Source of the DNA: a virus
Virus record (IMG/VR): IMGVR_UViG_3300034418_004482
Span: 1 to 46,367 of that record
Strand: one strand, 5' to 3'
Length of the DNA: 46,367 bases
Position numbers and translations under genes: made by a program. Positions 1 to 46,367 of this stretch are shown here, one piece after another (position 1 is the stretch's first letter; each line of letters opens with the position of its first letter). The notes beneath the pieces are model-generated. The model was not told the DNA's origin and ran no database searches. It saw nothing but the letters and a program-made list of their open reading frames with translations.

Positions 1-153
1 GTTGACGCAGCAAATGATGCTACAGTCGACGGAGTAGCATTAAAAATAGGAGAAACAATTTCTTTTTCTGCATCAGAATCTAATGGTACTCTTGGTAGAA
101 TAGAATATGATGCTACAGGATCGGAGCTTTTGATTATTAGTTTAAGAAAATAA
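1..153 (+). CDS. C-terminal fragment of a phage structural/tail protein
   Basis: An open frame enters from the left edge and ends at TAA 151-153, leaving the last 50 residues. The fragment is beta-rich in character (ETISFSASESNGTLGRIEYD, then ATGSELLIISLRK). This resembles the short C-terminal tails of phage fibre or head-decoration proteins, but I cannot name a family. The next gene starts three bases later, so it probably belongs to the same adhesin transcription unit. The start and N-terminal part lie outside the window. That it is coding is likely from its gene-like ending and tight spacing; the function is inferred from context only. Confidence 0.6.
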   Translation, partial: VDAANDATVDGVALKIGETISFSASESNGTLGRIEYDATGSELLIISLRK

Positions 154-156
154 TTT

Positions 157-2316
157 GTGCCTACTAGTATAAATTTTGATAAAAAGTTAGGTTTCATAAA
201 TGGAACTAGCATTGTATTGCCTTCAGGTTCTACTCCAGATTTCTCAACAAGGTCACTATCTTTTGATGGTATTGATGACTATGTAAGTACACAAGAAGTT
301 TATTCAGAATTAGACGGTCAAAACAATTTTACATTTAGTTTTTGGATTAAACCAACAAATTTAAACAACTCAAAAGTAGTTTTTTCAATTGGTAATGGTG
401 ATGCAGATTATAGAGCTCAACAATTCTTTGTAAACATTAGTAGTACAGGACAAATATTCTTTTATTTGAATATTATGGGTTATTATTGTATATCTAATAA
501 TTCGGTAATTAGTTCTAATCAATGGCAACACGTTTTAATTTGTAGAGATGAAAATGAAGCAATAAATAACAAGGTTAGAATATTTGTAAATAGTGTTGAT
601 GTAACACAAAGTGAGAATACAAGATATTGGACAAATACAACACCATCAACAACAAGTTTGTATATTGGTGAACATACTAATGGTTATAATAATCCATTTT
701 TAGGTAACATAGACGAATTTGCTATATGGAGTGGTACAGATTTAAGAAATGACGTAGCAACAATATACAACAATGGTAAGCCTGCAGATTTAACTAGCTT
801 AAACCCTACATCTTGGTATAGAGCAGGTGAAAACTCTACATTTGCATACCCACAAATATTAATGCCAGAAGATACTAATAAAGATAAAGTAAGTAAATAC
901 TCTTTTGCTTTTGATGGTACAAGTGATTATATAGATTTAGGAAATCCTACAGAATTGCAAATTACAGCCCTATTAACAATTTCTGCTTGGGTTAAAATGA
1001 GTTCAACAAGTGGACAAAGTCAAGATTGCATTATCAGTAAGGACAACGGAAACGCAGAAAGGTCATTCTCATTATGGGGTAAAACATCATTTAGTATTGG
1101 TCCTGTTGGATATGTTTGGAATGGCACAACATTTTATGATGTACAAGCAACAACAAACATTGAAGATGACAATTGGCATCATGTTATGTTAGTTTATGTT
1201 CCAAGTACAAGTTTAAGTATATATATAGATGGAAATCTTAATAATACAAATACAACAAGCATTCCCTCAAGCATAAACAATGCTAATCAAAACATTAATA
1301 TTGGTCGATTTGGTGGTGGAACATTCCAATTGACTGGTAATATTGATGAAGTAGCAATATGGAGTGATGATCTATCTGCTAGTGCTAATGCAATATATAA
1401 TGGAGGAGTACCTAATGATATAGCAAGCTTATACCCAACAAGGTTAGAAGGTTATTGGAAACTAGGTGAAGAGGCTAAGTTTACAGACAACTGGCTAGTA
1501 CCTAACTCAGCATTAAGTAACTTCTCAAAGTATAGCTTTAACTTTGATGGATTAGATGATTACATTGATTGTGGTAACAACGCTAATTTACAACCCACTA
1601 CTGAAGTATCAGTAAGTGCTTGGTTTAAATCTTCAACAGTAACAAGACAAACTATTGCTAGTAGAACATATTATAGAGTAAGGCTTAACTTAACAGGAGA
1701 TCTAGAATGGGCAGTTTATGAAAATGCGACAACGGCAGTTTTTGCAACTACAAGTGGAGTAAATTATGCAGACGATCAATGGCATAATGTCGTTTGTACT
1801 CACCAAACAAATGGAAGGTCAAAAATTTATGTTGATGGAACTTTACAGGCAGATATTGCGGGTTTAACAACAAATATATTTAACACATCTATAGAATTTT
1901 TAATAGGGCGAAGAAATTTTAGTGTTGCTCAATTTTTTATTGGAAATATTGACGAGGTTGCAGTTTGGACTTCGGAACTATCTGCAGGAGAAGTAACAGC
2001 TATATATAACGGAGGTAAGCCAAAAGATTTATCAGGACTATCTCCAGTTAGTTGGTGGAGAATGGGAGAAGAAGCAACCTATGATGGTACTTTAAATCAA
2101 TTTACAATTCCTGATCAAGGAAGCGGAGGTAATAATGGTACTAGCTCTAATACTATGTTGTTAGAGACTTTAGTAGGTAATACACCACAATACTATGGTG
2201 GAGGTATATCAGACAGTATGGATATATTTGACAGAGTAGGAGATGCTCCAAATAGTGAAAACAATACAGTAAGCTTCAATATGGAAGAAGCAGATATAGT
2301 AGAAGATACACCTTAA
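157..2316 (+). CDS. Triple LamG-domain phage adhesin / tail fibre protein
   Basis: This 719-residue protein starts at GTG 157, three bases after the preceding stop. It has three LamG/concanavalin A-like domains at about residues 28-205, 246-405 and 456-620. Each opens with a YSFxFDGxxDYI-type strand and closes with NIDEVAIW or NIDEVAVW. LamG domains bind glycans or proteins, so receptor binding on the cell surface is the likely role. The C-terminus carries a conserved-looking tail (SDSMDIFDRVGDAPNSENN, then NMEEADIVEDTP) that I recall from marine phage LamG proteins. The N-terminus (MPTSINFDKKLG...IVLPSG) is repeated in the BspA-like protein two genes downstream, which suggests a shared virion-attachment tag. 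Domain call is strong; the virion location is inferred. Confidence 0.85.
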   Translation: MPTSINFDKKLGFINGTSIVLPSGSTPDFSTRSLSFDGIDDYVSTQEVYSELDGQNNFTFSFWIKPTNLNNSKVVFSIGNGDADYRAQQFFVNISSTGQIFFYLNIMGYYCISNNSVISSNQWQHVLICRDENEAINNKVRIFVNSVDVTQSENTRYWTNTTPSTTSLYIGEHTNGYNNPFLGNIDEFAIWSGTDLRNDVATIYNNGKPADLTSLNPTSWYRAGENSTFAYPQILMPEDTNKDKVSKYSFAFDGTSDYIDLGNPTELQITALLTISAWVKMSSTSGQSQDCIISKDNGNAERSFSLWGKTSFSIGPVGYVWNGTTFYDVQATTNIEDDNWHHVMLVYVPSTSLSIYIDGNLNNTNTTSIPSSINNANQNINIGRFGGGTFQLTGNIDEVAIWSDDLSASANAIYNGGVPNDIASLYPTRLEGYWKLGEEAKFTDNWLVPNSALSNFSKYSFNFDGLDDYIDCGNNANLQPTTEVSVSAWFKSSTVTRQTIASRTYYRVRLNLTGDLEWAVYENATTAVFATTSGVNYADDQWHNVVCTHQTNGRSKIYVDGTLQADIAGLTTNIFNTSIEFLIGRRNFSVAQFFIGNIDEVAVWTSELSAGEVTAIYNGGKPKDLSGLSPVSWWRMGEEATYDGTLNQFTIPDQGSGGNNGTSSNTMLLETLVGNTPQYYGGGISDSMDIFDRVGDAPNSENNTVSFNMEEADIVEDTP

Positions 2317-2326
2317 ATAATAAAAA

Positions 2327-2584
2327 ATGCATAATACAAGAACATACGCAGTAATTAACTTATCAGATATAAGTCTGATAGACTTTTCTCAGGTAGCACA
2401 GACAAGTGCTCAAACAGTTAGAAGAAACCTAGCTCAAACAGAGTTTGTACTAAAGTGGGCAGAAGGACATGACCCTACATTTATTCTTGATGGAAGTGTA
2501 ACTCCTGTGGGTACATATGACCATCATGCAATACTTGAGTTAATGGCTACACCAGCTTGGTCAGAGCCAGATCCTGTAGAATAA
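2327..2584 (+). CDS. Small conserved phage protein between two adhesins
   Basis: An 85-residue protein starting at ATG 2327, ten bases after the LamG gene and five before the BspA-like gene. It reads as one soluble domain with AVINLSDISLIDFSQV near the N-terminus, VRRNLAQTEFVLKW in the middle and an acidic end. No signal peptide or membrane segment is visible. I recall similar small proteins next to tail-fibre genes in marine phages, but no function is established to my knowledge. Its position suggests a fibre accessory or chaperone role, which is inference only. Confidence 0.7.
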   Translation: MHNTRTYAVINLSDISLIDFSQVAQTSAQTVRRNLAQTEFVLKWAEGHDPTFILDGSVTPVGTYDHHAILELMATPAWSEPDPVE

Positions 2585-2589
2585 ATGTT

Positions 2590-4344
2590 ATGCCTACAAA
2601 TATCAATTTTAATAAGACTTTAGGAATAGCTTCAAAAGCTACTAATATTGTATTGCCTTCTGGAAATACAGGTTCAGAAATGATATTTACTATTACCACC
2701 ACTACAGCTAATGAAACATTTCAATTAGGAGGTAATACTGGAGGAGGTATTACTTATAACTATGATATAGATTGGGGAGATGGCACTCCTATAGAAAATG
2801 TAACAACTAATGCTAAAATACATACTTATGTAACTCCAGGTGTACATGAAATTAAATTAACAGGAGAAATTTATATAAAATCTAATACTGACGCATCTAA
2901 ATGGACTGAGTTTAAACAATGGGGAAGCAATGTTATAATATATGGCGTAAGAGAAATGTTTTATAACTGTCAAAATATGACATACTCTGCTACTGATGCT
3001 CCTAATTTAAGTCAAATGACTAATATTACTTATGGTGTATTTTACTGGATGTTTAGAAACTGTTATTCAATAACATCTTTAGACTTAACAAATTGGGATG
3101 TTTCTACAGTTACTGGACAAGCAACAGGTTGTTTTCAGAGTATGATTAATTTAAGATACATAAATATTTCTGGTTGGGATATGCGTAATGTTACTAGTCA
3201 TAATACCTTTATGAGAAGCATAGGAGAAAATAGTGCTGGAATAGGTGTAGACATTGTAGCTGATGATATCTTATTTAATGCAAATTCTACTAATTGGTAT
3301 CAAATGTTTTTGCAAGCTAAAATAAATTCTATTTCTGTTAGAAATTGGAGGCTTGGTGCAACATCTGCTTCTGTAGTACAGATGTGGAGAGATGTTGGAA
3401 ATTCCACAGGTTATACTGATAAATTTAATCTTGATTTAAGTTCTTGGACAAATACTTCTACTCTTGGCGGTCTTAATATGGACAGTTGGTGTTCAAGTGC
3501 CAAAGGGATGAAAACTATTGATTTAACAGGTTGGGATTTATCAAACTGCACATCATTTAATTCTTGGTTTATCAATTGTAGTTGGTTAAGAGAGATAAGG
3601 GGCTTAGATACATTAAGTCTAGATTCCTGTACTAGGTTAACTAGTACATTTTCAGGTTGCAGAAGATTGTCTTTTAACAATAGTAACTTTTCAAATACAT
3701 TTTTACCAAATGCTACTTGTACTAGTACAGCACAAACGTTTTATAACTGTGGGGATGTATTAACAGGAGCTGATTTAAGTGTTGTTCCGAATACTGCTAA
3801 TTGGAATATGTCAGCTGTAACTAGTGTATTAAATATGTTCAGAGATAATATATATAGAGCTGGTGAAGTTTTTACATTTAATTGGAATGCTCCTTTACTA
3901 ACAAGTTTGTATTTAGCATTTTATAATACAAAAGGAATTGCTGAAATAAATTTTTCTGGAGCAACTCTTCCTGCTTTAGGTGATTTAACGCAAATGGCTC
4001 AAAACTGTTCACAATTAGAAAGAATAATATTTGGAGCTAATTGTGATTTTAGTGGAGTTTCTAGTATGTCTAACGTAGCAAATGGATGTGGTATATTAAA
4101 CAGACTACAATTTGATTCAGCAGTTGATTTTTCATCAGTTACTAGTATGGCTAGTATTGCAAATTCTACTAGTGTGTTGCAAGTCTCGGATTATGATCTT
4201 GTTTTAAATAGAATGGCTGCTACAAATACAAATGCAGTTACTATGTCTTTTCATAATACAAATTATACCATTGCTGTTTCTGGTGCTGCTAGATCAACAC
4301 TTATAGGTAATGGTTGCACAATAACAGACGCAGGAGGAATATAA
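2590..4344 (+). CDS. BspA/DUF285-type repeat adhesin with N-terminal virion tag
   Basis: I chose ATG 2590 rather than the in-frame ATG at 2557: it gives MPTNINFNKTLG...IVLPSG, matching the LamG protein's start, and it follows the previous stop instead of overlapping it. The product is 584 residues. After the tag comes a PKD-like strand set (YDIDWGDGTPIEN ... HTYVTPGVHEIKLTGEIYI). Then come many BspA-like/DUF285 repeats, recognisable as LDLTNWDVSTVT, INISGWDMRNVT, IDLTGWDLSNCT and similar spaced copies. Such repeats form surface-exposed LRR-like solenoids used by bacterial adhesins; here they probably recognise the host surface. Family call is firm, receptor role inferred. Confidence 0.85.
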   Translation: MPTNINFNKTLGIASKATNIVLPSGNTGSEMIFTITTTTANETFQLGGNTGGGITYNYDIDWGDGTPIENVTTNAKIHTYVTPGVHEIKLTGEIYIKSNTDASKWTEFKQWGSNVIIYGVREMFYNCQNMTYSATDAPNLSQMTNITYGVFYWMFRNCYSITSLDLTNWDVSTVTGQATGCFQSMINLRYINISGWDMRNVTSHNTFMRSIGENSAGIGVDIVADDILFNANSTNWYQMFLQAKINSISVRNWRLGATSASVVQMWRDVGNSTGYTDKFNLDLSSWTNTSTLGGLNMDSWCSSAKGMKTIDLTGWDLSNCTSFNSWFINCSWLREIRGLDTLSLDSCTRLTSTFSGCRRLSFNNSNFSNTFLPNATCTSTAQTFYNCGDVLTGADLSVVPNTANWNMSAVTSVLNMFRDNIYRAGEVFTFNWNAPLLTSLYLAFYNTKGIAEINFSGATLPALGDLTQMAQNCSQLERIIFGANCDFSGVSSMSNVANGCGILNRLQFDSAVDFSSVTSMASIANSTSVLQVSDYDLVLNRMAATNTNAVTMSFHNTNYTIAVSGAARSTLIGNGCTITDAGGI

Positions 4345-4345
4345 C

Positions 4346-4660
4346 ATGGCACAGTTTAGTTTAAATGAAATAACAAAAAGTAATCCAAACAGATGGTTCT
4401 TTGTACCTAATGTAGCAGAAATGTTTAATGTATTTGGATATGCAGGAGATATAAACGTTACAGAAGTAGTAACAGGACAATCAAACATAGGAGCTTTTCT
4501 TACAGAAGATGAATTAGAAGTTTATGTAGATACAGAAACTGGAATAGCTAACTATTACAAAGATGCTGTAGAAAGTAGCTCAGAAAAGTTTCAAGGACCT
4601 TCAAGTAAGTATGAGCCTATAATACCAGAACCAGAGATAGAAGAGCCGCCTGTAGAGTAA
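4346..4660 (+). CDS. 104-aa protein ending the adhesin block
   Basis: Starts at ATG 4346, one base after the BspA-like gene's stop, so it is very likely co-translated with it. The N-terminal half (FSLNEITKSNPNRWFFVPNV) is mixed in character. The C-terminal part is acidic and proline-rich (IIPEPEIEEPPVE) and probably disordered. No membrane segment or known motif is visible. Similar short proteins with Pro/Glu tails sit beside tail-fibre genes in other phages, so a fibre-associated structural role is plausible but unproven. A 65-base AT-rich gap follows before the lysis block. Confidence 0.65.
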   Translation: MAQFSLNEITKSNPNRWFFVPNVAEMFNVFGYAGDINVTEVVTGQSNIGAFLTEDELEVYVDTETGIANYYKDAVESSSEKFQGPSSKYEPIIPEPEIEEPPVE

Positions 4661-4725
4661 TAAATAAAATGTATTTTATATTAAGTAATTACACTTATAT
4701 AAAAAATAATATGTAATTTTACGCC

Positions 4726-5019
4726 ATGGACGTTACAGGACTACAAATTGGATTTGACGCATTATTATCTATCTTATCTGCATTAGTGGGTGCTTTAACA
4801 GTTTGGTTTACATTAAAAAACAAAGTAACAATACAACAGCTATTGTTAGATAGATTATCTAAAGAAGTGGATGAACGTTTACATAAAAGAATTGATGATT
4901 TAAAATCTAAAGTAGAAGTTAATAGAGAGAAGAATGATCAAGCTATTAACCAACTTAGAGAAGATATGGCTCAAATGAAAATCGATATCATCGAAGCTAT
5001 TCATGCAATTAAAAAATAA
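4726..5019 (+). CDS. Membrane-anchored coiled-coil protein, possible lysis accessory
   Basis: A 97-residue protein with one N-terminal membrane segment (about residues 8-30, ALLSILSALVGALTVWFTL). A long charged helix follows (about 32-97) with heptad-like spacing, probably a coiled coil. There is no signal cleavage site. The layout fits a small inner-membrane protein with a cytoplasmic or periplasmic stalk. It starts the lysis block and its last 17 bases overlap the spanin-like gene. It could be a holin, an antiholin or a lysis regulator; the two-TM protein at 5455 is the better holin candidate. Coding status is well supported, function inferred from neighbours. Confidence 0.7.
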   Translation: MDVTGLQIGFDALLSILSALVGALTVWFTLKNKVTIQQLLLDRLSKEVDERLHKRIDDLKSKVEVNREKNDQAINQLREDMAQMKIDIIEAIHAIKK

Positions 5020-5458
5020 ATACATATTAATCTTATTATTATTCTTAATCTCTTGCAGCCCGCAAGAGAGATTTCATCGATTAATAGAAAAACATCCACA
5101 TTTACTTACTATGGACACTGTATATATTCATGATACAGTAAGAATAGAAGTTCCACGAGTAGTTCACGATACTATTATTAATGAACATTTCTTTACCGAA
5201 ATAACTAGAGATACTTTAGTTCTTCAAAAAGAAAGACTAACTGTAAAAATTTTCCATGATACTATAAAAAAGAATGTGTATATTAAAGGAGAATGTGATA
5301 CTATTACTGTAACTAAAATAATAGAAAGAAAAATACCTATTAGGTATTATGAAAACACACCTCTATGGAAAAAAGTTTTAGGTTGGTTTATACTAGCTAT
5401 TATTCTATACTTAATATATAGACTAGTTAAATTTTTAATCTTAAAAAAAAAGTTATGA
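5003..5458 (+). CDS. Predicted unimolecular spanin (lipoprotein with C-terminal TM)
   Basis: The 151-residue product begins with a lipoprotein signal: MQLKNKYILILLLFLISC fits a lipobox with Cys18 as the lipidated residue. It ends with a membrane segment at about 126-148 (VLGWFILAIILYLIYRL) followed by lysines. Between them is a beta-rich region with recurring short units (DTVYIHDTV, VVHDTII, ITRDTLVL, FHDTI). One chain with an outer-membrane lipid anchor and an inner-membrane helix is the architecture of u-spanins such as phage T1 gp11, which fuse the two membranes in the last step of lysis. It overlaps the upstream gene and joins the holin-like gene by ATGA at 5455. Architecture is directly visible; the spanin function is inferred. 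Confidence 0.75.
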   Translation: MQLKNKYILILLLFLISCSPQERFHRLIEKHPHLLTMDTVYIHDTVRIEVPRVVHDTIINEHFFTEITRDTLVLQKERLTVKIFHDTIKKNVYIKGECDTITVTKIIERKIPIRYYENTPLWKKVLGWFILAIILYLIYRLVKFLILKKKL

Positions 5459-5688
5459 AAGAATTTTTTAAACAACTATTAAGTGACGAATCAGGTAATT
5501 ATTCATCTAAAAGATTAGGAGGATTGTTGTGTGTATTAGCATTAGTGATAGCATTAGTAGCTAATACATTTACACACAATGATATTAGACCAGCTGAGTA
5601 TCTAGTAGATGCTGTAGCATTATTTGCTTTTGGTTCGTTAGGATTAACTTCAATTGATAAATTTACACGAGGTAGAAATAAAAAATAA
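5455..5688 (+). CDS. Two-TM holin-like protein
   Basis: A 77-residue protein with two hydrophobic segments, at about 22-40 (LGGLLCVLALVIALVANTF) and 50-66 (VDAVALFAFGSLGLTSI), ending in a basic tail (RGRNKK). Its size, two-helix layout and charged tail fit phage holins, which open the inner membrane for the endolysin. The start ATG overlaps the spanin stop (ATGA), which points to coupled translation. The endolysin gene begins 75 bases downstream. Holin is the best reading, but many small phage membrane proteins look like this. Confidence 0.7.
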   Translation: MKEFFKQLLSDESGNYSSKRLGGLLCVLALVIALVANTFTHNDIRPAEYLVDAVALFAFGSLGLTSIDKFTRGRNKK

Positions 5689-5724
5689 AATGGGATAACT
5701 CCGCTAATTTTAATTATTTATTTT

Positions 5725-5747
5725 GCAGTAGCATTTATGCTACCTGC
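5725..5747 (+). promoter_or_regulatory. Hairpin upstream of the amidase gene
   Basis: GCAGTAGCAT and ATGCTACCTGC pair as a ten-base-pair stem with one bulged base and a minimal loop, in the 74-base gap between the holin-like gene and the amidase. No T tract follows, so it is not a convincing terminator. It could tune endolysin expression or protect an mRNA end. The structure is read directly; function unknown. Confidence 0.4.
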
Positions 5748-5762
5748 TTTAATTAGATCTAT

Positions 5763-6467
5763 ATGGAAAAAATAATTACATGTCCTAATTGTCAAGCACA
5801 ATTTGATTTATCAGTTAACCCAACTCCTGAAGATAGTAAAGGTTCTAAATATCTTTGGATATTAGATAATGGACACGGAGGTATAGTTGACGGTGTATAT
5901 CAAACGCCAGGTAAAAGATCTCCAGTATGGCCAGATGGTAAAGTATTATATGAAGGAGAATTTAACAGAGCTATAGTAGATAGATTAATGGCTATGTGTG
6001 AAGCTAATAGTATAGATGCTATAAATCTTGTGAATACTCCTAATGACATTAGTTTATCAGAAAGAGTTTCTACTGCAAATAAACTAGCTAAGTCTTCTAA
6101 TAAACCTTGTATATATGTAAGCATACATGCCAACGGCTTTAGTGATGAATCAGCTAACGGATGGGAAGTTTATACTTCTCCAGGTGAAACTAAATCTGAT
6201 AAAATAGCTACAGTGCTTTACGAAAAAGCAGAAGCTGCGTTTCCTGAAAGAAAAATGCGTAAAGATACACGCGACGGAGATCCTGATAAAGAAGCTAACT
6301 TTTATGTATTAGTCCACACTACAATGCCTGCTATATTATCAGAAAACTTTTTTATGACTAACTACAGAGAATGTCACGAAATACTTATGAGCGAATCAGG
6401 TAGAGATAGAGTCGCTAAAATTCATTTTGAAATGATACAACAAATAGAAAATGGCAAAGATATTTGA
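5763..6467 (+). CDS. N-acetylmuramoyl-L-alanine amidase (Amidase_3), endolysin
   Basis: A 234-residue zinc amidase expected to cut the bond between N-acetylmuramic acid and L-alanine in peptidoglycan. The zinc and catalytic residues of Amidase_3 are all visible: His38 in DNGHGG, Glu64 in YEGEFN, His122 in SIHANG and Glu194 in ILSENFF. No signal peptide is seen, so export through the holin is likely. An N-terminal extension (about residues 1-25) carries a CPNC pair like half of a zinc ribbon. The gene sits directly after the spanin and holin candidates, completing a lysis cassette. Its 3' end overlaps the small basic gene at 6451 and carries tandem stops (TGA TAA TAA). Confidence 0.93.
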   Translation: MEKIITCPNCQAQFDLSVNPTPEDSKGSKYLWILDNGHGGIVDGVYQTPGKRSPVWPDGKVLYEGEFNRAIVDRLMAMCEANSIDAINLVNTPNDISLSERVSTANKLAKSSNKPCIYVSIHANGFSDESANGWEVYTSPGETKSDKIATVLYEKAEAAFPERKMRKDTRDGDPDKEANFYVLVHTTMPAILSENFFMTNYRECHEILMSESGRDRVAKIHFEMIQQIENGKDI

Positions 6468-6582
6468 TAATAAATATAAATCTAATACCACTAAAAGACC
6501 AGGTATACATTCTAAAAGTAAGACATCTAAATTAAAGACTTCTAAAAATTATAAAAAGAAATACAGAGGACAAGGAAGATAA
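6451..6582 (+). CDS. 43-residue highly basic small protein
   Basis: An open frame from ATG 6451 to TAA 6580-6582, overlapping the amidase 3' end by 17 bases in another frame. The product is 43 residues, very rich in Lys, Ser and Arg, and ends NYKKKYRGQGR. I recall similar tiny proteins of the form KRPG.H.K.K.S.....NYKK.YRGQGR beside lysis or structural genes in crAss-like and other Bacteroidota phages, which supports it being real. It may bind nucleic acid or be a minor virion component; neither can be shown here. Confidence 0.7.
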   Translation: MAKIFDNKYKSNTTKRPGIHSKSKTSKLKTSKNYKKKYRGQGR

Positions 6583-6599
6583 TTATCAAATAAAATTGA

Positions 6600-6607
6600 T
6601 ATATTTG
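6600..6607 (+). promoter_or_regulatory. Possible Bacteroidota -7 promoter element
   Basis: TATATTTG matches the Bacteroidota -7 consensus TAnnTTTG and lies just before the ring-protein gene at 6612. No clear TTG is seen at the -33 position. The predicted transcript would begin almost at the ATG, so it would be leaderless. Weak evidence in AT-rich DNA. Confidence 0.25.
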
Positions 6608-6611
6608 TCTT

Positions 6612-7337
6612 ATGTTAACATTAGAAGATCTTCAAGCTCAACTTGATGAGTCTTTGGCTATTAATTCTATAGAGTCATCTTATTCCTATGATTTCTATAC
6701 AGATTTAATAAATGAACAAAGAGCTCTATGGCTACGTAACGAATATAATAAGAATCGTAGCATAGATCCTTTTGTCATCCAGACTCTTCCTTGTTTAGAA
6801 TTAGAACTAGTAAATCCTATAGATTGCTGTATTACTGTACCAGATGCATGTAAAGTTTTAAGAACTAAACAAACTATTCCTAATACTATTGAGCTTTATT
6901 TTAAAAAAGGAATAGCCACTGTAGGTCCCGCAGATATAACTAAACCACGATTTGTAGTTATAGATTATTCTAGAGTACCATTTATTGGACACGGCAGAAC
7001 TACACAAAAAGCAATCTATACTTTTCTATATGACGATCATATGTACGTAATTAGTAAAGACCCTATAGTAAAGAATATTAAGTATATGACTCTTAGAGGA
7101 GTATTTGAGGACCCAACTACATTATTAAACTATGTCAATTGCGTAGACGGTAATACTTGTTGGTCTTCATCAGACCCATATCCTATTAACCAATGGATGT
7201 GGACATATATTAAACCTATTATTTTACAACAACTAATGCAAAAAGGAGCAGCTCCGTTTGACGATATGAACGACGCTCAAGATGCTAGATCTCAAGGTAT
7301 GAGACAAGCAGCTCCCGCGCAACAACAACAGCAATGA
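6612..7337 (+). CDS. Predicted crAss-like tail/ring structural protein
   Basis: A 241-residue soluble protein. N-terminal helices (LTLEDLQAQLDESLA ... LINEQRALWLRNEY) are followed by a mixed alpha/beta core and a disordered Gln/Ala tail ending in five Gln. This region precedes the IHF-like gene, as in crAss-like tail modules, where ring proteins flank the IHF-like gene and the muzzle follows. By order it would match the earlier of the two ring proteins of phage phiCrAss001 (gp40-like, from memory). The start follows a TAnnTTTG element by four bases. Its stop overlaps the next start (ATGA at 7334) and is a tandem TGA TAA. Structural role inferred mainly from synteny. Confidence 0.6.
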   Translation: MLTLEDLQAQLDESLAINSIESSYSYDFYTDLINEQRALWLRNEYNKNRSIDPFVIQTLPCLELELVNPIDCCITVPDACKVLRTKQTIPNTIELYFKKGIATVGPADITKPRFVVIDYSRVPFIGHGRTTQKAIYTFLYDDHMYVISKDPIVKNIKYMTLRGVFEDPTTLLNYVNCVDGNTCWSSSDPYPINQWMWTYIKPIILQQLMQKGAAPFDDMNDAQDARSQGMRQAAPAQQQQQ

Positions 7338-7858
7338 TAAAAAGAGGTAAAGGTAAGCAACTAGGTGACGTAAAAAAGAAAGATTTTTATACACACTACA
7401 AAGCTAATGCTAAAGAGGAGCTTATTAGTAAACCTTTATATAATAGTTTCGTAAAAGAATTACTTAGTGCGTTTTCTAATGCTATTGTTGAATTAGGATT
7501 AGAGTTAAAAATAAACAAAGTAGGCAAGCTTAGAATTAGAAGTAAAAAATTACACTTCTTTGATAAGAACGGTAAAAGATGTAAAAGTTTAAGAGTCAAC
7601 TGGGAAGCAACCTGGAACTATTGGCATACTAAACATCCTGATTTATCGAGAGAAGAAATAATAGATTTAAAAAATAAGTCAGTAATCTATCACGAGAATG
7701 ATCACAGCAGTGGAGAATTTTATGAGCATTTTTGGGATAAGTTTACTAATAACTTAAAATATAAAAGTTTTTATGTCTTTAAACCATCAAGGCAATATTC
7801 AAGATTAATTGCTAAAGTAGTTAAGGACCCAAATCGTAAAGTTTTTTATTATGGATAA
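7334..7858 (+). CDS. crAss-like IHF/HU-type DNA-binding protein
   Basis: This 174-residue basic protein resembles the 'IHF subunit' gene conserved in crAss-like phages. Visible features are an N-terminal helical region (YNSFVKELLSAFSNAIVELG), a beta arm (LKINKVGKLRIRSKKL), a VNWEATWNYW segment, and a C-terminal SFYVFKPSRQYSRLIAKVVKD. It is longer than bacterial HU/IHF, which are about 90-100 residues. IHF-like proteins bend DNA. Here, inside a tail/ring gene cluster, it could act in DNA packaging or have become a structural protein. It overlaps its neighbours on both sides (4 and 8 bases), so it is tightly coupled. Family match is from memory of crAss sequences; biochemical role is unknown. 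Confidence 0.75.
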   Translation: MIKRGKGKQLGDVKKKDFYTHYKANAKEELISKPLYNSFVKELLSAFSNAIVELGLELKINKVGKLRIRSKKLHFFDKNGKRCKSLRVNWEATWNYWHTKHPDLSREEIIDLKNKSVIYHENDHSSGEFYEHFWDKFTNNLKYKSFYVFKPSRQYSRLIAKVVKDPNRKVFYYG

Positions 7859-8135
7859 TATAGAAATTGAAGTAGAAGAATCAAATGGATCTTCTAAAGA
7901 AGTCGAAAAAACAGTTAGAATTAATCGTAAAGAATTTGAAGACGGAGGCTACGAAGAAATACGAGTAGAAGAAGTTGAAGGCGGATACATTAAAACTGTT
8001 TGTACTCGAAAAAAAGAAAACGGAGAATGGACTTATGAAGATAAAAAGTCTGTAACCACAGAAGATCCTTTAAAGGATAATTCTTCTGAGGGCATAGCAA
8101 ATAGATTAGAGGCAGCGCTTAAAAAATTAATGTAA
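7851..8135 (+). CDS. 94-aa acidic protein of the tail block
   Basis: A 94-residue acidic protein overlapping the IHF-like gene by eight bases and abutting the next gene (TAA then ATG at 8136). Its core has alternating strand-like charge (FEDGGYEEIRVEEVEGGYIK, then KENGEWTYEDKKSV) and its end is a short helix (IANRLEAALKKLM). No membrane segment or enzymatic motif is seen. It recalls a small protein seen between the IHF-like and ring genes of crAss-like phages, possibly an assembly factor. Function not recognised. Confidence 0.65.
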   Translation: MDNIEIEVEESNGSSKEVEKTVRINRKEFEDGGYEEIRVEEVEGGYIKTVCTRKKENGEWTYEDKKSVTTEDPLKDNSSEGIANRLEAALKKLM

Positions 8136-8960
8136 ATGTATGCTGGTAAAACTGTATCATATAAAGCCATTTTAGATAAAGTCATTAGAGACTTTGGATT
8201 TAATTATGACATTCATGAAGAAGAAGGCTTAGAATGGCTAGCTGAATTTATGGCACATACTAACGTGCCTATGGTTCTAGAAAATAATATTGCATATATT
8301 AAAGTATGTGATGGTAGGGCAGAATTGCCTTTTGATTTACATAAAATAGGTCAAGTATCTTATTTAACTTCAGTAAATAGTGTAGAAGAAGCAGAATGCG
8401 GTAAGGGTCGCATGTTTCCTATGCGATGGGCAACTGATTATTTCCACAAAAGATATCATCTAGACGACAGAGACTATACATCAGAGTCTGAACAAACTTA
8501 CACTGTAGAAGGTGGATTTATTTTTACATCTTTTAATGAAGGATACTTAGCAATGAGCTATAACGCTATCCCTACAGATGAAGATGGGTATCCTGTAATA
8601 CCTGCAGAACAACAATGGTTAGAAGCAGGATCACATTATATAGGACATAAGATAGCTAGAAAATTATGGATGCAAGGACAACTTCGTCCAGATGTATACC
8701 AGATTATAGAAAGAGATAGAGATTGGTACTTTGCACAAGCTGTTAACCATGCTAAACAATGGAACGGAGTCGACGAAGCAGAAAGCATGCAAAATGCAAC
8801 TCTTAGAACTATTCCTGACGTACAAGCGCATGCAAGCTTCTTTGCTAATATGCAACTGCCTGAACAAAGAAACTTTAGACCTAAGTCAGGAGCGAGAACT
8901 ACTACTGATATATCTATAGTTAGCGCATCTGTACAAGGACCTAATCCAGCAACTTCTTAA
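8136..8960 (+). CDS. Predicted ring / tail tubular protein next to the muzzle
   Basis: A 274-residue soluble protein directly upstream of the muzzle gene, where crAss-like phages encode a ring (tail tubular, P22 gp4-like) protein (gp43 position in phiCrAss001, from memory). The segment LAMSYNAIPTDEDGYPVIPA is the most characteristic part. In the head-to-tail adaptors of podoviruses such a motif precedes the C-terminal helical region, seen here as IGHKIARKLWMQGQLRPDVY. A disordered tail ends the protein. It would form part of the tail barrel between portal and muzzle. Assignment depends on synteny plus motif memory. Confidence 0.65.
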   Translation: MYAGKTVSYKAILDKVIRDFGFNYDIHEEEGLEWLAEFMAHTNVPMVLENNIAYIKVCDGRAELPFDLHKIGQVSYLTSVNSVEEAECGKGRMFPMRWATDYFHKRYHLDDRDYTSESEQTYTVEGGFIFTSFNEGYLAMSYNAIPTDEDGYPVIPAEQQWLEAGSHYIGHKIARKLWMQGQLRPDVYQIIERDRDWYFAQAVNHAKQWNGVDEAESMQNATLRTIPDVQAHASFFANMQLPEQRNFRPKSGARTTTDISIVSASVQGPNPATS

Positions 8961-8969
8961 ATTTAATTC

Positions 8970-11900
8970 ATGGAAGGACACGTTAATACTTATGGAGGCA
9001 TGGATAAAGACACTGCTTATGATAGCATTAAGCAGAACATGTATATTGATGCAATAGATATAAGAATTAGTACAGATAAAGGAGAGTCGCAAGGAGCTTT
9101 TACTAATATGAAAGGCAATCAAGAAATCTTTCAAATTAGAGATGAGTCTGCAGTTAGTGATCCTTTTCATCCGTGGACATCTGACAGTCCTGAAATAATT
9201 GGATACGGTACAATTAGAAATTCTATTGTATTATTTGTAGCAGATAATACAGGAACTAAAGGTTGGATATATGAAGTAAAATATGATCCAGCTTCTAGAG
9301 AAATACTTCCTGGGTATCCTAAAACTGTTTATTATAATGACAATTTAAATTTTAAAAAAGAATGGCCAATAGAAGCATTAGGTCGCTATGAAAACGTATC
9401 TACTCAAAGAATCTATTGGACAGATTATAATAACTTTTTTAGAACGTTAAATATTGTAGATCCTGATTTAGTTACATTTCCTGTAGAAAATGTAGATATA
9501 TTTCCTGAGATTCAATATACTCAGCCTATTTTACAAACAGTTGCAGGAGGAGGAGAATTAAATTCAGGAATGTACCAAATAGCATACAGATTAATTACAT
9601 CTGACGGAAAAGAAACTTTAGTTTCTCCTCCAAGTAATATGATTCATATTACAAGAGCTGCAGAGTTTGATTCAATTCCAAAATATGTAGGAGAACCTGA
9701 AAAAATAAATTCAGGTAAAAGTATTACCATTACTGTAGATACTACTAATTATGTAGGAAAATTTGAAAAAATAGAATTCTTAGCACTTTATTATGAAAGT
9801 CCTACAGCTACTCCAATAGCTACTTCTATCGAAGAAATTAATATTACTACTAATTCTACAGAACTTCTTTATACAGGAACAGAAGGAACTATTTTTGATG
9901 TAGAGCTATTTACATTTACTTCTAAGAATTTTGCATTTAAAACTTTTAAAACAGTTACTCAAAAAGATAATTATTTAGTAGGAGCAAATATAAAATCTTC
10001 TACTATAAATGCTCAAAGTCTTTTAGAAGGAGCAGATACTTTTAGTGCTTTAACTGCTAGATATAATTCTTCATTACAAACTCCAAACGGAGTAGGAACT
10101 CCTCAAGATAGATTAGATAATGCTTTTAATGCAGATTTTAATAAAGACGAACATTGGGAACCTACTTGGCATAATGCAGTTAATCAATATAAATATCAAG
10201 ACAACGGAACTATTTTAGGAGGTACAGGGCCTAATATTTCATATAGTTTTCATCTAGAACCTATGACTATTGATGTAGAAGGACAAGCTAAATTTCATAA
10301 TATTGGAGGAAATATAAAATATGGATACGATAATAATCATGATTTAGACGATGGTTATGGAATTTATCCTAATCCTAGCTTTGCAAATAACGCCTCTCCT
10401 AATATTTCAGGATTACTTCGAGGATATAAAAGAGGAGAAACTTATAGATTTGGGATTATATTTTATACTAAAAAAGGAGAAGCTACTTATGTAGAATTCA
10501 TAGGAGATATTAAATTTCCAGATATATCAGAAGCAGACGGTACGCCTAATTTTTCAGGAAATTATTTCCCTATATCGACAATGCCTAGTGAATTTCCTGT
10601 AGGAAGTTTTTTTGGTCAAATAGCAACAGGTTTTAATTTAGGTATAAAATTTACAGTAGACTTTAGTACTTGTCAAAGTTTATTAGATAAAATATCAGGA
10701 TTTCAAATAGTAAGAGTTGAAAGAAAAGAAGTAGATAAACGTAGATTATGTACAGGTATTTTAAGTCCTTTAGGCTATCAAGAAACTGGTAACACTACAC
10801 CAAACGATTTTGATTTTAGAGTAGATGGAAATGAAAACGTAGTTCATCATTTTAATGCTAGTCCCAATATAACAGGTCCTAATTTAATACAAGATAGTTT
10901 AACCTTTTTTAGAGACGAACAAGATCCTCTTGCAAATATTATTAGCGGTCCAAATGTCACAATAAGAGCTCAACATTTATCTTTCTATTCTCCTGAAATT
11001 TCTTATAAGTATTCTAATATTTCAGATATAGGAACTAATTTAGGAAATAACCCTGGATTATTAATAACAGGACATTATAGTCACGCAGTTCTTAGTGGAG
11101 ATTATGAAGACCAAAGATCTTCTTCTTCAGGACCTGATGCATTAAATTTAGGAAATCATGCTACATTATATGATTTAGGAGTTAAGTTTAGAAGAACTCT
11201 TCCTGTAACTTTTAACAGTGTAGAAAATATAAGAAGATTAGATAATGCTACTTATTTTGATATGCGGGATAGTACGAATGTAAGTATAGGAACTAAAACA
11301 GCTTCTTGGAGTACAGCAAACAATGGAGGTTCAGGAGCAACTAGTCCAGAAATGCCTGCTACCCCTAGCTATATGAGAAATTATTATGTAAACGCTTCTA
11401 CATTAAATGATCCTAGTGGAACAGGAGCAGGACTTGCTAGAGCAGGTTCTAATATATCTGCATTAACTAAACAATATATAAATAATCCTTTAACAGGAAC
11501 AGCTATTATAAATCCTGCTACTACAGATTACTTTCTCGTACAAGGTACTACTACTCACGTACCTTTACAACCTGCTATTCAATCTTTAACAAACGCAGGA
11601 GCAAATTTTACTATAAATGAAGCTATTCCTATAGCAGATTTAATTATTCCAAAAAGTGAAGTATATGGAGGAAGTACGCAAAATGCATTAGAATCTAATA
11701 GTTTTATAATAGCTTCTCCTATAATAAAAACAGAATCAGTTACAACTAGTTATAGTCCTATAGTTTTTGGAGGAGATATTTTTATAAATATGTATTCTTT
11801 ACAAAAAGCTATGGTAGAATTTAATGCAGAATTTTATGATGCAGGTTTAGCAAGTAATACATATGAACAACCTTTTACAAGAACAGATTTATTGGTAACA

Positions 11901-13277
11901 GAAAGTTGTGTTAATGCTAGCTTACATCACGGAGCTAATACTACTACTGGTGTTAAATTTAAAATAGCAATAGCAACAAGTGAAGTAGAAAGTGAGTATT
12001 ATAGACAAGAAGATAATAATAGTTTTTCAAATTATGGATTATTAAATCCAGGAGAAACTCAATATACAATGTATAATTATAATGAAGTATATTCCTCAAT
12101 AAATAAAAAAGTATTATTTTTTACTTTACCTGAAAATTTAATTGATACTTCATTAACAAATGATGTACGAGCTTTTTTATCTGATGTAAAAGTAAATGGA
12201 GAAGATATAGATTCTTGGACAAAGTTTGCTATTAATGATTTTTATGATATAGACGATCATGGTCCTATAAATAAAATTGTAAACTTTAAAGACAATGTTT
12301 ATTTCTTACAAGATCAAGCAACAGGAGTTTATGCTATCAATAGAGAAGCGGTTACTACAACAGATGATGGAGTTCCTACAGAATTAGGGATATCTCAAGG
12401 TTGGGGTAAACATCAATATTTTTCTAAAGAAAATGGATCTATACACCAATGGGCGGTAGCTGTAACTGACAGAGGTATTTATTTCTTTGATGCTATTCAT
12501 AGAAAAATATTTCAATTAGGTCAAGCAAAAACAGGTATGAGTAATAGTCCTTTATCAGAAGTAAAAGGAATGCATTCTTATTTACAAGAGTTAGGTCCTG
12601 CAGTATTTAAAAGAAAAGAAGATGGAGGAGATAATCCTATACTATCAAGAGGAGCTCATATTGGAGTAGATGAAATTAATGATGAAATTATTTTTACATT
12701 TTTATCTTCTACATTAGCTGATCTTTTTGATTTTAAATCTATAGTATTTGACGAACTTACAGGAACGTTCTCTACTAGATTATCTATAACTCCTAAAATA
12801 TGGATCAATAATGGTAATACTTTATTAACTACAACATTAGACACGGGCGTGAGCGTGTGGGCCCACAACATAGGAAACTGGGGAGAGTTTTACGGGACTC
12901 AAACAGGATGTGAACTTACACTAGTTATTAATCCTAAAGCAGATATAAATAAAGTTCTTAGATTCTTAGAATTCAATAGCATAGTTCGTGACGATGACAA
13001 AGTAATAGATAGAACTAAAACTATTACAGGATTTAAAATTACTACAGAAACTCAAGCTAGTGATAGTATTTATGAAACTACTCCTGAATCTTTAACAAGA
13101 ATAAAAAGACGTTTTGATAAATGGAGAATTAAACTTCCTAGAGATGTTAATTCTACTAGTCAAAAAGGAAGGTTTAGATCTACACATTTTTTATTAACTT
13201 TATATTTCGACAATACTTATAATAAAGAACTAATTATGAATAGATTAGTTTCTTTTTATGACCCACAAATATTCTAA
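8970..13277 (+). CDS. Muzzle / tail stabilisation protein (nozzle-like)
   Basis: This 1,435-residue protein begins GHVNTYGGMDKDTAYDSI, then YIDAIDIRISTDKGESQGAF and TNMKGNQEIFQI. It matches the start I recall for the crAss-like 'stabilization' (muzzle) protein. The body is beta-rich and Asn/Thr/Gly-rich, with WAVAVTDRGIYFFDAIHRKI-type propeller strands near residues 1160-1180. The muzzle caps the distal end of the short tail and probably gates DNA and cargo release, comparable to P22 gp10 or T7 gp12 nozzles. It follows a ring protein and joins the next gene by TAATG at 13275-13279. A short GC-rich, palindromic island at 12842-12869 breaks the otherwise AT-rich codon use. Confidence 0.8.
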   Translation: MEGHVNTYGGMDKDTAYDSIKQNMYIDAIDIRISTDKGESQGAFTNMKGNQEIFQIRDESAVSDPFHPWTSDSPEIIGYGTIRNSIVLFVADNTGTKGWIYEVKYDPASREILPGYPKTVYYNDNLNFKKEWPIEALGRYENVSTQRIYWTDYNNFFRTLNIVDPDLVTFPVENVDIFPEIQYTQPILQTVAGGGELNSGMYQIAYRLITSDGKETLVSPPSNMIHITRAAEFDSIPKYVGEPEKINSGKSITITVDTTNYVGKFEKIEFLALYYESPTATPIATSIEEINITTNSTELLYTGTEGTIFDVELFTFTSKNFAFKTFKTVTQKDNYLVGANIKSSTINAQSLLEGADTFSALTARYNSSLQTPNGVGTPQDRLDNAFNADFNKDEHWEPTWHNAVNQYKYQDNGTILGGTGPNISYSFHLEPMTIDVEGQAKFHNIGGNIKYGYDNNHDLDDGYGIYPNPSFANNASPNISGLLRGYKRGETYRFGIIFYTKKGEATYVEFIGDIKFPDISEADGTPNFSGNYFPISTMPSEFPVGSFFGQIATGFNLGIKFTVDFSTCQSLLDKISGFQIVRVERKEVDKRRLCTGILSPLGYQETGNTTPNDFDFRVDGNENVVHHFNASPNITGPNLIQDSLTFFRDEQDPLANIISGPNVTIRAQHLSFYSPEISYKYSNISDIGTNLGNNPGLLITGHYSHAVLSGDYEDQRSSSSGPDALNLGNHATLYDLGVKFRRTLPVTFNSVENIRRLDNATYFDMRDSTNVSIGTKTASWSTANNGGSGATSPEMPATPSYMRNYYVNASTLNDPSGTGAGLARAGSNISALTKQYINNPLTGTAIINPATTDYFLVQGTTTHVPLQPAIQSLTNAGANFTINEAIPIADLIIPKSEVYGGSTQNALESNSFIIASPIIKTESVTTSYSPIVFGGDIFINMYSLQKAMVEFNAEFYDAGLASNTYEQPFTRTDLLVTESCVNASLHHGANTTTGVKFKIAIATSEVESEYYRQEDNNSFSNYGLLNPGETQYTMYNYNEVYSSINKKVLFFTLPENLIDTSLTNDVRAFLSDVKVNGEDIDSWTKFAINDFYDIDDHGPINKIVNFKDNVYFLQDQATGVYAINREAVTTTDDGVPTELGISQGWGKHQYFSKENGSIHQWAVAVTDRGIYFFDAIHRKIFQLGQAKTGMSNSPLSEVKGMHSYLQELGPAVFKRKEDGGDNPILSRGAHIGVDEINDEIIFTFLSSTLADLFDFKSIVFDELTGTFSTRLSITPKIWINNGNTLLTTTLDTGVSVWAHNIGNWGEFYGTQTGCELTLVINPKADINKVLRFLEFNSIVRDDDKVIDRTKTITGFKITTETQASDSIYETTPESLTRIKRRFDKWRIKLPRDVNSTSQKGRFRSTHFLLTLYFDNTYNKELIMNRLVSFYDPQIF
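12842..12869. repeat. GC-rich palindromic island inside the muzzle gene
   Basis: Twenty of 28 bases are G or C in a gene that otherwise prefers A/T at nearly every third position. It contains a perfect 12-base palindrome, TGTGGGCCCACA (12856-12867), plus two GCGTG direct repeats six bases apart. The encoded residues are TGVSVWAHN, all with codons the gene otherwise avoids. The sequence is seen directly; any role as a binding, packaging or RNA-structure site is inference. Confidence 0.55.
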
Positions 13278-15151
13278 TGGCAAAAAGGTATCCATATATT
13301 CCAATATATTATAAATCTAAAGGCACTAAAATCTTTAGAGATACTACTGATGCGCCTCCTACAGCGCATGATAATGGAGGTAATTTAAATCTTGATGGAA
13401 CACAACAAGTTGATTTACCAGAAACTACTGTTTATGGCGCACCAGAATCTAGAAAATTACAAGGTACTCTTCGTCAAAAATTAGATCAATTAAAAAGAGC
13501 TGCTCAAAAATATTATGAAGACAGAGGCTTTGGAAGAATATTTTTAAAGCAAGACCCTACTAGTGAAATATCGGGATTAAAACAAAATGTACAAGCTTAT
13601 AAAGATTTATTAGAAGAAGAGAAAGGAAGATATGTAAAAGCAGAAATAGCTTTACAAGATCTTCAGAAACATTATCCTGATACTTGGGGAGATAAAAAAT
13701 TAGCAGATGTTTTTACACCTCAAGGATATCAAAGTCTTCTTTCTTTACAAAAGAATGATAAAATTTCTACAGATAGATTTCGTACATACTATGATAACTT
13801 TGCTAAAGAGTTTGATCCTTACATGGCTAAAGGTAGAGGTCCCGATGCAGTATACAGTGCAAAAGGAGCTAGAGAAGCCTGGGGTAAAGATTGGGACGAG
13901 TTTACAAGTATGGTAAATAAATTTGCTCTTGCCGCTCCTATGTTAGGTGGAGCAGCTGCATTAGCTCCAGCAGCAGGATCTCTTTCTGTACCAGGTCTTG
14001 GATCAGCTACTAAAGCAGCGCTTACTGCTCCTATGTTTTCAGGAGCTCCCTCATGGTTAACACCATTAACAGCTTTAGAATTTTATGGAGCTCATCATAT
14101 GGCAAGTGAATTAGGTAGAAGTGATTCCGATACAAGAAAAAGTTTAAGAAAAGCTTACCAAAATCCTACAGCTTCTAACATTGCAGGAGCAGTAGGAGAT
14201 ACAGGATTTGCAATATTAGGAGGAGCGCCTACTGGTATTACTGCAGCAAAATGGCTTGCAACTAGAGGATCAGGCGCTGCTAGAGCTGTTAAAAATCTTC
14301 CTCAAATTAAAGACTTTAAAACAGGTCTTCAAAATGTAAGGAAAGGAGAAGCTAAAATAAGTGACATGCTTAAAAGTCAGACTTTATATAGATTTGATAA
14401 GCCTGCAATAAATATTCCTTCTACTTCTCCAAGGACTATTGATCCACTTGAAGGTAGATGGTATATGTCTACTAAGAATCCTGATTTAATAAAGTATTAC
14501 AAAGAAAGTCCTTTATTTAAACAAGTTACAGGAACTAAAGCTTCTTTAAAACCTTATAATGTTTCTGAAATGCAGAAAGCTGCTGCTAGCGGAAAGACTA
14601 TACCTTTTGATTATACTACAGCTATAGGCAGAAGTATAAGCTCTGCAGACAATCCTGCAATGCAAGCTTATATTAAACAGTATCCTATTAAATCAAAATC
14701 TAAAATAATTCCTACTAGAGAAGAAATATGGAGTTTAGTAAATAAACCTCATAGCTATTGGAAAGATCCTCTATATACAAATAATCCTGGAATGCAACAT
14801 GCATTAAAAGGTGCTCCTGCTTCTAGACATGAATACGTTTTACCTTCAAAATTAGCTTTCCCTGCTCCAAAAGGAACAGAACAATTTAATATAAATTATA
14901 ATCCTGTTAAAGATTTACCTGCACAATGGAGAATATTAGCTAAAGAAACAGAAGCAGCTGTAGAACCTATATATGCAGGAGCTCAAAGATTTGCTAAACC
15001 TTTTGGAAAAGGAACTAAAGTTGTTAAGGCATCAGGAATAAGAAATGAAGATCAAAATCAAGAATTAAATATTGATCCTAAATTATATGAAGCAGCGAGA
15101 AAAGGAGTCTTTATGTCTGGATGGGATTTACTAAATGATACAAATGAATAA
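13277..15151 (+). CDS. Predicted virion cargo/ejection protein, 624 aa
   Basis: Starts on the TAATG shared with the muzzle stop. The N-terminus is basic and Tyr-rich (KRYPYIPIYYKSKG), followed by DNGG and DLPETTVYG (residues 46-54). A charged helical region at about 60-160 is probably coiled coil. A glycine/alanine-rich hydrophobic stretch at about 213-265 (FALAAPMLGGAAALAPAAGS) could insert into membrane. A second small-residue helix-like region lies near 300-335. This mix of coiled coil plus membrane-active segment fits proteins packed in the capsid and ejected with DNA. No enzymatic motif is recognised. It is followed three bases later by the wall-hydrolase gene, which supports a cell-entry role. 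Confidence 0.6.
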   Translation: MAKRYPYIPIYYKSKGTKIFRDTTDAPPTAHDNGGNLNLDGTQQVDLPETTVYGAPESRKLQGTLRQKLDQLKRAAQKYYEDRGFGRIFLKQDPTSEISGLKQNVQAYKDLLEEEKGRYVKAEIALQDLQKHYPDTWGDKKLADVFTPQGYQSLLSLQKNDKISTDRFRTYYDNFAKEFDPYMAKGRGPDAVYSAKGAREAWGKDWDEFTSMVNKFALAAPMLGGAAALAPAAGSLSVPGLGSATKAALTAPMFSGAPSWLTPLTALEFYGAHHMASELGRSDSDTRKSLRKAYQNPTASNIAGAVGDTGFAILGGAPTGITAAKWLATRGSGAARAVKNLPQIKDFKTGLQNVRKGEAKISDMLKSQTLYRFDKPAINIPSTSPRTIDPLEGRWYMSTKNPDLIKYYKESPLFKQVTGTKASLKPYNVSEMQKAAASGKTIPFDYTTAIGRSISSADNPAMQAYIKQYPIKSKSKIIPTREEIWSLVNKPHSYWKDPLYTNNPGMQHALKGAPASRHEYVLPSKLAFPAPKGTEQFNINYNPVKDLPAQWRILAKETEAAVEPIYAGAQRFAKPFGKGTKVVKASGIRNEDQNQELNIDPKLYEAARKGVFMSGWDLLNDTNE

Positions 15152-15154
15152 GAT

Positions 15155-17221
15155 ATGGTTGAGTATACTAATTTAACGGATCCTCCTAAATTAAGTAGTC
15201 TTGATAAAAATGATAGACTAGCTTTAGTTTATAATGAAGTAATTGCTCATATTGCAAGATTAAAACAATCTGGAAGAATTCCTGAAGGAATGGATTTAAA
15301 TGCAGAAGGTATTACTACTCAAATTATTTTAGAAAGTAATTGGGGAGCATCTCCTTTAGCAGAAAGAACAAATAACTTTGGAGGATTAACTGCAGGTAAA
15401 GCTTGGAAAGGAGAAATAGAAACTGTAGAAAATGATCCTTTTACAGGTAAAACATATCATTATAGAAAATTTAAAACTCCTCTTGAAGGTATTAAAGCTC
15501 AAGTAGAATTTTTTTTACCTGATGTAAATCCTAGATATGCAAAGGCAGGAGTATTAAAAGCTAAAAATGCCGAAGAACATTTTGCAAGAGTTAAAGCTGC
15601 AGGTTATGCAGAAGATGCTAATTATGTAAGCAAACTAAGTAAAATGGTTAAGTCTACTATTAGACCTAGGTTAAAAAGAGGAGGCAATCAGGAAAATATA
15701 AATGGTTGGATAAAAGAACAAGATGCTTATGATGCAGGAGAGGATTACGTAAAAGAACTACAACAATACGAAACAGCTAGTCAAACTCCTACAGGAAATA
15801 TGTATCCCTTTATGTCACAAATGGCTGCTTCTAAACAAGTTAAACCTAAAGATCTTTTTGGAGATATAGATACAACTTCAATTAAAAGAAATTACATTTC
15901 TGAAAATAATGTAGCAGATGCTAAAACTTTTGTTCCTAGTGAAGAACAAGCAGAAGCAGAAGCAGAAAAACAAGCAACCGCATTAAAACGACAAGCACAG
16001 TTAGAAAAATATTTAGCTACTCCTGTGACTAGTTCTAATACTCCTACATTTGGACAAGGGTCTATGTTCGGTCAAGGGCAACTATTTGGGGCTTCTAAGA
16101 AAAGAGCAGGAGGTTCTAATGTAGGTAAATATCCTAATGTAAAGTCTTTTGCAGGACCGTCAGGTGGAGCACCAGCTGGTAGTTATCCTATTAATACAAT
16201 TGAAAGAGGGCGATCAGCGTTAAAGCTAGCACACCATGCTCCTAATCCTTCAGGTATAAAACAAGCAGTTTATAGCAAGTATCCTAGTTTAAAAAAGAGT
16301 AACGGAGGACCCATAGGGCCTATACGTCCTATACCAGGTCTTTTTGAGCAAATGATGGAAAATTATTACATGGGTCTTTCTCCAGAAGAAGGAGAAAAAC
16401 TAAAAGAATCAGCTATTAATTACCAAGATCTCTTACGAGCAAAACAAGAAAAAGTCGTTCAAGAAGAAGAATACGTAACAGGTGTTCAACAAAAAATGGC
16501 AGAGATTGCAAGAGAAAGAAGCGAGCCAGGAACTCCTTATGAAGAAGATTACGAGTATTTAGGTATACCTTTTATGGCTGATGAAACTTCTTGGTTCCAT
16601 AAATTAAACGACCCAGAGACAGGCGAACCTATGATACCTTACTCTTGTCAAGGAGTTGCTTGTGCAATTGGTCGTAAAGCAGGAGCAACTGCTGCTCAAG
16701 ATTATAGAGGAGTACAAGCAGGAGATCCTTGGAGAGTTATAACAGGAAGCCGTACAGTAGATAATCCTGATGTCTTAGCAGGTATGGGATTATATCCTAT
16801 AGAAAATTTAGGAGAAGATGCTAAACTACAACCAGGAGACATGATGAGAATGGGTTATCCTACAGGAGGCACTTATCATAATGTAATTGCTATAACTCCT
16901 GAAGAACAGGAAAACTATGATGACTTTCAAGCAGGGTATGCTTCTGAATGGTATAAAGGAGTAAAACGAGGACCTTGGACATATGATCCTGAACAATCGA
17001 CAGCTTTTAGGTATTTAAGAAATTTACCTAAATTACAAGAAGAATTAAAAAGTTTAGAAGAAGATAGCTCACCAATAAAACAATATGAAGCTTATAAAAA
17101 AGCTAATCTTCCTCAGAGACTTGAATTACAAAAACCTGGACAATTATCTTTTGTAGGACTTACAAAGTTAATTAATACTGAGCCTGCTAAAACAAAAAGA
17201 AAATTATTCAGAAACCGATAA
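15155..17221 (+). CDS. Virion-associated glucosaminidase fused to a cysteine hydrolase domain
   Basis: A 688-residue protein with two predicted wall-cutting domains. The first (about residues 45-170) is a FlgJ-type glucosaminidase: TQIILESNWGASPLAERTNN with candidate catalytic Glu60, then NFGGLTAGKAWKGE. The second (about 475-600) resembles CHAP or NlpC/P60 cysteine hydrolases. Its candidate Cys498 lies in PYSCQGVAC, a turn reads LQPGDMMRMG, and candidate His575 lies in TYHNVIAIT. A linker of about 300 residues with FGQGSMFGQGQLFG and Gly/Pro-rich patches joins them. Placement among cargo genes, away from the lysis amidase, points to local wall opening during entry rather than lysis. The glucosaminidase call is firm; the exact cysteine family is not. 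Confidence 0.8.
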   Translation: MVEYTNLTDPPKLSSLDKNDRLALVYNEVIAHIARLKQSGRIPEGMDLNAEGITTQIILESNWGASPLAERTNNFGGLTAGKAWKGEIETVENDPFTGKTYHYRKFKTPLEGIKAQVEFFLPDVNPRYAKAGVLKAKNAEEHFARVKAAGYAEDANYVSKLSKMVKSTIRPRLKRGGNQENINGWIKEQDAYDAGEDYVKELQQYETASQTPTGNMYPFMSQMAASKQVKPKDLFGDIDTTSIKRNYISENNVADAKTFVPSEEQAEAEAEKQATALKRQAQLEKYLATPVTSSNTPTFGQGSMFGQGQLFGASKKRAGGSNVGKYPNVKSFAGPSGGAPAGSYPINTIERGRSALKLAHHAPNPSGIKQAVYSKYPSLKKSNGGPIGPIRPIPGLFEQMMENYYMGLSPEEGEKLKESAINYQDLLRAKQEKVVQEEEYVTGVQQKMAEIARERSEPGTPYEEDYEYLGIPFMADETSWFHKLNDPETGEPMIPYSCQGVACAIGRKAGATAAQDYRGVQAGDPWRVITGSRTVDNPDVLAGMGLYPIENLGEDAKLQPGDMMRMGYPTGGTYHNVIAITPEEQENYDDFQAGYASEWYKGVKRGPWTYDPEQSTAFRYLRNLPKLQEELKSLEEDSSPIKQYEAYKKANLPQRLELQKPGQLSFVGLTKLINTEPAKTKRKLFRNR

Positions 17222-17246
17222 TATAGTAAATTATTTTAAAAATAAG

Positions 17247-17254
17247 TAACTTTA
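17247..17254 (+). promoter_or_regulatory. Weak -7-like element before the large cargo gene
   Basis: TAACTTTA is one base from the Bacteroidota TAnnTTTG consensus and lies 24 bases before ATG 17271, inside the 49-base AT-rich gap that separates this gene from the hydrolase gene. No -33 TTG is evident. It resembles TAACTTTG found before the polymerase gene. Low confidence because the DNA is AT-rich. Confidence 0.2.
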
Positions 17255-17270
17255 TAAAAATTTAAGAAAA

Positions 17271-20200
17271 ATGAAAAAAAGAATTCCTAATTCATATTCT
17301 GCATTTCCCTCCAGTGTAAATATGAGATACGGCAAACGTATGAGTAATGGAGGCGCTATGAATCAGTTAACAGAATTTAACGAAGGAGGCCGCCATGAAG
17401 AAAATGGTTTAGGCGGAATTCCTCAAGGTATGAATGAACAAGGGCAAATGAATCTAGTAGAAGAGGGAGAAACTAAATTCAATGCTGAGAATTATATTTT
17501 TTCTGATACTCTTAAAATAGATAAAGAATTAGCAAAAGCTTTTAACCTTAATTCAAAGATGGTAGGTAAAACTTTTGCAGACGCTTCTAAACTAGCTGGA
17601 CGTAAAAAATCTAGAAGAGAAGGAGATAAAATAGAAGAAGCTGCTAACGATGCAGACTTAATGAATCTTATGGAAGCTCAAGAAGCTTTCAAGCAAAAAG
17701 AAATAGAAGAAAGACTAGCAGAAATAGATGCATTAGACCCTACTGTTCTTCCTGCTATGATGGGACAAGGACAATCTCAAGGTGATCCAGCAATGGGAGG
17801 ACAAATGCAAGAAGCTCCTATGGATGAGCAAGCTATGATGGAACAACAAATGATGGCGGAACAAGGACAACCATCTCCAGAAGAAATGGCTATGATGCAG
17901 CAGCAACAAGATATGGCTATGGGCCAACAAGAAGGTATGATGAGAAGCGGAGGTAAGATACCTAAATCAGTATTATTATCTAGAGCAAAATCTCATATGT
18001 CTGATGCAGCTGCACAAGAGTATGTAAAAAATTATGATAACGGAGGTAATTTAGGAGGACCTTATCCTAGACACAGCATTGGTTTAGGTTATAAAAGACC
18101 AGTATATCCTATGACTGAAGAAGAAGCTAGAAGACAAAAAATATATGAAGGACCTTATAAAGATCATGTAGAAAGGTTAAATGATATAGATTTAGCATTT
18201 GATAATCCAACTGCTTTAGTAACAGGAGAACCATTAGCAGGAGAAAAATCTTTATTTAAAGACTATCTAAAATGGTGGGATTCACCGCAACCTTATCGTC
18301 CAACTCGTAAAGATGAATGGCCAGAAGCTGAAAAGTTAGGTGGATATTTAGGAGACGGAAAAAGTTCTTTTGGAGGCGGAGGTTATATGTCACGTTCATA
18401 TGCACCAGGAGGTTTTATGGGAATGAACATGGCTAATGCAGGTATGATGAATGCAAATCCAAATCCTTGTGGAGATCCTCCATTACCTCCATGTCCAGGA
18501 CAAGAAACAGGATTTACTTCAACTATAAAAACTAGAGATACAGGCAGCGCTATTCAAAATTTTAGTCCTCATTTATCTTGGACAGAAGAAGCAGGTTTTG
18601 AAGATGATAGAATAATGCAAGATATTCGTCAAAATATGATAAGTAATTTAGGAGCTGTTGGTACTAGCACAGATCCTGCTTATGGTGGCGGAACAGGAAT
18701 TGGAGAATTTCCTGATAAAGAACGTACAAGAAAATTTAAAGATTTTGTAGGAAAAGTAAAAGATGATTTCGTAGACAAACGAGAAAATATAAAAGCTTTT
18801 AGACAAAAACCAAATACAGCAGGTCGTAGATATACACATATGAATAGAGCTCTTAATGTGTTTAGACCAAAAAACGATAGAATAAGAAATAGTGGTAATA
18901 TGCGTTTTGCTGTAAAACACCCTAGAGCAACACAAGATGCACAAGGAAATAATCTTAGAGCTTTAAGTAATCTTTTTCTTGGAGTACCAGATAAAAGTAA
19001 ATGGGTAGGTAGATTTGGAGAAGATCAAATGAGAAGAGGAGGAGGAAAATTATGTTACGGATGTGGAGGTAAGATGCATGCTTACGGAGGTCGTATGAGC
19101 GTACCAGGTGTTCAACATAAATATGGAGCAGGTATGCAAACTGCAGGAACTATTTTAGATACTGCTGCAGATTTTGCTAAATATATTCCTGTAGTAGGAC
19201 AAATTGTAGCTCCTGTTGCAGAAGCAGGAGCAAATGTTTTAAAAGGAGCAGGAGAAGCAAAAGCTACTGATACTGCATATACTTTAAAAGACGCTGCTTT
19301 TGATGCAGGTTCTGGAGCAGCAGGAACTTTTGTACCTGGTGCAGAACAATTTATACAAACTATAGGAGATCAGGCAACAAAAAAAGATAAAGAAGCAGAG
19401 ATGGCAAAAAAACAAGCAATTCTTGCTGACAAAAATCATCCTGATCATAAAAAAGTTAAAGCTGCAATGGAAGCTAGAGCAAATGATGAATCTTTACAAA
19501 ATGCTCAAACATTTCAAAATGTATGGAATCAAACTGCAGGAATGGCAAGTCAATTTATAAATCCTGGAGAAGCAGCAGATACTGCAGCAACTGTTACTGA
19601 AGTTGCTCCTGATGCTATAACGGATACTGTAACAGACACTACAGGACTAGTTGGTGAAGGTATGGGGTATGGTAATTGGGCAGATATAGATATGGGAGCT
19701 CCAGAATTACCTTTTGGAACAGGAGGTCGTATGGGATCTAACTATCTTAAAAATGGCGGAGGTCTTTGGGCTAATATACGAGCTAAGAAAGAAAGAATGG
19801 GAAAAAATTATCGTCCTGCTAAACCAGGAGATAAAGATTACCCAAGCGATGAAGCAATAGAAGCTGCTCAAAAACCAATGGGAGGAAGTTTAACTAATCC
19901 AACTGATCCTATGAATATAGAGCCTCTACCATTAATGCCTGCTAATCAATTTGGTTCTCCTGCTCAAGCAACATTACCTTTTAATTATGCATATAATATG
20001 CAACCTACAAGTATTGCAGATTTCTTTCAAGGAGAGAATGAAATAAATGTAGATGTCGATCAAGAAGATGTTAATAGAGATTTTAAATTTAAAGAAACTC
20101 CTATGCAAGCTGCAGCTAAAGCATTGCCTATTGCAGCTAACTTATATTCAGGATTATTTTCTAAATACGATCCTAAATATGAACCTGAGTTTGTAGCCAC

Positions 20201-20657
20201 TAAGGCTCCTAAATTAGATTACACAGAATCTGTTAATGCTATTAGAAGATCTACTGCAGGTTTAAGAAAAGACTTAAGAAAGTTTGGAAGAAACCCAGGT
20301 AATTTACAAGTAGCTGCGCAAAAAGGAGCTCAATTAGAAGCACAAGCTATTCAGCAAGTAGACACTATTAATGCTAAACTACAATTTGAAGCAGAGAAAT
20401 TGAATAAAGCAGAAAAGCAAAAGCTTGAGAGAATAAAGAAACAATTGATGCTTACTTTTGATGAAGCTAAAAGAAAATCTTTACAAGCATCTGCTGAACA
20501 AACTAAACAAATGGTAGAAGCAAATCAAGCAAATGAATTAGCAGCTTACTATGCTACAATGGCAGGTGAAGGCATTGGTTCAGTAGAATATAAAACTTTA
20601 GCAGATCAATTTGCAGAGATGTTAAAGAATAGAAATAAAAATAAAAAGAAAAAGTAA
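17271..20657 (+). CDS. Glycine/Met-Gln-rich virion cargo protein, 1,128 aa
   Basis: The N-terminal region has a motif I recall from Bacteroidota phage structural proteins: FNEGGRHEENGLGGIPQG, then NLVEEGETKFNAENYIFSD (about residues 36-83). Residues about 160-225 are a low-complexity Met/Gln-rich segment. Short glycine patches recur along the chain (MRSGGKIPK, NGGNLGG, SFGGGGYMS, CYGCGGKMHAYGGRM, GTGGRMG, NGGGLW). A hydrophobic, small-residue helix lies at about 630-660 (YIPVVGQIVAPVAEAGANVL), and the C-terminus (about 1020-1128) is a charged coiled coil. It is likely packed in the capsid and ejected, possibly helping to span membranes. Its stop overlaps the next start (TAATG). No enzyme motif seen. 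Confidence 0.6.
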   Translation: MKKRIPNSYSAFPSSVNMRYGKRMSNGGAMNQLTEFNEGGRHEENGLGGIPQGMNEQGQMNLVEEGETKFNAENYIFSDTLKIDKELAKAFNLNSKMVGKTFADASKLAGRKKSRREGDKIEEAANDADLMNLMEAQEAFKQKEIEERLAEIDALDPTVLPAMMGQGQSQGDPAMGGQMQEAPMDEQAMMEQQMMAEQGQPSPEEMAMMQQQQDMAMGQQEGMMRSGGKIPKSVLLSRAKSHMSDAAAQEYVKNYDNGGNLGGPYPRHSIGLGYKRPVYPMTEEEARRQKIYEGPYKDHVERLNDIDLAFDNPTALVTGEPLAGEKSLFKDYLKWWDSPQPYRPTRKDEWPEAEKLGGYLGDGKSSFGGGGYMSRSYAPGGFMGMNMANAGMMNANPNPCGDPPLPPCPGQETGFTSTIKTRDTGSAIQNFSPHLSWTEEAGFEDDRIMQDIRQNMISNLGAVGTSTDPAYGGGTGIGEFPDKERTRKFKDFVGKVKDDFVDKRENIKAFRQKPNTAGRRYTHMNRALNVFRPKNDRIRNSGNMRFAVKHPRATQDAQGNNLRALSNLFLGVPDKSKWVGRFGEDQMRRGGGKLCYGCGGKMHAYGGRMSVPGVQHKYGAGMQTAGTILDTAADFAKYIPVVGQIVAPVAEAGANVLKGAGEAKATDTAYTLKDAAFDAGSGAAGTFVPGAEQFIQTIGDQATKKDKEAEMAKKQAILADKNHPDHKKVKAAMEARANDESLQNAQTFQNVWNQTAGMASQFINPGEAADTAATVTEVAPDAITDTVTDTTGLVGEGMGYGNWADIDMGAPELPFGTGGRMGSNYLKNGGGLWANIRAKKERMGKNYRPAKPGDKDYPSDEAIEAAQKPMGGSLTNPTDPMNIEPLPLMPANQFGSPAQATLPFNYAYNMQPTSIADFFQGENEINVDVDQEDVNRDFKFKETPMQAAAKALPIAANLYSGLFSKYDPKYEPEFVATKAPKLDYTESVNAIRRSTAGLRKDLRKFGRNPGNLQVAAQKGAQLEAQAIQQVDTINAKLQFEAEKLNKAEKQKLERIKKQLMLTFDEAKRKSLQASAEQTKQMVEANQANELAAYYATMAGEGIGSVEYKTLADQFAEMLKNRNKNKKKK

Positions 20658-23600
20658 TGCCTTTAACGCCTTTATCTACTCCATTTACTACAGAATATAA
20701 GCCTCTTGGATTAGAAGCCTTTGCGGAGCCTTTGTCTAAAATGAAAGAAAAGTTTGATGTAACTAAATCTGAAATAGATAAAACTAAGTACGCTTTATCA
20801 CGTATGAGTCAAGACGATGAAAGAGCTAAAAAGTTATTGGCAGATTTAGATGCAAAAACTCAAGAACTTTCTCAAAATTTAACTCGATCAGGTAACTATA
20901 GAGTAGCTACTCAACAGCTTCAAGATTTAAACGAATGGTTTAATACTAATCCTGAGTTTGCAGGAATGAAGCAAAACTATAATAATTATCAGAAGAATTA
21001 TGCATTAATGCAGAAGAAGTTAGAAAAAAGAGAAATAACTCAAGATGACTTTGAAACCTGGGATTATTATGTTAGAAATAAATTCTCAGGAACTAATTAC
21101 GATCCTACTACAGGTAATTATAGTACTGGAAACTTTACTCCTAAATCAGAAAACAGAGAAAAAGAAATAGAAGACTTAGTTCTTAAGATAGCAGCTATGG
21201 AAGAAGACCAACAAGTAAATGCTATTATGGGGATAAATAGTGCTGTAGATGCTGGAGAGATAAGACAGCAACTAACTAAATATAGGACAAAAGAAGATGC
21301 TGCTAGGTCTATTAGAAACTTTATTACAACAGGAGAAAGATTTAAAAATTGGAAACAAGAAGATGCTCAGATGAAGTTTTTCGAATTAAACGATAGAACT
21401 AAGAAAGCAGCTCTTCAAGGATTAACTGAAGATAAAGACCCTTATCAATTTTCTAGAAATGTTTTAATCGAATCTCTTCCTGAATTAGAAGAGCTCCACG
21501 ATCAAGTTACTAAAGTAATAGCTAATCCAAATGCTACATCTGAGGATATAGCTAAAGCTAAAGAAATACAAGCCGAAGCAGAAGAAAAAATGGCTGACAT
21601 CCAAACTATGTTAGAAAACAATGATGTTGAAGCTATAGAACAAGAAGCTGCAGGTATTTATGTAGCAGATAAGTTAGGATACTTTGATAAGATAGCATTA
21701 GCAGGCGCTGACATTGTAGACTTTATTAATGAGGGAGCGATTAGCTCCTCTGGTAGTGGTAGGAAATCTACTAAAATAAAAGAAGCAAATGAAGTAGGAG
21801 ATATTGCTACACAGTTAAATCCTGTCAATGTTATGAAAGAAACTCCTTTAGCAGGAGGTACTTCTCCTTTTAACGCAGAAGAAAATATACAACTTGAACC
21901 AGTTGAGTATACTATAAGCGCTACAGGAGCTGATGGAGAAACTTATGAAAAAGTAGTAGAGATAGAGCCTTCTTCTAGTATAGGTGCAATGTATCAAAAA
22001 AATGTAGATGTGCTTACTCCATTTGTAGGTGGAGTTTCTAAATATACTACAGGAGATGGAACAGTAAGCTATGCCCAAACAAGTGATTATATATTAACTG
22101 TTCATGCAGAAAACGAAGCATTGTCTAAGACTACTCTTGGTTTTGAGCAAATGTACGATCAAAGAATAGCTACTTTAACAGATGATATTAATGCTTATAA
22201 AGTTGAATTATTAGACCCAACTTTAACAGAAGAACAAGAAGCAGAATTAGAAGCTAAAATTAAAGACGCTAGAAAAGAAAAATATCAAGCTACTTATTCT
22301 AAAGTAGGACAATTAAAAGACCTTGATTTCTTAGTAACAGAATATATAAATGATAAATCAGAAGAAGAGCTAGTTCAAATTATAAAAGACCAAGCAGGAG
22401 ATCTTAATCTTTCTGATGAAGATATTATAAAAGACATAACTAAATTAAAAGAAGACTTCGAAGCTAATACTGTAAGTAGTCCTAAATTCTTAGATAAAGA
22501 ATTAAATTCTTTAATAGGAACTAGAAAACAAGAAAAAAATGAACTAGTAAAAAATCTAGATAACGAATTTAAAGATCTTATGGACGAGGCTGCTAGACAG
22601 TTTATGGGAAAAGAAACTAGCGAGTTAACTGAAGCAGAACAAGAACAATTAGAACTTTATGTAAGCGGCAGAATGGATCAACAAGAAGAAGGTTATGAGA
22701 ATATTCCTGAAGAAGTAAAGGCTGAGAGACAAAGAATTTTTGAAAGACTTAATGCTATTGACGGAGAAATGGACAGTGCACTTGATATGGTCGACAATGT
22801 TTTTTCCCCTGGTGAACTACTATTGAATAAAATTTATAAAGAGTATAGAAAATCTAAAACTTTAGGAAGCGAGCAATTCTATCAGATTCCTCAAATAATT
22901 GTAGACAAAGGCGCTGATAAATTCTCTAGTGGGCAATTTAAAGCTTTAGTAGACGACGGAATGGTAGCAAGAGGTAGTAGAAATTCTAGAGTAATATGGG
23001 ATCCTTCTACAAGACAATCTATTGCAATGGACCCAGGAGGTCTTAAGCATTCTTATACTTTAGATGCATATCGTACAGATACTCCTAGATTTGCAGGAGT
23101 AGACCAAAATGGTAATGTTATTATGGCATTCTATAGAAAATCAGCATTAACCGATCAAAATCAAAATTTAAAAGATTGGCAATCTTATATAGATAAAGGA
23201 ATCCAACCTTTAGCTGAAACAACTCAAAAACGACTTGAAGCATATGAAGCTGGCGAAGACGTTAGAGTAAAATTCAGTAAGCAGGAATTAGAAGCAATGC
23301 AAAAAAATAATCCTGAAGTTTTATATTTAAGTTCAGAAGGATTAGATTATAAGCCTATAGAAACAGTAACAGAAAACTTTGTAGATTATATAGAAAGCGC
23401 TAATGCTATTGCTAATCCTGATAATAGAATAGAATTCATAGAAAAACAAAGAGCTAACTACGCTCCTTTCTATATGGCTTCTAATCCTAAAGCAGCTAGA
23501 GAATATAATCAATTTGCTAATACTCTTCAGTATAGAGCAAATAATGGAATAGAGTCTTCGATAAGTCAAGGAGCAACTAAGCCAGCACAAAGCCCTCCTT

Positions 23601-23938
23601 ATACTGACGCGCAAGGAAGAGAAGTACAAAAAGAATATCAAGCTACTTTCCAAACAACAGCTGATAAAGAAATTCTAGTTCAATATACAGAAGTAATTAG
23701 AGACGCAAATAATTACGATAATATTATCTCTACTGATGAATTACCTGCCCTTACAATAAGTAATCAAGTAAATCTTCCTACTGCTTTAGCAAAATTAGAT
23801 TTAACTTTTGGAACAGGTGCAGATTTAAATTTAACATACACTGCTAAAGGAGGAAGAAGACAACCTTTAGTATTAGCATTTATGGTAGACTCTGATGTAT
23901 ATAGAGATCCTAGAAGAATGCAAAATATTATTAAATAA
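20657..23938 (+). CDS. Coiled-coil virion cargo protein, 1,093 aa
   Basis: Joined to both neighbours by TAATG overlaps (20655-20659 and 23936-23940). The protein is strongly helical and charged, with long heptad-like stretches near residues 20-130 (SKMKEKFDVTKSEIDKTKYA), 200-330 and 500-720. The last 350 residues look more globular and beta-containing (VIMAFYRKSALTDQN, LTISNQVNLPTALAKLDLTF). No membrane segment, signal peptide or catalytic motif is visible. Position between the glycine-rich cargo protein and the Tudor-ended protein suggests it is packaged and ejected with the polymerase complex. It could equally be an internal core scaffold. Function not recognised. Confidence 0.6.
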   Translation: MPLTPLSTPFTTEYKPLGLEAFAEPLSKMKEKFDVTKSEIDKTKYALSRMSQDDERAKKLLADLDAKTQELSQNLTRSGNYRVATQQLQDLNEWFNTNPEFAGMKQNYNNYQKNYALMQKKLEKREITQDDFETWDYYVRNKFSGTNYDPTTGNYSTGNFTPKSENREKEIEDLVLKIAAMEEDQQVNAIMGINSAVDAGEIRQQLTKYRTKEDAARSIRNFITTGERFKNWKQEDAQMKFFELNDRTKKAALQGLTEDKDPYQFSRNVLIESLPELEELHDQVTKVIANPNATSEDIAKAKEIQAEAEEKMADIQTMLENNDVEAIEQEAAGIYVADKLGYFDKIALAGADIVDFINEGAISSSGSGRKSTKIKEANEVGDIATQLNPVNVMKETPLAGGTSPFNAEENIQLEPVEYTISATGADGETYEKVVEIEPSSSIGAMYQKNVDVLTPFVGGVSKYTTGDGTVSYAQTSDYILTVHAENEALSKTTLGFEQMYDQRIATLTDDINAYKVELLDPTLTEEQEAELEAKIKDARKEKYQATYSKVGQLKDLDFLVTEYINDKSEEELVQIIKDQAGDLNLSDEDIIKDITKLKEDFEANTVSSPKFLDKELNSLIGTRKQEKNELVKNLDNEFKDLMDEAARQFMGKETSELTEAEQEQLELYVSGRMDQQEEGYENIPEEVKAERQRIFERLNAIDGEMDSALDMVDNVFSPGELLLNKIYKEYRKSKTLGSEQFYQIPQIIVDKGADKFSSGQFKALVDDGMVARGSRNSRVIWDPSTRQSIAMDPGGLKHSYTLDAYRTDTPRFAGVDQNGNVIMAFYRKSALTDQNQNLKDWQSYIDKGIQPLAETTQKRLEAYEAGEDVRVKFSKQELEAMQKNNPEVLYLSSEGLDYKPIETVTENFVDYIESANAIANPDNRIEFIEKQRANYAPFYMASNPKAAREYNQFANTLQYRANNGIESSISQGATKPAQSPPYTDAQGREVQKEYQATFQTTADKEILVQYTEVIRDANNYDNIISTDELPALTISNQVNLPTALAKLDLTFGTGADLNLTYTAKGGRRQPLVLAFMVDSDVYRDPRRMQNIIK

Positions 23939-26900
23939 TGGCAGACGAGAAAGAACTCAATCTTAAAGGGATGGATACTAGTAATCCTGATGGAGAACCT
24001 CAAATAAATCCCATACTACAATCTGCAGAAGAAAAAATACAATCTTCTGATGCTTATATACAGCCTAGAAAAGAGCAACAAGATTTTATAAATAATCTAG
24101 CAAATGCAGGTATTAACGGAGTAACTAATGATACTATTAAGGGAACTAACTTTATGGTAGATCCCGCTGCTAAAGAATTATTTACTTCTGTTGATTTAGC
24201 TAAAGCAATTCCTGATCCTAATGAGCGTGCAGAATATATTAGACAGCACGGCAGTAAAATGACTAGGCTACTAGATCCTGATACTTATGGTATAACATTT
24301 AATAGAGAGATAGGAGATTATGCTGCATTTAGACAAAACAATTATTACAAACAATTAAAAAAGTTTGTAGATGATTTAGATGAAAATCAAGGTTTTTGGG
24401 AATCATTGGGAACTACTTCTGGTAAATTAGCAGGTTCTACATTAAATAATATAGGAGCAAATATTTTAGCACCTATATATGGAGTAGGATCAGCATTATG
24501 GAATTGGGATAGAACTAAAGTTTTTGATAATGATGTAGGCGAGTGGTTTAATAAAAACCAAGAATACATAGACCAACGTCTTGTAATCTACGGAGGATAC
24601 GATTATGCTAAAAACAGAGATAAACAAACTTTCTTTTCTAGAATAGCTGATCATCCTTTTAAATCTATTAACGACGATATTGTTCCCACAGTCTCTTTTG
24701 TTATGGGGGCAGTGGGTGCAGAAATACTTTTAGGAAAAGTAGGATTAAAAGGAGCCATGGGAAGGCCCACTAGAACGATAGCTCGTGCAGGCGCTATTGG
24801 TACAGAAAAATTTTCTAAAGCTTACAGAGCTATTAGAGGTTTAGAAAAATTAGACGACATACAGTCTATGAGAAAGATAGTAAAAGCTACCGATGCTTTA
24901 CAAAAAGGTATGGGTACTATAGGAACTATGTATCGATCAGCTGCTTATGAATCAGCAATGATTGGTAAAGACACTCAAGACAGTACTTTATTACAATCTA
25001 AATACGGATATATAAAGAACGATCCTCAATTGTTTGAGGAATATAAAGAACTTGTTCGCCAAAATACAGATGAGTTTGGTAATCTAGAAATCTCAGAAGA
25101 AGAAATCATTGAAACTATTGCTAGAAAAATTCCTAGAGGAGAACTAGCAATGATGCAACATAATTCTAAGAATGCAGGTACGGCAGCATTCCTTACTAAT
25201 ATTCCATTAGTAGGTGCTAGTTATATGATTCAGTTCCCTAAAATATTTGGATCAGGTTTTAGAAACAATCAAAAGATTTTATCTAGAAGCGGAGTCCTTT
25301 ATGGAACAACTAGAGATGCTACAGGAAAATTAGTTTCAGAATTTGCAAGTGCAACTAAATTAGAAAAATTCTTATTTAAATATGCAATGCCTTCATTAAA
25401 AGTAGGTATTACTGAAGGATTTGAAGAATTTTCTCAAGGTGTTATAGAAAAAGGATATTCAGACTATTGGGCTTCTCCTTATACTAAAAGCGCTAGAGAC
25501 TCTTCTATAGGCTTTATACAAGCTATGGCAAGTGCTTCTAGAAAGTATGCTACATCTATAGAAGGAATTGATTCCATGAGTTTAGGATTTTTAATGGGAT
25601 TCTTAGGGATTCCTATGGTAAAACCTAAAGCAAGTGGTAAGATGGGTCTTGGATGGAGCGGGGGTTTTTATGAAGCAGTAGGAGAAGTATCAGAAAAGAT
25701 TTCTGAAGTAGAAGCTGCTATAAAAAATTATAATGAAGGAATTCAAATGAATGAAGTCCTTAAAAATAATTTCGATGCTTTTAGAAAATCTGTTAGTATA
25801 CAAGAAGATAAAGATCTTGCTCTAGCTAAAGGAGATGTCTTTGGATATAAGAACGCAGAATTTGATGAGCTATTTAATTTTGTAGAAAACAGAATGAGCA
25901 ATGGAATTCTGGACACAGTGTACCAGGATATAGATGCTTTAGAGAATATGTCTCTAGAAGAGTTTAACGAACAGTTTGCTCACAAAGATGAAGCTCTTCA
26001 ATTTACAGAAGAAACTAAAAAGAAGAATTTAGAAACTCTTCGTAAAAGAGTTGACACAATTGTTAAGAATCAAGATACATTTGATTCTATAGCTAGTGAT
26101 AGAAAAACCTGGATAGATAAATTCTTTCTTAAAAATTATAAAGGATTAGATCAATTAGAAGAACTTGACCCAAGTAAGAATCCTGAGCTCGAAATGGATC
26201 AGCAGGATTATATGCGAGCAAAAGCAAACTTTATAAGAAATAAACAAAACGCTCTTAAAAAACAAGCTGTTTATTTATTATCTAGTAGAGACAATCTAAA
26301 AGAAAGAGAAAAAGAACTAAGAGAAAAACTAAATGAATTAGCTCCTAATAGTAATCTAGATGTTTTATATAAAGATGAAAATTATAGAGAAGTACTAGCA
26401 GCTGTAGAAAAAGGAGACGTAATTTATTTTGCACAAGAAGAAGGCAAGAAAAAACTAGATAGTTTTATTAAAGAGATCTTAGGTCAAATAAAAGAAGATA
26501 ATTTTGAATCATATAACTTTAATAAATCTGAAATAGAAGGTATTGTTAAAGATATATTTCAAATTAAAACTAAGCAAGCTAAAGTTTCTGAAATCTATTC
26601 TACTCTCTTTACAAATAAAGGAGCCAATACCTGGTTTAAATTAAAAGAAGATTTTGAAAAACAATTTGCTGAAGAGCTTATAGATGGCATAAAAAAACGA
26701 GCAGAAGAAGCTGTCAATAAAAAACAAGATGGTTCTAGTGTAAAAACAAATCTTGATTCTTATAGAGAACTTTTTGGAAAAGATGTTCCTGCTCATTCTG
26801 AAAATGTTATAAGCCAATTAAATACTGTAAAATCAAAATTATCTGACCCAGAAACTGCTCCATATGAAGAAGTAGTTGAGGCATTAAAAGATGGAAAGAA

Positions 26901-28317
26901 TGCTAATCTAGTAGAACATATTTTTGAAGTTATGGAAAGCCGAGACGAGCTTCCTAATGGATTAGATTACTCATTAGATAATATAGATAACTTTAAAGAT
27001 AACGAGGATTTTAAAACTAGTTTTTTAAATGCATTCAATACTATTCTAAATAACTATGAAGATATAGTTTCAGAGATTTCTAAACGTAATACTAACTTTG
27101 CTAATTCAAAGAAAGAAAACGTAACTCCTGAACCTGTACAAAGTACATCAGAGTTTAAAGACGAGAAGAAAGAAGCTTTTACTATTGATGACATGTTCGA
27201 AGAAGCTGTCGAACAATCTACTAGTGGTAACATTCCTACTATTAACGAAAAGCAATTAAGATTTGACGAAGACGGCAAATTAATAAAAACGCCAATAAAT
27301 CCACAAACAGGTAAACCTTATCCTTGGGAAGATAGTCAAGGTAGACCAACTACTCAAACAGAAATAGATGGGTACGACATGAAGAAAGTTAATAGCCCTG
27401 ATTGGTTAAATAATGAAGATTTAGAAAAATACGAAGAGACAGCTGAATTTAAATTTGCTACTGAGTTAGATGAGAACGGAAATTCTTACGGAGATAAAAG
27501 TGTATATGATGCTGATAACATCGGTATTAATGTATATCATGGAGATACTTTTATAGGAAGACTTCAAACAACTTCTAGAAACCCTAGTGTAAAAGGTTTA
27601 AGAGAGGCTTTATATAATTCTACAAAAGAAACTGACGGAGGATTTATATCATCAACAACTAAAGACTCTATAGAATCTTATGAAGGATATCAAGCTACTG
27701 TTGCTTTTAAAACAGAAACTAAAGAAACTACTACATCAAAGTACGTAGAACAGAAAGATCTGCCTCCTATTATTGTTGAGTATAAAGGAGTTAAATATTC
27801 TACTAATGTAGATTTAGTTTTTGGGGAAGGTGAAGTAATTAATCTAGAAACAGGTAAAGTAGTAGGAAATTATTCTTCTCCTTTAGGACGAGCTGTTGTA
27901 GATGAGGCTATAAAACAAGGATTATATTTCAAACAAGAACAAACTACTACAGTAGATATAGCATCTGATTTAGGATTACTTGATACACTTAAAAAAGGTG
28001 ATAATATTATACATCCAAAATTTGGAAAAGGAACAATAGTTAATATTATTGTAGATCCAAACGGTGTTAGATTTGATCAAGTAGAAATTTTATTTCCTGA
28101 TGAAGGAGGAATAGTAAGAATTTCAAAAACAGGTACATTAGAAGATAGTAAACTAATAAAAACTACTTCGCCAGAAACAGAAGTAGAACAGACTGCTAGA
28201 GAAAAAGTAATAGAAGAAAATTTCGATGATATAATTGAACAGCTTAGTAATAGATTCGGTGAAGGGTACGTTGATATCTTAGACGGCAATAACTATATAG
28301 GAGAAAAACAATGTTAG
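23938..28317 (+). CDS. Giant cargo protein with C-terminal PcrA/UvrD-like Tudor domain
   Basis: A 1,459-residue protein. The N-terminal 450 residues include hydrophobic helices at about 160-185 (NNIGANILAPIYGVGSALW) and 245-265 (VPTVSFVMGAVGAEILLG). The middle (about 560-1010) is charged and helical. An acidic linker region follows. Near the end (about 1350-1415) it reads KKGDNIIHPKFGKGTIVNI, then VEILFPDEGGIVRIS. This fits the GD..H.K.G.GTVV...I.FP..GI pattern of the Tudor-like C-terminal domain of PcrA/UvrD helicases, known to contact RNA polymerase. No helicase motifs are present. It immediately precedes the virion polymerase gene, so a polymerase-binding role is plausible. It ends in tandem stops TAG TAA. 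The domain match is by eye. Confidence 0.65.
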   Translation: MADEKELNLKGMDTSNPDGEPQINPILQSAEEKIQSSDAYIQPRKEQQDFINNLANAGINGVTNDTIKGTNFMVDPAAKELFTSVDLAKAIPDPNERAEYIRQHGSKMTRLLDPDTYGITFNREIGDYAAFRQNNYYKQLKKFVDDLDENQGFWESLGTTSGKLAGSTLNNIGANILAPIYGVGSALWNWDRTKVFDNDVGEWFNKNQEYIDQRLVIYGGYDYAKNRDKQTFFSRIADHPFKSINDDIVPTVSFVMGAVGAEILLGKVGLKGAMGRPTRTIARAGAIGTEKFSKAYRAIRGLEKLDDIQSMRKIVKATDALQKGMGTIGTMYRSAAYESAMIGKDTQDSTLLQSKYGYIKNDPQLFEEYKELVRQNTDEFGNLEISEEEIIETIARKIPRGELAMMQHNSKNAGTAAFLTNIPLVGASYMIQFPKIFGSGFRNNQKILSRSGVLYGTTRDATGKLVSEFASATKLEKFLFKYAMPSLKVGITEGFEEFSQGVIEKGYSDYWASPYTKSARDSSIGFIQAMASASRKYATSIEGIDSMSLGFLMGFLGIPMVKPKASGKMGLGWSGGFYEAVGEVSEKISEVEAAIKNYNEGIQMNEVLKNNFDAFRKSVSIQEDKDLALAKGDVFGYKNAEFDELFNFVENRMSNGILDTVYQDIDALENMSLEEFNEQFAHKDEALQFTEETKKKNLETLRKRVDTIVKNQDTFDSIASDRKTWIDKFFLKNYKGLDQLEELDPSKNPELEMDQQDYMRAKANFIRNKQNALKKQAVYLLSSRDNLKEREKELREKLNELAPNSNLDVLYKDENYREVLAAVEKGDVIYFAQEEGKKKLDSFIKEILGQIKEDNFESYNFNKSEIEGIVKDIFQIKTKQAKVSEIYSTLFTNKGANTWFKLKEDFEKQFAEELIDGIKKRAEEAVNKKQDGSSVKTNLDSYRELFGKDVPAHSENVISQLNTVKSKLSDPETAPYEEVVEALKDGKNANLVEHIFEVMESRDELPNGLDYSLDNIDNFKDNEDFKTSFLNAFNTILNNYEDIVSEISKRNTNFANSKKENVTPEPVQSTSEFKDEKKEAFTIDDMFEEAVEQSTSGNIPTINEKQLRFDEDGKLIKTPINPQTGKPYPWEDSQGRPTTQTEIDGYDMKKVNSPDWLNNEDLEKYEETAEFKFATELDENGNSYGDKSVYDADNIGINVYHGDTFIGRLQTTSRNPSVKGLREALYNSTKETDGGFISSTTKDSIESYEGYQATVAFKTETKETTTSKYVEQKDLPPIIVEYKGVKYSTNVDLVFGEGEVINLETGKVVGNYSSPLGRAVVDEAIKQGLYFKQEQTTTVDIASDLGLLDTLKKGDNIIHPKFGKGTIVNIIVDPNGVRFDQVEILFPDEGGIVRISKTGTLEDSKLIKTTSPETEVEQTAREKVIEENFDDIIEQLSNRFGEGYVDILDGNNYIGEKQC

Positions 28318-28327
28318 TAAAAATCCG

Positions 28328-28335
28328 TAACTTTG
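28328..28335 (+). promoter_or_regulatory. Possible -7 element before the polymerase gene
   Basis: TAACTTTG matches TAnnTTTG exactly and sits 22 bases before ATG 28350, in the 32-base gap after the Tudor-domain gene. No -33 TTG is found at the usual distance, so support is weak. It may give the polymerase gene extra transcription inside a longer operon. Confidence 0.25.
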
Positions 28336-28349
28336 ATAAATTTTAATTC

Positions 28350-31300
28350 ATGGCTTGTAAGTATTGGTACGACGGTAATTGGCGAAGTGAGGAAGAGTTT
28401 AAATCTATTCTTAATAATGGTTTATTAGATCAGCTATTAAGAGGTGAAGCGATTTCTCTAAAAGAGTTTCAGTTAGATGAAACTAAAATAATCAACAAAC
28501 CTAAAGAAACTGTACAGCAAGCTCCTGTAAGAGTTAGAATTAAAAGAAAGATTCAAAGAAATCTTAATGTTGGTACAGATCCACAAAACAATGGAGAGCC
28601 TTTAAAAAATAATCCTGCTGTTTTATTAAAAAAAGCAGCTGATGCTAGAGGCGATAAAAATAATGAACTACTATTAGTTATTAAAACTATTGATCGTGTT
28701 AACATTGGACAAGATGGACAAGGAGATACAGTCATGAGTACTATTCATACAGGGAGAGCGGGGTCAGAAAAAGCAAAAGCATTAAGAGAAAAACTAGAAA
28801 ACTCTAAAGTAAATCTCAGTGAAAGTTTAGAACCTGGATATGTTTACATGTTAGTTCCTTCTGCATATGGTTTATATCCTGTTAAGTTATTTACCCATAA
28901 GATAGCAGATACAAATGATTTTGACACTGTAAAAACTAAACTAAAAGAATTACAAGAAGCTACTAATATTGATGATATCAAAAAAATTAGAGAAGTTCTT
29001 GAAGATATTACTTATAGATTTAATATTGAATACAAAAGAGGCAATACTAAAAAAGATTCTTATTTCGAATTTAAGTGGACAGAAGTAGAAGGAGAAGTAA
29101 TTGTCCCTCAAGAAATAAAAATTCCAGGAGATCAAATAGATGCAGCTATTGATTTTTTAGGAAAAAGAATTAGAAAAATAGATTTTGCTAGAATCAACGA
29201 AGGAAACTATAATCAACAAGTTGCAGAAAGCGGAGCTATTACTACTGACTTATTTCATGAAGACGGTAACTTCTTTCATTCAAGTTCTTTCTTTTTAGAA
29301 ACTTATCAATTAAGTGAGTCTGAGAAAAAAGCTTATGAGCAGCAAGTATTAGACTTTGATAAAAGTGATGAGAAAAATTTCAATGAGGAATTTGGTCCTA
29401 CATCTAACGAAGCTTATGAGCCTAATCCTAATCAAACTAGTACTAAGAAAGACGAAGCAGAATACTTTGATGATCAAATACCTCCCGATGATTTTGAATT
29501 TGAGTTTGATGAAGAGTTAGCACTTCTTTCAGCACAAGCTACAGAAGAAGGAAAGAAACAACAAAAAGGAGAACCAGTAAAAAAAGAAGAGCCAGGTGAA
29601 AGAGCTCCGACAAGAGAAGAGATTATAGACTCTGACCAAGAATTATCTGCACAAGATCTTGATGATATAATAAAAGCTGCAGAAGAACAAGGCATCTCTG
29701 CAGGTGTAGCAGCAATGGAAGAAACTAGAAGTAATGAAAGTACTCTTCTTGATTCAGAATCAGAGACTGGTGACGATATAGATACTGATGTATCTTCTAG
29801 CGATGATATAATAGGAGATCCTTTTGGAGATAGTAATCTTAAAACAAAAATGGGCCCTAAGATGGACCCTGAACTTGCTAAAGAAGATGCTAAGAAAGCT
29901 AGAGAACAAGGATTAGAAACTCTTAAAAGAATATTAGGAGAGTCTTTTAAAAGACAGTCAGGAAAGAAAGGCACTGTTAGAGTCATTAAAGATTTTGATT
30001 CTTTACGCCACTACCTTCCTAAAGAATCTTTTGAGATGCTGCAACAAGCATTAAAAAACGGAGATGAGTTATATGGATTATTTACTACTGCTGCAGTATT
30101 AATATCAGAGTTAGCTCCAGCAGGAACAGAAGCTCACGAAGCATTTCATGTTATTTTTAATTTAGTTCTGCCTATAGAACAAAGAGTTAAAATCTTAAAT
30201 GAGATCTTTTATAAGTATCAAGAAGAGATTCCTTTAACAAGAAAAGAAGTTACTCTAGAAGACGGTACTAAAGAAGTTCAATATGTTAGACCTACTTTTA
30301 TTGAGTTAGAAGAATTCTTAGCAGATAAGTTTATGGCTTATGAACAAAGCCAAGAAGTTGATAAGCTTAAGCCTGTAAGCAAGCAACCTGTCCCTGAAGA
30401 TAAAAGAACGGGGCAACAAAAAACTAAAGATATATTAGCAGGTAAAGAAAATTTTAAAGAGACTAATGCTTTTTTTAAAGGTCTTTCTAGAATGTTACGA
30501 GTTTTCTTTAAAAAGAATAAAGTTCTAAACATAGATAACTTATTTGAGAATATAAACTTAGGAGTGTATGCGGATTCTATAAAATTTAAAAACACTGTAT
30601 TAAAAAGATCTATTAGACAATCTATCGGACAATCTGTAAGAACTACTGCTCCTAACAGAAAGTATATAAATCCAGTTGAGAAAAAATGGGCGTTAAGATA
30701 TTTTAACAGTAAGATTAAAAAAGCCATTGAAGGATTCCGCCAACAATTAGACCCAGAAAATAAATTATCTGTACCTGAAATAATAAATTTAGTAGGTAAG
30801 AAGTCTAAGAACTCAGGTCCTCATATTATATTTAGTAATGCTATTACTGATGTTGTTCGAGATATAGCAGTCGCAAAACAACTTCTTGCACAAGCAGAGG
30901 CAGCTGGAGATACTAAAAAAGTTGCTAAGTTTAAAAACTTAATTCATCACTTTAGTAAGTTCTATAAAATCATAACTAATAATCAAAAGATTGTTAGGAA
31001 GAATCCAAAAGGTAGAATAGAATTTATGAAGTCTTCTGATTTATTAGAACAGTTTAATAGATTCTTAAAAAGTAATGAAGGTATTGAAATTAGTTATGGA
31101 GGATTTGAAGCAGAGAGTAGATCTCCTCAAGAAGGCACTAACGGTCAAGTTACAGAACAAGATTATATAAATGCTATTGAAGAAGGAGAAGATACTCCAG
31201 ATAGAGTAGCACAGATAAATAGTATTGAAAGAAATCCTAAGCAGGGAATGAAGCAACAGCTTATTAGTTTCTTTGCTAATATTCCTAAATATAATTCTGA

Positions 31301-34300
31301 TGGTTCAAAAGCAATTTCTCCTTTTGGTATTCAAGATGTAGAAGATTCTAATGTAGTATTTGCTGCTTTAGTATCTAAAGTAGCTAATAGTTATACTTTA
31401 GAAAACTTTGACGCAAAACTAGCTACTCTAAATAAACCTTGGAAACAAGATGTTATAGATTTATTTGCTCAGAATCCAAGACTAAGAACATTGTTCTTTG
31501 CCAATTTTGCTAGTAAAAACTTTGCAGAGTTTGAAAGTGTCTATGAAGTAAATGGAGAATTTAGAGTATTTAGTTCTAACTCTAAAACTATCAAAGATAT
31601 TATTTCAGAAGATCTTATAGCTAACTTCTTATCTAGTACTAACTCATTATATAAAGTAGGTAAACAAGATGCTCTTTGGACAGATAATATAGACGCAGCT
31701 AAAGCCAAAGCTTTCTTAGATGGTTTACTAAAATTAGATTTTTTATATAGACAAAATGATGTTAGTGCTGATGAAAAAGTAGCTGAAAAAAGTGTAGACT
31801 TTTTTGAAAACGGAAAATTCTTTAAACTACTTTCTGATCACTTAGCTACTGTAAATCTTTTCTTAACTCCTGAACAATTAGATAAAATCTATAATAGTGG
31901 AGGAGCAAAATTCTTATATAAAAGAGGAAAGATTGGAAATCTATTACGTGTTCTCCAAGAGGTAGGTAAAAAACTAGTTGGAACAGATAGAACAGCGATG
32001 GAAAGTCGAACTGTTGTTGGCGAAGACGGAAAGAAAAGAACAGTTAAGACTCCTAAATATAAAAGAGACGCAAAAGCAAGAGTTAATCCATTTACTAAAC
32101 TAACTCCTGAAACAGATATTCAGTACGGAAAAAGTAAAGCTTCAGGAAAAAGTTTAGTACAACAATTAGCAGAAGCTATAGAGCCTGCACTAGACACCGA
32201 ATTAGTTTCTAGTTTTAGAGGTATAGGAGGTAAAACTAAGTATAACATTATTCTTTCAGGACAGATTAATAAAATGTTAGAAGAAGTTAAAGATGAAGAT
32301 AGTCTTCAGAAGCTTATAGATAATGTAGCAGGAAATGATTTATTAGTAAGTAACTTGCCTTTCTTACAAGATTTAAAAAATGACGACGGTTTAAGAAATA
32401 ATCTTAAATCTATTATATTAGACGGACTTACTAGAAAAGGACAAAACAAAGCTGTTACTTATGGTAAGATGTCTGATATAGAATTAGAAGCAACTTCTTT
32501 TGGTTTATATTATAGAAGAGGTAAAAGAGAATACCAACAAGGTAATGTGGGTATTAAATTAGGTATACCTTCAAACTCTCCTACTGCCCATTATTTAAAA
32601 GTAAAGAGACTTAGTAAAGATGAAATTATAGATAAACTTACAGATACTGCTATCGCAGAAATGGAAAGAATGAAGTTTATCAAAGGCTTGGAAGAACAGT
32701 ATAAAAAAGAAAAGAAAGAAAATAAAGATGCTGTTCCTCATCCATTATTATTAAATAAGAACTATGTAAAAAGAGGAAAGAACTTTCAATTACTTACTTT
32801 TTTAAATAAAGTTCCTGCTAAAAATCTTAAAACTAAACAAGGTATTAAAAAAGAAATTCAAAAATTCTTTGAGTTTAATTTAGAAAAAGATACTTTCTTT
32901 AGACAACAATATCTTAAATATAAAGAATCAGGAATTGTTGAAGGAAAAACAGCAGAAGGATTAATGACATTTAATCCTAATATTTTAGACAAAAGTCTAG
33001 AAACTACTCAAGCACAAAACGAAGTATTTATAGATTACCTTATGAATACTTTTTATTATAATGCTCAAACAAATGTTTTATTTGCAGGAGATCCTAGTTT
33101 TTATAAAGGTACTACAGATTATCAAAAACGTTTTAAGCAAATCTTTAGTCCTGGTACATACACTACTTTAACAGGAAGTTATAGCGCTATTATTTTAGAA
33201 GACTCGATGGTTCCTACCTCTAAAGAAAATCTAAAACATATCAATGATATTATTGATAAGTCTAATATGACTCCTGTAGAAAAAGAAGCATTGAAAATAA
33301 TGTGGAAAGAAAAGGCTAATGCTAAAAAAGTAGGAGATCAAAATAATGAATCAGATGGTGGTACTTTTGTATCTTTAGATTTCCGTAAAAAAATATTAAA
33401 AGGTTTAGGAGAGTGGGGAGAAGCCCATGATAAAGCCTATGATAGAATTAAAAAAGGAAAAGAAACTATAGAAGATTTAAGAATTATAGATCCTCCTGCA
33501 TCTCCATTAAAACCATTTACATTTACACAAATGTATGTTGATGGTGTAAGAGTTCCTATGCAGATTAAGAACTCTGAAACAGTACTTACTAAATCTTTTG
33601 CTCTTAAAAAAGATAAGCAAGGTAATCTAGTTTATCCTAAACTTGCTGCAATATATGAAGATATGGAAAGAGGCGCATATGAAGTAGCTCTTTTTGAATC
33701 AGCTGTTAAAGTAGGAGGAATAACAAATGGAAAAGATAGTAGGTTTACTCACTATGAAAAGCAAGCTGACGGAAGCTACATACCTTCTGTAGGATATGAT
33801 AGTGTTAAAGTATTTAATTTAGATATATCTGATTACAGAAAACAGCAAGAAACTCCTGCTCACCATATTGATGAAAGAAGTAATTTTGGATCACAGCTAA
33901 GAACTCTTATTACTGGTGATATAGCAATGGACCAGGATTATGATTTATTTATAGGCGATACTAGAACTTCATTAAAAGGATATGAAGTAGTTTCATTATA
34001 TCAAGATATTATTTTCGACGACTTAAAAGAATCTTTCGAGTCATTAGAAAAAGATATGGTAAATCCTGACGGTACTCTTAATTATGTAAAGCTGATTCCT
34101 TTATTAAGAGAACATGCTGTTGAAAGAAATATGGGAGACCAATATCTTCAAGCTATTTCTCCAGTAGAAGTCACTGTTAATGATGCATCATTAGGATCAA
34201 AAAAAACAATTACTACAGCTTTGCCTTTATTCCATCCTAGAATTTTATATCAAACAGAAACTCTTTTGCATTCTATCTTTAAAAACAATGTAGTTAAACA

Positions 34301-37300
34301 AAAAATTAAAGGGGGAGGGGTAATTAACACGCCTTCTTACGGTGTAAGTACTCTTCAAAGAGAAGAAGATGCAGATCTTGTAGGAGAAAGATACCATCCT
34401 AAATTAAAAATTGAAGATGGTAAAATTATTTGGGAAGTATTAATGCCTCATACATCAAAGAAATTTTTTCCTACTAAAGACGGAGAAGTTGACTTTGAAT
34501 ACATAAACATGTATGCTTCTGAGCTATTAGAAATTATAGCTAACAGGATTCCGACGGAAGATAAATACTCTATGTTTAATATTAGAATTATAGGATTTAC
34601 TCCTCCGTCTATGGCTAATACTATTATAATGCCTCCTGAAGTAACTACTATTGCAGGTCTTGACTTCGATATTGATAAATTGTATTTCTTATCTAAACAT
34701 TTTAGAGTTATAGATAATATTCCCAAAATAACTCAATACTACAGTACTATAGATAACCAAGAACAAGCAAATGATCTTGCTGAAAATATTTATAGAAATA
34801 AAATATTAATTAAAAAATTTGCAGAGGATACTATAAAAAATGAAAAAGAAAGAGAAGAGTTTTTAAAAAGAGTAGAAACTTCAATACAAGAAGTAGCTCT
34901 AGCCACAAAAGATAAAAATCGTAGCCTTTCAGATATTAAAAGAGAAATTAGAGAAAGTGAAAGAGAATTAAAAAAGTCTAAACAATTAAATACTGAAGAT
35001 GCTAAAGCTCTAAAAAAAGAACTTCAAGAAACAATCGATTCTTTTTATAATATTTTAAATGGACAAGAATGGGACGAAGAGCTTGTTGAAAAAAGTATAG
35101 CGCTTCAAGAAGCAGAAGAAGGTAAAAATGTAATTATTGATGTAATAGCTAGTGCACTTCTTGATGCTAAAAATCTTGGCATAAATATATCAAGTTACAA
35201 TACTAGAGCAGCTAGAGATAATATGAAAATAAATATTATGAAGTCTATTCTAGAAAATAGAAATACTGCTGCTGCAATTATTAATCCAGGTAACTTTGAT
35301 TCTTTAAAATATGCAGGTGCTAGAATTAGATTATTAAAAGCAGGCAAAACTAAAGAAGCTAATTTAAAAGGAAAAGAATTATTAGCAGCTGCAGATAAAC
35401 TAGATGATGATGCCGACTTTAACATTGCTTATCCTTCTACTCAATTAGAGTTATTCCGACGTAACATGGACGGTAACGATCTTATTGGTATTATGGCGAA
35501 TCATAATACTCACCATGCTAAAGCTCAGTATACAAATCTTAAATTAGTAGACCAATTAGAATTTAATAAACAAACTTATCAAGCATTAAATCAAATTAGA
35601 AGTAGAACTGGTAAAAGAATTTCAAGAATACTTGCGACTAAATTAGCAGCTGTTGTGGATAATGCGAAAGAACCTATTTCAGCATTCTTAAACTTCAACA
35701 TGTTTACTGCTAATGTAGTAGCACTTGCAGATAGACTTGGTGTCGACGAAGCCTTTATGTTTGCTTTACTAAATCAGCCTGCAATATTAGAACTAACAAA
35801 TAGAGTTCAAAATGAACAAGGGTCTATGAGTAAACAAAATCTTGTTTCTCAAATAAAGAAAGAGATTATAGCTAATCTTCAAGAACAGATTCCTAGTGGA
35901 ACTACTGTGAAACCAGTAAATATAAAAGACTTAACTACTGAGATGTTAGAAAAAACTCTAAGTGGTAAGAAAGGTGTTAAAAATGCTTTTATCCAAAAAG
36001 CAGCACTTGCTTTATTTGAAGAATTAGATACTATAGCAGAAGAATTATCTAGAGGAATACGAGCTTCTAAAACAGATTCTGTTACTGCTTACGGATCTAC
36101 TGGTGCAGCTGACTATGTATTCTTAAACAATCAAACAAGAATATTAGTAGACAATCAAAGAGGAGCTAATAAAATATCAGGTTTAGAAGAAATTTTCTTA
36201 TATAAAAATCCTAAACAAAAACAAAGCCCCGCATTTACAACATACGGTTTATATAAGCCTATTGGTATTTACGAAAAGGTGTTTCCAACTATTGGTAATA
36301 TAAATGAAAATAATCCTACAGAAACTAAGTTCTCTCCTTTAGGATTAATTAAAGAAAAGTTTACTGAGTTTAAAGGTACAGGAGTTTTAAGAGAAGAAGA
36401 AGCGCAATTAATTAATAGTAACTATTTAAATTACATTGCTAGTGAATTTAAGTTTTTCCACCACGATCAGATAGACGATATATTAAAGAAATTCCCTGGA
36501 GAATTTTTAACGTTTAAAAGAAACTTACCTGAGAATTCTCCATTTAAACCATTAATGGACCAACTTCATATAGTACGTCCAGATTTAACTTCTCCTATTA
36601 GCAGAATTCAATTCTATCAAACAGGAAAGTTTGCTGAAGATATAGAAGCATTATCAGATTCTTGGGAAAGAATGTTATTAGACCCTGATCCTGAAATTAG
36701 AGAGATAGCAAAAAAATTAATAAAGTATTCGTTCTTTGCTAACGGATTTAATTTCGGTCCTTATACATTTGCTAATGTTATTCCCGTCATGTTCTTTACT
36801 AATGAGTATCAGTCTACTCAACCAGACTTAATGATACAAGATGGAGGAGGACAGCTTACTATGAACGAACTTCTTCAGAAAAGATTAATGGTAGAGAATT
36901 ATGATTCTGAGTATAATGGAAGATTTATAGAACAATTTATTCGTAACTATTCTAATCGTCATAATTTTATTCCTACTGCTAAAATAGATAGAACATTATC
37001 AGAAGAAGATGCTGGGAATTACCTGACTCCTACAGGAAGAATTACATCAACTTTCTACGAAGCAGATGCTAATATAATAAAAGACTTAAAAGGCAATTTA
37101 GTTGTCATAGGTAATTATGCTACAACTAATCTTAGAGACAGATTCGACGAACCTGTACCGTATATAAAAGCATATGATACTAAAATAAATAATCATTATG
37201 CAACTTCTATCTATAAATTAACAGATACAATTATAGAATACAATAGTAATAACCAAGAAATTGTTGTTTATAAATATAATAGAGTACCTAATTTAGGGAT

Positions 37301-38693
37301 TAGTAATGTCGCTTTAGAATTTAATGCATTAGGAGCAATAGAAAACTCTGTATCTCCTGCACCAGACACTATAAAAGACGGCAAAACAGAAGCTCAAAGA
37401 TTAGCAGACCAAGCAGTCGATAATGAAATCACACAAAATATTAAATCAGCAGAGGGAGAAGTACCGAGTACAATTAAACCTAAAGTAGATTTAACAAAGA
37501 AAACAGCTCCAGTAGATCTTTCTACCGATACAGAAATGTATAGACTTCAGTATAAAGATGCTGAGTTTATAGCAGAGATTAAGAATGGGAAATTCCAAAT
37601 ATTCAATGCTAAGAATATGGAGCAAAAGTTTGTAGATAAGACTCCTGAAAATGACCCAGTGGTTAAAGAACTTTACGAAATGTTTAAGCTAAAGGTTTCA
37701 GGTATCTCAGAGACGCTTGTAGACAATTATCATGATAGTGTTTCTTGGGAACAATTAGCTGTGAATTTTGATAGAAGCTTTTTTGATCCAGAAAAAATTA
37801 AAGGCAGTCAAGATGTACTCAGAGCTTTTTGGCCTTATCTAGAAAAAGACTCTAATATATCACAGCTAGTTACTAAACTAGGAAGAGTTAATTTTGAAGT
37901 TAAATTTTTAAATAATGAAGAGTGGGCAGAGCAAACAAGAGGTAGAGGTACTTACATGTTCTACTATAATGACACAATATATTTAAATGAAGAAACAATA
38001 CGACAAGTAGATAGTGGAGCATTTTATTTATATGCTTTCCTCCATGAAGTAACCCATGCTTTTACTATTGATTTAGTTGTTAAAGGAAAACAAACTACTG
38101 TAAAAGATGGTAAAAGAGTTACTCAAGATATTATAGACAAAGAGTTAAGACAAAAGAATACTGAGCTAACAAATTTATTTAAGGAAGCAAAAAATTTAGA
38201 TAAAAAGAGTGAATCTCCGAAGCAAGATCTTTACGGTTTTACAGATGAATTTGAATTTGTAGCAGAAATTTTTACTAATCCTGACTTTGCAAATCATGTT
38301 AAAAGCTTAAGAGCTCCACAAGAATCAAAAAGTATTTGGCAAAAATTTATAGATTGGTTAACTTCGATATTTTATGAAGTACCTAAAAAAGGTAGAGGAG
38401 AAGAAATTTACGAAGAATCTATGGAACTTATAAACGCAATAGTAGAAAATGTAACTAAGGATTACAGAGAAACGATACAGCGTGAAAGAGAACAGATAAG
38501 TGAAGGAGATAAATGGTTAAGAGATAACCAAAATTATATAGTAGAAGAGATATATCAAAATGGTCCAAGTATAACTAATTATCTTTATGGAATAAAAACT
38601 GCTAACGGTACATCTACTAGAGATATAATGACTCAACAAGAATGGGACACTCTTTCTCCTGAAGAAAAATATAATGTTATAAAATGTAACTAA
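28350..38693 (+). CDS. Giant single-chain virion RNA polymerase with two zincin motifs
   Basis: A 3,447-residue protein. Residues 2066-2109 run RIPTEDKYSMFNIRI ... GLDFDIDKLY. This matches the beta-prime double-psi barrel pattern (R.PT ... ADFDGD) and the DFDID catalytic loop of crAss-like phage polymerases such as phi14:2 gp66. Asp2105, Asp2107 and Asp2109 should bind catalytic magnesium. Two metallopeptidase-like motifs flank this: HEAFH (His596-His600) with EEFLADKF near 654-661, and HEVTH (His3232-His3236) with EFVAEIF near 3302-3308. phi14:2 gp66 is about 2,180 residues, so this chain is much longer. The polymerase probably enters the cell with the DNA and transcribes early genes. It joins the next gene by TAATG. 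Polymerase call strong; protease activity unproven. Confidence 0.88.
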   Translation: MACKYWYDGNWRSEEEFKSILNNGLLDQLLRGEAISLKEFQLDETKIINKPKETVQQAPVRVRIKRKIQRNLNVGTDPQNNGEPLKNNPAVLLKKAADARGDKNNELLLVIKTIDRVNIGQDGQGDTVMSTIHTGRAGSEKAKALREKLENSKVNLSESLEPGYVYMLVPSAYGLYPVKLFTHKIADTNDFDTVKTKLKELQEATNIDDIKKIREVLEDITYRFNIEYKRGNTKKDSYFEFKWTEVEGEVIVPQEIKIPGDQIDAAIDFLGKRIRKIDFARINEGNYNQQVAESGAITTDLFHEDGNFFHSSSFFLETYQLSESEKKAYEQQVLDFDKSDEKNFNEEFGPTSNEAYEPNPNQTSTKKDEAEYFDDQIPPDDFEFEFDEELALLSAQATEEGKKQQKGEPVKKEEPGERAPTREEIIDSDQELSAQDLDDIIKAAEEQGISAGVAAMEETRSNESTLLDSESETGDDIDTDVSSSDDIIGDPFGDSNLKTKMGPKMDPELAKEDAKKAREQGLETLKRILGESFKRQSGKKGTVRVIKDFDSLRHYLPKESFEMLQQALKNGDELYGLFTTAAVLISELAPAGTEAHEAFHVIFNLVLPIEQRVKILNEIFYKYQEEIPLTRKEVTLEDGTKEVQYVRPTFIELEEFLADKFMAYEQSQEVDKLKPVSKQPVPEDKRTGQQKTKDILAGKENFKETNAFFKGLSRMLRVFFKKNKVLNIDNLFENINLGVYADSIKFKNTVLKRSIRQSIGQSVRTTAPNRKYINPVEKKWALRYFNSKIKKAIEGFRQQLDPENKLSVPEIINLVGKKSKNSGPHIIFSNAITDVVRDIAVAKQLLAQAEAAGDTKKVAKFKNLIHHFSKFYKIITNNQKIVRKNPKGRIEFMKSSDLLEQFNRFLKSNEGIEISYGGFEAESRSPQEGTNGQVTEQDYINAIEEGEDTPDRVAQINSIERNPKQGMKQQLISFFANIPKYNSDGSKAISPFGIQDVEDSNVVFAALVSKVANSYTLENFDAKLATLNKPWKQDVIDLFAQNPRLRTLFFANFASKNFAEFESVYEVNGEFRVFSSNSKTIKDIISEDLIANFLSSTNSLYKVGKQDALWTDNIDAAKAKAFLDGLLKLDFLYRQNDVSADEKVAEKSVDFFENGKFFKLLSDHLATVNLFLTPEQLDKIYNSGGAKFLYKRGKIGNLLRVLQEVGKKLVGTDRTAMESRTVVGEDGKKRTVKTPKYKRDAKARVNPFTKLTPETDIQYGKSKASGKSLVQQLAEAIEPALDTELVSSFRGIGGKTKYNIILSGQINKMLEEVKDEDSLQKLIDNVAGNDLLVSNLPFLQDLKNDDGLRNNLKSIILDGLTRKGQNKAVTYGKMSDIELEATSFGLYYRRGKREYQQGNVGIKLGIPSNSPTAHYLKVKRLSKDEIIDKLTDTAIAEMERMKFIKGLEEQYKKEKKENKDAVPHPLLLNKNYVKRGKNFQLLTFLNKVPAKNLKTKQGIKKEIQKFFEFNLEKDTFFRQQYLKYKESGIVEGKTAEGLMTFNPNILDKSLETTQAQNEVFIDYLMNTFYYNAQTNVLFAGDPSFYKGTTDYQKRFKQIFSPGTYTTLTGSYSAIILEDSMVPTSKENLKHINDIIDKSNMTPVEKEALKIMWKEKANAKKVGDQNNESDGGTFVSLDFRKKILKGLGEWGEAHDKAYDRIKKGKETIEDLRIIDPPASPLKPFTFTQMYVDGVRVPMQIKNSETVLTKSFALKKDKQGNLVYPKLAAIYEDMERGAYEVALFESAVKVGGITNGKDSRFTHYEKQADGSYIPSVGYDSVKVFNLDISDYRKQQETPAHHIDERSNFGSQLRTLITGDIAMDQDYDLFIGDTRTSLKGYEVVSLYQDIIFDDLKESFESLEKDMVNPDGTLNYVKLIPLLREHAVERNMGDQYLQAISPVEVTVNDASLGSKKTITTALPLFHPRILYQTETLLHSIFKNNVVKQKIKGGGVINTPSYGVSTLQREEDADLVGERYHPKLKIEDGKIIWEVLMPHTSKKFFPTKDGEVDFEYINMYASELLEIIANRIPTEDKYSMFNIRIIGFTPPSMANTIIMPPEVTTIAGLDFDIDKLYFLSKHFRVIDNIPKITQYYSTIDNQEQANDLAENIYRNKILIKKFAEDTIKNEKEREEFLKRVETSIQEVALATKDKNRSLSDIKREIRESERELKKSKQLNTEDAKALKKELQETIDSFYNILNGQEWDEELVEKSIALQEAEEGKNVIIDVIASALLDAKNLGINISSYNTRAARDNMKINIMKSILENRNTAAAIINPGNFDSLKYAGARIRLLKAGKTKEANLKGKELLAAADKLDDDADFNIAYPSTQLELFRRNMDGNDLIGIMANHNTHHAKAQYTNLKLVDQLEFNKQTYQALNQIRSRTGKRISRILATKLAAVVDNAKEPISAFLNFNMFTANVVALADRLGVDEAFMFALLNQPAILELTNRVQNEQGSMSKQNLVSQIKKEIIANLQEQIPSGTTVKPVNIKDLTTEMLEKTLSGKKGVKNAFIQKAALALFEELDTIAEELSRGIRASKTDSVTAYGSTGAADYVFLNNQTRILVDNQRGANKISGLEEIFLYKNPKQKQSPAFTTYGLYKPIGIYEKVFPTIGNINENNPTETKFSPLGLIKEKFTEFKGTGVLREEEAQLINSNYLNYIASEFKFFHHDQIDDILKKFPGEFLTFKRNLPENSPFKPLMDQLHIVRPDLTSPISRIQFYQTGKFAEDIEALSDSWERMLLDPDPEIREIAKKLIKYSFFANGFNFGPYTFANVIPVMFFTNEYQSTQPDLMIQDGGGQLTMNELLQKRLMVENYDSEYNGRFIEQFIRNYSNRHNFIPTAKIDRTLSEEDAGNYLTPTGRITSTFYEADANIIKDLKGNLVVIGNYATTNLRDRFDEPVPYIKAYDTKINNHYATSIYKLTDTIIEYNSNNQEIVVYKYNRVPNLGISNVALEFNALGAIENSVSPAPDTIKDGKTEAQRLADQAVDNEITQNIKSAEGEVPSTIKPKVDLTKKTAPVDLSTDTEMYRLQYKDAEFIAEIKNGKFQIFNAKNMEQKFVDKTPENDPVVKELYEMFKLKVSGISETLVDNYHDSVSWEQLAVNFDRSFFDPEKIKGSQDVLRAFWPYLEKDSNISQLVTKLGRVNFEVKFLNNEEWAEQTRGRGTYMFYYNDTIYLNEETIRQVDSGAFYLYAFLHEVTHAFTIDLVVKGKQTTVKDGKRVTQDIIDKELRQKNTELTNLFKEAKNLDKKSESPKQDLYGFTDEFEFVAEIFTNPDFANHVKSLRAPQESKSIWQKFIDWLTSIFYEVPKKGRGEEIYEESMELINAIVENVTKDYRETIQREREQISEGDKWLRDNQNYIVEEIYQNGPSITNYLYGIKTANGTSTRDIMTQQEWDTLSPEEKYNVIKCN

Positions 38694-41600
38694 TGAGTAA
38701 ATGTATAAATAAATCTCATCCTGAATTTAAACAGCTGTTACTAGATACAGAAGTAAATCCTCTTATAGTAGCTGCTAAAGTTGGTATATGGATGGAACAA
38801 AATAATACAGAAGATTTTCCTACTATAGAACAAATAGGTCTAACTTCTATACAAAATACTCAAGAAAAACAAGTATTATATCAAGGAGGTCCTTCTAGAG
38901 CTAGAGCTGTTATAAAAGAAGCTCGTGATATATTCTTTAATGAAGTATATCAAAAAGATTTATCAGAAAATGATGTCAGAAGAATTAATACTAAGCTTAG
39001 ACAAATTTCTGATAGAATAGGGGATCAGCCTTGGAGACTTAAAGAAAAGTTTGATGGCACTTATTATATAGCAGGTTATAAAAATGCTAATGTAGCCCAG
39101 AAAGAAGATACTTACTACTCACCATATGCTAACGGTATGTTTAGACAAATGAGTGTTAAGAATACTGAAAAAGCAAATGCTAAATTAGATAGAATATTAG
39201 GAGCTTGGGCAAGAAAACATGGAGTAGCTATAGAGTCTTTAAAATCTGTGATGGAAAAATTCCCTAATAGATTTGAAGAAAATGCTTTAGGAGTTGCTGA
39301 CTTTATGAATTCTCTTATCGCTATTGCTGATGGAGCTAAGATAGATACTCTTGCAGAAGAAGTCGCTCACTTTGCTATTGAGATGCAGTTGATGAGCCAA
39401 GGGGAGGCTAATTATATTTTAGGTCCTACTACTATAAAACAAGCTTTAGAACAAGTCACAGAGACTGAGACTTACGCACAAGTAAAAGAAGAGTATAAAG
39501 ATATCTATGAGAATGAAGAAGACTTTAGAAAAGAAGCTTTAGGTAAGATATTAGCAGCTGAAATAGTTAATCAGTTTAAACAGACTGATCAATTTATTGA
39601 AGAAGATGTATCAGGATTCTGGCAAAGTCTTAAGAAAGTATGGCAAGATTTTACTGCCTGGTTAGATTGGGCTCTAGGAATAGATAGTGCAGGTAGAAAT
39701 GATATAGAAAATGTTGTTATTCCTTTGGCTAGAGATATATTAAATCAAGAGCAAGTAGGAAAATATGAAAAGTTTGAGTCCTATAAACAGCTGAAGAAAC
39801 ACGAAGGCAAAAGACCTTTTACAAAAGATGATATTAAATATCAAAAAGAAAAAAGAAGCGATGAAAGGAAACTGACTGAAAAAGAAAAGTTTCTTAAAAA
39901 AGTAGAGCAGCAGCTTTTAAAGAAGAAACAAAGACTTAAAGAAGCTCAAAGAGATACTAGAAGTCAGAAAAGTAAAAAAGCAATTGCTGCAGTTACAGCT
40001 GAGATAGAAGGTCTACAAAGAGACCTTGAAAATGCTAGGTATAATACTGGTATTACTAAATGGATTTACTCTTCTAAAGAAGAAGTATATGAAATATTTA
40101 AAGTATTAGATTCTGCAGAAAGAGGAGACGTTACTTTAGGTGGACGAACATTATATAATTATGAGCTATTCTTAGATAGTTATAATTCTCTTATCAATAC
40201 TTTGATAGAAGATGTAAGAGTATCTACTGTTACTAGAGAAGAAGGAGCAGATATAGAGGAAGCAGTAGCTAGTTTAAGAGATTTAATAACTAAATCTAGA
40301 ACCAGATTAAAACCTTTAAGATTAGAAAAAAATAAAGAAAAGTTTAGAGAAATAAATAGAACACCTGATGGTGAAGTTATAGATAAAGATTTTGATGAAG
40401 AGAGTGCTTTTGAAGCTATGCAAACAAAATTCTTTGATTGGTTTAAATATTATACAGGTAACTTTAAAAATGCTAAGTCAGCTGTTATTAGATCAGTACA
40501 TAAATTTATTTATGATGCTTATAATAATGTTAAAAGATTTGCCGTAAGTACTGCTAGAGATGTATTAGCTTCCCAGACTTTATTCTTAAGTAAATATAAA
40601 CAAGAAGATCTCATAGAGATGGACGGCAATAAGCCTACCCATTATATGGTAGCAGATTATAACTATTCTAAATTTTATAAAGAAAGAGAAAAGTTTAGAA
40701 AAAAAGTAGCTGAGAAATTAGGTTACGTAGACCCAGAAACTGGAGAAGGAGATCCTAGTTTAATAAATAAAAATTTCTTTACAGCAGAACAAGCTGCCGC
40801 ATATGCTAAGATGTGGGAAGGTTGGTATATTAAAAATGCTGTTAGTATTAAAGTAGATGCTAAAAAAGATATAATAAATGAAGAAGGCAATTTAACTACT
40901 CAAGTATTAATGAAACTTAGAAATTCAAATAGAGATCCTATTTGGGTAAATGAAAGTGATATAGCTGAGAAAAAAAAACAAGGATATTATATCAGACAAG
41001 AGTATAAACAAGTTCCTAACGATAGTTATAAGAATAAGAATTTTGCAAAATTAATGAAAGATGAGAAATTCAGACTTCATTATGAAACTTTGATGAGAGT
41101 AAAAAGAGAAGCTCTTGCAAAATTACCTGCAGGATTTCAAACGGATCAGTTGCTTTACATGCGTCCTTCTATGATGAAGAGTACTTTAGATAGATTATTT
41201 AGAGCAGACGGAAATATTCTTACTAGAATAAAAGAAGTTGCTAGAGAAGGAGTAATGATTGAACAAGATGATACTCAATTCGGTGAGTTAAGAGAACTTG
41301 ATAAAGAAACAGTTCCAATTTACTTTACAAGAGAATTAGATGACCCTTCTAAATTAACTACTGATTTCGGAAGAGCTTTTGTAATGTTTGCAGAGATGGC
41401 AGAGAATTTTTATCAGATGACAAAAATTTCTCCTGATGTAAACAACATACTATTTTCTTTAAAAGATAAAGAATACTATAGTGTTAGAAGAGGAAACATA
41501 AAAGAAAAGGTAGCATCTGAAGCAAGTATGGAATACGCTACTGTTAAAGAAATGATTGACAGTTTAGTTTATGGTCAACAAAGGCAGACTGCTGAGTATA

Positions 41601-43162
41601 CTATACCAGGCACAAATAAAACTGTAAGTATTACAAAACTAACATCAGGTATAGCTTCATATATTAGAAACAATAACCTTGCATTTAATGTGCCTACATC
41701 TTTAGCAGGTTACATTAAAGGATCTATCGATTCTATTATAGAAGGTTCTACTGGTTTATATATTACTGCTGAAAGTAAAAATTGGTCAAGAATAGAATTC
41801 TTAAAAGAAATAGGAACTGTTATAGGAGAAATAGGGTCTAATAAACAAAGTAGCAAGATGCATCTTCTTAACCAGGATATGGGAGTTGTTAGTTTAGATT
41901 CTATGTTATATGAGACAGATAAATCTAGGTTAACAAAAAAATTAGCTAGCGGAGATTTAATGTATGTTACATATGCTACAGGAGATTACGGATTAAAATC
42001 TAGAATCTCTTTAGGAGTATATGATAACTACAGATTATACGATGGCAATTTTATTACTAAAGAACAATTCTTAAGAAAAACAGCTACTAAAAAAGGAATA
42101 GAATACGGAAAATCTAGAAAAGCCGACAAAGCCCATGAGAAATCTGTACAAAAAGAATGGGAAGCTCTTAGAGAAAAAAGTCTATACAATGCTTATGAAG
42201 TTGTTAACAATCAATTGAGGATAAAAAAAGGCATGAAACAGTACATTAATGATGGACTATTAAATGCAGTAAAGGGTAAGATAGAATATGTTAGTAATAA
42301 TATAGACGGTTTACTAGGAGCTACTGATAAAGGTAAGCTAGCAAGAACTTCTGCAGGAGACTTCCTTTTAATGCACCGTGGTTGGTTCGTTAACTTAATC
42401 GATGCTAAGATGCAGACTCAAAAAACAAGTTGGATAACAGGTGAAGAAGAAATAGGACACTATAGAGCATTTTTTGGACAATATCTTCCTAGTGTTTTTA
42501 AAGCTATGAAAGGAGGAGATCTTATGGCAGCACATTCTGTGTATGACGGAATGACTAAAGCACAAAGAAGAGGAGTTAAAAAATCTGTAATAGATATGTT
42601 TGCTGCAATACTAGTCTCGTTCTTAGCAGGATTAGCACAGAAGTTTGCAGACGAAGATGATGAAGATCAATTTGTTATACAATTTACTTCATTAATCATG
42701 AACAGGGTATTAATGGAACAGTCAGCTCCTTGGAGTCCTGCAACTCTTACAGACCTTATAGATGAGCCTGTGGTAGGTACAAAAATGCTTAAAGGTTGGA
42801 CAGACCTTACAGATTTATTTGATGGTACAGCAATTGAAAGTGGACCTTACGAAGGGCAATCTAGAAGATCTAAATGGGCTCAAAAGAAAATACCTTTTGG
42901 ATGGAAAAATATATATGAATTTCAATATCCTGGAGAGAAAAACAAATTCTACAAGCAATTAGTAGGTGATGGATTCTTTGCTAACGTTCTTTCTAATGAC
43001 CCTGAAAAGCAATACTCTCTTATAAAATGGTTAAAGCAAACTTTAGGACCGTCTCCTGTTAGAAATTGGGATGCTTATACAGAAGGAGAAAGAGAGGAGA
43101 TTCTATTACAAGGTATAGAAGAGCTAGAAAATGAACAAGACATGTATAATGGGTGGAACTAG
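38693..43162 (+). CDS. Giant cargo protein with degenerate zincin motif, 1,489 aa
   Basis: Starts on the polymerase gene's TAATG. The N-terminus (KCINKSHPEFKQLL ... VAAKVGIWME) resembles starts I recall in other crAss-like giant proteins. At 222-226 it reads EEVAH inside TLAEEVAHFAIEMQ, an HExxH motif whose first His is replaced by Glu. KEALGKILAAEIV about 50 residues later parallels the third-ligand segment of active zincins. The rest is mainly helical, with coiled-coil-like stretches near 390-450. A hydrophobic segment (IDMFAAILVSFLAGLAQKF) lies near 1298-1316, then an acidic DEDDEDQF. It ends the plus-strand giant-gene run with TAG. It is likely ejected with the polymerase; it may be a partner or a non-catalytic zincin scaffold. 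Confidence 0.65.
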   Translation: MSKCINKSHPEFKQLLLDTEVNPLIVAAKVGIWMEQNNTEDFPTIEQIGLTSIQNTQEKQVLYQGGPSRARAVIKEARDIFFNEVYQKDLSENDVRRINTKLRQISDRIGDQPWRLKEKFDGTYYIAGYKNANVAQKEDTYYSPYANGMFRQMSVKNTEKANAKLDRILGAWARKHGVAIESLKSVMEKFPNRFEENALGVADFMNSLIAIADGAKIDTLAEEVAHFAIEMQLMSQGEANYILGPTTIKQALEQVTETETYAQVKEEYKDIYENEEDFRKEALGKILAAEIVNQFKQTDQFIEEDVSGFWQSLKKVWQDFTAWLDWALGIDSAGRNDIENVVIPLARDILNQEQVGKYEKFESYKQLKKHEGKRPFTKDDIKYQKEKRSDERKLTEKEKFLKKVEQQLLKKKQRLKEAQRDTRSQKSKKAIAAVTAEIEGLQRDLENARYNTGITKWIYSSKEEVYEIFKVLDSAERGDVTLGGRTLYNYELFLDSYNSLINTLIEDVRVSTVTREEGADIEEAVASLRDLITKSRTRLKPLRLEKNKEKFREINRTPDGEVIDKDFDEESAFEAMQTKFFDWFKYYTGNFKNAKSAVIRSVHKFIYDAYNNVKRFAVSTARDVLASQTLFLSKYKQEDLIEMDGNKPTHYMVADYNYSKFYKEREKFRKKVAEKLGYVDPETGEGDPSLINKNFFTAEQAAAYAKMWEGWYIKNAVSIKVDAKKDIINEEGNLTTQVLMKLRNSNRDPIWVNESDIAEKKKQGYYIRQEYKQVPNDSYKNKNFAKLMKDEKFRLHYETLMRVKREALAKLPAGFQTDQLLYMRPSMMKSTLDRLFRADGNILTRIKEVAREGVMIEQDDTQFGELRELDKETVPIYFTRELDDPSKLTTDFGRAFVMFAEMAENFYQMTKISPDVNNILFSLKDKEYYSVRRGNIKEKVASEASMEYATVKEMIDSLVYGQQRQTAEYTIPGTNKTVSITKLTSGIASYIRNNNLAFNVPTSLAGYIKGSIDSIIEGSTGLYITAESKNWSRIEFLKEIGTVIGEIGSNKQSSKMHLLNQDMGVVSLDSMLYETDKSRLTKKLASGDLMYVTYATGDYGLKSRISLGVYDNYRLYDGNFITKEQFLRKTATKKGIEYGKSRKADKAHEKSVQKEWEALREKSLYNAYEVVNNQLRIKKGMKQYINDGLLNAVKGKIEYVSNNIDGLLGATDKGKLARTSAGDFLLMHRGWFVNLIDAKMQTQKTSWITGEEEIGHYRAFFGQYLPSVFKAMKGGDLMAAHSVYDGMTKAQRRGVKKSVIDMFAAILVSFLAGLAQKFADEDDEDQFVIQFTSLIMNRVLMEQSAPWSPATLTDLIDEPVVGTKMLKGWTDLTDLFDGTAIESGPYEGQSRRSKWAQKKIPFGWKNIYEFQYPGEKNKFYKQLVGDGFFANVLSNDPEKQYSLIKWLKQTLGPSPVRNWDAYTEGEREEILLQGIEELENEQDMYNGWN

Positions 43163-43222
43163 GCAAATTTTTTACTTAAAACAAAGTTTCGTATATTAGG
43201 GACGCGATAAATACAAAACACA
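43163..43222 (+). promoter_or_regulatory. Intergenic region likely holding a promoter
   Basis: This 60-base AT-rich gap separates the giant cargo genes from the phosphoesterase/secreted-protein pair, a change of functional block. It contains TTTTTTACTTAAAAC and CGTATATTAGGG but no clean TAnnTTTG element and no hairpin. A promoter is expected from position only. Confidence 0.2.
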
Positions 43223-44113
43223 ATGAAACTTATTAAACATGCTGATAATATCCATGAGTTAAAACTCGATGGTACTAGGGCAAAAATTGCTATGTTATCA
43301 GACATCCATTGGGATAATCCTAAATGTGATTGGAAACTTTTAAAAAATGATTTAGACTTTTGCTTAGACAACTCAATCCCTATTATGGTTAATGGGGATT
43401 TCTTTTGTTTAATGCAAGGTAGAGGAGATAACAGAAGAAACAAATCTGATATACGCCCTGAACACAATAATGCTAAATACTTAGATTCAATAGTAGAGAC
43501 AGCTGTAGAATGGTGGAGTCCTTATGCACATCTTCTTACAGTAATAGGCTATGGAAATCATGAAACTGCCATTATCAAATGGCAAGAAACAGACATATTA
43601 GCTAGATTTGTTAAGATGCTTAATCTTAAGAATAACACCAATGTAATGACAGGAGGATATGGTGGATGGTTTATTATAAATCAAGCTCTTAGAAAAAAAG
43701 AAAATGGTAGAGACTCTACAAGAGCTATTAAGATAAAATATTTCCACGGATCAGGTGGAGGCGGTGTAGTTACTAAAGGAGCACTTAATTTAACTAGGGC
43801 GTTAGAAATGTATGAAGACTTTGATGTATTTACTATGGGTCATATACATGAGAATGCAGCTAGGAATGATGTAAGAGATGTTTGTGTCCAAGGATCTAGT
43901 GTATATAGACATTGTCAAAAACAACTTCACATGATGCTCACAGGCACGTACAAAGAGGAATATGGAGCAGGTAGCAAGGGGTGGCATGTAGAAAGAGGAG
44001 CTCCAGTTAAACCTACAGGAGGTAGAATTCTTACTATAGATTATAAAAGAATTAGAGCAGAGAATATAGATAGACACGACAGACAAGTAGATTCATGTAA
44101 ATTTCCATTATGA
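43223..44113 (+). CDS. Calcineurin-like metallophosphoesterase
   Basis: A 296-residue enzyme with the complete metallophosphoesterase signature in order: DIH (Asp27, His29), NGD (Asp59), GNHE (Asn112, His113), FHG (His175) and GHIH (His207, His209). These residues hold the two-metal centre that hydrolyses phosphomono- or diesters. Substrate cannot be told from the sequence; phage members of this family include nucleases and nucleotide phosphatases. No signal peptide is present, so it acts in the cytoplasm. The SGGGGVV stretch after His175 is glycine-rich, and the end (DRHDRQVDSCKFPL) is charged. Its stop overlaps the next start by ATGA, so the two are probably translated together. Fold call is firm. 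Confidence 0.9.
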   Translation: MKLIKHADNIHELKLDGTRAKIAMLSDIHWDNPKCDWKLLKNDLDFCLDNSIPIMVNGDFFCLMQGRGDNRRNKSDIRPEHNNAKYLDSIVETAVEWWSPYAHLLTVIGYGNHETAIIKWQETDILARFVKMLNLKNNTNVMTGGYGGWFIINQALRKKENGRDSTRAIKIKYFHGSGGGGVVTKGALNLTRALEMYEDFDVFTMGHIHENAARNDVRDVCVQGSSVYRHCQKQLHMMLTGTYKEEYGAGSKGWHVERGAPVKPTGGRILTIDYKRIRAENIDRHDRQVDSCKFPL

Positions 44114-44955
44114 GGTTGTTATTAATTATATTATTATCTACATTTACAGCTTATGGCCAAATATCAGAACCGTTTGATAGCTTTGATCAGCCTGGTGAGT
44201 GGACTAGCCCTGGCGGTAATACTGGTTCGCATAGTGGCTCTTTGTGTTATAATATTAGTGGGACTTATGTCACAGATACTTGGTACATTTTTGAATCGCC
44301 TATATACGATCTTACTTCGTATGGACAAGTGGATATACTCTGGTATCAGGAGTGTTCTATCCGTAACGGGGATGAGTTTAGACTCTACCTTTTCGATGGT
44401 GCTTGGTCTTTCTATGACATTACTAATCTTAACGGCCTTTATCAGCTTACCATTCCTAATACTGTTACTCGTATAACATTTGATTTACTTACATATGGTA
44501 ACGGAGGTCTTAAAAATAAATACGCACATGTAGACTTCTTTGACATATTAAACGTAACTCCATTGCCTGTAGAACTTTTAGATTTTAAAGCAGAGTTATT
44601 AGACGACGGAACAAAGTTAACTTGGTCCACAGCATCTGAAAACAATTCTGATTATTTTTCGTTATATAGAGCAATGGATACTTCAAATTGGAATAAGATA
44701 GCTCATATACCAGCTGCAGGTTTTTCTACAAGCTTGCAAGAATATGAATATATAGATAATAGTATCTTATATAATACTACTTACTATCAACTTAAAGAAA
44801 CCGATATAGACGGCACTACACAATCTTGGTATCCTGTGTATGTTTATCGCAAACCAGAATCTTTTAATTACTACAACTTATCGGGACAAGAAGTCAAAGA
44901 ATCTCAGAAAGGCTTCGTGATCTACCGAGGAAAGATTCACTACAAACACAAATAA
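44110..44955 (+). CDS. Secreted jelly-roll/Fn3-like protein resembling T9SS cargo
   Basis: A 281-residue protein with an N-terminal signal peptide (MRLLLIILLSTFTAYGQ, likely cut before Gln17). Residues about 20-150 look like a MAM/jelly-roll adhesion domain (EPFDSFDQPGEWTSPGG, IFESPIYDLTSYGQVDILWY). Residues about 152-255 match the Fn3-like module common near the C-terminus of Bacteroidota secreted proteins: LPVELLDFKAELLDDGTKLTW, then STASENNSDYFSL and YYQLKETDIDGTTQSW. The end, YYNLSGQEVKESQKGFVIYR, resembles a short type IX secretion sorting tail. It may reach the host surface or outside, perhaps altering adsorption or attachment. The gene overlaps the phosphoesterase stop and ends just before a terminator. 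Likely acquired from a host. Confidence 0.75.
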   Translation: MRLLLIILLSTFTAYGQISEPFDSFDQPGEWTSPGGNTGSHSGSLCYNISGTYVTDTWYIFESPIYDLTSYGQVDILWYQECSIRNGDEFRLYLFDGAWSFYDITNLNGLYQLTIPNTVTRITFDLLTYGNGGLKNKYAHVDFFDILNVTPLPVELLDFKAELLDDGTKLTWSTASENNSDYFSLYRAMDTSNWNKIAHIPAAGFSTSLQEYEYIDNSILYNTTYYQLKETDIDGTTQSWYPVYVYRKPESFNYYNLSGQEVKESQKGFVIYRGKIHYKHK

Positions 44956-44984
44956 AAAAGGGGACATATTAGTCCCCTTCTTTT
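44956..44984. terminator. Bidirectional intrinsic terminator between convergent genes
   Basis: AAGGGGAC (44958-44965) pairs perfectly with GTCCCCTT (44972-44979) across a six-base loop. On the plus strand CTTTT follows; on the minus strand the stem is followed by six T, so it can end transcription from both directions. It lies between the secreted-protein stop and the convergent 96-residue gene. Confidence 0.85.
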
Positions 44985-45273
44985 ATGATCCACAATATAA
45001 GCAATCATCATCTTCATCTAACTCAGGTTTAAATGCTATCTGAGGATTAACAATTAATTTTAATGCATAGATTTGTTGTTGGATTTCTGCATCATCTAAA
45101 AGATTACCAGTAAGAGTACTTTTTAATCTTTGAATTTCAGCATTAACGTCTTTAGCAGCAATCTGTTTATTTTTGCTGTTATAAAACTGTTCTAGATTAA
45201 AATCCTTTTCATGGTTTTCTCCTTTAATTACGAAATCAATGTTTGTGTCTTCAACGTTCCTGTTTTCTGTCAT
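44983..45273 (-). CDS. 96-residue acidic protein with C-terminal CxxC
   Basis: A minus-strand gene 13 bases downstream of the radical SAM stop, so very likely in the same operon. The 96-residue product is acidic at the start, has a central helical region (NAEIQRLKSTL ... DAEIQQQIYALKLIVNP) and ends in an acidic stretch followed by CLYCGS. The terminal CxxC could bind metal or be redox active. I recall similar DDDCLYCGS ends in other Bacteroidota phage proteins but know no function. A partner or substrate of the adjacent radical SAM enzyme is possible but speculative. Terminated by the hairpin at 44958-44979. Confidence 0.7.
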   Translation of the reverse strand: MTENRNVEDTNIDFVIKGENHEKDFNLEQFYNSKNKQIAAKDVNAEIQRLKSTLTGNLLDDAEIQQQIYALKLIVNPQIAFKPELDEDDDCLYCGS

Positions 45274-45286
45274 GAGTTTTTTAATT

Positions 45287-46150
45287 TTAAAAGATGTACC
45301 TAATTTTATTCCAAGGAATTATACTGTCGTGGATAGCAGTAAATTGTTCTATGAATTTCTTCTTTAAAGATAACTCATATCTTAGATTTTCGCCACCATA
45401 TTGCGATATTTTATTTTGCTGAATTTCGGGAATCCATAAATCTTTTTCTGCTTCAGCGTGATTCTTAAGATTAGCCAAATGTTTCTTTTTATTATGAGTA
45501 AGAAAGATAACTTCTGCGAGTACTTCGTCCTTGTAATCGATATACTCATTTACCATCTCAAACAATTCTTTATAATCTTTACGCCAACCTTTGTATACAA
45601 TCACGGGACTAAAATTAAGATGTACCTCATAACCTGCATCTATAAATGCGTCAACAGCTTTAATCCTGTCAAGTATCTTAGATGTATTAGGCTCATGTTT
45701 ATCGCTCATATGTTGAGGCATAAGACTATATCTAATTCTAATCTTCTTATTAGGATCATAACTAATAAAGTCAGGATTAACATATTTAGTAGCGAATGAA
45801 CCCATAGCCAAAGGATGGTTCTTAAAGAATTCAAATATCTTTTGCCAATCATAGAACTTAGCATGCAGAGCGAAGTCTTCGTTACAGCTGATGTCATAAG
45901 TAGTCAACACAGGATGTGTTTGATTAGGTTTATCGACAGGTGTAAAATATGCATGATTATTTACAACAGTTAATATATCTTCTATATTTTCTGCAATGTC
46001 TAAACCTTTTGGTTTATGACGCTTCATGTAGCAATAGCTGCAATCATACAAGCAGCCATAGCCGAAGCTAGGTGAAATAAAATCTGTTGATCTACCAGAA
46101 GGTCTAATCAACATAGATTTTCTATTAATTTTCTTTATAAGTTTTGTCAT
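45287..46150 (-). CDS. Spore photoproduct lyase-like radical SAM enzyme
   Basis: A 287-residue protein with the CxxxCxxC iron-sulfur motif at Cys33, Cys37 and Cys40 (GYGCLYDCSYCYMKRH), as in spore photoproduct lyase rather than the common CxxxCxxC contexts of RiPP enzymes. Further segments fit that family as I recall it: YDISCNED with Cys89 at the place of the catalytic Cys141 of Bacillus SPL, FATKYVN, IRYSLMPQHM ... EPNTS, AGYEVHLNFSPVIVYKGW, and a terminal IRYIF. SPL uses SAM to reverse thymine dimers of the spore-photoproduct type. The protein lacks roughly 55 N-terminal residues of the Bacillus enzyme. It probably repairs photolesions in phage DNA, though the lesion type is unknown. It heads a two-gene minus-strand unit. 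Confidence 0.85.
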   Translation of the reverse strand: MTKLIKKINRKSMLIRPSGRSTDFISPSFGYGCLYDCSYCYMKRHKPKGLDIAENIEDILTVVNNHAYFTPVDKPNQTHPVLTTYDISCNEDFALHAKFYDWQKIFEFFKNHPLAMGSFATKYVNPDFISYDPNKKIRIRYSLMPQHMSDKHEPNTSKILDRIKAVDAFIDAGYEVHLNFSPVIVYKGWRKDYKELFEMVNEYIDYKDEVLAEVIFLTHNKKKHLANLKNHAEAEKDLWIPEIQQNKISQYGGENLRYELSLKKKFIEQFTAIHDSIIPWNKIRYIF

Positions 46151-46156
46151 AGGATT

Positions 46157-46188
46157 AAAAATAAAAAGGGCCCTATTTCTAGAGCCCC
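46157..46188 (-). terminator. Minus-strand intrinsic terminator
   Basis: Read on the minus strand, GGGCTCT pairs with AGGGCCC over a six-base loop (46168-46187), including one G-T wobble, and is followed by TTTTTATTTTT. It ends the partial minus-strand gene at the right edge before the radical SAM gene. On the plus strand the wobble becomes a C-A mismatch, so the terminator is directional. Confidence 0.75.
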
Positions 46189-46224
46189 ATCAGATTAATA
46201 TAATCTAAACTGCATAACCACTAT

Positions 46225-46246
46225 GGGAGACTAAAAGAAGTCTCCC
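46225..46246. repeat. Perfect 8-bp hairpin over a stop codon
   Basis: GGGAGACT (46225-46232) and AGTCTCCC (46239-46246) form a perfect stem with a six-base loop. The TAG stop of the minus-strand partial gene (46231-46233) lies inside it. No T tract follows on the minus strand, so it is not a classic terminator for that gene. Confidence 0.6.
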
Positions 46247-46367
46247 GTCGGGGTTAGTTTGTTTTTTTGTGTATAATTAGAAATTACTTCATTTGTTAAG
46301 ATTTCTTTAGCGCAGTTAATAATAGGCCATACTTCTTGATCATATAAATATGCAGGAGAAGTAGGGT
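46231..46367 (-). CDS. 3' end of a minus-strand gene
   Basis: An open frame runs in from the right edge on the minus strand and stops at TAG 46231-46233. The visible 44 residues include SPAYLYDQEVWPIINCAKEI and end in KLTPTGDFF. It is gene-like in composition and is followed by a minus-strand terminator. Product not recognised; too little is visible. Confidence 0.5.
   Translation of the reverse strand, partial: PTSPAYLYDQEVWPIINCAKEILTNEVISNYTQKNKLTPTGDFF

Follow-up and report, generated by a model that had tools for sequence, protein, structure and literature searches.

How giant virion proteins that are wider than the tail channel leave the particle in order and reassemble is a question raised by crassviruses and N4-like phages, and it is posed here by a viral DNA of 46,367 nucleotides (IMG/VR record IMGVR_UViG_3300034418_004482, positions 1 to 46,367; hereafter the window). 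An open reading frame on its plus strand (28350..38693) encodes a chain of 3,447 residues, consisting of the tail end of a gp47-type protein, a gp50-type polymerase, and a zincin domain from the gp49 side. The frame is unchanged in three other contigs (100% identity) and recurs in one more at 66–68% identity, so an assembly accident is excluded. An initial annotation of the sequence had recognized the catalytic core of a crAss-like virion RNA polymerase in this chain from an RIPT motif followed by DFDID at residues 2066–2109. Analysis of this catalytic stretch (R2066-I-P-T to D2105-F-D-I-D2109, DPBB-A; 34545..34676, plus strand) confirmed that the motif is real. In an alignment of the window chain with 65 relatives, in which identity falls to about 17–20%, the residues R2066, P2068, S2074, G2103, D2105, F2106, D2107, D2109, and K2110 are invariant in all 66 sequences, and the combination of DxDxD with an upstream R-x-P in one chain is, as a sequence pattern, far beyond chance. 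PF00623 had no match within the window.

To identify the polymerase, relatives and profiles were required, since searches of Pfam, PHROGs, and the PDB sequences with the whole chain gave no match. With the central third of the chain, tblastn retrieved 111 records, nearly all of them crAss-like, with E values down to 2e-65, and the catalytic region matched crAss001 gp50 in tblastn with an E value of 2e-65. The 66-sequence profile matched the phi14:2 polymerase (PDB 6VR4) with an E value of 3e-248, covering 6VR4 residues 776–1984, and sequence comparison extended the region alignable to crass polymerases to residues 1406–2991 (32565..37322, plus strand). The polymerase core (residues 1480–2679; 32787..36386, plus strand) was modeled with AlphaFold2 (pLDDT 89.5, pTM 0.89), and 6VR4 was the only PDB match of this model in Foldseek with an E value below 0.001 (E 1.9e-36; 1,227 aligned columns; TM 0.65 by query), a match of the predicted core as a whole and not of individually superposed barrels. 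An N4-type virion RNA polymerase was considered and rejected, as the core matches 6VR4 instead of a T7-like single-subunit fold and no T7-like polymerase is among the 50 Foldseek matches listed for the core model. The gene lies in a transcription block, flanked by genes of gp47 and gp49 type, and a longer identical contig carries, outside the window, genes for a TerL, a portal, and a major capsid protein of crass type (phrog_6681, 6547, and 11589), with the TerL being nearest to that of phi14:2 (33% identity). Together, the motif, the fold match, and these crass-type genes identify a crassvirus virion RNA polymerase, and sequence, profile, and predicted fold agree in placing the chain in the phi14:2 gp66 family of two-barrel polymerases. 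Neither of the two conditions named in the initial annotation as refuting its crAss-like polymerase applies, since the core model matches 6VR4 in fold and the profile and sequence searches hit crAss polymerases, which supports that reading. It is thus a new member of an already known family. The phi14:2 polymerase is packaged in the virion and acts on early genes.

The window encodes further proteins of crassvirus type or of likely phage function. A crass-type stabilization or muzzle protein (8970..13277, plus strand; phrog_28748) corresponds to phi14:2 gp082, and a homologue of the cargo protein C1 (crAss001 gp45; 17271..20657, plus strand) shows 37–40% identity over about 120 residues and has no terminal cysteine. 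Between these two genes lies that of a 688-residue protein with a glucosaminidase domain (15155–17221, plus strand; PF01832, E 5e-20), likely a cell-wall enzyme of the virion. Two tail-fiber-like proteins (157–2316 and 2557–4344, plus strand) have similar starts (SINFDKKLGF and NINFNKTLGI) and are possible tandem paralogues, and a radical-SAM protein of the spore photoproduct lyase family (45287–46150, minus strand; PF20903, E 6e-25) is likely a phage DNA-repair gene.

The length of the chain was then accounted for by comparison with its relatives. The phi14:2 polymerase comprises 2,180 residues (CDS gp077 in GenBank), making the window chain longer by 1,267 residues, close to the excess of about 1,250 given in the initial annotation; as stated there, the additional domains lie on both sides, the part alignable to phi14:2 being preceded by about 700 residues and followed by about 430. 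Its description as unusually large does not hold, as polymerase chains at the viral-contig loci surveyed range from about 2,000 to 6,057 residues, which makes 3,447 residues middling, and a review gives crass polymerase chains of up to about 6,000 residues (PMC10136315). The region around residues 554–664 matches the C-terminal part of the gp47-type protein, which is a separate protein in crAss001 and Dulem virus 41, while the C-terminal zincin domain of the window chain is found in phi14:2 close to the N-terminus of the gp49-type protein. The extra length therefore consists of the edges of both neighboring proteins, gained by shifted gene boundaries. The three cargo proteins of the window (gp47-, gp50-, and gp49-type) add up to 1,459 + 3,447 + 1,489 = 6,395 residues, and the total block length across loci is about 4,900–7,000 residues, independent of the number of genes and of where they are split.

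Both edges carry a zincin-type domain. The zincin-like domain Z1 (residues 554–664; 30009..30341, plus strand) has its homologue in the domain at the C-terminal end of crAss001 gp47 and shows the HExxH motif (H596-E597-A-F-H600) with a glutamate as third ligand on a later helix (E654/E655). Glu597 is invariant in 46 sequences and both histidines are present in 40 of them; the other six (L052, L061, L062, L073, L078, and L081), which group in a single clade and whose complete chains have about 5,500 residues, show WEAFR or WEAMR in place of HEAFH and keep the glutamate. The Z1 profile weakly matched the Pro-Pro endopeptidase of Clostridioides difficile (Zmp1/PPEP-1, E 5e-4), and a Z1 model of moderate quality (pLDDT 71) gave no match in Foldseek. 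Z1 is not new, since crAssphage gp45 is annotated in GenBank as 'fused to zincin protease'. The second domain, Z2 (residues 3200–3362; 37947..38435, plus strand; H3232-E-V-T-H3236 and E3302), matches Z1 by profile and is homologous to the zincin that follows the N4 polymerase (hhalign probability 97.6%, score 94.4, compared with at most 17.1 in 60 column shuffles); its matches in the PDB are to internal virion or ejection proteins (E 2e-10 and 1e-9). As the N4 polymerase is T7-like, one zincin family stands beside two unrelated virion RNA polymerases, which suggests a common job in packaging, ejection, or takeover. The literature searched, whose scope did not include Drobysheva 2020 and Yutin 2018, makes no mention of this link between Z2 and N4. 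The phi14:2 structural protein gp081 (L008 20360–22141, minus strand) has two HExxH motifs of its own (HEFTH and HEFIH).

Two zincin-type domains with intact HExxH and downstream glutamate flanking a polymerase are what a polyprotein cut by its own proteases, before packaging or after injection, would be expected to have. N4-like polymerases are always fused to a zincin and self-processing has been proposed for them, as for other zincin-bearing polyvalent proteins, among which P1 DdrB is processed (Iyer et al., 2017, PMC5512222). Against cleavage, Z1 is retained in crAss001 gp47, a chain separate from the polymerase that leaves nothing to be cleaved from it, the zinc histidines are replaced in the six giant-chain loci, many loci have no Z2, the N4 polymerase with the homologous zincin is reported to be packaged unprocessed (PMC5512222), and the block keeps a total near 5,000–7,000 residues however its genes are split. 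We consider such processing improbable, and the earlier suggestion that the chain is possibly processed found no support in these comparisons.

Analysis of the cysteine residues, which the initial annotation had not mentioned at the chain ends, revealed a different kind of relation among the three chains. The window polymerase has only two cysteines, Cys3 (codon 28356..28358, plus strand) at its N-terminal junction and Cys3446 (codon 38685..38687, plus strand) at its C-terminal junction. The sole cysteine of the gp47-type chain (1,459 residues; 23938..28317, plus strand) is its last residue, Cys1459 (codon 28312..28314, plus strand, directly 5' of the stop), and that of the gp49-type chain (1,489 residues; 38693..43162, plus strand) is Cys4 (codon 38702..38704, plus strand). 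The trio thus has four cysteines in 6,395 residues, each at most four residues from a junction end, compared with 54 in the 8,037 residues of the other window proteins, and the chance of random placement giving one cysteine at every junction-facing end, all within eight residues, is about 3e-10. The same places are occupied in phi14:2 (gp078 C1797; gp077 C3 and C2179; gp076 C3). The pattern coincides with the chain junctions of relatives, suggesting that the three giant proteins are tied end to end for injection.

To examine this pattern in other crassviruses, the architecture of each locus was scored with gp47- and gp49-region profiles, blind to cysteine, and cysteines were counted in the last nine residues (C-terminal end) and in residues 2–8 (N-terminal end) of the polymerase chain. 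A C-terminal cysteine was present in 63/65 polymerases with a separate gp49-type chain and in 0/11 fused ones, and an N-terminal cysteine in 17/17 polymerases with a separate gp47-type chain and in 0/6 fused ones. On the partner side, 64/65 separate gp49-type chains start with a cysteine and all 17 separate gp47-type chains end with one. The gp47 profile covers only part of the set, leaving 22 loci undecided at that end (about half with a cysteine), and the stronger test is therefore that of the C-terminal junction. The gp49 alignment being too diverse for a scan of the collection, a fresh sample of 39 new loci, with near-identical ones removed, was drawn with a second polymerase alignment; it gave a C-terminal cysteine in 29/30 polymerases with a separate gp49-type chain and in 0/5 fused ones, and a cysteine start in 29/30 gp49-type chains. 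The outer chain ends carry a cysteine in 0/27 and 1/55 cases, and 9–10% of other open reading frames of at least 200 residues have a terminal cysteine. Polymerase interiors contain 0.085% cysteine compared with 0.49% in other frames of at least 500 residues, and the single-chain giants L052, L055, L062, L073, L075, L078, and L081 (5,005–5,711 residues) contain none. Comparison of about 120 loci thus shows, at the level of sequence, that each junction-facing end has a cysteine, usually the only one nearby, that the outer ends lack it, and that fused chains lose it. This junction rule is not mentioned in the literature searched, which again did not extend to Drobysheva 2020 and Yutin 2018.

The deviations from the rule are of several kinds. 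Three exceptions (L025, L068, and L186) are seemingly broken or truncated frames, the gp49 start of L017 is uncertain, and L168, whose gp47-type chain ends in KANKYKKK, stays as the one exception. The reading of L056 as one long chain was rejected as an artifact of TAG read-through, and under the standard code this locus obeys the rule. crAss002 gp33 (L111 15106–27843) is probably annotated 32 residues too long; a start at M33 gives MSC, like its relatives. At least one internal cysteine occurs in about 30 of 66 polymerase chains, and the Intestiviridae chains (crAssphage and crAss002) keep the end cysteines and have up to 16 internal ones.

The stop of the polymerase and the start of the gp49-type gene overlap by one base at 38693, an arrangement in which start choice or codon context could yield terminal cysteines, as could shared ancestry. 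Such an artifact is mostly refuted and extremely improbable, as the pattern also holds at C-termini, where no start is chosen, and at boundaries that lie in different domains. It holds as well for crAss001 gp47, which is encoded on the opposite strand and still ends with a cysteine, so the nucleotide context of the junction is no explanation. On a FastTree phylogeny of 852 columns, independent pairs differing in architecture followed the predicted direction in 4/4 and 4/4 cases (8/8), as did the fresh sample. The junction specificity would also suit cysteines acting as nucleophiles that join the chain ends by a peptide bond (protein splicing or ligation), and crass genes are reported to contain inteins (PMC7886860). 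The ends, however, hold a few residues only and no intein halves, and ligation requires a single cysteine, which begins the second chain, instead of one on both sides of the junction, making this reading very unlikely.

A cysteine at every inner end with few or none elsewhere points to a reversible covalent string, and we infer that the end cysteines form disulfides. Head-to-tail bonds would link the C-terminal end of gp47 to the N-terminal end of gp50 and the C-terminal end of gp50 to the N-terminal end of gp49, turning the three cargo chains into one string packed inside the capsid. The string would be threaded through the narrow tail with its chains in set order, the host cytosol would reduce the disulfides to release separate subunits, and the freed polymerase would refold and then carry out early-gene transcription. 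With so few other cysteines, wrong bonds would be avoided, an argument already made for the N4-like enzymes, which lack cysteine. Four N4-like virion RNA polymerases (L101 and L116–L118), those of N4 and of three further Schitoviridae, have 3,352–3,741 residues with zero cysteines, for which the reason given is that disulfides would block threading (PMC3915230). In crAss001, gp47, gp49, and gp50 belong to the virion cargo and have to get through constrictions narrower than 50 Å, and inter-subunit disulfides occur in the crAss001 virion in tail and portal-vertex proteins (PMC10172136). On the simplest reading, crassviruses employ a clean threading chain like that of N4, but divided into pieces, with a single disulfide at each junction. 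For the window, we judge it fairly probable that its polymerase is the middle catalytic chain of a crassvirus trio, with a length set by moved gene boundaries and end cysteines that tie an ejection string by disulfides. Somewhat better than even is our confidence in the general form, in which crassviruses distribute a polymerase of some 5,000–7,000 residues over one to three genes, with break points that vary, and reconnect the pieces after translation by end-cysteine disulfides for ordered feeding through the tail and reduction in the host.

Several observations count against the disulfide string. Virion assembly takes place in the reducing environment of the cytoplasm, and the gut lumen lacks oxygen. 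Published maps do not resolve the chain ends, and internal cysteines occur in the Intestiviridae and in nearly half of the polymerase chains. The chief rival to a disulfide is that the end cysteines share a metal (zinc or iron–sulfur) or form a non-covalent docking pair, holding a tight complex in both virion and host. It predicts the identical residue pattern, and it would be hindered neither by a reducing cytoplasm nor by the anoxic gut, where crAssphage and crAss002 keep their end cysteines; some N-termini even share C-[IP]-N-x-x-H-P, whose histidine is a possible ligand. A metal clasp is countered by there usually being one cysteine per end with no common second ligand, and by the lack of a conserved histidine, aspartate, or cysteine beside MACKYWYDG-type starts and KKLC- or TIC-type ends, while the cysteine scarcity of most environmental chains better fits avoidance of wrong disulfides. 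We therefore regard a metal clasp or docking pair as rather unlikely. Thioredoxin genes lie near the polymerase block in several Intestiviridae (L110, L112, L113, and L115), perhaps for reduction of the end cysteines and perhaps for nucleotide metabolism. The disulfide string, if true, would account for the freely moving gene boundaries in the block, and from it follows a direct prediction for the viruses that are most abundant in the human gut.

Known systems share some features with the window trio and differ in others. The zincin-bearing polyvalent proteins (PMC5512222) are likewise large, injected, multi-domain proteins with a zincin next to a polymerase, although that text is without crass phages and describes no cysteine rule. 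The coliphage N4 polymerase gp50 (3,500 residues) is similarly a giant ejected enzyme with a homologous C-terminal zincin and no internal cysteine, but it has a T7-like fold, is a single chain, and lacks end cysteines. In Suoliviridae cr53_1 gp57 (4,645 residues) and crAssphage gp45/gp44, the polymerase is also fused with block proteins and zincins and has junction cysteines, whereas the fusion points differ from those of the window (gp47 with gp50 in cr53_1, gp50 with gp49 in crAssphage) and internal cysteines are more numerous. In PhicrAss001, Z1 is part of gp47, whose gene is on the opposite strand, a search for Z2 gave none, and gp50 has one internal cysteine, but this phage shares with the window a homologous polymerase in gp50 (blastp E about 1e-79), the same cargo trio, and the same places of the end cysteines (gp47 C2339; gp50 C5 and C2404; gp49 C5). 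In phi14:2, gp66 (6VR4; gp077 of KC821624) differs in length (2,180 compared with 3,447 residues), with core identity of about 20%, and its Z2 is on the next chain, with Z1 not found there, but it resembles the window polymerase in its two-barrel single-chain core, its DFDID motif, its place as the middle of three chains, and its cysteines, which are located only at residue 3 and at the last residue but one.
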